A stretch of 49,147 bases of DNA from an uncultured Gammaproteobacteria bacterium (GTDB lineage: Bacteria > Pseudomonadota > Gammaproteobacteria > Immundisolibacterales > Immundisolibacteraceae), in contig CAJXVN010000002.1 in the NCBI GenBank assembly GCA_913060775.1, positions 1 to 49,147 on the forward strand, given 5' to 3'. This document shows, in pieces, positions 1 to 49,147 of this stretch. Made by a program: the position numbers and the translations under genes. The notes under the pieces are model-generated. The model searched no databases and was not told the DNA's origin. It worked only from the letters and a program-made list of their open reading frames with translations. Position 1 is the stretch's first letter. The number at the start of each line of letters is the position of its first letter.

Positions 1-48
1 TCTACACTATCCTCTTCGTCGGCAGCGTCAGATGTGTATAAGAGACAG
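1..48 (+). other. Illumina Nextera adapter and index (sequencing artefact)
   Basis: Bases 1-7 match the end of the P5 flow-cell oligo. Bases 8-15 (TATCCTCT) match a standard i5 index. Bases 16-29 are the Nextera read-1 adapter, and bases 30-48 are the 19-base Tn5 mosaic end AGATGTGTATAAGAGACAG. This is library-construction sequence left at the contig end, not genomic DNA. It interrupts aspS, whose real reading frame runs to base 49. Frames crossing it give the well-known artefact peptides MYKRQ (plus strand) and [11 protein letters not shown] (minus strand). Confidence 0.98.
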
Positions 49-1343
49 ATCCAGAGCGGTGCCCATTCGCATTCATATAGGTCCAGATCAGCGGCCATCC
101 GCTCGCGCAGGTGGCTGAGTGAATCGTTGACCACTTTCCTGATATCCGCACCAAAAAACAGCAGATCGCCGGCCTCAGCACCCGTCCGCTCAAGAACGGC
201 CGCAACAACATCGTCGGGCAGAAACTTAAGTATCGGCGACTGTAACTCCACTCCACCATCAGCCGCCGGGTTAAGCTTGATATACGCCAGCCCTTTGGCA
301 CCAAACCGCTTAACGAATTCGGTGTATCCGTCAATCTCTCGGCGGGTTAATCGATCAACCCCGCCCGGAAGGCGCAGCGCAGCGATTCGCGATCCGTCAT
401 CATTCGCCGGCCCGGAGAACACTTTGAAATCGACCTGTGTGAACAGGTCGCCCACCTCGACCAATTCCAGCGGGATACGCATATCGGGGCGATCGGTGCC
501 AAACCGATTAACCGCATCGGCATAGGTCATGGTGGGGAACGGCCCCGGTAACTCTACGCCCAGGGTCTCGTCAAACAACCCACGGACCATGCTTTCAGTC
601 GTGTCCATGATTTGCTGCTGGTCAACGAAAGACGCTTCAATATCAATTTGGGTAAATTCTGGCTGTCGATCGGCCCGCAGATCCTCATCACGGAAACAGC
701 GGGCGACCTGAAAGTAACGATCAACGCCCGACATCATTAGCAGTTGTTTAAATAATTGCGGCGACTGTGGCAACGCGTAAAAGTCATTCGCGTGCACGCG
801 GCTGGGGACCAGGTAATCTCTCGCCCCTTCCGGCGTTGCCTTGGTCAGAATTGGCGTCTCTACGTCAATGAACCCCTGCTGATCAAGAAAATTACGCACA
901 TAGGTGGTTGCCTTCGAACGCAGTGCCAGCCGGTTGAACATCTCCGGTCTGCGCAGGTCGACATAACGGTAGCGCAGCCGGATATCATCATGGACGTCAT
1001 CGTCATCCAGCTGAAACGGCGGAGTTTTGGCACTATTCAACAGCACCACTTCCTTACCGAGCAGCTCCACCGCTCCACTGGCAAGGTCTGGGTTAACGGT
1101 TCCGTCGGGCCGCGCTCGAAGCCGCCCAGTCACTTTTAATACAAACTCATTGCGCACCCGTTCAGCCAGCGCAAAGGCCTCTACCGTATCCGGATCAATC
1201 ACCACCTGAGCCAGGCCAGTACGATCACGCAAATCGATAAAGATCACGCCCCCATGATCACGGCGCCGATGCACCCAACCACACAGGGTGACAGTCTGGT
1301 CGATCATTTCGGCGTTAATATCGCCGCAGTAGTGGCTGCGCAC
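49..1343 (-). CDS. aspS: Aspartyl-tRNA synthetase, 3' end truncated by contig edge
   Basis: Class II aminoacyl-tRNA synthetase that charges tRNA-Asp in the cytoplasm. The frame begins at a GTG (1341-1343) and reads [20 protein letters not shown], matching the start of bacterial AspRS. An N-terminal OB-fold ([21 protein letters not shown]) binds the anticodon. Then come the class II catalytic motifs: [10 protein letters not shown], a motif 1 region with [16 protein letters not shown], and motif 2 with [18 protein letters not shown]. The bacterial GAD insertion follows. The frame is open to base 49, where it ends in WAPLWI, an AspRS signature, at about residue 431. Full-length proteins have about 590 residues, so the rest lies beyond the adapter. 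The gene follows fmdB on the same strand, with a stem-loop between them. Confidence 0.95.
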
Positions 1344-1418
1344 AGAAATTTTTCCTCAATTAGCTAAAGTAACGGCTAACCGGCGTTGAACCGGACCGTT
1401 TGGGTGGATGTTAAACCA

Positions 1419-1446
1419 GAGAGGCCCACAGCGAAGTGGGCCTCTC
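1419..1446 (-). terminator. Stem-loop between fmdB and aspS
   Basis: A perfect 11-bp inverted repeat with arms at 1419-1429 and 1436-1446 and a 6-base loop. On the minus strand it lies 36 bases after the fmdB stop and before aspS. The following tract is only weakly T-rich (CTGGTTTAAC), so it may be a partial terminator or an RNA-stability hairpin that uncouples aspS from fmdB. Confidence 0.55.
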
Positions 1447-1482
1447 CATCAAATTGAACCGGCAAACAAGCCAGGCACTCGA

Positions 1483-1791
1483 TCAGGCAGCCGAAGCCGT
1501 AGAATTCCCCGAGGAATCAGATGTACTGGTCGGAGCGGCTGGCTCAGCTGAGGTCTTAGCAGCGGTTTTAGTGGTAGTTGCCTCACTGGCCGCCGATGGG
1601 TCGGTAGATTTATTTTTAAAGTCAGTCTCGTACCAGCCAGTACCCTTCAACTGAAAGCCCGGTGCCGATATTTTCTTTTCAAATTTAGATACGCCACATT
1701 CGGGGCAGTCAACCAGAGGGGCGTCTGTCACCTTTTGCAGCACGTCTTTACTATGTCCACACTCAAGACAGTGATACTCGTATATTGGCAT
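1483..1791 (-). CDS. FmdB/CxxC zinc-ribbon regulatory-family protein
   Basis: A 102-residue protein of the FmdB family. It begins MPIYEYHCLECGH and has two CxxC pairs (CLEC near residues 8-11 and CPEC near 29-32) that form a zinc ribbon. This is followed by GFQLKGTGWYETDFK, typical of the family. The last 40 residues are low-complexity Ala/Thr/Ser, also typical. The family is named after a proposed regulator of formamidase genes, but its biochemical role is uncertain. It commonly sits just upstream of aspS in gammaproteobacteria, as here, which marks this end of the window as core chromosome. Confidence 0.88.
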   Translation of the reverse strand: MPIYEYHCLECGHSKDVLQKVTDAPLVDCPECGVSKFEKKISAPGFQLKGTGWYETDFKNKSTDPSAASEATTTKTAAKTSAEPAAPTSTSDSSGNSTASAA

Positions 1792-1898
1792 AACCAGTTA
1801 ACTCCAATCTAAGCTGATTTCTAAATCACGATAATACTCAGTGGGCTTTTTTAACCTTACCGAGCAGCCCCGACTCGTTGTTTAACAGTACTTACCTG

Positions 1899-2501
1899 TT
1901 AATCGGCAGGATGAGCCTGCAGATACTGCTCGATAAACATCATCCGGTCGTTCCCCCACCAGATCTGATCATCCAGCATCATCATCGGCGCACCGTAAAC
2001 CCCGGCAGCATGAGCTTTAACTCGAGATTTTTCAAACCGTTGAGCAGCAGCGTCAGAATTAACAAAAGCCAGAAAATCACTAGCGTTCCAGCCCATATCA
2101 TTAGCAATTTTAGTCAGAAAACCATCATCGTTGGCGTCCTGACCGCCAACACCCCACAACTCGTGGAATACCTTACTGACGTAGGCTTCGACGTCGCCCT
2201 GGTCAATGGCAAAAAAGGTCCCGGCGTTAACGCGTTTTCCGACCATCCCCGAAGGGAACGCAAAAGGAACACCGTAGTGGTCAGCCCAACGATTCAAGTC
2301 CTGCATCAGCGCACGGATTTTAGGCTTAACCTTCTGGTTTGACGGACCATAATTCCCGGCCGCTAATTTGGCGGTGGGAATATCCATGACGTTGTATTCC
2401 AGCGAGTAACCATATTTTTTGGCTAACTGCGGTAACTGTGTAATCGCCAGATAGCTAAACGGGCTAATGAAGTCAAAGTAAAAATCTATCTTCCGGCTCA
2501 T
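1899..2501 (-). CDS. 2-hydroxychromene-2-carboxylate isomerase-like protein (NahD family, DsbA fold)
   Basis: A 200-residue protein of the kappa-class glutathione transferase/DsbA fold. It starts MSRKIDFYFDFISPFSYLA; the family's glutathione-site signature is the [FY]DFxSPxSY segment. Later GVYGAPMMMLDDQIWWGNDRM matches the conserved cis-Pro region (GAP) and C-terminal GxDRL-like segment. Members isomerise 2-hydroxychromene-2-carboxylate to trans-o-hydroxybenzylidenepyruvate in naphthalene and other polycyclic-aromatic pathways. The ATG at 2501 is chosen because AAGGAG lies 9 bases upstream; an in-frame GTG/ATG extension to 2537 has no such site. A terminator lies between it and the upstream ferredoxin gene, so it probably has its own promoter. 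Exact substrate is inferred. Confidence 0.82.
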   Translation of the reverse strand: MSRKIDFYFDFISPFSYLAITQLPQLAKKYGYSLEYNVMDIPTAKLAAGNYGPSNQKVKPKIRALMQDLNRWADHYGVPFAFPSGMVGKRVNAGTFFAIDQGDVEAYVSKVFHELWGVGGQDANDDGFLTKIANDMGWNASDFLAFVNSDAAAQRFEKSRVKAHAAGVYGAPMMMLDDQIWWGNDRMMFIEQYLQAHPAD

Positions 2502-2583
2502 AACTGACCACTCCTTGAATTGAGTAACTGGTGTCACCGGTAGCCGACTTCAACCGGACAAACAACATCATAATGCAGAAACG

Positions 2584-2611
2584 AAAAAAGCCGGGCAATC
2601 ATGCCCGGCTT
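2584..2611 (-). terminator. Rho-independent terminator after the ferredoxin gene
   Basis: A perfect 9-bp stem (arms 2588-2596 and 2603-2611) with a 6-base loop. Read on the minus strand it is followed by TTTTTT. It closes the YCF48-RND-ferredoxin transcription unit about 50 bases after the ferredoxin stop. Confidence 0.85.
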
Positions 2612-2661
2612 AAATATCGGCTATTAGCACCTGTCTACCTTAACAGAACAGTTCCTTCGCA

Positions 2662-2976
2662 CTAGGCAGCAGTGATACAGACGTGCCCGTCATCAACCGT
2701 CACCGGATAGGACTTTAATGGCACCACACAGGGGAAAGCGGTCGGTTCGCCCGATTTCAGATCGAATCGCCCACCATGAAAGGGGCATTCAATTTCCAGC
2801 CCTTCCTGATAGCCGTCGGTCATCCATGCCATACCGTGGGTACACATGTCATCGACCACGTAGTAGTCACCCTCGAACTCCCACACGGAAAGCGCCGGAA
2901 ACCCTTCCGGGTTTACCTGCAATGGCGCTTCCTCTTTTACCTCGTCTGTTTTACATAATTTAATTAAGTCGGCCAT
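2662..2976 (-). CDS. Rieske [2Fe-2S] ferredoxin, RHD electron carrier
   Basis: A 104-residue soluble Rieske ferredoxin. The cluster motifs are CTHG (near residues 45-48) and CPFHGG (near 64-69), giving the C-x-H ... C-x2-H ligands with the usual spacing. The length is that of NahAb/BphA3-type carriers that pass electrons from a flavin reductase to a ring-hydroxylating dioxygenase. It is the only stand-alone Rieske ferredoxin in the window and follows the RND permease gene by 65 bases on the same strand. Because the window has seven oxygenase alpha genes, this one carrier may serve several of them (inference). A terminator follows directly. Confidence 0.9.
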   Translation of the reverse strand: MADLIKLCKTDEVKEEAPLQVNPEGFPALSVWEFEGDYYVVDDMCTHGMAWMTDGYQEGLEIECPFHGGRFDLKSGEPTAFPCVVPLKSYPVTVDDGHVCITAA

Positions 2977-3041
2977 AACCCTTGCCTGAAATTTACGATC
3001 ACTGCTCCGGCTATTGCCGGTACGGAAGCCCGAAAGTATAC

Positions 3042-5396
3042 CTAAACCGAGGCTCCAGATTGAACCCCTTCACTTTTTTCGTCTTCAGACTCAAACACAA
3101 AATCCGGCTTAAAGACATAAACCATGGCGGGAATGAGTAGCAAAGAACTAATCGCAGAAACCGATAACCAGAGCGCTATCAATAAACCCATTTCCGCCTG
3201 AAACCGCAACGATGAGGTGTACCAGAGCAATACGCTTAGAATCATGGTAGCACCGGTCACCAGCACACCCCGGCCAGCGGTTAGCAGGGATCCACGCAGG
3301 GCAGCATTCAGGTTCTTGTTTTCCAGGTATCGCTCGCGAATACCATCAACAATGTAAAACGCATAATCGACCCCAAGACCAATACCCAGTGCGGCCACCG
3401 GCAGTGTATTAATATTCATACCAATGTCCTGCCAGTACATAAATGCGAAAGTAACCGCATTGGACATCAATACCAGTGGGATAAAAAACAATCCCGCAAC
3501 TGTCGACCGGTAGGCGAAGGCTGCCAATGAGAACAGCACCAGCAGGGCCAGAGAAATACTCTCAATTTGTCCCCTGAAGATTTCCTCATTAACCGCAGCG
3601 AGCACGCCGATGAGCCCACCTGCTAGCTTATATTCCGCATTTTCCAGCGGATTGTTCGCGATGTACTCCTTAATTCGGGAGATCGCGGTGCGAATGGTCT
3701 CCCCCTTATGGTCGCGAAAGAAAGCAGTGATCGCCCCAACCTGATAGTTGACGTCCGAGAAGCGGTCAATATCGCCCGGATCCGACCCCTGAAGATACAT
3801 ATAGATGAGCTCTCCATTGATATTGGGATCGGTGCCAAACTCATCAAATCGGGTATTGCCCTCATGAAGACTGACGTTAACCGGTCCAATCAAATCGACA
3901 AGCGACACCGTGCCGCCAATTTCGGGTTGATTCTCCAAAGAACGCTGAAAGTTCTCCATATTTCTTAATACGCTGGGCTGTTTGAGCACGTCCCCTTCCT
4001 TGCCCTCAACCACCACGAACATTCGATCACTGCCCTGAAAGGCCTGATTGATCGCGTCTGCATCTTCGTTATATCGCGAATCGGACCAGAGTAGAGGCGA
4101 CCCGGGGTTCGCGTCACCAACGGTGACGTTAAATGCAAAATACCCGGACACCAGAAATACCAGCATAGCGAGCACGAGAATCACCATCGACCCCTTACCA
4201 ATCACTATATCTGCGCAGCGATTGAGCAATTTCTCGATAAACACACCGGTGTTAATCGGAAAAGCCACCTGTTCAGGCCGTCTTACCCAGGAGAGCAGTA
4301 CCGGCGTCAGGATGATGGCACTGAATGCGATAGTGGAAACCCAGATACTGCCGATGACCGCCGTCTTCTGCAGCAACGGCATTGGCATTGCATAGACCAC
4401 CATCACGGCAGCCGTATCCGTCGCCACCCCGAGCATACCGGGACGGAATAGCGCCTTCATACTAGCCTTTGATGCTTCAATCGTATTCAAACCACGGGCT
4501 ATTTCATCGTCAAAAGCCGTGGAAAGCTGAACAGCATGAGAGATCACCCTGGCAGACACCAGAAAAGCAATAACAATAATCAGCGGATCAAAATTAATCC
4601 CCAGCAGCGCCGCCATACCCAGTGCCCACGCACCACTCATTGCCCCGGACAGGAGTGGCAGCAGCACGCCCCGAAACGTACGAACCGTGACAAACAGCAC
4701 AAACGCCATCGCGGCAACGGTCCAGCCAAAAATCTGCAGTGTTTCCGGCAGAAAATGAATGACCCAGCCGGTCAAAATGGGTTCACCCACCACGCGTACA
4801 CTGACGCCGGGGGATTCGTGCTCTGCAACAATCGACTGAATGCTGGCAAATATCTTTTCATAGTCGATCAGCCGATCAATGAAATCGACCGTTATCAACG
4901 CTGATTTCTGATCCAGCGACACATAGCGGCCATACACCAGCGGGTTAGAAAGCACGGCCTGACGCAGTTCTTCGATTTCCCGATCATTAGCCGGCAAATC
5001 GGGAAACATCATCGGTTCGGTTTCGATGCCGTAAGTCGATGCCTTGATATCCTTCAATTTCCGCGAAGCCAGCGAGATGATCTGATACTGACTGGCCGCA
5101 GGCACGTAATCCATGGCCTGAGTAATACTCTGGATTTTCTCCAGAATTTCTCGGCGAAAAATATCCCCCTCTTCAACCGTAACCATCACACTAACAATGT
5201 TGGATCCACCAAAGGTTTCCTTATATTCATCGTTAGTTGAAATATAGGGATGGTCCACCGGTAGCAAGTCCTGAAACACCGTTTTGATGCTTACCTGGGT
5301 GGAAAAACCTGCCATTATCGCCGTGAGGCCAAAGAGAACCCCAACCACCACCCAACGACGGTGTACGCAGAAATCAACAAATTTATCTAACATCAT
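3042..5396 (-). CDS. RND/MMPL-family permease
   Basis: A large inner-membrane protein of about 784 residues. An N-terminal membrane helix (RRWVVVGVLFGLTAIMAGF) precedes a large extracytoplasmic domain, then a block of helices near residues 220-370. A second helix-domain-helix half begins near residue 395 (MVILVLAMLVFLVSGYFAF). The conserved GIGLGVDYAFYIVDGIRER segment near residue 680 is typical of the MMPL/sterol-sensing RND branch. Such permeases, linked with YCF48-like and DUF1302 genes, are frequent in hydrocarbon- and steroid-degradation clusters and probably move hydrophobic substrates. The direction of transport is not known. Tandem ATGs at 5396 and 5393 follow GAAGG; 5393 has the better spacing. 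The upstream neighbour is the YCF48-like gene, 84 bases away. Confidence 0.85.
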   Translation of the reverse strand: MMLDKFVDFCVHRRWVVVGVLFGLTAIMAGFSTQVSIKTVFQDLLPVDHPYISTNDEYKETFGGSNIVSVMVTVEEGDIFRREILEKIQSITQAMDYVPAASQYQIISLASRKLKDIKASTYGIETEPMMFPDLPANDREIEELRQAVLSNPLVYGRYVSLDQKSALITVDFIDRLIDYEKIFASIQSIVAEHESPGVSVRVVGEPILTGWVIHFLPETLQIFGWTVAAMAFVLFVTVRTFRGVLLPLLSGAMSGAWALGMAALLGINFDPLIIVIAFLVSARVISHAVQLSTAFDDEIARGLNTIEASKASMKALFRPGMLGVATDTAAVMVVYAMPMPLLQKTAVIGSIWVSTIAFSAIILTPVLLSWVRRPEQVAFPINTGVFIEKLLNRCADIVIGKGSMVILVLAMLVFLVSGYFAFNVTVGDANPGSPLLWSDSRYNEDADAINQAFQGSDRMFVVVEGKEGDVLKQPSVLRNMENFQRSLENQPEIGGTVSLVDLIGPVNVSLHEGNTRFDEFGTDPNINGELIYMYLQGSDPGDIDRFSDVNYQVGAITAFFRDHKGETIRTAISRIKEYIANNPLENAEYKLAGGLIGVLAAVNEEIFRGQIESISLALLVLFSLAAFAYRSTVAGLFFIPLVLMSNAVTFAFMYWQDIGMNINTLPVAALGIGLGVDYAFYIVDGIRERYLENKNLNAALRGSLLTAGRGVLVTGATMILSVLLWYTSSLRFQAEMGLLIALWLSVSAISSLLLIPAMVYVFKPDFVFESEDEKSEGVQSGASV

Positions 5397-5480
5397 CAAC
5401 CTTCAGATTCGATTTATTTAAGGTTCAACACCCGGCGGCGTGAAATCCTGATGACCTTCTATACAAGCAGCAAAAAAGAC

Positions 5481-6473
5481 TTACTTCAACCGGCCAAACA
5501 ACTTCAAAGCGCCGTCTTTCCAGAGCGCTAACTTCTGGCCGGATAAATAAATGCCCCCGTGGCCGGGCTGCACACCCGAATACCAGACATTACCCCGAGA
5601 TCCCAGGTTCTCCTCGATCCACTGGTCCTTGACCGGATCGAACAGCAATAACGCACCTTTTTCACCAACCGCCAGCCATTCGTTACCGTTCTGGGCGATA
5701 CCGTAAAGGTGCTTAGTGGTCGGCGACTTAACCACCACCCAGGTCTCACCATCGTCACTGCTACTAATGACATGTCCATCGACACCCGCCGCGAGCCCAT
5801 GGCCGGACTCATTAAAGGCAATGGCCATCAGACTGCTATCCAGTGGTGTTTCCTTGGCTACCCAGGTTTCACCCTGATCATCGCTACAACTAATTTGCCC
5901 GAATTCGCCAGCCACGCAGACACGCCCCTCACGAGCAAACGCAACGTCATTCCAGGCAACATCGTCACCGCCGGACACTAGCGTCCAGGTTTCACCCTTG
6001 TCGGTGCTGGACAATATCGAACCGTACTCTGCGGTCGCCCATACCCGACCATCTGGCGCAATTTCTGCTCGAAACATCTTCTTCGCAAAGTCGCCCAGAG
6101 GGGCGGGGACGGACTGCCAACTAGCACCGCCATCGGCCGTATGGAGAGTCTCTCCTTCGTTGCCAATCACAACGGCGGTCTGAGTGTCCCAGGCTGCGAT
6201 GGAATGAAGATGATTAATAGTCGGCGTCGGTTGAACGCGAAACGTTTCGCCGCGGTCGTCACTACGGACGATCTTGCCATTTTTACCGACCGCCCAGACC
6301 ACCTGATCATCCGGAATCGCGACATCATAGAACCGATCCCGTAACTCGATGATTTGCTCAGCAACGAACACGTCCGGTAATTCCACATCCACCGTAGAAA
6401 GCCAGCCAAGTGCTGCAACCACAACCACTGGAGGCACCAAAGACTTGATACGAAAACCCTGTTTAGCAGCCAT
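5481..6473 (-). CDS. YCF48-like beta-propeller protein, exported
   Basis: A 330-residue protein. An N-terminal hydrophobic segment (SLVPPVVVVAALGWLSTV) looks like a signal anchor. The rest consists of repeats with SxDxGxTW-type elements: SDDRGETF, TADGGASW, STDKGETW, SDDQGETW and SSDDGETW. These are the BNR/Asp-box-like blades of the YCF48/HCF136 family. The plant and cyanobacterial relatives help photosystem II assembly; in heterotrophs the family often sits beside RND permease and DUF1302 genes in catabolic clusters, where its role is unproven. It is likely a periplasmic or membrane-bound partner of the permease gene directly downstream. The start ATG has AAGAGG just upstream. Confidence 0.8.
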   Translation of the reverse strand: MAAKQGFRIKSLVPPVVVVAALGWLSTVDVELPDVFVAEQIIELRDRFYDVAIPDDQVVWAVGKNGKIVRSDDRGETFRVQPTPTINHLHSIAAWDTQTAVVIGNEGETLHTADGGASWQSVPAPLGDFAKKMFRAEIAPDGRVWATAEYGSILSSTDKGETWTLVSGGDDVAWNDVAFAREGRVCVAGEFGQISCSDDQGETWVAKETPLDSSLMAIAFNESGHGLAAGVDGHVISSSDDGETWVVVKSPTTKHLYGIAQNGNEWLAVGEKGALLLFDPVKDQWIEENLGSRGNVWYSGVQPGHGGIYLSGQKLALWKDGALKLFGRLK

Positions 6474-6871
6474 AACCTCTTAAACAACTCCTGGACAAGA
6501 TGGTTTCAGGCGCGGCCACAAGACTGACCGATCGCCCGTTTAAAAAAAAAAGAGCTATTCGTTTGCTCCACTCTACCCGACTAACCCATTTACAAATAGT
6601 GTTCATCGCTGTCGATTGCCAGCAAATTCCTCCCTCAAAGGAGGCTTATAGTCGCTACAGGTACCCAATTTCCGGTTGTTCAATTCGGGGTGTAACCGCA
6701 GCCCTCTCCCGGGTTGCAGGCAAATAGAAACCGGCAAAACGCTAAACCCACTAAAATGCTGCAGGTGCTAACAAAGCGGAGCGCAAACTTACCCTATTTT
6801 GCGCTGGGAAGATATATGCCCAGCACCTTTTTTTAACGGAAAAAAGAGCGATAAGTCTTTAAAAAGCAGAC
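6474..6871. other. Intergenic region upstream of the YCF48-like gene
   Basis: About 400 bases between the DUF1302 terminator and the YCF48-like start codon. I find no convincing gene. A short 5-bp hairpin with arms CCTCC and GGAGG lies at 6629-6644. The region probably carries the promoter for the YCF48-RND-ferredoxin unit on the minus strand, but no sigma-70 box pair stands out. Confidence 0.5.
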
Positions 6872-6911
6872 AAAAAAAATGGCCCCCAGCATTACCGCTG
6901 GGAGCCATTTA
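6872..6911 (-). terminator. Rho-independent terminator after the DUF1302 gene
   Basis: A 12-bp stem with one mismatch (arms 6879-6890 and 6897-6908) and a 6-base loop. On the minus strand it is followed by eight T residues. It lies just past the DUF1302 stop codon and separates that gene from the YCF48-RND-ferredoxin unit. Confidence 0.88.
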
Positions 6912-6931
6912 AAACAATTACCTGACGATCA

Positions 6932-8896
6932 TTAGAACTGGTAGGTAATGCGTGCTACCAACTGGTCGTTATCGTCCAGCGTACCTAACAGACGCGTATC
7001 GTTTTCAACAAAACCCAGGTTCTGAGTTTTGCTATGCCGGGGCAGGAAAATATCCGCTTCCAACCTTACCCGCCAATGATCACCAAACACGAAGTCGACC
7101 GAGGGGATAAGGAACATGTCGAAATTCCCAAGATCCACACCAACCGCTAAACCAGGATTAATGGTGTCGTAGGCATAGTTCAAGGTAATGGCATTGGTGA
7201 GAATCGTGGAATGCTCACGCTTGTTTGCGCCATACCCGAACAGATCCAGGATATCGTCATCTTTATCAAAGTTGGTGATCCAGGTATCGAACAACTGGAC
7301 CGTCCAGAACGATGGCCGTTGGGTACCGAGCAGGTCCATCAAGTTCAGGTTTTTATCAAACCCGACCATGATCCGCAGAGTATCTTTTTCAACAACCTTA
7401 CCAAGACCAGGTACCGACATAGTCAATAACGCAGGAGCCTGAGCAAATGCCGCGTTGGGGATAGTAGGATCATATGCAGTCGCTGCCGCCGCTGCCGCGC
7501 TATCGTTACTGTTACGTAACAACGGAGTACACCCTAAGACCGCTACCCCATCGACACAACCTGCACCAAACGCTCCAAGATCAATAAAGGTATTGGTGCC
7601 CGTGTTGTAGGGTTTGTTGGGTGTAAACGCTAACTCAGCTCTGGCAACCAGATCGAAGGATTCTGAATAAGCATTCATCGACGCGGCAAACGTCTCAATC
7701 TCTGGCGAGATCAGATTGGTTGCATTCTGACTGGTAACCGGTCCATTTAGCGCAGTAGCCTGACCCCATTCGCCATAGTTGGTCGAACCGCCAAACACCG
7801 GATTACGCACGGTAATCCCGTCATTATCCAGGCCGCGCCAGTAGGCTAACGAGTAACCGATCTGGTTATAGACACCCGACCAACGGATACCAAAATTCTC
7901 ATCGTCCTCATCGCCGGCACTGTGGTGAAAATTCTGCGGGCCAATAATTGAGTTGATTACATTGTTACCGCTCCACGGCTGTGGTGCCCAGCGCTGGCCC
8001 TGAAGTGGTGCAGTCGTACCGACATCGCCGCCCTCATCCCAACCGGGCCGATAGAGTAATTGCAAGGTGCCGCCCCATTCAGGGATATCAATTTCAACAT
8101 TGGCCAGAATCAGAGGCTTACGCAGCTCTTCGTTTTCTGTTTCCAGAAAACTACGCCAGGTCAGGTCGTAACCGTGGACAATATCCATGGCACGGAAGAA
8201 ATCGGTTTCTCCCCAAACCACCTGCTGCTTACCCAACTTGAAATGAGTGCGCTCACCCACATCAAAAGTCACATAGAGCTCACGCATCATGTCGTGAAAA
8301 CGGTTCTGGTCGTAATCGGACAGGAAAGTCCCCTGGGCCCCAGCACCAAACGCGGAGGAATTTAACCCGGTGAATGGCGTTGTATCACAAAAACCATTAC
8401 CAGACGGGGAAGGCTGACACGCCCCAACTTGTACAGCGTTAAACGGACCGCCGGGCAACCCACCTGTAGCAAGCAAAGTCGCAAAATCAGCCGCCGTTGT
8501 TCCAGGGGCGCCTATACCGAGGACACTTACGTCGTGATTAGTGACCGCGATAGGCCCTAAAATCGAGGTGTTTTCCAGCCCTTTTTCGTAGCTGGTTTCG
8601 TGCTCTTCGACGACGCGAAACACACTACCTATCTGGAATGCACCAAAATCCCAGGAAGATTCAATCTTGCCGGAAAACCGCGCCATGGAAAGCTCGTGTC
8701 GACCGCCCTGCGAGGTCTCGGTTAGTCCATTTTTCCAGGTGGTGTTATTGGAAAGATTCATGGAAAAGTGAGCACGGGCATAGCCGCTGTACTCAAATTC
8801 AACGGCGGTAGCAGGGGTTGCTACGCCCGCCAGCACCACTGCACTCGCGGCACCCAGCCGTAGCGAGCGTTTTAAGCCTCTCGGGATAATCATCAT
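6932..8896 (-). CDS. DUF1302 family outer-membrane protein
   Basis: A 654-residue exported protein. The start chosen is ATG 8896 (a second ATG is at 8893), preceded by AGAGG. A TTG-initiated extension to 8929 would put charged residues ahead of the signal peptide. The signal peptide has a basic start (MMIIPRGLKRSLRLG), a hydrophobic core, and a TPATA-VEF cleavage region. Mature features fit DUF1302: SGYARAHFSMNLSN at the start, KLGKQQVVWGETDFFRAMDIVHGYDL, and an alternating aromatic C-terminus ending RITYQF, as in outer-membrane beta-barrels. The family is linked to uptake or handling of hydrophobic compounds in degraders. Its usual companion DUF1329 gene is not in this window. Confidence 0.85.
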   Translation of the reverse strand: MMIIPRGLKRSLRLGAASAVVLAGVATPATAVEFEYSGYARAHFSMNLSNNTTWKNGLTETSQGGRHELSMARFSGKIESSWDFGAFQIGSVFRVVEEHETSYEKGLENTSILGPIAVTNHDVSVLGIGAPGTTAADFATLLATGGLPGGPFNAVQVGACQPSPSGNGFCDTTPFTGLNSSAFGAGAQGTFLSDYDQNRFHDMMRELYVTFDVGERTHFKLGKQQVVWGETDFFRAMDIVHGYDLTWRSFLETENEELRKPLILANVEIDIPEWGGTLQLLYRPGWDEGGDVGTTAPLQGQRWAPQPWSGNNVINSIIGPQNFHHSAGDEDDENFGIRWSGVYNQIGYSLAYWRGLDNDGITVRNPVFGGSTNYGEWGQATALNGPVTSQNATNLISPEIETFAASMNAYSESFDLVARAELAFTPNKPYNTGTNTFIDLGAFGAGCVDGVAVLGCTPLLRNSNDSAAAAAATAYDPTIPNAAFAQAPALLTMSVPGLGKVVEKDTLRIMVGFDKNLNLMDLLGTQRPSFWTVQLFDTWITNFDKDDDILDLFGYGANKREHSTILTNAITLNYAYDTINPGLAVGVDLGNFDMFLIPSVDFVFGDHWRVRLEADIFLPRHSKTQNLGFVENDTRLLGTLDDNDQLVARITYQF

Positions 8897-9160
8897 TTCA
8901 ACGCCTCTGTTGGTAGACAAACTTAACAACTAACTTTAATTATTATGCTTAACAAACTGCTTTTTATACAGATATTCGATTTATGTCAATTTTCTATTGG
9001 CTGAATCGAGAACAGCCCTCCAGACAACTGAACACGCCTGGTCTGGATTTTACTGGAGGCAACACTTAACACCGTTAGCAGCAGCAATTCCCTGTCACCC
9101 TGCTAACTCCTCCGTAACACTTTCAAACCCGTAATTTTTTACTGCCGGTAACCGGCCCGT

Positions 9161-10261
9161 CTAGGCTAGCTTTAATACCGGCTTTAAGGTCGAACCATTT
9201 TCTGAATCTTCCGCTGCCTGATTAATTTCGTCGAGGGTGTAGAACTTGATCAACTTATCAAACGGGAACTTACCCTGTTTATAGAGCTCAATTAGCCGCG
9301 GAATGAAGATATCCGAATTACTGTCACCCTCAATAATGCCGCGCAAACGGCGATTAAAGAGCATGAAATTCACATCAACGTTAACCGTACTACCCATTGC
9401 CGGGGCACCGACGATGCCGCCTTCTCCGCCCATCGCCAACGTGTAGATCGCTCCTTCTAGCACCTTAGCGTTACCGGTAGTTTCCAGCATATAGGGGGTG
9501 CCACGGCCACCAGTAAGCGCCATAACCGCTTCAACCGGATTAGTTTCAGCGGCATTGACCGTGTGGGTAGCGCCCAGCTCAGTCGCCAGCTCGAGTCGAT
9601 TCTCCTTAATATCGACGACGATGATCGTCGTACAGTTAGCCACTACGGCGCCCATGACTGCACTTAAACCCACTGCACCCGCGCCGAAAATGACAATGGT
9701 CGAACCAGCAGGCGGGTTAAGGGCATTTAGTACCGATCCAGCACCTGTCTGCACGCCACAACCGAGCGGACCCAGCAATTCAAGCGGCACACTCTGGTCG
9801 ACGGGCACTGTATTGCGCTCGTAACTCAAGGCGTAGCCAGCGAAAGAAGATTGACCGAAAAAACTACAACCGAGGGGCTCGTCCCCGGCGTGGATTGTGC
9901 AATCTCCGCCGTGAGTACGTCCGCCAAAATTGAGCGGAAACGCGTTTTCGCAGGACAGGGAATCGCCAGCAAGGCAGTTACCGCAATGGCCACAGGTGTG
10001 AAAGGTGAGCACCACATGATCACCAGGCTTAACCTTGGTGACGTTTTCACCGACTTTCTCAACTATGCCGGAACCTTCATGCCCCAACACCATGGGCAGC
10101 ATGGTCTCGTAGTTCTGATCGCGGATCGTCAGATCTGTATGGCACATGCCAGCAGCCACAATTTTGACCAGTATCTGATCAGCAGCCGGCTCAGTAATAA
10201 CGACATCTTCAACCGTAAACGGACCGCCCTTTTCACGGACTACTGCGGCTCTGGTCTGCAT
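9161..10261 (-). CDS. Zinc-dependent MDR alcohol dehydrogenase, aryl-alcohol type
   Basis: A 366-residue NAD(P)-dependent medium-chain dehydrogenase. Catalytic zinc ligands are visible in GMCHTD and GHEGSG. The structural zinc site is the four-Cys run [15 protein letters not shown]. The Rossmann motif is [13 protein letters not shown], followed by [12 protein letters not shown] with the Asp that favours NAD. The overall pattern fits aryl- or benzyl-alcohol dehydrogenases (XylB-like), which interconvert aromatic alcohols and aldehydes. ATG 10261 is chosen because AAGGAG precedes it by 6 bases; an upstream in-frame start at 10291 is weaker. It is flanked by long non-coding gaps and probably transcribed alone. 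An operator-like inverted repeat lies about 50 bases upstream. Confidence 0.85.
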
Positions 10262-10312
10262 TAACCTCTCCTTGGGAATAACCTGCGGCAATCACTGCAT
10301 TCGCAGTCAATT

Positions 10313-10335
10313 ATTACCGTTACTATAAACGTAAT
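10313..10335. promoter_or_regulatory. Imperfect inverted repeat upstream of the alcohol dehydrogenase
   Basis: ATTACCGTT and AAACGTAAT form an imperfect dyad with a 5-base spacer, 52 bases upstream of the dehydrogenase start. Size and position fit a dimeric repressor or activator site. No regulator gene lies in the window to match it. Confidence 0.25.
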
Positions 10336-10836
10336 CACGATATCGCAGCGCAATATTATCGCGGTTCACACAGCAATCATACTTCAGGTAATCACAAACT
10401 TTGAAGCACTTTCAGGCCGTAATTGTGAAATCTTTAACGACTTGTGCATGCGCGAACAGATGAAACAACCTTAGCCTATTAACCGAACGTTTAGCAAACA
10501 GGAAAGCGTTTGGTAACAGCAACACAAGAATAGACTCGTTATTGAATGGCTGCGCCATGAATATCTGGTATCCCCATCGAGGGAAACACCAGGCGGTGGA
10601 GTCCGCGGCTTTGTCGCTATCGACCTTGCCGACTCAAGTGCAAATCCTAAGTTTAAAAAACCGCTTGCGCCGAACCAGCTCTAAATTTGTTGATTAACAG
10701 CAAATCCAGAGCGGAAACTTCCAGCAGTTATCTCGGTTGACACAACGCCCAACGCCGGCCTGCTCGATCAGAATCTTCTTCCACACCCTCAAAGCCGGAG
10801 ACGCAGGGCATCGCCGCCCATAACCCTTAAAGACTG
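10336..10836. other. Long intergenic region with possible gene remnants
   Basis: About 500 bases without an intact gene. On the plus strand a 55-codon open stretch at 10517-10684 contains a coding-like peptide (RLVIEWLRHEYL followed by GGGVRGFVAIDLAD). It has no ATG and a stop directly upstream, so it looks like the tail of a decayed gene. I cannot identify its family. Nothing else in the interval is convincing. Confidence 0.35.
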
Positions 10837-11910
10837 TTAGCCCTGATTACCCAGACTGCTGGAATCGAGAAATTTATCGTAATGAATGTTTTCACTGGCA
10901 ATACCCGCCGCACTCATTACCTCAATCGCCGCATCAATCATCACGGGTGGCCCGCAGAGATAGGCATGACAGCTGGACAACCCGGAGACAACGGATTCGT
11001 TTATCGCGGTTGTCACCAATCCACGGGCGCCCTGCCAGTCGCTATCCTCGGCCTCATCAGACAATACCGGCATCAGCGTAAAGGCTCCCTGCCACTGAGC
11101 TCCGATTTCCTGCAATTCATCCATTAGATAAAGATCGCGTTGCTCTCGAGCCCCAAATAGAAACACCAGATCTCTTTTTACGCGACGACCTACGCCGTCC
11201 TCAAGAATCGCCTTGAGTGGCGCAAGACCACTACCACCAGCAACAAATAAAAGCGGTGCCTCACCTTCCCGAAGCCAGAAATTACCCGTGGGCCCCTGCA
11301 CATTAACGATCTCACCGACACGATCCTCGGCAAACAGCCAGTCAGTGAAGCGCCCCCCGGGAACATGACGAACGATAAAACTAAGCAACTCACTACCGCC
11401 AGCTGCTGCCACTGTAGCAAATGAGTATTCACGCGGACGGTCAAACCCTTCAAGAGAGAGCTCTGCGTATTGCCCCGCTGCATACTCCATCCGGCCGTCG
11501 ACCTTAATCGTTAGTGCCCTGGTATCGTGAGTCAACTCTTCGACGGAATTCACAGTCCCGGTTAATGACTGCCGAGCGAACTGCGGTCGGCCGCTCTCCA
11601 GTTCCACTTCAACCTCGATCTGTTCGCCCGGCTTAACGCGAGCCTGGCAGGCCAATATATAACCAGCATTCAGCTCTTCGATGCTTAAAACGTAGGAGAA
11701 GTCCCGAATGGCCTTGACCCTGCCAGCCGTTAATTTGCAACGGCACTGCACGCAGGTCCCCACCTTGCAGCTATGGGGGAAATCTATTCCTGCCGATAGG
11801 GCAGCCTGCAACAGGCTTTCGTTTTTCAGCACCTCAACCGTCTTTTCGAAGGGCCGAATAACCGCCGTTGCCGGTCCCTTATCATTTTTCCCAAACAGTC
11901 CGAATACCAA
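10837..11910 (-). CDS. Ferredoxin-NAD(P) reductase for RHD (2Fe-2S + FAD + NAD domains)
   Basis: A 357-residue three-domain reductase. Residues 15-100 form a plant-type [2Fe-2S] ferredoxin domain with Cys48, Cys53, Cys56 and Cys88 (HSCKVGTCVQC and ILACQ). FAD binding uses RPREYSFA at 158-165. The NAD domain has VAGGSGLAP at 223-231 and a CGPP motif near residue 325. This architecture is that of NahAa/BenC-type reductases that feed electrons from NADH to a Rieske ferredoxin or directly to the oxygenase. The start is TTG, with a GGGGGT site 5 bases upstream. It is the only such reductase in the window and lies just downstream of two RHD beta genes, with a terminator between. Confidence 0.9.
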   Translation of the reverse strand: MVFGLFGKNDKGPATAVIRPFEKTVEVLKNESLLQAALSAGIDFPHSCKVGTCVQCRCKLTAGRVKAIRDFSYVLSIEELNAGYILACQARVKPGEQIEVEVELESGRPQFARQSLTGTVNSVEELTHDTRALTIKVDGRMEYAAGQYAELSLEGFDRPREYSFATVAAAGGSELLSFIVRHVPGGRFTDWLFAEDRVGEIVNVQGPTGNFWLREGEAPLLFVAGGSGLAPLKAILEDGVGRRVKRDLVFLFGAREQRDLYLMDELQEIGAQWQGAFTLMPVLSDEAEDSDWQGARGLVTTAINESVVSGLSSCHAYLCGPPVMIDAAIEVMSAAGIASENIHYDKFLDSSSLGNQG

Positions 11911-11948
11911 ACGCTTACCCCCAGAGATGCTGTCGCATTAATCCAGAT

Positions 11949-11986
11949 TAAAAAAAATGCTCCGCGCAAAAACTGCCCGAAGCATT
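11949..11986 (-). terminator. Rho-independent terminator after an RHD beta gene
   Basis: AATGCT and AGCATT arms (11956-11961 and 11981-11986) enclose a GC-rich interior. On the minus strand the stem is followed by a run of T residues (11957 down to 11949). It ends transcription of the beta gene at 12040-12531 ahead of the reductase gene. Confidence 0.6.
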
Positions 11987-12039
11987 ACGATCACCTACCG
12001 ACGCCCGCACCGCATGGGCATCGCAAACAGACGGTTGAA

Positions 12040-12531
12040 CTAAATACTATAAATGTCGACAACCGCCGGAATGACGTCATTCAACAGAATGATTTTCTTA
12101 CTCGCGATCACCAGTTTGTCGCCGTCGGCACGCAAACCATATTCATAACGCCCATAGAAGGTATCCGTAATCTCGTGGCGGTATGAATTAACAATGAAAT
12201 TCGCATAAGCGGAAACCAGTCCGTCTTTTTCATCACCGAGACGAATATTGGTAACCGCGTGAGATGTTCTGGGCAGTGGCGTTGAAGCAGACGACATGCC
12301 CGACTCAATTCGCCAGATGCGGTCTTCCAGGCCATTTCGATTGCTGTAATAAATCAGCGAAATTTCGTTAGTCGGATCCTGGGTCATCTCGTGCTCAGAG
12401 TCCCAGGCCGGCATCCAGTATGTACAGTCCTCTGTAAACAGGGCCAACCAGTCATGCCAGCGCTGCTCATCCAGAGCTGCTGCCTCTTCATACAGCAGCG
12501 CGGTAACGGTTTCCATACGACTATTGCTCAA
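12040..12531 (-). CDS. RHD beta subunit, benzoate type (no adjacent alpha)
   Basis: A 163-residue small subunit of the SnoaL-like/NTF2 fold. The pattern WHDWLALFTEDCTYWMPAW, NGLEDRIWRIESG, PLPRTSHAVTNI and the ending VIPAVVDIYSI match BenB/XylY-type beta subunits. Beta subunits give structure to the alpha3beta3 oxygenase and carry no metal. There is no alpha gene beside it. The nearest unpaired benzoate-type alpha genes are at 20989 and 32523, so it may partner one of those (inference). The start is TTG with GGGGAG 7 bases upstream; ATG at codon 6 is the alternative. A terminator follows. Confidence 0.85.
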   Translation of the reverse strand: MSNSRMETVTALLYEEAAALDEQRWHDWLALFTEDCTYWMPAWDSEHEMTQDPTNEISLIYYSNRNGLEDRIWRIESGMSSASTPLPRTSHAVTNIRLGDEKDGLVSAYANFIVNSYRHEITDTFYGRYEYGLRADGDKLVIASKKIILLNDVIPAVVDIYSI

Positions 12532-12675
12532 TGATCTACTCCCCTTTTGTATTGTCTAAACAGCTTAATAGTTTTATTTATCTGCCAGCCCACTGGTGAA
12601 CGTCCACTCCCCATCGACTAATCTTCAAATGCAGCCCGATCCAGCCGAGCCATCTTGCAAGCTAATCCGTTCGGA

Positions 12676-13149
12676 TTATATAGGCGTAACCATCAGCGTC
12701 TGAATTCGGTAAGTATCAAAGACGCAGTGCTTCTGCTTGAACTTCAGCACGCCCTCTTCACGGACAATTTTGTCTACATACTTACCCGCATTGTAGATTT
12801 TAGTCTCGCCATCGAGCAGGGTCTGCATCACCAGATAATTGGACTGAGCGGTGATAACCCCATCTTCTTCGCTGATGATTCGGGTGTTACTAACCAGGTG
12901 ACGATAAAAATGGGCCGCGTAAATATTGGCATTGCGTAAAGCCACAATGCGATCACGCAACATTCCTTTGCTGTCACAAAACATCACTGATACGGGTAAA
13001 TTCTGATCCGCATTTTCCCGCGGTATCACCTTGTAATCGCATTTTTCAGTGAAAAACTCAGGCCACCGCTCAAGGTCATCGTCGTCGATGCACTGCACAT
13101 AGGCGTGAATCAGCTCCTCAACTTCATATCGTAATTGCTGCTTGTCCAA
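12676..13149 (-). CDS. RHD beta subunit, salicylate-hydroxylase/terephthalate type (no adjacent alpha)
   Basis: A 157-residue small subunit of the NTF2-like fold. Visible features are ELIHAYVQCIDDDDLERWPEFF near the start, MLRDRIVALRNANIYAAHFYRHLVSNTRI in the middle, and CVFDTYRIQTLMVTPI at the end. This pattern is closer to NagH/TphA3/AndAd-like beta subunits than to the BenB type next to it, and it most resembles the beta gene at 39302. No matching alpha lies beside it. The start is TTG with GGGAG 7 bases upstream. The next gene on the strand begins 144 bases away. Confidence 0.8.
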   Translation of the reverse strand: MDKQQLRYEVEELIHAYVQCIDDDDLERWPEFFTEKCDYKVIPRENADQNLPVSVMFCDSKGMLRDRIVALRNANIYAAHFYRHLVSNTRIISEEDGVITAQSNYLVMQTLLDGETKIYNAGKYVDKIVREEGVLKFKQKHCVFDTYRIQTLMVTPI

Positions 13150-13766
13150 ACACTTGCTCCCAGGTTTTATTCAGGTCTTCAGCATCATCGCTGTCCGATT
13201 ACTATTGCTCCTTTTCTGGATACCGCGTAACCCGGTTTATGGGATCACGATACCTCGCAGGAGACTCAGCCGACCTACAATAACAAAAAAATCCCCCGCC
13301 CATAAATGAGCTAGTGGTAAATCATCTTGAGCGACTCCGCTCAGGCGACTTTCAAATCCGAAAAACTCTCCCCGTAATCCAGGTCTGCATCGGCCCGTAA
13401 CCAACCCGCTAACCAATCAATTTTTTCATCGCCGCCATTGCGTGAATTCAGTTGCGAATCACCCAGAATCATAGCGCCATTTTTGGGCTGTAATGATTCC
13501 CAGGGGCTGTCAACGCCTCGGGAACGATGATGTTTCGCCGCTCAGCTCGGTGCATTTCATTTACCGGACCTGGTTACCCGGGTTAATAACCTGGGCACCG
13601 AGAGTCATGCTGCTGCGATCAAATAACACCGGATTGGCTACGCCCCGGTCAAATCCTTTAACAACACCGGACCCTGCTCCGCCAACTTCCCTGTGCGCAG
13701 CAGACCTTTTTTATCGGACACCCACTCATAGCAGCGACGCATAGACAGAAACGGGCCCGCTAGCGG
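13150..13766 (-). pseudogene. Degenerate coding remnants, family unknown
   Basis: A 617-base gap between two RHD beta genes. On the minus strand, coding-like pieces lie in different frames. MRRCYEWVSDKKGLLRTG begins at 13742 and stops near 13638. GVANPVLFDRSSMTLGAQV lies in another frame. An open stretch from 13541 to 13341 includes GDSQLNSRNGGDEKIDWLAG and ends in a stop. The switching frames and stops suggest a decayed gene broken by indels. I do not recognise the family. A 6-bp stem-loop is at 13328-13343. Confidence 0.35.
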
Positions 13767-14306
13767 TTAAAAGAATATGTAGAGGTTCTTATCCAGGACC
13801 ACTCGCATATCGAGATTTATCTTCCGTTTTAGGATTTTAAATTCATCCCCTTCGCGCACCAGAATATCTTCCCGCCCGCCTATCAAATTAGTCTCCTCGC
13901 GTTGGCGGCGATTACGGTAGATATGGAAATTGGAATAAACGCTGAGCTGCTGCTCCTGATCTGCATGGAACACCTCTACGTTACTAATTAGATGGCGAAT
14001 TTTTGAGGGCGGATCTTCCATCCACACCATCCCGGTTTCCAGGCGTTTAACCCGGTCATCAAGATCCGAATAACTGTCGTTAAATATCCCGCCGTCATCC
14101 GGCGTGGGCGCAGGCCGCTTATCCCTGGTAAAGCGCACTTCGGTAATTGGTAGCCAGTAGTGAACATCCGGGTGCACCATTGACTCCAGCCACTGCCGAT
14201 GCTGACGCTGGTTCATTAACCGGGCTTCGCGGTTATAAAACTGCTCAACCTGGTAAGCCAGTTCAAGCGTGACCAGGACTCCCTGTTCAGCCATTTCAGT
14301 CTCCAT
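13767..14306 (-). CDS. RHD beta subunit, polycyclic-aromatic/biphenyl type
   Basis: A 179-residue small subunit with the NahAd/BphA2 pattern: VEQFYNREARLMNQRQHRQWL, HPDVHYWLPITEVR, DDRVKRLETGMVWMEDPPSKIRHLISNVEV, NFHIYRNRRQREE, and the ending VVLDKNLYIFF. It pairs with the alpha gene upstream. The alpha stop and this start overlap as TAATG at 14306, which indicates translational coupling. A second in-frame ATG at 14294 has GGAG 6 bases upstream and may be the real start. Together the pair should form the terminal dioxygenase that makes cis-dihydrodiols from fused-ring aromatics. Confidence 0.9.
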   Translation of the reverse strand: METEMAEQGVLVTLELAYQVEQFYNREARLMNQRQHRQWLESMVHPDVHYWLPITEVRFTRDKRPAPTPDDGGIFNDSYSDLDDRVKRLETGMVWMEDPPSKIRHLISNVEVFHADQEQQLSVYSNFHIYRNRRQREETNLIGGREDILVREGDEFKILKRKINLDMRVVLDKNLYIFF

Positions 14307-15685
14307 TAGGCGGCTTTAAAAGCGGCATCGACCGTAGGCAGTTTGGATACCGCACCCTCACCAAGCCATTGATCTACCCAGGTGTTGTCGTTCTTAATAA
14401 CGTCATCCCAGTCAGAGGCCCGCATCATTTCATCCCAGAAACGGTAAAAACCCCGATAGGAGGTTTCACCGATAAAATTGGACCCCACCACACCAGGTAA
14501 TTCCGGGTGGCGGCCCTCAACACCCAGCCCCATGGAAGCATTCATGGTGCCTTTTCGAGTTTGAAAACCCCGATTAGTGCGTGTGCAGGTCTCCATGTTT
14601 TCACCGTCATCACTTTCGAGCGTGCCAGCAGTGCCAAAGCTCATAATGGCTTCTTTCTGTATTTCTCGCTTCAATTCCGGAGACATGTTTTTCTGCACGA
14701 GGGTCCAGGTCCAGACCTCTATTTCATGAGGCCCCTTTGGATGCCAGACCTTGAAGGTGTTGGTGCCGTAGAGAAAGGAGCAGTTAGGAAACAGGCTGGC
14801 GTTCCAATGTCCGGTGTACATTTTGCCGGCCCACTCGCCCTGTTTTTCGATAACCTCCGGCAAAGTCTGCTGCTGAAATTCAACATAATTTTGCGGATTG
14901 CGATGAATCGCGTGACCCACATCCCAGATCACGCCAAAACCATGGCCATGGCGAGTGGTTATCTGGGCGCCCATATCATCTAGCGGTGGCATATCGCCGG
15001 CACCAAACGCACTACCCAAAGGCCCACCAATAACCTGTAGAGCCGCAACGTGTGTCCAGGTGATATGGTACCCATCACCCACAAAATTCTCGGTCGGTAC
15101 TTTCCAGTTGCATTTCAAAATCGTCTTCATCGGCGTGCCAATCAGTTCTGCGCCGCCTCCAGTATCAGCCCAACTATCCATATACCAGGCCATCTCTCCA
15201 AGCCATTCGGCGAGCGGTGGAGCTTTCTCATCAAAACAGCCGAAAATAAATCCACGGTAATCATCCACGAGTGCCACCTCACGCAGACCCATGGAGTCTT
15301 TATCAAGCTTGTTGTAATAAACCTCGGTCTCTAAAGGGACTCCGGCGAGACTTCCATCGACCCCAAAGGCCCAGCCGTGATAACTACAGACAAAGGACCG
15401 GGTGTTGCCGCTATCGGCATGACAAACCTGGTTGCCACGATGGGTACAGGAGTTGATAAATGCCTTGACCGAACCATCTTTTTGGCGCGCCACAATGATC
15501 GGGTCTTCGCCCATGAAGGTGGTGAAAAAATCACCGGGCTCCGGGATTTGTGATTCGTGGGTCAAAAACAGCCAGGATCGTCCAAAAATATTTTCCATTT
15601 CCTGATCATAGATATCCTGATCCCAGAATACCTGCTTACTTTGTACTGCTTTATCGAGATCGATCAAACTATCGACATTTACCAT
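14306..15685 (-). CDS. RHD alpha subunit, naphthalene/PAH dioxygenase-like
   Basis: A 459-residue catalytic subunit. The Rieske domain is near residues 70-110 with CTHRG and CSYHGW ligands. The mononuclear iron site is NFVGDGYHITWTH, which matches NahAc Asp205-His208-His213. The third ligand is the Asp in DDGENMET, matching NahAc Asp362. Product is expected to be a cis-dihydrodiol of naphthalene, phenanthrene or a similar fused-ring substrate. ATG 15685 is chosen because CAGGAG lies 8 bases upstream; a frame extension to 15718 lacks this. It overlaps its beta gene by one base. Electron partners are likely the ferredoxin at 2662 and the reductase at 10837. The exact substrate is not determined. 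Confidence 0.92.
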   Translation of the reverse strand: MVNVDSLIDLDKAVQSKQVFWDQDIYDQEMENIFGRSWLFLTHESQIPEPGDFFTTFMGEDPIIVARQKDGSVKAFINSCTHRGNQVCHADSGNTRSFVCSYHGWAFGVDGSLAGVPLETEVYYNKLDKDSMGLREVALVDDYRGFIFGCFDEKAPPLAEWLGEMAWYMDSWADTGGGAELIGTPMKTILKCNWKVPTENFVGDGYHITWTHVAALQVIGGPLGSAFGAGDMPPLDDMGAQITTRHGHGFGVIWDVGHAIHRNPQNYVEFQQQTLPEVIEKQGEWAGKMYTGHWNASLFPNCSFLYGTNTFKVWHPKGPHEIEVWTWTLVQKNMSPELKREIQKEAIMSFGTAGTLESDDGENMETCTRTNRGFQTRKGTMNASMGLGVEGRHPELPGVVGSNFIGETSYRGFYRFWDEMMRASDWDDVIKNDNTWVDQWLGEGAVSKLPTVDAAFKAA

Positions 15686-15718
15686 GACAAAACTCCTGCA
15701 TTGTGGGACCGGCGTCAT

Positions 15719-16591
15719 CCAGTCTGGTGCTCGCTCATCATTCTTAAACTAATGGTGTAAGGGCGTTTTTTGGTGGGGCTACTGACCCGTTGGGCTACTT
15801 CAAAGCCGATTTCACGTTTCACGCGGCTGCGAATGTTATTATTTAACGGTCGTTAGGATCAAGCAATTTGACTACTTCCCGACTATTTTCTGCTGCAGCG
15901 CACAAAATATCCAGCATCGGGCAGAATGCACCGTAAATTAACACTGCGGGACCGCTATCAAACCTTAACCATCGATTGCTTTTTTGGCCTTACCGATCCG
16001 CATTACCAAATTTTGCGGCATCGCAAAAACATTGTTAGCCGAACAAGCCTTTAAGCTAGACCACACGATCACCCACCCAATACCGCCATTCATCTGGATG
16101 AAACAATCGGAGGGCAATCTACTGACGCCACCAATCAGCAACCGGGCCACCTATCTCAACTGGTCACAAACTCAGTGACCCACCTTTAGAATTGACGTTC
16201 ACTGCCCACTACCCGGCCGGTCGCGACTGACCCGATAACCTCTCTGACCTACCCCGAAGGCTTCAATTCGAGCCGGTTAGTTGCCCAGTTCCCAAAACAA
16301 CCGCGCACCGACATCACCGATCAATTTCCCACCGCTCCGCCAGGCTACTGATCGCAAATTAACTAACGTTCATTCACAAGCGAAATTAGGCCGCTACAAC
16401 GGCCTGGCCCTCACCGACACCACTACCCGGTGACCGATTACCATTCTTTCGTTTACAGCCGCGCAGGCGTTCGCTACCATCCATCGAACGCTGGCGTAAA
16501 CTGGCCTAAATAAAGGACTCAGTGTGGATGGAACGAGACATATTTTTTAACGTATTGCAAGGCAATCAGGCGATGGGAGTGGTACACAAAA
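15719..16591. other. Large divergent intergenic region with decayed coding sequence
   Basis: An 873-base gap between the PAH oxygenase operon (minus) and the flavocytochrome operon (plus). On the minus strand, 15965-16150 encodes CFIQMNGGIGW, similar to the conserved xQMHGGIGxT segment of acyl-CoA dehydrogenases. Further upstream on the same strand (about 16200-16360) coding-like pieces such as GKLIGDVGARLFWELG are broken by stops. I read this as a possible acyl-CoA dehydrogenase remnant, with low certainty. Promoters for both flanking operons should lie here; I cannot assign box sequences. Confidence 0.35.
15844..15855. promoter_or_regulatory. Operator-like palindrome in the divergent region
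   Basis: TAACG and CGTTA form a perfect inverted repeat with a two-base spacer, about 160 bases upstream of the PAH oxygenase start. Such AACG/CGTT half-sites are common for TetR-type repressors. Short palindromes also arise by chance, so this is only a candidate. Confidence 0.25.
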
Positions 16592-17173
16592 ATGATTAGT
16601 AGACGCGAATTTTTACGCGGTGGTGCAGTCGCCGGAATCGCTACCACCTTACCCGCAGGCGCGGTCATTGCCGCCAGCCAGACCAGGCCAACCGTCGCTT
16701 TTGATGCAATCTGTGACACCCGCTATGAAGAGGGCGACCAGTTTCTGCGCGCCGTATCGTCCCAGGCCTATCGAGTCCACGGCCTGGATAACGACCCCGG
16801 TTCCGTCATGCCGGCCATTACCGCTGCAGTCGCCGAAGGACGCGCCATCACCGGACTAACCACCGACGCGGCATTGCTGTTAGCCGAGCAACTGGCATTC
16901 GCAGAAGGCTACGCATTGACATACAAGGGGGTGCATAAACATCTCTCAACTGATCAGATCGAACATCAACTGACACTGGGGCAACGCTGGCAGGAGAGCA
17001 TTAAACCAGCCCTGCTGGAAGCGGACAGTGCCTGGCCCGAGGTCATTGCCAAACTGATGATCACCGTTACGCCCGACACAGAGGCGTTGGTGGAAAAGCG
17101 CCTCACGGCCTCGGCCAGTCGTCACCCTGAGAGCCCCGGCCATCTGGTTTCGTGGATTTTGCAACCCATTTGA
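16592..17173 (+). CDS. Tat-signal protein of unknown function
   Basis: A 193-residue protein with a clear twin-arginine signal: MISRREFLRGGAVAGIATTL, then an Ala-rich core ending near AGAVIAAS. It should be exported folded to the periplasm. I do not recognise the mature domain, which is mostly alpha-helical by composition and has only one Cys in the mature part. It lies 139 bases upstream of the first flavocytochrome gene on the same strand. That flavoprotein has no obvious export signal yet its family works with a periplasmic cytochrome. A role in export or maturation is a possibility, not shown. ATG 16592 has GGGAG about 12 bases upstream, a long spacing. Confidence 0.7.
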   Translation: MISRREFLRGGAVAGIATTLPAGAVIAASQTRPTVAFDAICDTRYEEGDQFLRAVSSQAYRVHGLDNDPGSVMPAITAAVAEGRAITGLTTDAALLLAEQLAFAEGYALTYKGVHKHLSTDQIEHQLTLGQRWQESIKPALLEADSAWPEVIAKLMITVTPDTEALVEKRLTASASRHPESPGHLVSWILQPI

Positions 17174-17312
17174 TCGGGCCAACAACGAACCTCTGCCCGC
17201 CAGAATCGTGACTAACAGGGCAGCACCACTAAAATAATTAACTCGCCTGTTTCGTTGTCCGCAACCAGGCATTCCATTTGAATTTAGCTTCACTCTCCTG
17301 GGAGGAGACACC

Positions 17313-18893
17313 ATGGCAGCAGTGCTACCCGACTGGTTATCACCGCAAGAATTTTCAACCGCGATCGACGAGATGGCCAATGCCATTGGGCAGCAGTGGG
17401 TCATCCACGACGGCGATCCAAAACTGCGCAGCTACCGCGACTCCTTTTCGACGCTGCCAGGCGACGCTAACGTACCGTCAGCAGTGGTAGCCCCGGACGG
17501 CATTGAAGAAATTCAGGCGATCCTGAAAATAGCCAATGAACACCGAGTACCTCTATGGCCAATTTCAACGGGTCGCAATTTTGCCTATGGCGGGCCAGCC
17601 CCGAGAATGCCGGGGTACGTGGTTCTCGATTTAAAACGGATGAACCGTATTCTTGAAGTCAACGAAGAGTACGCCTACGCCCTGGTAGAACCTGGTGTCA
17701 GCTACTTCCAGCTATACGAGTATCTGCAGAAAAACAACATCAAACTCTGGATTGATCCTGCGGCCCCCGGCTGGGGCGGCATCGTCGGCAACACACTGGA
17801 ACACGGCGTCGGTTACACGCCCTACGGCGACCATTTCATGATGCATTGCGGAATGGAAGTGGTACTGCCGGACGGCACCCTGTTCCGCACGGGCCAGGGA
17901 TCTCTGCCGGAAACCGAATCCTGGCAGGTCTTTCAGTACGGTTTTGGTCCAATCCTCGACGGTGTTTTCTCGCAAAGTAATTTTGGCATCGTCACCAAAA
18001 TGGGCATGTGGCTGATGCCGGAACCCCCCGGATACATGCCTTTCCTGATTACCTATGAAAACGAAGAAGACCTGGCCATCATCACCGAGGTGGTTCGCCC
18101 ACTCAAGGTAAACATGGTCATCCCCAACGGTGCCTTCACGGTCGACCTGCTCTGGGACGCTGCCGTGAAAGTGTCCAAGCGCCAGTATTACAGTGGCAAA
18201 GGGCCTATCCCCGACAGTGCCCGCAAAAAAATCATGTCCGACTACAAGCTAGGGCAGTGGAATTTCTACGCAGCCCTGTACGGCCCGCCGCCGATGATGG
18301 AAAACACCATGCAGGTGATTCGCGATACCCTCGGCGCGATCCCAGGTGCAAGAGTCTGGACCGCCGAAGAGCGTAAACACGACGCTGCATTCCAGTATCG
18401 CTCCAAGCTAATGCGCGGTGAGCCGAACATGACCGAGTTTGGCCTGATGAACTGGGTCGGCGGTGGTGGCCACATCAACTTTTCACCCATCAGCCCCACC
18501 ACCGGCGAAGACGCCATGCGTCAGTACGAAATGATCAAGAACCGCTCTCATGAGTACGGCTTTGATTACATCGGAGAGTTTGCCGTCGGCTGGCGCGACA
18601 TGCACCACGTTTACATGCTGATGTTTGATCGCACTGACGACGAAGAGCGACAGCGCGCCCACGAACTCTTCGGCGTACTCATCGATGAAGCCGCCGCCGC
18701 CGGTTATGGCGAGTATCGAACCCATCTGGCATTCATGGACCAGGTAGCCAAAACCTATAGTTGGAACGACCACGCGCTGTGGAAACTCCACGAACGGCTC
18801 AAAGATGCATTTGACCCGAACGGCATTCTGGCCCCGGGGAAACAGGGCATCTGGCCGGCACACATGCGGGAGAAACATTCATGGACAAGCTAA
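17313..18893 (+). CDS. Flavoprotein subunit of a 4-cresol dehydrogenase/vanillyl-alcohol oxidase type flavocytochrome (copy 1)
   Basis: A 526-residue FAD-linked oxidase. The PCMH-type FAD domain has PLWPISTGRNFAYGG near residue 90 and WIDPAAPGWGGIVGN near 150. His387 in GGGGHINFSP aligns with the histidine that holds FAD covalently in vanillyl-alcohol oxidase. The p-cresol methylhydroxylase Tyr position is Met here. Phenol-site residues are kept: Tyr468-Arg469 (GEYRTH) and His431-His432 (DMHH). The expected reaction is oxidation of the para-alkyl group of a phenol to alcohol and aldehyde, with electrons passed to the cytochrome encoded next, whose start overlaps this stop by 13 bases. A strong GGGAGGAG site precedes the ATG. 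Residue mapping is from memory of family sequences. Confidence 0.88.
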   Translation: MAAVLPDWLSPQEFSTAIDEMANAIGQQWVIHDGDPKLRSYRDSFSTLPGDANVPSAVVAPDGIEEIQAILKIANEHRVPLWPISTGRNFAYGGPAPRMPGYVVLDLKRMNRILEVNEEYAYALVEPGVSYFQLYEYLQKNNIKLWIDPAAPGWGGIVGNTLEHGVGYTPYGDHFMMHCGMEVVLPDGTLFRTGQGSLPETESWQVFQYGFGPILDGVFSQSNFGIVTKMGMWLMPEPPGYMPFLITYENEEDLAIITEVVRPLKVNMVIPNGAFTVDLLWDAAVKVSKRQYYSGKGPIPDSARKKIMSDYKLGQWNFYAALYGPPPMMENTMQVIRDTLGAIPGARVWTAEERKHDAAFQYRSKLMRGEPNMTEFGLMNWVGGGGHINFSPISPTTGEDAMRQYEMIKNRSHEYGFDYIGEFAVGWRDMHHVYMLMFDRTDDEERQRAHELFGVLIDEAAAAGYGEYRTHLAFMDQVAKTYSWNDHALWKLHERLKDAFDPNGILAPGKQGIWPAHMREKHSWTS

Positions 18894-19213
18894 TTTCGCT
18901 GATTGGTCTGGCCCTGCTCGTCAGCAGCGCAGCCGCCCCGGTCATGGCTGAGGAACGTCCCCGACCGGGTGAAGAATCCTGGTTACTATTCTGCGAAGGG
19001 TGTCACCGGCCAGATGCAGAAGGTCCCGGCACGGTGATGTTGCAGCGCCGTTTTGGCGACGAGCGCATGGCCATTAAAGGCAATAAGACACTAGCGCCAG
19101 AATATATCCGCTCCGTCGTGCGTCACGGCCTGCTGGAAATGGCCCCGCTGCGACAAACCGATATTACCGATGCTGAGCTCGACCTCCTTATCGAGTTTTT
19201 AGCCAGTGAATAA
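18881..19213 (+). CDS. Cytochrome c subunit of flavocytochrome copy 1
   Basis: A 110-residue class I cytochrome c. An N-terminal signal peptide (LISLIGLALLVSSAAAPVMA) leads to the periplasm. Haem is bound at CEGCH near residue 38-42, with Met92-type axial ligand candidates in LLEMAPL. It matches the PchC subunit of 4-cresol dehydrogenase in size and partner. It accepts electrons from the flavoprotein encoded just upstream, with which it overlaps by 13 bases (translational coupling), and passes them to the respiratory chain. The UbiD-type gene follows after 24 bases. Confidence 0.88.
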   Translation: MDKLISLIGLALLVSSAAAPVMAEERPRPGEESWLLFCEGCHRPDAEGPGTVMLQRRFGDERMAIKGNKTLAPEYIRSVVRHGLLEMAPLRQTDITDAELDLLIEFLASE

Positions 19214-19237
19214 CCGTAAGCCAGTCGAGGTTTAACC

Positions 19238-20707
19238 ATGAACAAACAGTCTGAACTCTCAATTGAGGTGGCCAAAAAAGTTGGCTCACTGCGGGACTTT
19301 CTAGAGCTGCTGGAATCCAAAGGCCAGTTCATCACCTGGCCCGATGAAGTGTTACCCGAACCGGACATCCGCAACATTCTGGTGGCCGCGGGGGACGACG
19401 ATAAAAACGGCCCGGCGATACTCTTCGATAAGATCAAAGGTTATCCCGGCAAGCGCATGGTCGCCGGCGTCCACGGTAGTTTTTCGAATATCGCCACCCT
19501 GTTGGGATACCCACTGGGCACGCCGATCCGTGACCTGTTTTATGACATCGTCGGCCGCTGGACCACGGAAGAGCCACAGTTACCCTTTATCGAGCCCGAT
19601 AAAGCGGCGATTCATGAAGTCCGCATCGAAGAAAACTTCAACTTGTTCGAGCTGTTACCGCTCTATCGCATCAACGCGATGGACGGTGGCTTCTATATCG
19701 GCAAGGCCAACGTCGTCAGCCGAGACCCCAACGACCCGGACAATTTTGGCAAGCAGAATGTCGGTATTTACCGCATTCAGCCCCATGGCCCCGACACCTT
19801 CACGCTGATGAGTGTGCCGGTTCACGACATGGGCCGACATATGCTCGCCGCCGAAATGGACGATGTGCCGCTGAAAATAGCCGTCATGCTCGGCAACCAC
19901 CCGGCGATGGCGATGTTTGCCGCCACCCCGGTTGGCTATGACGAATCCGAATACGCCTACGCAGCCGGCATGATGGGCGCGCCCATCGCATTGACTAAAT
20001 CCGGCAATGGTCTTGATATTCAGGCCGATGGCGAGATGGTGATCGAAGCAGAATATGTACACGGCGAGCGCCAGTATGAAGGCCCTTTTGGTGAGTTCCC
20101 CGGCAGCTACAGCGGGGTACGGCGGGCACCCGTGTTTAAAATCACCGGCATCTCCCACCGCAAAGATCCCATCTTTGAAAACATTTACATCGGTAAAGGC
20201 TGGACCGAACACGACACCTTGATCGGGCTAAACACTTCCGCACCCATCTATGCGGTATTGAAAAAAGAGTTTCCCGAAGTCGAAGCGGTCAATGCGCTCT
20301 ACCAACATGGACTGACCGGCATCATTTCGGTGAAAAACCGGTTTGCCGGTTTCGCCAAATCGGTGGCACTGCGGGCACTGAGTACGCCCCATGGACTGAT
20401 TTATCTGAAAAACCTGATCATGGTCGATGCCGATGTGGATCCGTTCGATCTGAATCAGGTGATGTGGGCACTGTCAGTGCGCACCCGCGCCAACGACATC
20501 CAGGTACTCGACAACATGGCCGGGATAATGATTGATCCCTCAGCGGTGATCCCGGGCAAGGGGCATCACCTGATTATTGATGCGACTACCCACATGGCGC
20601 CTGACCCAATCGGCGGCGACGTTGAAATAGTCCGTCGTCCTGCCGGCCGGGAAATTGATGAGATGGCCCAGCTTATTAAATCGATGCAAAAAGAGGCTCG
20701 CAAATGA
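19238..20707 (+). CDS. UbiD-family decarboxylase, hydroxyarylic acid decarboxylase subunit C type
   Basis: A 489-residue prenylated-FMN-dependent (de)carboxylase. The hallmark EGPFGEFPG places the catalytic acids at Glu281 and Glu286. Other conserved segments are FDKIKGYPGKRMVAGVHGS, the NVGIYRIQPHGPDTFTL strand, and GKGWTEHDT. The adjacent BsdD-like gene points to the non-oxidative 4-hydroxybenzoate/vanillate decarboxylase (BsdC/VdcC) group, which removes CO2 to give a phenol. The enzyme needs prFMN made by UbiX (BsdB); no ubiX is in this window. It overlaps the next gene by ATGA. In context it could decarboxylate acids made from the flavocytochrome products (inference). Confidence 0.88.
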   Translation: MNKQSELSIEVAKKVGSLRDFLELLESKGQFITWPDEVLPEPDIRNILVAAGDDDKNGPAILFDKIKGYPGKRMVAGVHGSFSNIATLLGYPLGTPIRDLFYDIVGRWTTEEPQLPFIEPDKAAIHEVRIEENFNLFELLPLYRINAMDGGFYIGKANVVSRDPNDPDNFGKQNVGIYRIQPHGPDTFTLMSVPVHDMGRHMLAAEMDDVPLKIAVMLGNHPAMAMFAATPVGYDESEYAYAAGMMGAPIALTKSGNGLDIQADGEMVIEAEYVHGERQYEGPFGEFPGSYSGVRRAPVFKITGISHRKDPIFENIYIGKGWTEHDTLIGLNTSAPIYAVLKKEFPEVEAVNALYQHGLTGIISVKNRFAGFAKSVALRALSTPHGLIYLKNLIMVDADVDPFDLNQVMWALSVRTRANDIQVLDNMAGIMIDPSAVIPGKGHHLIIDATTHMAPDPIGGDVEIVRRPAGREIDEMAQLIKSMQKEARK

Positions 20708-20928
20708 CCGCCTGTCCACGCTGTTCCAATACCAACGCCACGGCCCTCCACGAAGGCAAGGAAGGCGCAACCGTCGTCTGGACTATTTTTAACTGTCCGG
20801 ACTGTCACTACCACTGGCGCGATAGCGAACCGGAGGAAAGCATCAATCCGGCCAAACGCAAGGCGGTCTTTCAAATGGATACCTCTAATCCAGACAAGTA
20901 CCAGCTAGTTCTTCCGGTCAGGGAATAG
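20704..20928 (+). CDS. BsdD/VdcD-like small subunit of hydroxyarylic acid decarboxylase
   Basis: A 74-residue protein with two CxxC pairs (CPRC at residues 4-7 and CPDC near 31-34) and HWRDSEPEESINPAKRK. This matches BsdD/YclD, the small zinc-ribbon-like D subunit of the BsdBCD phenolic acid decarboxylase, which is about 75 residues long. It begins within the stop of the C-subunit gene (ATGA overlap). Its presence is the best evidence that the UbiD protein next door is a hydroxyarylic acid decarboxylase and not the ubiquinone enzyme. Confidence 0.85.
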   Translation: MTACPRCSNTNATALHEGKEGATVVWTIFNCPDCHYHWRDSEPEESINPAKRKAVFQMDTSNPDKYQLVLPVRE

Positions 20929-20988
20929 TTCCGACCAAACAACCAGGAAGCATCCAACACAGGTGCCTTCCAGGGGGCGAGGAAGCCA

Positions 20989-22305
20989 ATGAAAATCGAA
21001 GACCTTAAAAGCGTAATCGTTGACCGTACCGAGGATGGCGAATTCACCCTCGACCGTAACATTTATTACGACGAAGAGCTGTTCGAAACCGAAATGCAGA
21101 CCATTTTCGAGGGCAACTGGATTTTTCTTGCCCACGAAGGCCATTTGCCCGAAGTCAACGATTTTTTCACCACCTGGATGGGCCGCAAACCCGTCGTGCT
21201 TATTCGCGGCGAGGACAATCAGGTTCGGGGCTTCATCAATGCCTGCAGTCACCGGGGGGCTACCCTGTGTCGCACCAACCGGGGCAACAAGAAGTTTCTG
21301 ACCTGTAGCTATCACGGCTGGTCATACGATACCCAGGGTCAATTACGGGACGTAAAAGACCACGACAAGGGTGGCTACACGGATGAATTTGACCGGCGGC
21401 AACACAACCTGAAGCCGATTGCACGCATTGCCAGTTATCACGGCTTTATCTTTGGATCATTAAACGCCGATGTTCCACCGCTTGAAGAGGCACTGGGAAA
21501 CGCCAAACCTTTTATGAAAATGCTGGGTGATCAATCCCCCGGCGGCATGGAGATCATCAAAGGTTTTTCTCGCTACACCACCCCGAGCAACTGGAAATTC
21601 CAGCTAGAAAACGGTGTCGACGGCTATCATGTGTCGACGGTCCACGCCAATTACATCGGCGTCGTCATGAAACGCATGGCCGAGCTGGACGATGATCAGG
21701 TGAAATCTATCGCCCGCGGCAACATGGCCGATATGACCAGCGGCACCTACGACCTGGGGAAAGGCCACACGATTTTGTGGGGAGAAGTTCCCGGTGCTGA
21801 TGATCGACCTCTGGCCGAGCGGCGTGACGAACTCGAACAGCGACTGGGCAAAGAAAGCACCGACTGGATGATCAGCCGGGCCAGGAATCTCGGGATATTT
21901 CCCAACGTGCTGCTCATGGACCAGACCTCCACCCAGATCCGGGTGATTCGGCCTATTTCCGTTGACCTGTCCGAAATCACTATCTACTGCATCGCGCCGA
22001 AAGGCGAAAGTTCGAATGCTCGGGCCCGTCGAATCCGCCAGTATGAAGATTTTTTCAATGCCACCGGCATGGCTACGCCCGATGACCTGTCAGAATTTGC
22101 TGCGTGTCAGGTAGGGAATTACGGCCTTATTGATGAACATCAGTCATTTGACCGTGGACTGGACCGGGTGATTCTTGGCGGTGACGATACCGCCGATCGC
22201 CTGGGTATCACGCCCTATAGCAGTGGCCCCAACTGGTCGGACGAAAACCTGTTTCAGAGTTTTTACCGGCAGTGGTATGAATTGGTAAAAGCGGGCTATG
22301 AATAA
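20989..22305 (+). CDS. RHD alpha subunit, benzoate type (no adjacent beta)
   Basis: A 438-residue catalytic subunit of the BenA/XylX/AntA branch. The Rieske ligands are CSHRG and CSYHGW near residues 85-108. The iron site is ENGVDGYHVSTVHANY, and the acidic ligand lies in the GMATPDDLSEF region. Conserved DQTSTQIRVIRPISVDLSEIT is typical of this branch. It is embedded between the BsdD-like gene (60 bases upstream) and the second flavocytochrome (85 bases downstream), so it is probably co-transcribed with both. No beta gene is next to it. The unpaired benzoate-type beta at 12040 is one possible partner. The likely substrate is a benzoate-like aromatic acid. Confidence 0.88.
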   Translation: MKIEDLKSVIVDRTEDGEFTLDRNIYYDEELFETEMQTIFEGNWIFLAHEGHLPEVNDFFTTWMGRKPVVLIRGEDNQVRGFINACSHRGATLCRTNRGNKKFLTCSYHGWSYDTQGQLRDVKDHDKGGYTDEFDRRQHNLKPIARIASYHGFIFGSLNADVPPLEEALGNAKPFMKMLGDQSPGGMEIIKGFSRYTTPSNWKFQLENGVDGYHVSTVHANYIGVVMKRMAELDDDQVKSIARGNMADMTSGTYDLGKGHTILWGEVPGADDRPLAERRDELEQRLGKESTDWMISRARNLGIFPNVLLMDQTSTQIRVIRPISVDLSEITIYCIAPKGESSNARARRIRQYEDFFNATGMATPDDLSEFAACQVGNYGLIDEHQSFDRGLDRVILGGDDTADRLGITPYSSGPNWSDENLFQSFYRQWYELVKAGYE

Positions 22306-22390
22306 GCCCAATAATTTAGTTAGTTAACGCTATTTAAGCCCCGAAGAAATCCAGACCGGGGTATTCGAAGAACATTAACCGGAGGAGCCA

Positions 22391-23959
22391 ATGGCTACCA
22401 CGTTACCTGAAGGCGTTTCGTCTTCTGACTTTGATCAGGCGATCAGAGAGATTCGTAAGATCGTCGGCGACGAATGGGTATTTCTCGATAGTGAGCTGAG
22501 TCCCTATCTTGACCATATGTCGGCAGTACCACCCGAATACCGGACACCTTCAGCGGCACTGGCACCGGCCAATGTCGAAGAAACACAGGCAATTCTGAAA
22601 ATAGCCAACCGCTTCAGCCTGCCGCTCTGGACCTATGGCAACGGCAAGAACTGGGCTTACGGCGGACCCACGCCACTCCACGCCGGCTATCTGGTGCTCG
22701 ATCTGAAACGCATGAATCGGATCCTCGAAGTGAATGAAGATTCGGGTTATGTGCTCGTTGAACCCGGGGTTTCCTATTTCCAGCTCTACCAGCACCTGCA
22801 GGACATCGGTTCCAATCTCTGGATTGATTGCGCCGCACCTGGCTGGGGTGGGGTGATTGGTAATGCTCTTGAACACGGTGCCGGCTATACCCCCTACGCA
22901 GATCACTACGTCATGTCCTGTGGCATGGAAGTGCTACTCGCCGATGGTGAACTCGTGCGTACCGGTATGGGCGCCATGCCCGGCAGCAAAGCCTGGCAGC
23001 AATTTAAATACGGTTATGGCCCTACCCTTGATGGCATGTTCACCCAGGGTAATTTTGGCATCGTCACTAAAATGGGTTTCTGGATGATGCCCAAGCCACC
23101 GGCCTACAAACCGTTCATGTTTTCTTACGAGAAAGAATCCGATCTCCACGCCATCATGGAGATTCTCCGACCACTAAAAATGAACATGGTCTGGCAGAAC
23201 GGAGCCGTTGGTGAGCACATTGGCTATAGCGCCTCGGTGCTGGGTCCGCGCTCTGACTACACCGACAGCAGCGCACCGATTACCGATGCGCGCTGGCAGG
23301 AGATCGCCCACGACCTGAATCTGGGCATCTGGAATTTTTACGGGGCCTGTTACGGATTACCCGCGAACGTGGAAATGCAATTCGGCGCACTGAAAGGCGC
23401 CATGACCAGTATTCCGGGCGCCCGCGTCTGGCTCGAAGGTGATCGGGAACCCGACGATGCTGGCTGGAATTACCGGGCCAAGCTGATGCAGGGCATCCCC
23501 AACATGACCGAATTCAATCTGGTCAACTGGGACGGTGGGGGCCATCTCAATTTCAGTCCCATGGGCCCCATGGGCGGTGATCATGCGGTCAAGCTGTACA
23601 ACATGATGAAAGAGATCACTAACGGTTATGGCTTTGATCATCTCACCGAGATGGTCGGCACCTTCCGTGGATTCATTGCTCTGACCATGGTCATGTTTGA
23701 TCCCCGCGATGAAGACGCCGCAAAACGGGCCGATGCCTGCTCGGTCGATATCATTCAGAAAGCCGCTGCCGCCGGCTATGGCGAGCTAAAAGCCAACCTG
23801 AGATACATGAACACCGTCATGGGTTCCTACACCGGCAATGACAGTGGACTGCACAAGGTTAACCAGAAAATTAAAGATGCACTGGACCCGGTCGGAATCC
23901 TGTCACCTGGCAAATCAGACATCTGGCCCAGTAGCTGGAAACACAGCCGTGCCAATTAA
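22391..23959 (+). CDS. Flavoprotein of the 4-cresol dehydrogenase type (copy 2, phenol-site residues changed)
   Basis: A 522-residue FAD-linked oxidase clearly homologous to copy 1 at 17313. The FAD domain is intact: GNGKNWAYGG, WIDCAAPGWGGVIGN, YTPYADHYVMSCGMEV, and His385 in GGGHLNFSP as the candidate covalent FAD ligand. The two motifs that contact phenols in the family are altered. Copy 1 GEYRTH is GELKAN here (Leu466-Lys467), and copy 1 DMHH is GFIA (Ile429-Ala430). The enzyme is probably active on a different, perhaps non-phenolic, benzylic substrate. A cytochrome gene follows after 12 bases. AACCGGAGGAG precedes the start. Residue roles come from family knowledge and need structural alignment. 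Confidence 0.85.
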   Translation: MATTLPEGVSSSDFDQAIREIRKIVGDEWVFLDSELSPYLDHMSAVPPEYRTPSAALAPANVEETQAILKIANRFSLPLWTYGNGKNWAYGGPTPLHAGYLVLDLKRMNRILEVNEDSGYVLVEPGVSYFQLYQHLQDIGSNLWIDCAAPGWGGVIGNALEHGAGYTPYADHYVMSCGMEVLLADGELVRTGMGAMPGSKAWQQFKYGYGPTLDGMFTQGNFGIVTKMGFWMMPKPPAYKPFMFSYEKESDLHAIMEILRPLKMNMVWQNGAVGEHIGYSASVLGPRSDYTDSSAPITDARWQEIAHDLNLGIWNFYGACYGLPANVEMQFGALKGAMTSIPGARVWLEGDREPDDAGWNYRAKLMQGIPNMTEFNLVNWDGGGHLNFSPMGPMGGDHAVKLYNMMKEITNGYGFDHLTEMVGTFRGFIALTMVMFDPRDEDAAKRADACSVDIIQKAAAAGYGELKANLRYMNTVMGSYTGNDSGLHKVNQKIKDALDPVGILSPGKSDIWPSSWKHSRAN

Positions 23960-23971
23960 CCGGAGAGAGCA

Positions 23972-24394
23972 ATGAAAAGATGTATCACGCTAGCACTCGG
24001 TACCAGCCTGGCCCTGCTCCTCACTGCCTGCGGCGACGACCAGAGTGCAGAGTATAAAGAAGGTGCGGATGCCGAAACCATGGCCTCTGCCATGAAGCCG
24101 CCGAGTGTGCCGGCCAGCGAACGGGTGGACGTGTCCTACGAAACCGGCGAAGAAATCTTCACCCACTACTGTGTCCAGTGTCACGGCGAAGGTGAGGGCA
24201 AACCGGGGGCAACCATGTTGGGTATTAAACACGGTGAGGATAAAGCCATTATTAAGGGCCGCGATGACCTGCCGGCAATCTATATCAAAACCGTGGTCAG
24301 AGACGGCCTGTTAGAAATGCCTCCGTTCCGGTTTACCGAGATCAGCGACGAGCAGCTCGACCTGGTTGCCGAGTACGTGCGCTCTCCCAACTAG
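23972..24394 (+). CDS. Cytochrome c lipoprotein, partner of flavocytochrome copy 2
   Basis: A 140-residue class I cytochrome c. The start MKRCITLALGTSLALLLTAC contains a lipobox (LTAC), so it is likely anchored in a membrane by a lipid, unlike the soluble form of copy 1. The haem site is CVQCHGEG near residues 64-71, and LLEMPPF carries the probable Met ligand. It follows the flavoprotein gene by 12 bases and should be its electron acceptor. The Ser/Ala/Pro-rich stretch between lipobox and haem domain is a plausible linker. Confidence 0.87.
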   Translation: MKRCITLALGTSLALLLTACGDDQSAEYKEGADAETMASAMKPPSVPASERVDVSYETGEEIFTHYCVQCHGEGEGKPGATMLGIKHGEDKAIIKGRDDLPAIYIKTVVRDGLLEMPPFRFTEISDEQLDLVAEYVRSPN

Positions 24395-24437
24395 ACGCCA
24401 ATTCTTACTGCGCCTGTAAAATCATAAGGATATTGCA

Positions 24438-25445
24438 ATGAAGTTTGTCATTTTAGGAGCGGGTGGACTCGGCTCGGTTATCGGTGGCTATCTGGCCAAC
24501 GCCGGCGAACAGGTCACCCTCATCGGCCGACAGGCTCACATGGATGCCATCAATGAGAATGGACTTAAAATTGATGGTTGCCGGGGTGACTTCCACATCG
24601 CCGAAAACCTGACCGGTGTCACCTCGCCAGACGACGCTGAAGGCGAATTCGACTACCTGATACTGTTAGTTAAAGGCAAAGACACCGAAACGGCTCTGGC
24701 AGAAGCTGAGCAGCTAAAAAACCGCTGCAAGAACGTACTCTCGCTACAAAACGGCATCGGCAAGGAGAAACGACTGATCGAGTGGGCAGGCGACAAAGTA
24801 ATCGGTGCCTCCACCATCGAGGGCGGCACGCTCCATGAACCCGGACATGCCAGCAATCCCATTACGACACCCACTACCGCCTATTTTGGCGAACTCGACG
24901 GCGGCATTACCCCACGCATAGAAGCCATCACGGATGCCTTCAACCGCGCGGGACTTGGCGCCAGGTCCATGGAAGACATCTACCACGTGCTCTGGGAAAA
25001 GCTGGTGCAGATCTGTACCGCATCTAGCTGGTCGGTCTCTACCCTCGCCGGTGGCGACCTCTACTTTGCCGATGGCCTGGCCGTGCGCGAAGGGGCTGAA
25101 CACTACGTCGCCATTGCCCGCGAGTTACTAACTGTTTACGCAGCCCTGGGCTACCAACCCGAAAATTTTTATGCCCCCATGTCGCAGTTTAAGGAGCTCA
25201 ACTCCGTCAGCGACGAAAAAGCCATCGAGATCATGCAGGCGCTGGGCGAACGGATGAAAAACGACCCCGGGGGTCGCCGCGGTCGCACCTCCATGCATGA
25301 GGATGTCACTCGTGGACGTAAGACCGAGGTCGACGAGATCATCAAACCCTTCCTGGTCAAGGCGGCGGAACTAAACATAGAAATCCCCACCGTCAATGCG
25401 GTCTACCGGATTATCAAGGTGCTGGATAACTACCTGAAGCATTGA
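24438..25445 (+). CDS. Ketopantoate reductase family (ApbA/PanE-like) oxidoreductase
   Basis: A 335-residue NAD(P)-dependent reductase. The Rossmann start is MKFVILGAGGLGSVIGGYLA with GxGxxG at residues 7-12. The family's middle motif is visible as LLVKGKDTETALAEAE, with its Lys, and LQNGIGKE. The C-terminal helical domain has VLWEKLVQICTASSWS and the GRRGRTSMHEDVTRGRKTEVD segment, which matches the SMxxDxxxGRxTEID signature. It closes the plus-strand operon after the second cytochrome. In this setting it probably reduces or oxidises a 2-keto/2-hydroxy acid other than ketopantoate (inference). A palindromic terminator follows. Confidence 0.85.
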   Translation: MKFVILGAGGLGSVIGGYLANAGEQVTLIGRQAHMDAINENGLKIDGCRGDFHIAENLTGVTSPDDAEGEFDYLILLVKGKDTETALAEAEQLKNRCKNVLSLQNGIGKEKRLIEWAGDKVIGASTIEGGTLHEPGHASNPITTPTTAYFGELDGGITPRIEAITDAFNRAGLGARSMEDIYHVLWEKLVQICTASSWSVSTLAGGDLYFADGLAVREGAEHYVAIARELLTVYAALGYQPENFYAPMSQFKELNSVSDEKAIEIMQALGERMKNDPGGRRGRTSMHEDVTRGRKTEVDEIIKPFLVKAAELNIEIPTVNAVYRIIKVLDNYLKH

Positions 25446-25460
25446 TGTATCCGTCAGCCA

Positions 25461-25500
25461 GTAACCAGAAAGGGCGCCAATTGGCGCCCTTTCTGGTTAC
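25461..25500. terminator. 40-bp perfect palindrome between convergent operons
   Basis: Bases 25461-25480 are the exact reverse complement of 25481-25500, with no spacer. It lies between the stops of two convergent genes (25445 and 25515). It most likely acts as a bidirectional terminator, with the central GC block GGGCGCC/GGCGCCC as the stem and CTTTCTGG as the tail on either strand. Confidence 0.8.
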
Positions 25501-25514
25501 GCCTGGACAATCAG

Positions 25515-26405
25515 TCAGCGGTTTTTATAAAACTCATCTCGTGCCAGCTGGACCACGCCAAACGAGCTGGTACTTTCGCGGCCGCCGGTCATCGCCTGAT
25601 CAAAGTAATCGTAAATCCTTTCGGTCAGCGCCAGGGTGATCCCCGTATCCTCGGCGCTATCAAGCACGGCTGCCAGGTCTTTGTGGAAAATTTTCAGACT
25701 GCCGTCACCCTGATCAAAACGACTGCCCTCTGCCATGGGTAGTAAAAAGTCGATCACATGGCGAGGCGATACACAGTCACCGAGCACATTGAGCACTGTC
25801 TCAGCACTTTGACCATTCCGTTCACCAAAGGCGATGGCCTCAGAAAGACCGGTAAGGGTGGCCATGAATGCCAGCTGGTGACAGAGTTTTAATAGCTGAC
25901 CACTGCCACTTTCACCAAGATAGTGGATCTTGTCGCCAAAGGTCTCCAGCACCGGCAGAATGCGTTTAAAAGCATCTTCATCGCCCCCTACCATCACCGC
26001 CAGGGCTCCTTCCAGCGCCCAGGGGGTTGAACCACTGAGTGGCACATCCAGAAACTGTTTCCCCCTGGCAACCGCGGCACCCGCAAGTTCTCGACACTTG
26101 TTTCGGGGCGTCGTCCCCAGGTCAATAATAATCCCACCCTCATCCATGGAATCGAGCAGACCACCCGGTTCAGACACAATCTGTTCAGTAATAGTGGCGT
26201 TGGAGACGCTCATAAACACCAGATTCTTACCGACACCCAGTGCTTTGGAATCGGCCGCAACTGTCGCGCCGGCGGCCTTCGCGCTAGCAACAAGCTCCGC
26301 CGACAGGTCCGTTACCTGCACCGCATAGCCACCCTGTAACAGGCGGCCAACGATCGGCTGACCCATGGCACCGAGGCCAATGAAACCAATTCTGAAATTT
26401 TCCAT
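25515..26405 (-). CDS. 3-hydroxyisobutyrate dehydrogenase family NAD(P)-dependent oxidoreductase
   Basis: A 296-residue beta-hydroxyacid dehydrogenase. The N-terminal Rossmann motif is IGFIGLGAMGQPIV near residues 6-19. The substrate loop DVPLSGSTPWALEGALAVMVGG matches the DAPVSGGxxGAxxGTLxxMVGG signature. The catalytic Lys is in GQLLKLCHQL near residue 171. It would oxidise a 3-hydroxy acid to the semialdehyde or the reverse. It is the last gene of a minus-strand run and lies 44 bases after the quinone-reductase-like gene. GGAGAGAG precedes the ATG. Substrate within the aromatic pathway is unknown. Confidence 0.85.
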   Translation of the reverse strand: MENFRIGFIGLGAMGQPIVGRLLQGGYAVQVTDLSAELVASAKAAGATVAADSKALGVGKNLVFMSVSNATITEQIVSEPGGLLDSMDEGGIIIDLGTTPRNKCRELAGAAVARGKQFLDVPLSGSTPWALEGALAVMVGGDEDAFKRILPVLETFGDKIHYLGESGSGQLLKLCHQLAFMATLTGLSEAIAFGERNGQSAETVLNVLGDCVSPRHVIDFLLPMAEGSRFDQGDGSLKIFHKDLAAVLDSAEDTGITLALTERIYDYFDQAMTGGRESTSSFGVVQLARDEFYKNR

Positions 26406-26449
26406 GCTCTCTCCGCAGGAACAGCAGTCGTGGGTGCCGCCTTCGTTAC

Positions 26450-27460
26450 CTAACCAGCATCCGTGAGGTCTATGATCAGTTTGCCAGCGACTCGTCCCGA
26501 CTGGCTCAACTCAAAAGCCTGCTTAATATCTGCAAGCGGAAACTGCTTCTGAATGACGGCTTTCACCGCGCCCGCTTCGGCTACCCGAGCTATTTCAGTC
26601 ATGGCTGATTTACCGGGCATTCCAAAAACCATTTTGTAGTTCACACCGTGGCGGCGCTTACCGCGAAATTTCTGCTTCAGTGCGTCAACCATTCCCGCCA
26701 TCAGCCATATTTTCTTTCCATAACGCTCAACCAGCGCATCCATGTCACGAGGCCCGGTGCCGGTGGAACCAATCACGCCGCCACGGGCCATTCTGGACCA
26801 GTACTCCTCGGGGTCCAGCGAACCAACGGTATCGAACAGTATCTTTACCTGCTCCACCTCATCAGCTGGATTGGTGGCGTGGTAATCAATCACTCGGTCC
26901 GCTCCCAGCCCGGTGACCAGCTCATGATTGGCGGCACTGCAGGTGGCAATCACCTCTGCGCCCTGGGCTTTTGCGTACTGCACCGCAAAACTGCCAACCC
27001 CTCCGGAAGCGCCAACAATCATCACCCGATCACCGGGGCGTACTTTATTGCGCAACAGATTTAACGAAGTGGCGCCCACTAGCGGTAAACAGGCGGCCTC
27101 GGCATGAGAAAGATTAGCCGGCTTTTTAACGATCATTTTTGCAGAAACAGCCAGCCGCTCCGCAAAAGTATGGCCCACGCCCCCGGCCACCAGGCCCATC
27201 ACTTCATCCCCGACGGCAAAACCGGTCACTCCATGGCCGAGCACTTCAATGACCCCGCTAAAATCGCTGCCAAGAATACAGGGCATTTTCTGGCCGGGAA
27301 TGAGGCCGAAATAGCCCTGACCAACTTTCCAGTCAATCGGGTTAACGCTGGCAGCGTGAACCCGCACCAGCACCTGACCGGATTTAATCTGCGGATCCGC
27401 TACCTCGTCTACTTTTAAAAACTCATTGCCGCCGTGCTCGGTCATCATTGCCGCGCGCAT
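26450..27460 (-). CDS. Zinc-free MDR oxidoreductase, quinone oxidoreductase-like
   Basis: A 336-residue medium-chain reductase. It has the GroES-like N-domain (VRVHAASVNPIDWKVGQG, LGSDFSGVIEVLG) without the zinc Cys cluster. The nucleotide site is VMIVGASGGVGSFAVQYAKA, the AxxGGVG form typical of QOR/enoyl-reductase branches. It ends GRVAGKLIID, also typical. It would reduce a quinone or an activated C=C bond with NADPH. Neighbours are the NMT1-like gene 36 bases upstream and the hydroxyacid dehydrogenase downstream, all in one direction. The start has AGGAGGGG upstream. Confidence 0.85.
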   Translation of the reverse strand: MRAAMMTEHGGNEFLKVDEVADPQIKSGQVLVRVHAASVNPIDWKVGQGYFGLIPGQKMPCILGSDFSGVIEVLGHGVTGFAVGDEVMGLVAGGVGHTFAERLAVSAKMIVKKPANLSHAEAACLPLVGATSLNLLRNKVRPGDRVMIVGASGGVGSFAVQYAKAQGAEVIATCSAANHELVTGLGADRVIDYHATNPADEVEQVKILFDTVGSLDPEEYWSRMARGGVIGSTGTGPRDMDALVERYGKKIWLMAGMVDALKQKFRGKRRHGVNYKMVFGMPGKSAMTEIARVAEAGAVKAVIQKQFPLADIKQAFELSQSGRVAGKLIIDLTDAG

Positions 27461-27496
27461 GATCCCCTCCTGAGATTAACCGTTAACCGATTCGGT

Positions 27497-28402
27497 TTAA
27501 GCAGGTATCGCTGCCAGGTCGGCAACATAGTCCCGAATGTTGTAGTTGGCCGGCACCAGCCGTTGTTCGATGAGTTCCGCTTCCACCCGCTCCAGCAAAG
27601 GCCAGTCCAGTCCAGGTTGTAACTGCCAGTGACGTGTCTCGCGGACAATCGAGCTGGCAATATCTTCCGGCTGAATAAACGGGAATTTATCGGCATAAAC
27701 AGCAAGGCCACTGGCGTTGTCACGGCCACTCACCGCCGCGTCGAAATAGGCTGCCATCATCTTTGCAACCAGTTCCGGCTTCTGCTCAATCCAGCTACGG
27801 CGCGCATACAGCAGGATGGCATAGTTAGCCGGACGGGCTATTTCAGGATAGTCGCCAAGCACTCGCCAACCGAATTCACGTTCGATCATACTCACATAGG
27901 GTTCGTACAGGATGCCGGCGCGGAAGCGGTTATTCTGAATGCCGTCCAGAAAGGCCATGCCGTAATTATCGAACTGACTATCGGCCATCAGCTCAATCAC
28001 TTCAAAGTCATGTTCGGTCAGATCATGCTGACGAGCATGCCACTTAAGCAGACTATGGGGGCAGGTTTTAAACTTGTTGATGACGAAGGCTTCGCCCTGA
28101 CACTCCACCAACGAATCAATCTCGGGATCAGCGACAAAATAAAAGGGTGCGTAGTCGCAGACACCAATGCTGATTACCGCATATTCATCCGAGCCAACGG
28201 CGGCGGGCAGAAACACGGGCGTACCAATGTGACCCATGTCGTAGACGCCCTTCTGGATATTTTTGCCGTACTCCTGACCGGTGAGATGGGTGTGAGTATT
28301 TAGTTGCAGGCCTCGATCGGCAAACTGCCCCCGCTCGGCCCAAAGATCGAGGGGGAAGTTAAACAGCCCTACCGGCGGACTGCCCCAGTTGATGGTTTCC
28401 AT
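27497..28402 (-). CDS. NMT1/THI5-like substrate-binding-fold protein without signal peptide
   Basis: A 301-residue protein of the periplasmic-binding type II fold as used by NMT1/THI5/SsuA proteins. PVGLFNFPLDLWAERGQFADRGLQL and GVYDMGHIGTPVFLPAAV resemble the start of ABC nitrate/sulfonate/taurine binding proteins. It has no signal peptide or lipobox: the ATG at 28402 with GGGGAG upstream gives METINWGSPPVG directly. No ABC permease or ATPase is nearby. Cytoplasmic relatives of this fold include enzymes such as 4,5-dihydroxyphthalate decarboxylase, so an enzymatic or sensing role is possible. It lies 26 bases after an RHD beta gene. Confidence 0.65.
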   Translation of the reverse strand: METINWGSPPVGLFNFPLDLWAERGQFADRGLQLNTHTHLTGQEYGKNIQKGVYDMGHIGTPVFLPAAVGSDEYAVISIGVCDYAPFYFVADPEIDSLVECQGEAFVINKFKTCPHSLLKWHARQHDLTEHDFEVIELMADSQFDNYGMAFLDGIQNNRFRAGILYEPYVSMIEREFGWRVLGDYPEIARPANYAILLYARRSWIEQKPELVAKMMAAYFDAAVSGRDNASGLAVYADKFPFIQPEDIASSIVRETRHWQLQPGLDWPLLERVEAELIEQRLVPANYNIRDYVADLAAIPA

Positions 28403-28428
28403 AACGCTCCCCTCATGCCAGAAACAAA

Positions 28429-28923
28429 TTAAATATTATAAAAATCCATCGCACCAGGGATCAGGTCATTCACAACAAGAATTTTTTTGGCGGCGATTTT
28501 CAAACTACCGTCAGCTTGCTGGCGAATTTTATGCTCGTACTGACCCGCAAAAGTAATGGTTTTTTTCTTCTTATAACTGGTGGTGATCCACGACGAGGTT
28601 GCAAAAAACTCACCGTTACCCAGCTCCTTAACCTGCACGCTACCGATTAGATGGCTGGTGCGCGCCAGCGGCACAGATGCCGACGACAACCCGGTACGAA
28701 TCCGGAAAACCCGATCCTCGAGCCCAGAACGATCCGCATAATAAATCAGCGAAATTTCGCTATCCGGGTCACTGGTGTAGTCAATACCATCACCATTGGA
28801 CGCCGGTACCCAATACTCGGCGTCTTCCTGATAAAGGTCCAGCCAGGCGTCCCATTCGCGAAGGTCAATGAGTCGGCCCTCGGTAAAAACTAGATCCGCA
28901 CAGCGGCTAGCAAACTCTTCCAT
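28429..28923 (-). CDS. RHD beta subunit, benzoate type
   Basis: A 164-residue NTF2-fold small subunit. EWDAWLDLYQEDAEYWVPASN, RSGLEDRVFRIRTGLSSASVPLARTSHLIGSV and the ending LIPGAMDFYNI are BenB-like. It follows the alpha gene at 28963 by 39 bases and should pair with it. ATG 28923 is chosen, with AAGGAAAA just upstream, over a TTG at 28926. Confidence 0.87.
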   Translation of the reverse strand: MEEFASRCADLVFTEGRLIDLREWDAWLDLYQEDAEYWVPASNGDGIDYTSDPDSEISLIYYADRSGLEDRVFRIRTGLSSASVPLARTSHLIGSVQVKELGNGEFFATSSWITTSYKKKKTITFAGQYEHKIRQQADGSLKIAAKKILVVNDLIPGAMDFYNI

Positions 28924-28962
28924 CAAATTTTCCTTAAACTTGTTACGATTTTAAATGGCCGG

Positions 28963-30297
28963 TCATTTGCCCTGCATCAGCTCTAGCCAACGCCGGTGCT
29001 GAGCAATAAAAATTCCTTCATCTTCGACTCTGCCACCCGAAGTCGCCGTGTTCAGCCCCAGTTCCTGAGCGAACTCATTCGCTCCTTCTGTCAGGTGTTT
29101 GGTGCCCCGGGACATGTCATTCCAACGGGCCAGTGCACCCATGTAGCCGCTCTGGCTATAGCTAAATTCAGCAAGATCATCGGGCGTCGCCATGCCACTG
29201 GCGTTAAAAAAGTCTTCATACTGGCGTACCCGCGCACGGCGATATTTAGGCTCTTCCCCTTTTGGGGCGATGCAGTAGACGGTCACTTCGGTGAGGTCAA
29301 CGTTAATCGGACGAAACACCCGGATTTGGGTCGACATCTGATCCATGATGAACACATTGGGGTAAATCTGCAGGTTGCGCAGTTTGCCAATCATCCAGCC
29401 GGTGCGCACTTCGCCATATTTTTCGGCCCACTCAGCCCATTTATGGAAATTAGGACGGCGATCACCTTTATTCGGCCAGTCACCCCACAGCATGGTATGG
29501 CCATTGCCAAAGTCAAAAAATCCGCCATTGAGGCCCTTGGCTCCAAGCTGCCCCACTTCCATCGATTTGGTGTGTTCGTCGCCGGCGCGCAGCTTTTCAC
29601 GGTTTGCCGTGGTCAACGCAAAGTTCAGGTGAGCCTGATGCACGTGGTAGCCATCAACACCGTTCTCGGTCTGTAGTTTCCAGTTGCCATCATAGGTGTA
29701 GGTAGAAACACCTTTAAGCACCTCAAACCCCTCATCGGACTGGTCAGCCAACAGGTCGATCATCACTGCGGCGTCGGCAAGGTGATCTTTCAGCGGCGGC
29801 GCATCAGCGTTAAGACTGGCGAACAGAAAACCACGATAATTTTCAAGTTTAGGAACTTTGGTCAGGCCGTAGTTGGCTTTATCAAACTGGTCGGGGTATC
29901 CACCAATATTCTCTTTGGTGACACTCATCAAATCGCCACTGGTGTTAAAACACCAGCCGTGGAAAAAGCAGGTGAAATCCGCCCGGTTGCCGGTGCTCTC
30001 GCGAACCAGCTGGGCACCACGGTGGGAACAGGCATTGATGAAAACGTTTATCTCTTCCCCGTCAGCACCGCGAACCACCACCACCGGCTGGCGGCCCATA
30101 TAGGTCGTAAAGTAGTCATTGGGATTACGAATCTGATCTTCGTGACCCACAAACAACCAGGTTTTTTCCCAGATCTGCGTCATTTCCCGTTCAAACAGGT
30201 CCTCATCGGTAAAGATGGACCGGTCAACGCGAGAAATGCCCTCCTCAGGGCGATCATCAAGATACTTTTCTAGACCAACAATGTCAGGAGAGTTCAT
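28963..30297 (-). CDS. RHD alpha subunit, benzoate type
   Basis: A 444-residue catalytic subunit. Rieske ligands are CSHRG and CFFHGW near residues 88-111. The iron site is ENGVDGYHVHQAHLNF, and DDLAEF in the GMATPDD segment carries the acidic ligand. DQMSTQIRVFRPINVDLTEVT is the branch signature. It is the most divergent of the four tandem minus-strand alpha genes. Its beta partner follows at 28429. The beta gene of the next pair lies 83 bases upstream, so the two alpha-beta pairs are probably in one transcript. GAGGTGGT precedes the ATG. Substrate is probably an aromatic carboxylate. Confidence 0.9.
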   Translation of the reverse strand: MNSPDIVGLEKYLDDRPEEGISRVDRSIFTDEDLFEREMTQIWEKTWLFVGHEDQIRNPNDYFTTYMGRQPVVVVRGADGEEINVFINACSHRGAQLVRESTGNRADFTCFFHGWCFNTSGDLMSVTKENIGGYPDQFDKANYGLTKVPKLENYRGFLFASLNADAPPLKDHLADAAVMIDLLADQSDEGFEVLKGVSTYTYDGNWKLQTENGVDGYHVHQAHLNFALTTANREKLRAGDEHTKSMEVGQLGAKGLNGGFFDFGNGHTMLWGDWPNKGDRRPNFHKWAEWAEKYGEVRTGWMIGKLRNLQIYPNVFIMDQMSTQIRVFRPINVDLTEVTVYCIAPKGEEPKYRRARVRQYEDFFNASGMATPDDLAEFSYSQSGYMGALARWNDMSRGTKHLTEGANEFAQELGLNTATSGGRVEDEGIFIAQHRRWLELMQGK

Positions 30298-30380
30298 ATC
30301 ACCACCTCATTCAGTCAGGGGGACTGCCCCCACAATCTTCGCCAACCCGTGTCCGGCTGTCTGTCGAACACCTGATTGAT

Positions 30381-30872
30381 CTAAATACTATAAATATCCA
30401 TGATGTCATGGATAACATCATTTGCAACCACGACCTTTTTACTGGCGATTTTCAGTCCAGCGTCGGTTTCCCGCAACCCATATTCATAGTGGCAATAGAA
30501 GCTCAATGCCTCCTTGTGGCGATAGCTCATCACTTCGCCGTTGGCATAAACCTGAACGTCGCTACCATCGGCTGCCTGCGCTTCAATATTGGAGAACAGG
30601 TGAACCGTTCGTGGCAGTGGAGTGGACGCCGATGAACGTCCGGTACGGATGCGGAAAATGCGATCTTCCAGTCCGGAACGGTCGGGATACCACATCAACG
30701 ACAGCTGGGACTGGGGATCATCGGTCAGGGTGTATTCATCGTCCCACATCGGAATCCAGAAGGTAGCGTCGGGCAGGTAGAGATCAATCCATTCATCCCA
30801 CTCGCGCTTGTCCAGTCGGCGTGCCTCTTCAAATAACAGCGCCTCGCAGCGCCGTAACAGATCGTTACTCAT
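30381..30872 (-). CDS. RHD beta subunit, benzoate type
   Basis: A 163-residue small subunit. EWDEWIDLYLPDATFWIPMWD, RSGLEDRIFRIRTGRSSASTPLPRT and the ending VIHDIMDIYSI fit the BenB group and are close to the beta at 34027. It follows the alpha gene at 30973, but a strong stem-loop lies in the 100-base gap between them, which may lower beta expression relative to alpha. Confidence 0.88.
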   Translation of the reverse strand: MSNDLLRRCEALLFEEARRLDKREWDEWIDLYLPDATFWIPMWDDEYTLTDDPQSQLSLMWYPDRSGLEDRIFRIRTGRSSASTPLPRTVHLFSNIEAQAADGSDVQVYANGEVMSYRHKEALSFYCHYEYGLRETDAGLKIASKKVVVANDVIHDIMDIYSI

Positions 30873-30920
30873 GGTTTTTCCCTAGCGTTGATTTTAAGTT
30901 TGCAGACCACAAACATAAAC

Positions 30921-30946
30921 GAGCCGCCGGAACAGTCCGGCGGCTC
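30921..30946 (-). terminator. Stem-loop between an RHD alpha and its beta gene
   Basis: A perfect 10-bp GC-rich stem (arms 30921-30930 and 30937-30946) with a 6-base loop. On the minus strand it is followed by GTTTATGTTTG, moderately T-rich. It could be an attenuating terminator or a 3'-end stabilising hairpin that sets alpha-to-beta mRNA ratio. Confidence 0.6.
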
Positions 30947-30972
30947 GTCAGGTGATTGTTAACCAGCCGTTA

Positions 30973-32298
30973 CTAGCTGCCGATTACCTGGCTCCAGTAT
31001 TCATGCTGTGCAACCATGATGCCTTCATCTTCGAGTTTGACACCGGAGACCTTGACCTGAATACCGAGTTTTTCCGCCTCGGGATGATTTTCATCGGTAA
31101 TCTGATGCGTCAGACCACGTGAGCAATCATTCCATCTGGCCAGCTTGCCGGTATAGGAGATTTGTGACTGTTTAAACTCGGTAATGTCGTCCGGGGTAGC
31201 CATACCGCTGACATTAAAAAAGTCTTCCCACTGACGGATACGATGAGCACGAGCCTCAGCGCTTTCACCCTTAGGCGCAATACCGTAAATGGTCACTTCA
31301 GTCTCATCTACGCTAATCGGGCGAAATACCCGAATCTGCGAAGAGGTCTGATCCATGATGAACACGTTGGGATAAAGCAGCAGGTTACGCAGACGGTTGA
31401 CCATCCACTTGGCCCGTTCCTCACCATATAGCTCGGCATAGGTGGCCATCTGGTCATAATTGGGCCGGTCCTGCGGATTAGGGAAATCACCCCAGAGCAC
31501 CACGTGGCCGTGGTCAAGATCAAAATAGCCGCCCTGTTTTTTGTCGATACCGCCAATCTGCATGGCTTTGACCGTGTCCGCTTCGCCCTTAAGTTTACGG
31601 CGACGCTCCGTGGTCATCACGTAGTTACCGTGGGTAGCATAAAGATGATAACCATCCACGCCGTTCTCGGCCTGAATCTTCCAGTTACCTTTATAAGTAT
31701 AAGTGGACGAGCCCTTGAGGACTTCCATACCTTCCGGTGACTGGTCCGCAAACAGATCGATAAAGGTCAGGGCCGGGCCCATGTGCTCTTCAAACGGCAG
31801 CACGTCATCGTTAAGGCTGCCAAAGATGAAGCCCTTGTAAACCTGGAGCTTCGGCACCTTGGTCAGGCTGTAATTTTTCTTGTCGAAACATTCAGGATAA
31901 CCAGCACCGTCTTCCATGAAGACAACCTGCGCATTACCAAAAGTATCAAACGACCAACCATGAAAGGGGCAGGTGTAATCAGCCCGGTTACCACGGGTTT
32001 CGCGTAGCAGGGTGGTGCCACGATGGGCGCAGGCATTGGCAAAAGCACCGACTTCACCATCGGGCATGCGCACCAGAATAATTGGCTGACGACCCATGAA
32101 CAGGGTCATAAAGTCATTCACGTTGGGAATCTGGCTCTCGTGGGCCATATAGATCCAGTTGCCTTCCCAGATCTTTTCCATTTCAAGTTCAAACAACTCG
32201 GGATCGGTAAAAATGGATCGATCAACGCGAACAACACCTTCCTCGGGTCGGTTATCGATATAACTGGCAGGGATAGGGCTATCAACGGGCTTATTCAT
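30973..32298 (-). CDS. RHD alpha subunit, benzoate type
   Basis: A 441-residue catalytic subunit. Rieske ligands are CAHRG and CPFHGW. The iron site is ENGVDGYHLYATHGNY, followed by VMTTERRRKLKGEAD, shared almost exactly with the alpha at 32523. ATG 32298 is chosen because GGAG lies 8 bases upstream; an in-frame start at 32322 lacks a site. It is closely related to the alpha genes at 32523 and 34582 and looks like a tandem duplicate of them. The beta at 30381 follows across a stem-loop. Confidence 0.9.
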   Translation of the reverse strand: MNKPVDSPIPASYIDNRPEEGVVRVDRSIFTDPELFELEMEKIWEGNWIYMAHESQIPNVNDFMTLFMGRQPIILVRMPDGEVGAFANACAHRGTTLLRETRGNRADYTCPFHGWSFDTFGNAQVVFMEDGAGYPECFDKKNYSLTKVPKLQVYKGFIFGSLNDDVLPFEEHMGPALTFIDLFADQSPEGMEVLKGSSTYTYKGNWKIQAENGVDGYHLYATHGNYVMTTERRRKLKGEADTVKAMQIGGIDKKQGGYFDLDHGHVVLWGDFPNPQDRPNYDQMATYAELYGEERAKWMVNRLRNLLLYPNVFIMDQTSSQIRVFRPISVDETEVTIYGIAPKGESAEARAHRIRQWEDFFNVSGMATPDDITEFKQSQISYTGKLARWNDCSRGLTHQITDENHPEAEKLGIQVKVSGVKLEDEGIMVAQHEYWSQVIGS

Positions 32299-32522
32299 GG
32301 GTTTTGCTCCATCGCCACGCATCGGGTGGCTTGCTCTTTAAACTTTAGTCGGCACTTCACTTAGACAGCAGGCCGACAGGCAAATTCTGCGCATTTTTCT
32401 ATCGCAGGTTTATCACATAAACACTGTAATAAGGCGAATTCTATATCCAACCGCCCCCAACAACCAGTTTAGGGGAGTTCAGTAGCAAAACGCGAACCGA
32501 GTTCCCTACTAATCATGACGGA

Positions 32523-33857
32523 CTAGCGACTCAAAATCTCCGCCCACCAGCGGTGTTGCGCCACCATTACGCCCTCGTCCTCAAACACTGTGCCGCCGCC
32601 ATTCACCTCAATACCCAGTTCGGCGGCATCAGGATGAGACTCACCAATTTTGCGGGTTTTTAACCCGCGACTGCCATCATTCCAACGAGAGTTTTTGGCT
32701 TTGTATGCCAGCTGGCTCTGTTTGAATTCAGTGATGTCGTCGGGAGTCGCCATGCCACTGGCGTTGAAAAAGTCTTCGTATTGTCGAATCCGCTTGGTCC
32801 TGTCTTCAGCAGGCTCACCAATCGGCGCAATACCGTAAATTGTCACTTCCGTTGTATCCACGTCAATCGGTCTGAACATCCGAATCTGGGTGGATGTCTG
32901 GTCCATTAAAAAGACATTGGGATAAATCAGGGTGTTACGAATTTTGCCCAGCATCCAGGTCGCCCGGGCCTCACCGAACTGCTGCTTATAGTGTTCGAAC
33001 TGATGAAAATTGGGGCGATCATCCGGGTTGGGAATGGTGCCAAACACCACGCAGTGACCATGCCCCAGCTCAAAAGACCCACCAATACCGGGCTTGTTAA
33101 TCATGTCGCCGACCATGATCGCCTTGACCTCGTCCGCTTCGCCCTTGAGCTTACGGCGGCGTTCCGTGGTCATCACGTAGTTACCATGAGTGGCGTAGAC
33201 GTGATAACCATCCACCCCGTTCTCAGCCTGGATTTTCCAGTTTCCCTTGAAAACATAACTGGAGCGTCCCTTGAGCACTTCCAGACCATCCGGTGCCTGG
33301 TCAACCATCATGTCAATAATGGTAGTGGTTGGCCCAAGGTGCTCCGACAGTTCCAGTACATCATCGTTGAGACTGCCGAAGATAAAGCCGCGATAACTTT
33401 CAACCCTGGCAACGGGTGTCAGGCCGTAGTTCTGCTTATCAAACTCATCAGGGTAATCGCCGACATCTTCCTTAAACACTACTTTTGCATTTCCACGGGT
33501 ATCAAACACCCAACCGTGGAAGGGGCAACTGTAGTCAGCTTTATTACCACACTCTTCGCGCAACAAGGTGGTACCGCGATGGCCGCAGGCATTAACGAAT
33601 CCGTTGATTGCAACGCCATCTGGATCGCGCACCAGGATAACCGGCGTCCGGCCCATCGTCAGGGTAATAAAATCGTTGGGATTGGGAATCTGGCTCTCGT
33701 GGGCCAGGTAGATCCAGTTGCCCTCCCATATCTTGTCTATTTCCAGCTCGAACAGTTCTGGATCAGTGAACATGGAACGATTGACACGAACCACCCCGTC
33801 TTCGGGTCGTTCATCAATAAAATCTGCAGGGCTAACCGGTAATTCAGGCCTGTTCAT
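32523..33857 (-). CDS. RHD alpha subunit, benzoate type (no adjacent beta)
   Basis: A 444-residue catalytic subunit. Rieske ligands are CGHRG and CPFHGW; the iron site is ENGVDGYHVYATHGNY. Most of the first 250 residues match the neighbour at 34582 nearly position for position (for example TTLLREECGNKADYSCPFHG). It is flanked by a terminator upstream and by a 224-base gap to the next alpha start, with no beta gene of its own. It must borrow a beta, probably from 34027 or 30381, or form an alpha-only oxygenase. A strong AAGGAGGGGAG site precedes the ATG. Reading frame and ligands are intact, so it is not an obvious pseudogene. Confidence 0.9.
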   Translation of the reverse strand: MNRPELPVSPADFIDERPEDGVVRVNRSMFTDPELFELEIDKIWEGNWIYLAHESQIPNPNDFITLTMGRTPVILVRDPDGVAINGFVNACGHRGTTLLREECGNKADYSCPFHGWVFDTRGNAKVVFKEDVGDYPDEFDKQNYGLTPVARVESYRGFIFGSLNDDVLELSEHLGPTTTIIDMMVDQAPDGLEVLKGRSSYVFKGNWKIQAENGVDGYHVYATHGNYVMTTERRRKLKGEADEVKAIMVGDMINKPGIGGSFELGHGHCVVFGTIPNPDDRPNFHQFEHYKQQFGEARATWMLGKIRNTLIYPNVFLMDQTSTQIRMFRPIDVDTTEVTIYGIAPIGEPAEDRTKRIRQYEDFFNASGMATPDDITEFKQSQLAYKAKNSRWNDGSRGLKTRKIGESHPDAAELGIEVNGGGTVFEDEGVMVAQHRWWAEILSR

Positions 33858-33970
33858 TAGACTCCCCTCCTTGCTGAATAGGCTACCTCTGGACGATCTG
33901 TCAGCACATCGTCCAGCGGATCGGGTTAACTTTACTTCCTTTAGAACCCTGGCAACAACGTCCTGAAATA

Positions 33971-34004
33971 AAAAAGGCCGCCCCGCTCAACGAGCAGGGC
34001 GGCC
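33971..34004 (-). terminator. Strong rho-independent terminator after an RHD alpha-beta pair
   Basis: A 13-bp stem with one mismatch (arms 33976-33988 and 33992-34004) and a 3-base loop. On the minus strand it is followed by TTTTTTATTT. It ends the 34582/34027 alpha-beta transcript and isolates the following alpha gene. Confidence 0.9.
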
Positions 34005-34026
34005 CCGACGCAGACCTGGAAGCCGC

Positions 34027-34518
34027 TCAGACGCTGTATATGTCAATAATGTCCGGGATCAGGTCATTACTAACAATGATCTTTTTGCCCGCTATTTGCA
34101 GGCCATCACCCGTGCGTCGCAGGGTGTGCTCATACCGACAATAAAACTCGTCGTGGTTCTTATGGCGGTAGCTACTGACCACGCCGACTGAATAGACCCG
34201 ATATTCGCCATTATCCTCGGCGTCCACGGACACATTGGAGATGGCATGGACCGTCCTTGGTAGCGGCGTAGAGGCCGACGAAGCACCCGTACGAATTCTA
34301 TAGATACGGTCCTCAAGGCCACTGCGGTTGGGATACCACATTAACGACAGCTCGCGCTGCGGATCAGTGGTCACTTCATACTCATTAACCCACATCGGGA
34401 TATGCCACCAGCTATCCTCGGTAAACAGTGCAAGCCAGGCATCCCAGTCGTTGGTATCCAGGTAACGCCCCTCGCGATAAAGAACATCGGCGCATTCAGC
34501 GATTAAGTTTGCGTCCAT
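34027..34518 (-). CDS. RHD beta subunit, benzoate type
   Basis: A 163-residue small subunit. DWDAWLALFTEDSWWHIPMWV, RSGLEDRIYRIRTGASSASTPLPRTVHAISNV and the ending LIPDIIDIYSV place it in the BenB group. It follows the alpha at 34582 by 63 bases, and a strong terminator comes 22 bases after its stop. AAGGAAA precedes the ATG. Confidence 0.88.
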   Translation of the reverse strand: MDANLIAECADVLYREGRYLDTNDWDAWLALFTEDSWWHIPMWVNEYEVTTDPQRELSLMWYPNRSGLEDRIYRIRTGASSASTPLPRTVHAISNVSVDAEDNGEYRVYSVGVVSSYRHKNHDEFYCRYEHTLRRTGDGLQIAGKKIIVSNDLIPDIIDIYSV

Positions 34519-34581
34519 TACTTAAATTTCCTTGGTTGTGGTCTATTTTTGACCCGATTTTTTTAGAGAAAGCCGTTGTGA

Positions 34582-35922
34582 TCAGCTACTTAATGTCTCT
34601 AACCACCAGCGGTGCTGGGCCGCCATGATGCCTTCGTCTTCAAGCATCATGCCCCCGCCCTGGACCTCAATCCCCAGTTCTTCCGCTTCCGGATGGCTCT
34701 CGTTTAACTTGCGGGTACTTAAACCCCGGGAGACGTCATTCCAGCGCGCCGTTTTGGCCTTGTAAGCTATCTGGCTCTGCTTGAATTCCATGATGTCGTC
34801 CGGCGTGGCCATACCACTGGCATTAAAAAAGTCTTCCCATTGCCGAATCCGATGAGCCCGGTCTTCATCGCTTTCCCCCACCGGCGCAATCCCGTAAATC
34901 GTCACCTCAGTCGTATCCACGTCGATTGGCCGGTACACACGAATCTGGGTAGAGGTCTGGTCCATCAAAAAAACATTCGGATAGACCAGGGTGTTACGCA
35001 GTTTGGTGACCATCCAGCGGGCTTTAGCCTCACCAAATTCGCGGGTATAGCGCTCCAGCTGACTATAGTTGGGACGGTCTTCAGGGTTAGGAAAGGTGCC
35101 GAACAGGGTGCAGTGGCCGTGACCAAGGTCAAAGTAACCGCCGACCCCTTTCTTGCCGATCATGTCCCCAACCTGCATCGCTTTCACTTCATCGTCATCG
35201 CCCAGCAGTTTCCGGCGGTGCATGGTGGTTGCAACGTAGTTACCGTGGGTCGCAAACAGGTGATAGCCATCAACACCGTTTTCGGCCTGAATCTTCCAGT
35301 TTCCCTGAAACAGATAGGTGGAATGACCCCGCAACACTTCGAGTCCATTGGGAGATTGATCCACCAGCAGGTCAATAATGGTGGTAGTGGGGCCGAGGTG
35401 ATCTTTCAGCTCCAGCACGTCGCCATTCAGGCTGCCAAAAATAAATCCGCGATAACTCTCCACTTTGGCAACGGGTGTCAGGCCATAATTTTTTTTGTCG
35501 AACTGTTCGGGATAATCCCCTACCTCTTCTTTAAAAACCACAACGGCATCACCACGAGTATCAAACACCCAGCCGTGGAACGGGCAGCTGTAATCGGCTT
35601 TGTTACCGCACTCTTCCCGCAACAAGGTGGTGCCGCGGTGGCCACAGGCGTTTACAAAGGCGTTAATGTTGCCATCCGGATCCCGCACCAGAATAATGGG
35701 CGTCCGGCCCATCGTCAGGGTCATAAAATCGTTAGGATTGGGAATCTGGCTCTCGTGGGCCAGGTAAATCCAGTTACCCTCCCAGATTTTCTCCATCTCC
35801 AGTTCAAACAGCTCTGGATCGGTAAAAATAGAGCGATCGACCCGGTCGACCCCTTCGTCAAAACGTTCATCTATGTAGGCCGCCAGATCCGCAATACTCG
35901 GGCGTTTAGTCGTTGCATCCAT
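34582..35922 (-). CDS. RHD alpha subunit, benzoate type
   Basis: A 446-residue catalytic subunit. Rieske ligands CGHRG and CPFHGW lie near residues 88-112, and the iron site is ENGVDGYHLFATHGNY near 215-230. The GMATPDDIMEF segment carries the acidic ligand. It heads the minus-strand RHD array, paired with the beta at 34027. GGAGGT lies upstream of the ATG, and TTGACG about 50 bases before the start is a possible -35 box, though no good -10 is seen. It is the closest relative of the orphan alpha at 32523. Confidence 0.9.
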   Translation of the reverse strand: MDATTKRPSIADLAAYIDERFDEGVDRVDRSIFTDPELFELEMEKIWEGNWIYLAHESQIPNPNDFMTLTMGRTPIILVRDPDGNINAFVNACGHRGTTLLREECGNKADYSCPFHGWVFDTRGDAVVVFKEEVGDYPEQFDKKNYGLTPVAKVESYRGFIFGSLNGDVLELKDHLGPTTTIIDLLVDQSPNGLEVLRGHSTYLFQGNWKIQAENGVDGYHLFATHGNYVATTMHRRKLLGDDDEVKAMQVGDMIGKKGVGGYFDLGHGHCTLFGTFPNPEDRPNYSQLERYTREFGEAKARWMVTKLRNTLVYPNVFLMDQTSTQIRVYRPIDVDTTEVTIYGIAPVGESDEDRAHRIRQWEDFFNASGMATPDDIMEFKQSQIAYKAKTARWNDVSRGLSTRKLNESHPEAEELGIEVQGGGMMLEDEGIMAAQHRWWLETLSS

Positions 35923-36238
35923 AATCTCTATACCTCCGGTTCATTCCAGGCAAATTGCTAATAACGTCAACTGGAAGCTATTGCTCACTAGCTGCAGGAG
36001 CGGATCATGTCATCGTTAAGGCAGCTCACTTCTGACGCAGGTCAACCGGACGGGAAGGTGGTAGTTTTATTGATGTCGATCTCCTGCTTCTATCGACAGA
36101 CAGGCAACTCAGCTGCGCACCAGTCTCCTGCAGAATGGGTTTTACAAACGGGGAACGCGCGCCCACAATGGGCGGCTGAAATAATTACCGGGCCAAATGG
36201 CCAATTTTCTTTATAAATAGTAATCAGGGAGCAATTTA
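35923..36238. other. Divergent intergenic region of the RHD array and hydrolase operon
   Basis: A 316-base region between divergent genes, expected to hold both promoters. A 69-codon frame on the plus strand (36007-36216) starts at ATG with GGAG 6 bases upstream. Its product (MSSLRQLTSDAGQPDGK at the start) resembles nothing I know, so I do not call it a gene. A short GGCC-AAAT-GGCC hairpin followed by AATTTTC lies near 36192-36210. Confidence 0.4.
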
Positions 36239-37102
36239 ATGAGCTTGTGGCTAGATTTTACTGGCGCAGAAATCCGTTTTATCCAGACTGAAAACTTTGG
36301 CCGAGTGCGCATTGCTGAAGCCGGCGATCCGGCAAATGAAACGCTGATTTTCCTGCACGGAATTGGTGGACACATGGAAGCCTATGCCAAAAACGTGGTG
36401 GCGCTATCCGACCAGTTTCATGTTGTCGCCTATGACTACGTGGGCCACGGCTATTCAGAAAAAATGGAAGTGGATTACTCAGTCGACATGCTGGTCGAAC
36501 ATCTAAAAGAAGTGATGGACGCACTGGGCGTGGACAAAGCTCACCTTTCCGGTGAATCCCTCGGCGGCTGGACGTCGGGCACCTTTGCCTGCAAATACCC
36601 CGAACGTGTTCTGCGGTTAATGCTCAACACCAGTGCCGGCTTCCCCATCCTCACCGACAAGGGTCGTGCCGACATGGCTGATCTGGCACGGTTAAGTAAA
36701 GAAGCGGCCGCTGCCGGGGTCACTTACGAAAGCATTGAGAACCGCATGAAGTGGCTGTTTAACCCCAACAACTACGACATGATTACCGAAGAGCTGGTCA
36801 ATACAAGGCTGAACATTTATGTCCAGCCTGAAATGAAAAACGTTGCCCCGCGCATTAATGCGATGATGAAAACCCACGATGATCACCTGATCCCGCTGGA
36901 CCAGATCAAGGCCGAAACCCTGCTGTTGTGGACCGTCGATAATCCTGTTCACGGCGTAGAAGTCGGCGAGTATGGCGTAGAAAAAATTGCCAACGCCCAG
37001 CTCTATGTAATGAAAAATGACTCGGCGCATTGGCCACAGTACGAGCAACCGGAAGAGTTCAACCCAATTGCCCGCAGTTTTTTCAGCACTGGCAAGATTT
37101 AG
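36239..37102 (+). CDS. Alpha/beta hydrolase, meta-cleavage product (C-C bond) hydrolase-like
   Basis: A 287-residue alpha/beta hydrolase. The nucleophile is Ser107 in GESLGG, the oxyanion region is HGIGGH at 40-45, and Asp234 (WTVDNPVHG) and His264 (SAHWPQYEQPEEFN) complete the triad. The closing segment, with H-W-P-Q-x-E-x-P-E-E-F-N, is typical of MhpC/BphD/XylF-type hydrolases, which cut the ring-fission product of extradiol pathways. No ring-cleavage dioxygenase is in the window. GGGAG lies about 8 bases upstream of the ATG. The dihydrodiol dehydrogenase gene follows by 73 bases. Confidence 0.85.
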   Translation: MSLWLDFTGAEIRFIQTENFGRVRIAEAGDPANETLIFLHGIGGHMEAYAKNVVALSDQFHVVAYDYVGHGYSEKMEVDYSVDMLVEHLKEVMDALGVDKAHLSGESLGGWTSGTFACKYPERVLRLMLNTSAGFPILTDKGRADMADLARLSKEAAAAGVTYESIENRMKWLFNPNNYDMITEELVNTRLNIYVQPEMKNVAPRINAMMKTHDDHLIPLDQIKAETLLLWTVDNPVHGVEVGEYGVEKIANAQLYVMKNDSAHWPQYEQPEEFNPIARSFFSTGKI

Positions 37103-37175
37103 GCCTTATTTCAGTGCCGCTGTCGGTAATCACCGGCAGCGGCCCTGAATCAATCTACACCCCGGGAGAACAAAC

Positions 37176-37979
37176 ATGGGCTGGATGGAAAACAGAGTTG
37201 TATTAATCACCGGTGCCGGCTCCGGTATGGGTAAAGCATTGTTAGAAAGGTTTTTAGCGGAAGGCGCCAGGGTGGGCGTTTTAGAATTTAGCGCTGACAA
37301 GGCGGCAAAACTTCAAGCGGAATTTGGCGACCAGATAGCGGTCACCCAGGGAAACGTTGCCAGTTATGCAGATAATCAGGCGGCAGTGGCAGCGACCGTC
37401 GCGGCGTTTGGCAAGCTTGATACCTTTATCGGCAATGCGGGGGTGTTCGACTACTTTCAATCCGTCAACGACCTCGACGGAAACTCGATCAGCGACGCAT
37501 TTGACGAGCTTTTTTCGGTCAACGTCAAGGGTTACCTTCTGGGTGCCAAAGCCGCATCCGAAGAGCTTAAAAAAACCCATGGCAGCATTATTTTCACTGT
37601 CTCAAACGCCGGGTTTTATCCCGGCGGTGGTGGCCCGATTTACACCGCCTCCAAACACGCCGTGATCGGCCTGATTAAACAGCTCGGCCAGGAACTGGCG
37701 CCGGAAGTCCGCGTCAATGGCGTTGCCCCTGGCGGAATGAAAACTGAACTTGGCGGCCTGAATGCCACGGGCACCGGTGGGCAGACGCTTGATTCCATGC
37801 CCGGTCTGGAAGAAATGATCGAAAACATGACGCCGCTGAAAATCGCACCTAAACCGGCCGACTACTGTGGCCCCTACGTGCTGTTAGCTTCGGCAGAAAA
37901 CGCCGGGCCAATGACCGGGGTAACGATTAATACGGATGGTGGCCTCGGCGTGGTAAAACTGTTTCCCGACGGCGAATAG
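37176..37979 (+). CDS. cis-dihydrodiol dehydrogenase (NahB/BphB-like SDR)
   Basis: A 267-residue short-chain dehydrogenase. The NAD site is TGAGSGMG at 12-19. NNAG-type IGNAG is at 85-89, and the catalytic Ser143, Tyr156 and Lys160 lie in SNAGFYPGGGGPIYTASKH. This long segment, INVKGY-like SVNVKGYLLGAKA, and the NYDGGLGV-like ending NTDGGLGV are characteristic of NahB/BphB/BnzE enzymes. These oxidise the cis-dihydrodiol made by a ring dioxygenase to a catechol. It should follow one of the RHDs in the island. GGGAGA precedes the ATG. Confidence 0.9.
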   Translation: MGWMENRVVLITGAGSGMGKALLERFLAEGARVGVLEFSADKAAKLQAEFGDQIAVTQGNVASYADNQAAVAATVAAFGKLDTFIGNAGVFDYFQSVNDLDGNSISDAFDELFSVNVKGYLLGAKAASEELKKTHGSIIFTVSNAGFYPGGGGPIYTASKHAVIGLIKQLGQELAPEVRVNGVAPGGMKTELGGLNATGTGGQTLDSMPGLEEMIENMTPLKIAPKPADYCGPYVLLASAENAGPMTGVTINTDGGLGVVKLFPDGE

Positions 37980-38117
37980 CCCCGACAGAATCTGTCTGCG
38001 TCTTAATAGAAGCGCTATTGGCGAGCAAAACAGCCGGTTACACTAGCGCGATCAGACCCATGGAAATTTTTTGATCGCGTATCAGTATCGCGCCTAAACA
38101 CTCTCTGGAGAAGTCAT

Positions 38118-39305
38118 ATGAATGCGCCCGAATCAACCTACACTCAAGTTGCATGGCCCGCTAAGGTCAACGAAATTCCAAAAGACATTTTCGATCGCGA
38201 AGATGTCTATCAGCTGGAACTGGAAAAAATCTTTTATGGTCCTGAGTGGCACGCCGTCGCTCATGCTGGCGAAATCCCGAATCCCGGCGATTTTAAAACC
38301 ATCAACGTGGGCGAACGGCCCATCCTGGTGGTCCGCGGTGACGACGGCGAGATTCGCACCTTTTACAACGCCTGCTCGCATCGCGGAAACCTGCTGGAAA
38401 CACGGGTAACTGGCAATGCCGCCGAATTCGAATGCCCCTATCACCGCTGGTTGTTTGATACCCGCGGTGCCCTGCGTGGAGCGCCCGGCGACGAGGATTT
38501 TTCTCCTAGCTTCTGCAAGGAAGAAATGGGCGTGCCAACCATTCGCTCGACCGAATACCTGGGGTTAATTTTCGTCACCTGCAGTGACAAGACCCCCGAT
38601 ATCGAAACCTATCTGGGACGAACCAAGGATGCCCTGGCGATAACCCTTAATGGTGACGGGCGTCTCAAGCTGCTGGGCTACCAGAAGGTACTTTATGACG
38701 TGAACTGGAAGGCTTATGCTGATAACGACGGTTACCACGCTCCACTGCTACACGCCGCGTTTAAATTGCTCAACTGGCAGGGTGGCGAGGGCGAGCAGTA
38801 CGGCACTGAAAACGGCCATATAGGGTTCGAATCAGAGCTGAAAGTGCCTGAAGACACGGGCTTTTTGAATGATCCTAGCCTGCTCCATTTCAAGGGTACT
38901 GAAAGCTCGAAAGGGTCGGCCATTGCCAGCATTTTTCCAGTCACCGTGATCACCAAACACATGGACATGATTAACATCCGTTTCGCCTTCCCCCGAGGAG
39001 TAGGCAGCACCGAAGTCCATTACGGCTACTTCGCCCATGTCGACGATGACGAAGAGATGGTCCGTCACCGGATTCGACAGTCATCCAACATGCTCGGTCC
39101 CACCGGGCTGGTTTCGATGGAAGACGCGTCAATTTTTTCGCGCATCCATCGGGGTAACCACACACCCGGCAACGTGGCTTTCCAGAAAGGGGTCAAGCAT
39201 GAGGACCGCATCTGGTACGATTTCAAACAAAATGACGAAGCCGGCAATTTGCCGCGATGGGAGCATTATCGTAAATCAATGGGCTTTAACAGGGAGGAAG
39301 CATGA
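38118..39305 (+). CDS. RHD alpha subunit, salicylate 5-hydroxylase/terephthalate dioxygenase-like
   Basis: A 395-residue catalytic subunit, shorter than the benzoate-type ones. Rieske ligands are CSHRG and CPYHRW near residues 92-114. The iron site is DNDGYHAPLLHAAF, and MEDASIF near residue 336 probably gives the carboxylate ligand. Length and motifs fit the NagG/TphA2/AndAc branch, which acts on hydroxylated or dicarboxylated benzoates. Naphthalene pathways through gentisate use such an enzyme on salicylate, which would suit the NahB/NahD/NahAc-like genes here (inference). It overlaps its beta gene by ATGA. Confidence 0.88.
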   Translation: MNAPESTYTQVAWPAKVNEIPKDIFDREDVYQLELEKIFYGPEWHAVAHAGEIPNPGDFKTINVGERPILVVRGDDGEIRTFYNACSHRGNLLETRVTGNAAEFECPYHRWLFDTRGALRGAPGDEDFSPSFCKEEMGVPTIRSTEYLGLIFVTCSDKTPDIETYLGRTKDALAITLNGDGRLKLLGYQKVLYDVNWKAYADNDGYHAPLLHAAFKLLNWQGGEGEQYGTENGHIGFESELKVPEDTGFLNDPSLLHFKGTESSKGSAIASIFPVTVITKHMDMINIRFAFPRGVGSTEVHYGYFAHVDDDEEMVRHRIRQSSNMLGPTGLVSMEDASIFSRIHRGNHTPGNVAFQKGVKHEDRIWYDFKQNDEAGNLPRWEHYRKSMGFNREEA

Positions 39306-39784
39306 GCAACATATCAACCGAGGTTCTGCTGGCGATCGACAGCGTACAGAACAGCTATATCCATTCGCTTGACACTAAAAACATGGACGCCTGGCTGGCT
39401 ACTTTCAACAATGAAGGTTCCTACATCTGCATCGCTGCTGAAAACGAGGCCAACAACCTGCCCATCGCATTGATGCTCGATGACTGCTACGCTCGCCTGC
39501 AGGACAGGGTTACCTATGTCACCAAGGTATGGGCTGGCACCTTTGAGGACTACCAGACGCGCCATTTCACCCAGCGCATTTCGACCGAAGAGATCGGTAA
39601 GGACACCTACAGGGTGATCACCAATTACCACATCCTCTACACGCCAGAGCAGGGGCAAACCAACGTGCTGGTGACCGGTCATTATGATGACGAGATCGTG
39701 CTCGGCGATACGCCGCTATTCAAGTCTAAAAAAGCGGTGATGGATACCAACGTTTCACCCCGGTATATCGTTTACCCGGTATAG
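39302..39784 (+). CDS. RHD beta subunit, salicylate 5-hydroxylase/terephthalate type
   Basis: A 160-residue small subunit. It shows SIDSVQNSYIHSLDTKNMDAWLATF-like start elements, YARLQDRVTYVTKVWAGTFEDYQTRHFTQRI in the middle, and VSPRYIVYPV at the end, like NagH/AndAd/TphA3. It starts inside the alpha stop codon (ATGA overlap), with GGGAGGAAG upstream, so the pair is translationally coupled. A strong terminator follows 40 bases after the stop. Confidence 0.88.
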   Translation: MSNISTEVLLAIDSVQNSYIHSLDTKNMDAWLATFNNEGSYICIAAENEANNLPIALMLDDCYARLQDRVTYVTKVWAGTFEDYQTRHFTQRISTEEIGKDTYRVITNYHILYTPEQGQTNVLVTGHYDDEIVLGDTPLFKSKKAVMDTNVSPRYIVYPV

Positions 39785-39823
39785 ATTGAGCTTAACGGCG
39801 CTTCCCGGTGCCGCGATCACATC

Positions 39824-39859
39824 AAGCCACGTCGATACCTTATCGGCGTGGCTTTTTTT
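39824..39859 (+). terminator. Rho-independent terminator closing the catabolic island
   Basis: AAGCCACG-CGATA pairs with TATCG-CGTGGCTT (arms 39824-39837 and 39841-39854) around a 3-base loop, with one mismatch, followed by a T run. It separates the RHD genes from dnaG, 61 bases before the dnaG start. Confidence 0.9.
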
Positions 39860-39919
39860 ATCCCTTAACGGCTTGTTACCATTGTCGGCTGGGGACGATG
39901 AACGCTATCTTCTGACTCC

Positions 39920-41716
39920 ATGAGCCGTATTCCTGACAGTTTTATCGATGACCTGCTCGGCCGCATCGACATTGTCGACGTGGTCAATCGCCGCGTGCCC
40001 CTGAAACGCAGCGGTAAGGAATACAGCGCCTGCTGTCCGTTTCACGACGAAAAAACTCCCTCTTTCACCGTTTCTGAACAGAAACAGTTCTACCACTGCT
40101 TTGGCTGTGGCGCCCACGGCAGTGCCATCCGCTTTCTGATGGAATATGACGGCCTCGGTTTTATCGATAGCATCAACGAACTCGCCCAGATGGCAGGGGT
40201 GGATGTGCCCCGCGAAGCCGGAGAGTCAACGCACCCGTCCCGCGAGAAATCTTCTCCACTCTACGAGTTGCTCGAACAGGCCAACCGCTATTATCGTCGG
40301 CAGTTGCGTGAACACCCCGGCGGCCAGAAGGCCGTTGCCTATTTGAAGGACCGTGGCGTCAGTGGCGAAATTGCCGGTCGTTTTGAGGTCGGATTTGCGC
40401 CTCCGGGTTGGGACAACCTGAGTAAAACACTCGCTGACGTTCCGGCACAACTACTACTTGACGGCGGCCTCACCAGTCAGAGCGATCAGGGCAGCCATTA
40501 TGACCGCCTGCGCGATCGCATCACCTTTCCCATCCGCGACTCCCGGGGCCGATTAGTTGGCTTTGGTGGCCGACTTCTCGACGGCGACGGGCCCAAATAC
40601 CTGAACAGCCCTGAAACGGCGATTTTTCATAAAGGGCAGGAACTCTACGGGCTTTATCAGCTGCAACAGGTCCAACGTCAACCTCCCCACATCGTCGTGG
40701 TCGAAGGCTACCTGGATGTCATCGCCCTTGCCCAGTTTGGCGCGACCTACGCGGTGGCAGCTCTGGGGACTGCCCTCACCGCGGAGCATATCCGCAAGCT
40801 CTATCGGATCACGCAAAAACTCGTACTCTGTTTTGATGGCGACCGGGCCGGCCGAAAAGCAGCAGAGCGCAGTCTCGAAAACCTGCTACCGCACATGCAG
40901 GAGGGACGGCAGGCTAATTTCCTGTTCCTGCCCGACGGCGATGATCCCGACACCTTTATCCGCCGCGAAGGGCTGGACGGCTTCGAAGCCCAACTTGCAG
41001 GCGCTGAACCCCTGTCTGAATTTCTATTCGACCACCTGACACAAAATTGCGACCTGACCACCCTCGATGGCAAAGCACGACTGGCCGAAACCGCCCAGCC
41101 GTGGATCGTTAAAATCCCCGACGGGTTTTTCAAACAGCTTATTCGTAAAGAGCTCCAGCAACGTACCGGCGTCGACCTGCCCGACCGCGAACCAGCGGTA
41201 ACCCAGTCGATCAATCGCCGAGCACCTGACACCGCCCAGCAACCCAGCGCCAATACCAGCCGCATCCTGCGAAAGGCCTTTGTACTGCTGCTCCAGGAGC
41301 CTCCGCTGGCTCAACAGGTATCGACTGACACCCTTGACCGATTAGAGATTCGCAACGAACCGGGATTCGCCCTGTTTTGCCAGCTGGCGCGCTATTTCCA
41401 CAGCTCTCCCGAGGCCGCCATCGGACTCTTCATGGACCAGCTGGATAACCCCCAGGATGCGACCGCACTGGCGCGGTTGCTGCGCCACCCGACACCACCT
41501 GGGAACGCTGCCGCCAGAACCGAGGAATTTAATAACCTGTTATCCGACCTGACCGGGGCCATCCATCGAACCCGTGGCCGCCTTGGGGACCACCGCCGCC
41601 AGCGACTCAATGAGCTAATAGCCAAGCTGACCAGCGAGGGCCTTAATGACGAAGAAAAAGCCGAACTGAGGCAACTACAGGAGGCCCATCGCGGTCAAAG
41701 CAAACGTGCTAACTAG
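39920..41716 (+). CDS. dnaG: DNA primase
   Basis: A 598-residue bacterial primase that makes RNA primers at the replication fork. The N-terminal zinc domain has Cys39, His42, Cys60 and Cys63 (CPFHDEKTPSF and YHCFGCGAHG). The core has IRDSRGRLVGFGGR and the TOPRIM acids in VVVEGYLDVIAL and LCFDGDRAGRKAA. The C-terminal helicase-binding domain follows. The gene is normally between rpsU and rpoD in gammaproteobacteria; rpoD is downstream here, but rpsU is missing upstream, replaced by the RHD island. No clear Shine-Dalgarno is seen. TTGTCG and TATCTT with an 18-base spacer just upstream could drive a near-leaderless transcript. Confidence 0.96.
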   Translation: MSRIPDSFIDDLLGRIDIVDVVNRRVPLKRSGKEYSACCPFHDEKTPSFTVSEQKQFYHCFGCGAHGSAIRFLMEYDGLGFIDSINELAQMAGVDVPREAGESTHPSREKSSPLYELLEQANRYYRRQLREHPGGQKAVAYLKDRGVSGEIAGRFEVGFAPPGWDNLSKTLADVPAQLLLDGGLTSQSDQGSHYDRLRDRITFPIRDSRGRLVGFGGRLLDGDGPKYLNSPETAIFHKGQELYGLYQLQQVQRQPPHIVVVEGYLDVIALAQFGATYAVAALGTALTAEHIRKLYRITQKLVLCFDGDRAGRKAAERSLENLLPHMQEGRQANFLFLPDGDDPDTFIRREGLDGFEAQLAGAEPLSEFLFDHLTQNCDLTTLDGKARLAETAQPWIVKIPDGFFKQLIRKELQQRTGVDLPDREPAVTQSINRRAPDTAQQPSANTSRILRKAFVLLLQEPPLAQQVSTDTLDRLEIRNEPGFALFCQLARYFHSSPEAAIGLFMDQLDNPQDATALARLLRHPTPPGNAAARTEEFNNLLSDLTGAIHRTRGRLGDHRRQRLNELIAKLTSEGLNDEEKAELRQLQEAHRGQSKRAN

Positions 41717-41744
41717 CGACAAGCTGTTGAACATTTATTATAAT
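41716..41744 (+). promoter_or_regulatory. Sigma-70 promoter upstream of rpoD
   Basis: A consensus -10 box TATAAT (41739-41744) is 17 bases from a -35-like GCGACA (41716-41721). It begins at the last base of dnaG and lies about 40 bases before the rpoD ATG. It would give rpoD a transcript independent of dnaG. Confidence 0.65.
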
Positions 41745-41784
41745 GGGCGGTTCTCCCGTTTTCGTACTTTGAGGTAGCCGATAC

Positions 41785-43623
41785 ATGTCCCAGGCCGACA
41801 CCACGCAGACGTCTGAGCTAAAAAAGCTCTTAGCCCTCGGCAAAGCCCGTGGCTACCTGACTTACGCCGAGATTAACGACCACCTCTCCAGTGATGTCGG
41901 CACCGAGCAGATTGAAGACATTGTCAGCATGATCAACGACATGGGTATCAACGTATTTGATAACCCACCGGATGCTGACGAACTGCTGCTGTCCGAAGAT
42001 AACGTTTCCGAAGAATCCGTTGAAGATGCTGCCGCTGTCCTCAGCGCCGTCGATACCGAAGGCCGCACCACCGACCCGGTGCGTATGTACATGCGTGAAA
42101 TGGGTACCGTCGAGCTACTCAGTCGCGAAGGCGAAATCCTGATTGCCAAGCGTATCGAAGCCGGTCAGCTAACCGTTTTCAACACCCTGCTCGATTTTCC
42201 GCCCGCGGTTGATCACCTTTTTGCGCGCTATGCGTCGGCCCTGGAAGGGGACTTCAAATTCACTAATCTTATCGCCGGGCTGACCGATTCAGGCGAAGCC
42301 GATCCAGCCCCCGCCGCCGCCGCAGCTGCTGCGGCTGAAGCCGCGAAGGAAGGCAAAACACCTGCCGTGATCCCCAAACCCGCGCCCAAAACTGACGAAG
42401 AAGCCGAAGATACCGGGCCGGATTGGGAGCTGATTAAAGAGATTCTGACCGAATCAGAAAAAAGGTACGGCGCGTACACCAAAGAACTGGCCAAGAAAAC
42501 GCCGAATGAAAAGCAGATCAATACCAAACTGGCCAAGTTCAAAGAGGAGATTTCCAAACTCCGCTTCAGCCCCAAACTGATTGACGAACTCTCCGGGATT
42601 CTTCGCGATCACGTCGAAGGGATTCGCGCCCAGGAACAGATCATCATGCGGTGCTGCATCGACAACGCCAAGATGCCACGCAAAGAGTTTATTTCTCGCT
42701 TCCCCGGCAACGAAACCGATGAAACCTGGGCCGAAAAAGAGTCCCGTCGGCGCCAGCCCTACTGCGAAAAACTCAAAACCCAGGTTGAAGACATTCAGCG
42801 CGCCCAGCGCCGGTTAAAGGCTATCGAAGCCGAGCTCGGCATGACGGTGAAAGAGAACAAAGAGATCAATCGCCATGTCTCCATTGGCGAAGCCAAAGCC
42901 AACCGCGCCAAAAAAGAGATGGTTGAAGCCAATCTGCGTCTGGTTATCTCCATTGCCAAAAAATACACCAGCCGTGGCCTGCAGTTCCTCGACCTGATCC
43001 AGGAAGGCAACATCGGCCTGATGAAAGCCGTCGACAAATTTGAATACCGTCGTGGGTTTAAATTCTCCACCTATGCCACCTGGTGGATTCGCCAGGCCAT
43101 TACCCGCTCCATCGCTGACCAGGCCCGCACCATCCGCATTCCTGTTCACATGATCGAGACCATCAACAAACTCAATCGGGTCTCTCGGCAGATGTTCCAG
43201 CGCATGGGTCGCGAACCCACGCCCGAAGAGCTCTCCGTCGAAATGGAAATGCCGGAAGACAAGATCCGCAAAGTCATGCGCATCGCCAAAGAACCTATCT
43301 CCATGGAAACGCCCATTGGCGACGACGAAGACTCCAGCCTTGGGGACTTTATTAAAGACCAGAACGCCGTGTCCCCCATCGAGGACACCACCTTTGAAGG
43401 TCTGCGTAAAAGCACCCAGGACATACTCTCCGGCCTCACCCCGCGTGAAGCCAAAGTATTACGCATGCGCTTCGGTATCGATATGAACACCGACCACACG
43501 CTGGAAGAGGTCGGCAAACAGTTCGACGTCACCCGCGAACGTATCCGCCAGATCGAAGCCAAAGCCCTGCGTAAACTGCGCCACCCCAGTCGTTCGGAAA
43601 AAGTACGCAGCTTCCTCGACTAA
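41785..43623 (+). CDS. rpoD: RNA polymerase sigma factor RpoD (sigma-70)
   Basis: A 612-residue primary sigma factor. Region 1.1 is at the start ([20 protein letters not shown]), region 1.2 near residue 95 ([21 protein letters not shown]), then a large non-conserved region with an Ala-rich stretch near 174-190. Region 2 includes [23 protein letters not shown] and [16 protein letters not shown], which melt and bind the -10 element. Region 3 and region 4 follow, with [20 protein letters not shown] and the helix-turn-helix [21 protein letters not shown] for the -35 element. It has its own promoter at the dnaG end. A nested stem-loop and a tRNA gene follow. Confidence 0.97.
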
Positions 43624-43631
43624 ACTGCCCC

Positions 43632-43652
43632 GCCCTGTGCAGCCCACAGGGC
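43632..43652 (+). terminator. Stem-loop after rpoD
   Basis: A perfect 8-bp stem (43632-43639 with 43645-43652), nested in an outer AACTGC/GCAGTT pair (43623-43628 with 43656-43661). No T run follows, so it may be a processing or stabilising hairpin between rpoD and the tRNA and not a terminator. Confidence 0.5.
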
Positions 43653-43681
43653 AAAGCAGTTAAATAAACCCTTCCAAAAAA

Positions 43682-43758
<77 letters not shown>

Positions 43759-44025
43759 TTTCTTTCAGTCGCGCTAGACCATGGCGAACTATCTGCCATC
43801 CACCTAGCGATAAATAGCGCTTGTAGGGAACAACTTGAGCGCTTTGCCAATTTCCAATTCGCCTTACCGATACCATCATCCCTTTCGGCCATGCCGAACG
43901 ACAGTGGATTAGCCCCGTCAGTCCTTTACAATCCATAGCCCGACATAAGGAAAAGCAAATCACGGCTTGACTTCCCGCTACGGATCATCGGGGCCAAATT
44001 TCAATCATTCAAAGGGAACAGATCA
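43759..44025. other. Spacer between tRNA and zeta-toxin-like gene
   Basis: About 270 bases with no gene I can support. Frames on the minus strand here merely run into the tRNA and give the familiar spurious GPVGLEPTT peptide. A plus-strand frame is open from 43939 and continues into the kinase gene. I saw no repeat of the tRNA 3' end that would mark an attachment site. Confidence 0.5.
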
Positions 44026-44748
44026 CTGGCATTATCAAAGCATGAGCTAAAAATTGAGGCCAACGCTTTGGCATATGCCAAAAGTATTCGACGCGCATTT
44101 GCTAAAGAATTAACCGCTCTAGATATCTACCCTAGTGAAGAAACACCGGTATCAGTGTTTATGGCTGGCTCCCCGGGCGCAGGCAAAACGGAGGCATCAA
44201 TTGCGCTGATAGATGCCATTTCCTTACCCGGGCAGGGGGTCGTGCGCATCGATCCTGATGACCTAAGACAACAATTCAAGCAGTATGATGGAGAAAATGC
44301 TCATCTCTTCCAGAAGGGCGTATCGATACTCGTTGAAAAAATTCATGACCGGGTGCTTAAGCACAAACAGAGCTTTTTGCTTGACGGCACTCTAACTAAT
44401 TACCAGGTGGCCAGTAAAAACATTGAGCGCTCCCTCGACAAAAACCGCTTTGTTCAAATACTTTATGTTTATCAAGAGCCGCAACAGGCATGGAATTTTG
44501 TGCTTGCTCGTGAGGCTGTAGAAGGCCGGAAAATCCTGGCAGAACACTTCGTCGAACAGTATTTTAAAGCTCGCGAGGTAGTAAACCGCTTAAAGCAAAA
44601 ATATGGCACTGACGTGAACGTAGACTTACTTCTTAAGAATATTGATGGTTCTAATAAGGTTTATCAGGCCAACGTCGATAAAATTGACAACCATATACCG
44701 GAAAAGTACAGTCGCGCTCAAATTGAGCAAATGATCGGAATAACCTAA
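44026..44748 (+). CDS. Zeta-toxin-domain kinase-like protein
   Basis: A P-loop protein of about 240 residues. Walker A is GSPGAGKT; VVRIDPDDLRQQF and FLLDGTLTNYQV follow, as in zeta/PezT-type UDP-GlcNAc kinases and related phosphotransferases. The frame lacks ATG. A TTG at 44068 gives 226 residues, but the open frame upstream encodes LSKHELKIEANALAYAKSIR, which resembles the family N-terminus. A CTG at 44026 has AAAGGGA 8 bases before it and is the start used here; it is uncertain. By eye it is more A+T-rich than its neighbours, next to a tRNA, which suggests acquisition. A small ORF begins right after the stop. Confidence 0.75.
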   Translation: MALSKHELKIEANALAYAKSIRRAFAKELTALDIYPSEETPVSVFMAGSPGAGKTEASIALIDAISLPGQGVVRIDPDDLRQQFKQYDGENAHLFQKGVSILVEKIHDRVLKHKQSFLLDGTLTNYQVASKNIERSLDKNRFVQILYVYQEPQQAWNFVLAREAVEGRKILAEHFVEQYFKAREVVNRLKQKYGTDVNVDLLLKNIDGSNKVYQANVDKIDNHIPEKYSRAQIEQMIGIT

Positions 44749-44916
44749 ATGAAAGCCGAAAAACCCCTCCATAGCACCTCCTTCTCTGAATTTTTCAGAA
44801 GTGCTTCTTCAAAGGAGAAAAAAAACACTTACAAAATCGTGCTGCAAAAAGCGACAGAATCTCAGCTCCAGACGCTCAAGGATGCAGAGCGCCAACCTAC
44901 TGAGCATGCCAGGTAA
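44749..44916 (+). CDS. 55-residue protein directly after the zeta-like gene
   Basis: An ATG abuts the TAA of the zeta-like gene with no gap. The frame encodes 55 residues starting MKAEKPLHSTSFSEFFRSAS, then SKEKKNTYKIVLQKATESQ, and ends TAA. It is charged and likely helical. The zero spacing indicates translational coupling. It may be a partner of the kinase, possibly an antitoxin, although classical epsilon antitoxins are larger and encoded upstream. I do not recognise it with certainty. Confidence 0.55.
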   Translation: MKAEKPLHSTSFSEFFRSASSKEKKNTYKIVLQKATESQLQTLKDAERQPTEHAR

Positions 44917-45081
44917 GTCATTTAGTTAAAGTAGAGAGCTCATAACCCCTCAATAACACAACAGAGGGGGCAAAGCCTTTAAATGCTCTGCTTTTTGAAA
45001 ACTCGCCTAATGTCGCACAGCCGTTTTCAACCCTTGCTGTTGACCTTCCGGTTTGCCCGCTCCTTCAATTAGCGTCTCCCC

Positions 45082-45954
45082 CTACTCGATGCGACCCGAT
45101 ACGCTGATAATTTCTCCCTCTACCAGGCCCTTGTAGTCCGCTCGAAGGTTGGTACCGGGTTTCATCTTTTTCATCCCGCCGGCCACGGTGCCCAGGGACA
45201 GCAGATCCCCGGCTTTAAGCGCTATCCCCTGCTTTGCCAGGGCATCGCGTAGCCAGATCACCGCCTCGACCGGGTGGTTGTAGAGATCAACCGTGGTTCC
45301 TCGGCTCACTAGCTGATCATCTTCGTAGAGGCTGACTTCTACCTGGGACAGGCGACGCATCCAGTCTTCGTTGGCTTCCAGGATTACCGGTTGGCCTAGC
45401 AGCCCTTTACGCGCACCGGTGTTACCGGCAATGAGTCCGGCCATGTTCGGCCCTGTGCTGGAACGGACCGGCAAATCGACCAGTTCGATAAATGGCACAA
45501 CGGCATCCAGTGCCGCGAGCACTGCCATTCGGTCCCTGGCATCGTTAATGTCTGCACTGCCAACGCGCATGATGAAGTCGCCCTCGATAAACGGAGCAAC
45601 GCCAAAATCACTACTGATCGGGGTACCTTCGCTAGTGAGGGTTTTTTCCAGCAACACGCCCCATACCGGTTCGGTTACGTTGAAGCCTTTGCGTTGACCG
45701 GCCCCGGTAAGGGCGGCCTTGTAGCCCACTACCCGGCCCAGTTCCGGTTTTAGCAGGTCGACCAGTTGGGCCTGATAACCGTAGGCAGTGGACCACTCCA
45801 TGCCAACCGGGAAATCAGTAATCGGTGACCGCTCTTTGAAACTCTGTATGAACCGCTGCGGCCAATCCACTTCGGCTTCCTGAGCAACTATCGTCTGCGG
45901 CACTAACAGCGTTAATACCAGCCCTGCCGTTCTAAACATTCCGGTTGGCTTCAT
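45082..45954 (-). CDS. Exported 2-keto-4-pentenoate hydratase/FAH-superfamily-like protein
   Basis: A 290-residue protein with the MhpD/hydratase-decarboxylase fold. Family segments include VVGYKAALTGAGQRKGFNVTEPVWGVLLE, FGVAPFIEGDFIMRVGS (with the metal-ligand E-x-E-type region changed to EGDF), PFIELVDLP, NHPVEAVIWLRDAL and LKAGDLLSLGTVAGGMKKMKPG. Unusually, the N-terminus is a signal peptide (FRTAGLVLTLLVPQTIVAQEAE), so it should be periplasmic, whereas catabolic hydratases are cytoplasmic. It may act on another substrate or be non-catalytic. It sits outside the dnaG-bounded island, alone between convergent and co-directional neighbours. Confidence 0.75.
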   Translation of the reverse strand: MKPTGMFRTAGLVLTLLVPQTIVAQEAEVDWPQRFIQSFKERSPITDFPVGMEWSTAYGYQAQLVDLLKPELGRVVGYKAALTGAGQRKGFNVTEPVWGVLLEKTLTSEGTPISSDFGVAPFIEGDFIMRVGSADINDARDRMAVLAALDAVVPFIELVDLPVRSSTGPNMAGLIAGNTGARKGLLGQPVILEANEDWMRRLSQVEVSLYEDDQLVSRGTTVDLYNHPVEAVIWLRDALAKQGIALKAGDLLSLGTVAGGMKKMKPGTNLRADYKGLVEGEIISVSGRIE

Positions 45955-46047
45955 CTTTGCTCCTCCTCTAACTTAACCTTCTAAATTCGCCCCGACGCTC
46001 GAATACCAGACGAGTCCAGTGGACACCTCCGACCCGCCAGTAATGGC

Positions 46048-46719
46048 TTATTTTAATTCCCGGATCAGGTGCGCCAATTCGGGATGATCTTTGACGAAAA
46101 CCTCGTGGTAAACCAGCTCATAGGGGAAATCAGCGACGGCGCCATAGTCCGCCAGATATTCCATATGTTTGCGGTTCCGGTTGTCGTATTCGTGAAACAG
46201 CGCGTGACTCCGGCCATCAAACTCCAAAGGTTTGGTATCAAATTTTTCGCACATGGTCAGGTTAAAGGCCGGGGATGCCTTCAGCCACTGCTCGTCGATA
46301 TAAAGCACAGAATAACCATGAAAGAGGGCATTATTTTCGCCAAACTCGTCGAGCATTGAGTCAGGCATCAGATGGTTTTTGACGTGGGCAAAACCAATGC
46401 CCGATGCAATGCCCTGAGTTCGGGCCAGAGTGGACAGCAGCACCGCCTTGGGCATGCAGAAGCCACGCTTATCTATCAGCACCTGTCGGCTACAGAATTG
46501 TGCTTTGGTGAGTAAAAAATGGCGTGGATCGTAACGAAACTGGTCGCGGACTGCGTAGTAAAGCCGAACAATTTTGTCGATTTCGGTAACGGCATCGCCA
46601 ACCACCCCATTCGCGTAGGCCTGAACGCTCGGATCATCGCAATCGAAATAGCGAGTCGCCTGCAGGCAATCGTCGGTGGGTGGAGCGTCCAGGTCGATCT
46701 TGTTGGTAAGGGTCACCAC
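46048..46719 (-). CDS. Transglutaminase-like cysteine peptidase-fold protein
   Basis: A protein of about 223 residues with the transglutaminase-like core. The probable nucleophile is the Cys in DKRGFCMPKAVLLSTLARTQGI, and the probable His is in NALFHGYSVLYI. The third residue lies in WLKASPAFNLT, where Asp is more usual. No signal peptide is seen. The start is uncertain: GTG 46719 has GGGAG 8 bases upstream; a longer GTG start at 46773 would add 18 residues without a site. Function unknown; relatives act as proteases or amidases in diverse settings. Confidence 0.7.
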   Translation of the reverse strand: MVTLTNKIDLDAPPTDDCLQATRYFDCDDPSVQAYANGVVGDAVTEIDKIVRLYYAVRDQFRYDPRHFLLTKAQFCSRQVLIDKRGFCMPKAVLLSTLARTQGIASGIGFAHVKNHLMPDSMLDEFGENNALFHGYSVLYIDEQWLKASPAFNLTMCEKFDTKPLEFDGRSHALFHEYDNRNRKHMEYLADYGAVADFPYELVYHEVFVKDHPELAHLIRELK

Positions 46720-47044
46720 TGCGTGAACTCCCTGTCTGGTGGATTGCAGGGTATTGAACCATAGCAGAGCCACAATGAATCGGTGGATAGGTAAAGACAG
46801 GGAGTTTCAAAGCCAGGCCGCGCTTTCCTGGTGGTTTTAAAAACTGAACGACTCGAATGTCCTCCAGTCCCGCTATTGGGTGTCTATATCTCCCAATGAT
46901 AAAGCCCTCTATCCGCCCGACAGTTTAGCCATCACAAAGCATCCCTGAGAGTTCAACCCTACATAACAACGAATTAGTCAGGTCAATCACGGATTTTAGT
47001 AAACTGCCGCCCCGAACAAACAACTCTGTCAGCGCCCTTCCGTT

Positions 47045-48103
47045 TTGATAATCCAGCCCCGTCGACTATTAGCCTTTTTGACCATTGCGATGCTCGTCGC
47101 CGGTTGCGACTCCGCGGTGCCGGAGTACCGCGCTACCCATTATGTATTCGGCACACTGGTGGAATTTACGGTTTACGATAGCGATGCCGAGACAGCTCGG
47201 CAGGCTATTGCCGAAATCGGCGCTGATTTTCGAACTTTTCATAACGACTGGCACGCCTGGCAACCGGGGAAATTAACCCGTCTCAACGAATTGTTGGCCG
47301 ATGGCCAGCCCCATCCGCTAGACCCAGGCCTGATACCGCTCTTTGAACAGTCGATTGTGCTGTCCAGAAAATCGCAGGGGTTATTCAATCCGGCAATGGG
47401 CAGGCTGATCGCACTTTGGGGCTTTCATAACGACACCCCGCCTGTCGGCCCGCCGCCCAATGCCCGCGAAATTACCCGACTGGTGAACCTGAATCCGCAA
47501 ATGTCGGATCTGGTGTTAAGGAAACAGTCACCCGATCAGGCGACGTTACGGAGCAACAACCCGGCTGGCCAATATGACTTTGGTGGCTTTGCCAAAGGCT
47601 ACGCCATTGAACTGGCCCAGCAAAAAATGCAGTCGGCGGGCATTGCCAACGTCATTGTTAACGCCGGTGGCGATCTCTGTGTGATGGGCGATCACGGTGA
47701 CCGCCCGTGGCGCATTGCCATTCGCGACCCTCGTCACTTTGATGTGTTGGCAGAAATAGCGCTAACCAGCGATGAGTGCGCCATGACCTCGGGAAATTAC
47801 GAGCGTTTTCGAGAGTACAACGACCGTCGCTATGCCCATATCATTGACCCACGCACCGGGTGGCCGGTGGACCATATTGCCTCGGCCACGGTGATTGCGA
47901 ATGACGGCGGCATGGCCGATGCAGCGGCCACCGCACTGACTGTTGCCGGCCCTGAGAAGTGGCAAACAATTGCCCAGCAAATGGAGTTGACCCAGGCCCT
48001 GCTGGTCGATGACACGGGGCGAATTCATGTGACCCGCAGTCTCTACCCTCGATTAATCTGGCCGGAAAAAGCGCCGACTGATCTGGTGATCGTCGACCTG
48101 TAA
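47045..48103 (+). CDS. apbE: FAD:protein FMN transferase (ApbE), lipoprotein
   Basis: A 352-residue ApbE-family enzyme that attaches FMN covalently to target proteins outside the cytoplasmic membrane. The N-terminus (LLAFLTIAMLVAGC) carries a lipobox with Cys21. Conserved parts are FGTLVEFTVYD, NPAMGRLIALWGF, YDFGGFAKGYAIELA, VNAGGDLCVMG, CAMTSGNYERF and AHIIDPRTGWPV, with the metal-binding DGGMADAAATAL near the end. The frame starts at TTG 47045; no ATG gives a complete signal. Typical targets are NqrB/NqrC, RnfG or flavoreductases, none of which is in the window. Confidence 0.9.
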   Translation: MIIQPRRLLAFLTIAMLVAGCDSAVPEYRATHYVFGTLVEFTVYDSDAETARQAIAEIGADFRTFHNDWHAWQPGKLTRLNELLADGQPHPLDPGLIPLFEQSIVLSRKSQGLFNPAMGRLIALWGFHNDTPPVGPPPNAREITRLVNLNPQMSDLVLRKQSPDQATLRSNNPAGQYDFGGFAKGYAIELAQQKMQSAGIANVIVNAGGDLCVMGDHGDRPWRIAIRDPRHFDVLAEIALTSDECAMTSGNYERFREYNDRRYAHIIDPRTGWPVDHIASATVIANDGGMADAAATALTVAGPEKWQTIAQQMELTQALLVDDTGRIHVTRSLYPRLIWPEKAPTDLVIVDL

Positions 48104-48314
48104 GCAGTTTTTTATTGGCTCGCCCACCTGCTCCGATCGTTTTTCTCTAGCAATGCCATTCACACGAACCGCAACTTATCGTGGCGCCATTTAACCCAAT
48201 CGGCGCCCTGATATCGACGCAAACCTTTCGCCTCGCCCTCGATCACGCTTCAAATGACCGGCACCTAAATGCTATGGTGCTGCCTGTGAATATAGAGGAA
48301 GGAGGATCACGCCG

Positions 48315-49103
48315 ATGAACAGCCCAACCACCGAACAGACCATACCGTTACCCCACTGCTCACCCGATGAGTGGCAAATCCGTAAGGAACTGGCCGCCGC
48401 TTACCGACTGGTCCATAACAAAGGCTGGACTTCACTGATTTTTAACCACATCACGGCGCGGGTGCCGGGACCGGATGAACATTTCCTGATTAATCATTTC
48501 GGCCTCCGTTACGACGAAATCACCGCATCCAATCTGGTTAAAGTGGACCTTAACGGTAACGTGATTAACGGCGATGGCAGCGAACGAATTAACCTGGCGG
48601 GTTACGTAATTCATAGCGCTATTCACGGCGCACGCGATGACGTGGTCTGCGCCCTGCATACCCACGGCCCCGCCTCGGTTGCAGTCTCCTGCCTTGAACA
48701 GGGCTTCATGTTCATCAATCAGGATTCGATGCAGTTTTCCGGCCAGATCGCCTATCACGACTTCGAAGGTCTGGCGATAAACGAAGATGAACGCGAACGC
48801 CTGGTTGCCGATTTAGGAACAAAGTCGACACTGATACTGCGCAACCATGGCGCATTGACGGTGGGCCGCTCCGTGGGGGAAGCCTTCGTGATGATGTGGC
48901 TGCTCGAGCACGCCTGCAAAATACAGCTATCAGTCATGGCCACCGGGGCGAAAATCAATGCCCTTGAAAGCGGCCGACTGGACACTATCGCCCTCGGCGT
49001 ACCCACCCAGCAACTAGCACTCACTCCCGATGGTCTCGGAAAGCTGCCGTTTGAAGCGCTGATGAGAGAAGTCGAAATAACCGACCCCGATTACTGCACG
49101 TAA
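48315..49103 (+). CDS. Class II aldolase/adducin-family protein
   Basis: A 262-residue protein of the class II aldolase fold. FNHITARVPG, the zinc-binding HTHGPASVAVS near residue 115, and LILRNHGALTVGRSVGEAF with the third His are all present, so a metal-dependent aldolase or epimerase activity is plausible. Large proteobacterial subfamilies of this fold are unassigned. GAAGGAGG precedes the ATG by about 8 bases. It runs almost to the contig end and is complete. Confidence 0.85.
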   Translation: MNSPTTEQTIPLPHCSPDEWQIRKELAAAYRLVHNKGWTSLIFNHITARVPGPDEHFLINHFGLRYDEITASNLVKVDLNGNVINGDGSERINLAGYVIHSAIHGARDDVVCALHTHGPASVAVSCLEQGFMFINQDSMQFSGQIAYHDFEGLAINEDERERLVADLGTKSTLILRNHGALTVGRSVGEAFVMMWLLEHACKIQLSVMATGAKINALESGRLDTIALGVPTQQLALTPDGLGKLPFEALMREVEITDPDYCT

Positions 49104-49147
49104 CGCCGGTTAGCCGACTAGAAAACTACTTGCCGCAGGTCTGCTGC

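Follow-up and report, generated by a model that had tools for sequence, protein, structure and literature searches.

A clade of VAO/PCMH-type flavoproteins from Immundisolibacterales with Leu-Lys at the place of the phenol-binding Tyr-Arg pair

Flavoenzymes of the VAO/PCMH type oxidize phenols derived from plants and oil, and they form dimers with connected active sites. To our knowledge, all characterized members employ a Tyr/Tyr/Arg grip, by which the para-phenol is converted to the phenolate before hydride transfer. The first-shell residues of the oxidase EUGO from Rhodococcus jostii (5fxd) have been sorted into five clusters, of which the P-cluster (Y91, Y471, R472), the phenolate-binding set, is conserved in 292 4-phenol oxidoreductase sequences (PMC11148156) and was called "strictly conserved" in PMC12909556. 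H436 and Y473 of p-cresol methylhydroxylase (PCMH; Pseudomonas putida, 1dii), a flavoprotein associated with a small c-type cytochrome, were equated with H466 and Y503 of VAO as gatekeepers of the active site, and VAO His466/PCMH His436 was termed "concierge" together with Tyr503 (PMC5646868). The same work involves VAO Asp170 in attachment or incorporation of the flavin. In this family, the N5 contact is Pro or Ile in dehydrogenases and Leu in oxidases, and a clade of dehydrogenases characterized by His, Asp and Pro has been described, to which the vanillyl-alcohol dehydrogenase of Marinicaulis flavus (VAD; 8s7p) belongs, an enzyme with His387 that makes no use of O2 (PMC7617285).

Here, we analyzed a stretch of 49,147 nucleotides (subsequently designated the window), which is contig 2 of a 3.06-Mb genome in 351 contigs and encodes two such flavoproteins. 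Near-identical loci are present in MAGs named Gammaproteobacteria B29_G4 and Immundisolibacteraceae NORP326; the order Immundisolibacterales comprises degraders of pollutants and hydrocarbons. On the plus strand, a Tat-signal protein of ~190 aa that belongs to no named family (16592..17173; typed by alignment and HMM, with TAT_signal as the only Pfam match) precedes the first flavoprotein, copy 1 (17313..18893, 526 aa), whose closest solved relative is VAD. Downstream follow the c-type cytochrome partner of copy 1 (18881..19213; signal peptide, heme motif CEGCH of the CxxCH type, Pfam Cytochrome_CBB3) and a UbiD-family decarboxylase resembling VdcC, the subunit C of non-oxidative hydroxyarylic acid decarboxylases (19238..20707), which scored 637 bits against the NCBIfam VdcC model, slightly below the cut-off of 650, and which is kept across copy-1-type cassettes. 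The adjoining VdcD-like small subunit (20704..20928, 74 aa) is shorter than the length cut-off of the first ORF listing and was compared by eye with VdcD of plasmids pNL1 and pBN2. Behind VdcCD, there are a BenA-like Rieske oxygenase alpha subunit without an adjacent beta subunit (20989..22305), the second flavoprotein, copy 2 (22391..23959, 522 aa), its c-type cytochrome partner with a lipoprotein-like signal (23972..24394; CVQCH, likewise CxxCH and Pfam Cytochrome_CBB3) and a ketopantoate-reductase-family protein (PanE/ApbA; 24438..25445). Both flavoprotein ORFs are intact.

Rieske oxygenases are abundant in the window: at 28429-35961, four alpha subunits are encoded in tandem on the minus strand, three of which scored as BenA-like while the fourth was typed by Pfam only, and a beta-subunit-sized ORF accompanies most of them. 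BenA-like alpha subunits lacking an adjacent beta subunit also precede copy 2 at L060:8801-11543, and genomes G001 and G002 have two of them in tandem at this place. In G001, a gene of the fatty-acid-desaturase family is located between VdcD and the Rieske genes.

Copy-1-type cassettes, which are also found on catabolic plasmids, have the order Tat protein, flavoprotein, cytochrome, aldehyde dehydrogenase, VdcC and VdcD. The aldehyde dehydrogenase is present in G001, G002, G007, pNL1, pF2 and pBN2 and absent in the window; the Sphingopyxis cassette has an untyped ORF in this slot, which is probably the same gene. Copy 1 would be a cytochrome-c-linked dehydrogenase of 4-alkylphenols or 4-hydroxybenzyl alcohols resembling VAD and PCMH, and the cassette would convert a p-alkylphenol via the aldehyde to 4-hydroxybenzoate and finally, through decarboxylation by VdcCD, to phenol.

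Copy 1 and copy 2 share 50% identity with hardly any gaps in the pairwise alignment. According to the original prediction, copy 1 carries Tyr468-Arg469 and His431-His432 while copy 2 has Leu-Lys and Ile-Ala at these places. Translation and alignment with PCMH, VAD and EUGO, the reference sequences obtained by structure search, bear out exactly these residues: Y468-R469 (codons 18714-18719) and H431-H432 (18603-18608) of copy 1 correspond to L466-K467 (23786-23791) and I429-A430 (23675-23680) of copy 2. The Tyr-Arg site is homologous to Tyr503-Arg504 of VAO, Tyr473-Arg474 of PCMH and Tyr471-Arg472 of EUGO, and with Y92 the P-cluster of copy 1 is complete. In copy 2, Tyr90, the third phenol contact (VAO Tyr108), is retained, but Leu466 and Lys467 replace Tyr and Arg. 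Since the flanks of the site are gapless between both copies (GYGEYRTHLAFMD / GYGELKANLRYMN), no shifted alignment restores Tyr-Arg in copy 2, and a misalignment hiding the pair was rejected. Arg471 of copy 2 was likewise dismissed as a substitute Arg, as this position is not conserved within the group of copy-2 relatives.

The double His had been thought to activate phenols, a role that it did not keep in the analysis. H431 of copy 1 aligns with PCMH H436, i.e. with a residue of the gate (PMC5646868), and family members possessing Tyr-Arg have IQ, VQ, CF or ML at this place. This variability across the family led us to reject the double His as diagnostic of the phenol site. A second copy-1-type protein of the same genome, whose gene neighbours one of copy-2 type on contig C175 (L041:1716-3332), keeps Tyr-Arg but has its double His replaced by Ile-Gln.

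Relatives of copy 2 were detected on contigs C42 and C175 of its own genome as well as in G001, G002, G004 and G005, with a fragment in G006; a fragment on contig C112 is probably the missing end of the copy-2-type gene on C175. In a maximum-likelihood tree, nine copy-2 rows formed a single branch (support 100/100), which comprises three paralogue groups in Immundisolibacterales with identities down to 54% and which is separate from copy 1 and its relatives (p-AU 0.04 when both groups are joined in one clade). Leu-Lys is present in all rows of this clade that cover the site, including two fragments, and in none of the about 45 other active-type rows. All of the latter carry Tyr-Arg, and they span PCMH, VAD, EUGO and a 550-aa branch of Helicobacter, Campylobacter and Rhizobium. 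Among the inspected matches from 369 Gammaproteobacteria and 399 Pseudomonadota genomes, no further Leu-Lys protein was found, and outside Immundisolibacterales there was none among these, the closest GTDB-contig matches or the plasmid loci that were read.

The loss of residues held essential might signify that copy 2 is a decaying duplicate. However, close copy-2 orthologues exhibit dN/dS values of 0.02-0.03 (with dS near saturation), no orthologue contains a stop, and identical changes occur in three paralogue groups. The clade is under strong purifying selection, and these selection and conservation results led us to reject decay, which we regard as extremely improbable. In G005, it is the copy-1 orthologue (L066/L010:957-2591) that is interrupted by two in-frame stops (TGA and TAA), with copy 2 and the other cassette genes intact; the stops may reflect a real loss or an assembly error.

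Copy 2 possesses the overall features of an active family member. Its FAD_binding_4 domain was recognized by Pfam (E 5e-29), and the FAD motifs, His385 (codon 23543-23545) and the CxxCH cytochrome partner are intact, as originally predicted. The AlphaFold2 model (mean pLDDT 84, pTM 0.84), in which confidence drops only at certain FAD loops, which is to be expected of a model built without the cofactor, adopts the VAO fold and matches VAD best among solved structures (TM 0.94), with PCMH at TM 0.92. VAD is also the best solved match by sequence, with 735 bits for copy 1 and 567 bits for copy 2. It resembles both copies in its His at the FAD-link site, in its Pro at N5 and in being a dehydrogenase rather than an oxidase (PMC7617285), but differs from copy 2, which lacks the Tyr468-Arg469 pair and in which Glu275 takes the place of an Arg of VAD. 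PCMH is similar in pairing a flavoprotein with a cytochrome and in its Ala-Pro at N5, and it has the Glu positions E374 and E420 in common with copy 2; the latter, however, lacks the counterparts of Tyr473-Arg474 and His436. EUGO resembles copy 2 in its fold and its His390 and served as the first-shell template; in contrast to copy 2, it is an oxidase with Asp151-Leu152 and an intact Tyr-Tyr-Arg P-cluster. The anaerobic benzene flavoprotein of PMC13416013 was dismissed as a relevant relative, being only remotely related.

Next to each copy lies a c-type cytochrome gene, and the N5 contact is Pro in both (P152 in copy 1, P150 in copy 2), as in dehydrogenases. The position of PCMH Tyr384, to which FAD is attached in that enzyme, is occupied by M in copy 1 and V in copy 2, whereas the position of VAO His422 is His in both (His387 and His385, respectively). 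The expectation that both copies have His rather than Tyr despite their cytochrome partners held, yet it is less surprising than assumed, because dehydrogenases with a His-type FAD site have a precedent in the VAD clade (PMC7617285). VAD in turn has Asp150 in front of its Pro, and both copies have Ala there. Judged from the alignment, His+Ala+Pro is a third combination, common to both copies and to the proteins of pNL1 and Sphingopyxis. As the position of VAO Asp170 is occupied by Ala in both copies, a covalent bond to His is not assured, and the candidate FAD-linking His of both copies may not be covalently bound.

We then assigned the pocket positions of copy 2 by sequence alignment to EUGO. 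The P-cluster positions are Y90, L466 and K467, the T-cluster positions G163, A164 and V422, the H-cluster positions H385 and N387, and the A-cluster positions Y279, L377 and M433, with P150 as N5 contact. The W-cluster corresponds to A149, T167, E275, E374 and E420, where the Tyr169 listed for this cluster in PMC11148156 is a Thr in the deposited EUGO sequence under the numbering used here, so that this position may be off by one. Invariant in the copy-2 clade are 14 of the 17 first-shell positions as compared to 39% of columns overall (hypergeometric p=0.0003), and of the five columns (Q134, E275, L466, K467, W516) in which the clade has a fixed residue that no other active-type row shows, three belong to the first shell (L466, K467, E275; p=0.0003); both values are a guide only, as they treat related sequences as independent and ignore shared descent. 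Because three of the five clade-private columns line the pocket, it has been rebuilt and not merely "stripped" as initially proposed: Tyr90 stays, Lys replaces Arg, and an invariant Glu275 is gained. Copy 2 has the fold, FAD-binding and dehydrogenase features of the 4-phenol oxidoreductases but lacks an intact P-cluster, which is one of the features that define them.

These residues bear directly on the proposal that copy 2 has moved away from para-phenols. The replacement of the phenol contacts is conserved in the clade, and a changed substrate is therefore the simplest reading. On the other hand, retention of Tyr90 together with the exchange of Arg by Lys and the invariant Glu275 means that copy 2 could still bind a phenolate or another anion. 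Copy 2 may have remained a para-phenol dehydrogenase, with the phenolate held by Tyr90 and Lys467. The altered pocket would then only shift the range, e.g. towards phenols that are larger, ortho-substituted or more acidic and require no Tyr-assisted deprotonation. Lys can stabilize a phenolate, Glu374 and Glu420 are common to PCMH and copy 1, the C175 protein that lost the double His while keeping Tyr-Arg suggests a flexible gate, and aromatic-catabolism genes occur throughout the context. Nonetheless, we consider this rather unlikely: strict conservation for the binding of phenolate has been reported for the equivalents of Tyr503 and Arg504 (PMC12909556, PMC11148156), the Leu does not vary within the clade, and no conserved hydroxyl takes the place of Tyr. 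Weak binding of phenols could remain in copy 2, given the retained Tyr90 and the conservative nature of the Arg-to-Lys exchange.

The gene neighbourhood raises another explanation. In pNL1 of Novosphingobium, pF2 of Sphingobium, pBN2 and pBN3 of Paraburkholderia and in Sphingopyxis, the slot behind VdcC or VdcCD is occupied by a degenerate VAO-like protein, subsequently designated B (family loci: L086:16750-18216 in pNL1, L088:13757-15223, L087:14206-15576, L089:13966-15339, L011:12761-14227, L015:12751-14220 and L080). The B proteins, annotated solely as FAD-binding oxidoreductases in pNL1, pF2 and pBN2, share with copy 2 the cassette slot and, by homology, the VAO fold, but the FAD P-loop, the N5 loop and the His, all kept in copy 2, have been lost from them. 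Their first-shell positions are scrambled (1/17 invariant), yet purifying selection still acts on them (dN/dS 0.07-0.2), and they are likely pseudo-enzyme subunits of the active flavoprotein encoded in the respective cassette.

By analogy, copy 2 could be a partner subunit that dimerizes with copy 1 and takes part in assembly, export or the relay of electrons, with only a secondary role for its own active site. A joint clade of copy 2 and B was neither supported nor rejected (p-AU 0.26 and 0.35), and genes of the copy-1 and copy-2 types also lie side by side on C175 and on contig C70 of G004. In addition, only one Tat protein was found for the two flavoproteins of G001, a genome of one contig. 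However, the pocket and the FAD motifs of copy 2 are conserved, at variance with B, and classification of copy 2 as a B-type pseudo-subunit is unsupported. Each copy in the window has its own cytochrome, copy 2 persists in G005 beside the interrupted copy 1 (if this is not an assembly error), and no copy-1 gene is present on the contigs of the C42/C380 paralogue group. Taken together, we regard a mere partner role as even less probable than a retained para-phenol activity. At variance with a cytochrome-linked dehydrogenase, the C42/C380 group lacks an adjacent cytochrome gene, and on the contig of the C42 paralogue no cytochrome gene was found in its vicinity. The latter paralogue adjoins an AMP-binding gene of the acyl-CoA-ligase type, and a PanE-like gene accompanies copy-2-type genes in two of the three paralogue groups, including the C42 copy.

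The family of the Tat-signal protein has 13 matches in 8 genomes among the 369 Gammaproteobacteria genomes, and in all 13 cases a VAO/PCMH-type flavoprotein gene is no more than about 1 kb away. Family loci include that in the window, L086:11432-12004 and those in L071, L070, L033, L023, L035, L073 and L074. The flavoproteins lack a signal peptide of their own, whereas both cytochromes have N-termini resembling export signals; the Tat protein may therefore be a carrier with which the flavoprotein crosses the Tat pore in its folded state. It may correspond to PchX of the P. putida pch operon. No relevant text on PchX, on pNL1 and cresol, or on a Tat partner of PCMH was found in the literature searched.

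Weighing these readings, we lean towards copy 2 being a cytochrome-c-linked flavodehydrogenase with a rebuilt pocket and a changed substrate. Tyr-Arg would have given way to Leu-Lys at the phenolate end while a Glu was gained at the flavin end, so that E275, E374 and E420 would lie near the flavin, with Lys467-Tyr90 at the far end. Copy 2, which is predicted to reside in the periplasm, would transfer hydride from its substrate to FAD, from where the electrons would move on to the cytochrome c of the adjacent downstream gene. The substrate would no longer be a para-phenol activated by the Tyr/Tyr/Arg triad; going by residue charges, one may speculate that it is a ring that carries an anionic group and, at the opposite end, an oxidizable alcohol or amine. 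A more far-reaching version, which we put forward tentatively and with less confidence, is that the copy-2 clade represents the first 4-phenol oxidoreductases to drop the triad, acting as cytochrome-c-linked dehydrogenases on a non-phenolic substrate with the new Glu as a catalytic residue next to the flavin. A clade without Tyr/Tyr/Arg would provide a natural test of the role of the triad and of the capacity of this fold to act on non-phenols, and it may help in biocatalysis on compounds from lignin and oil. For the hydrocarbon-degrading Immundisolibacterales, such an enzyme would fill a gap in aromatic catabolism.
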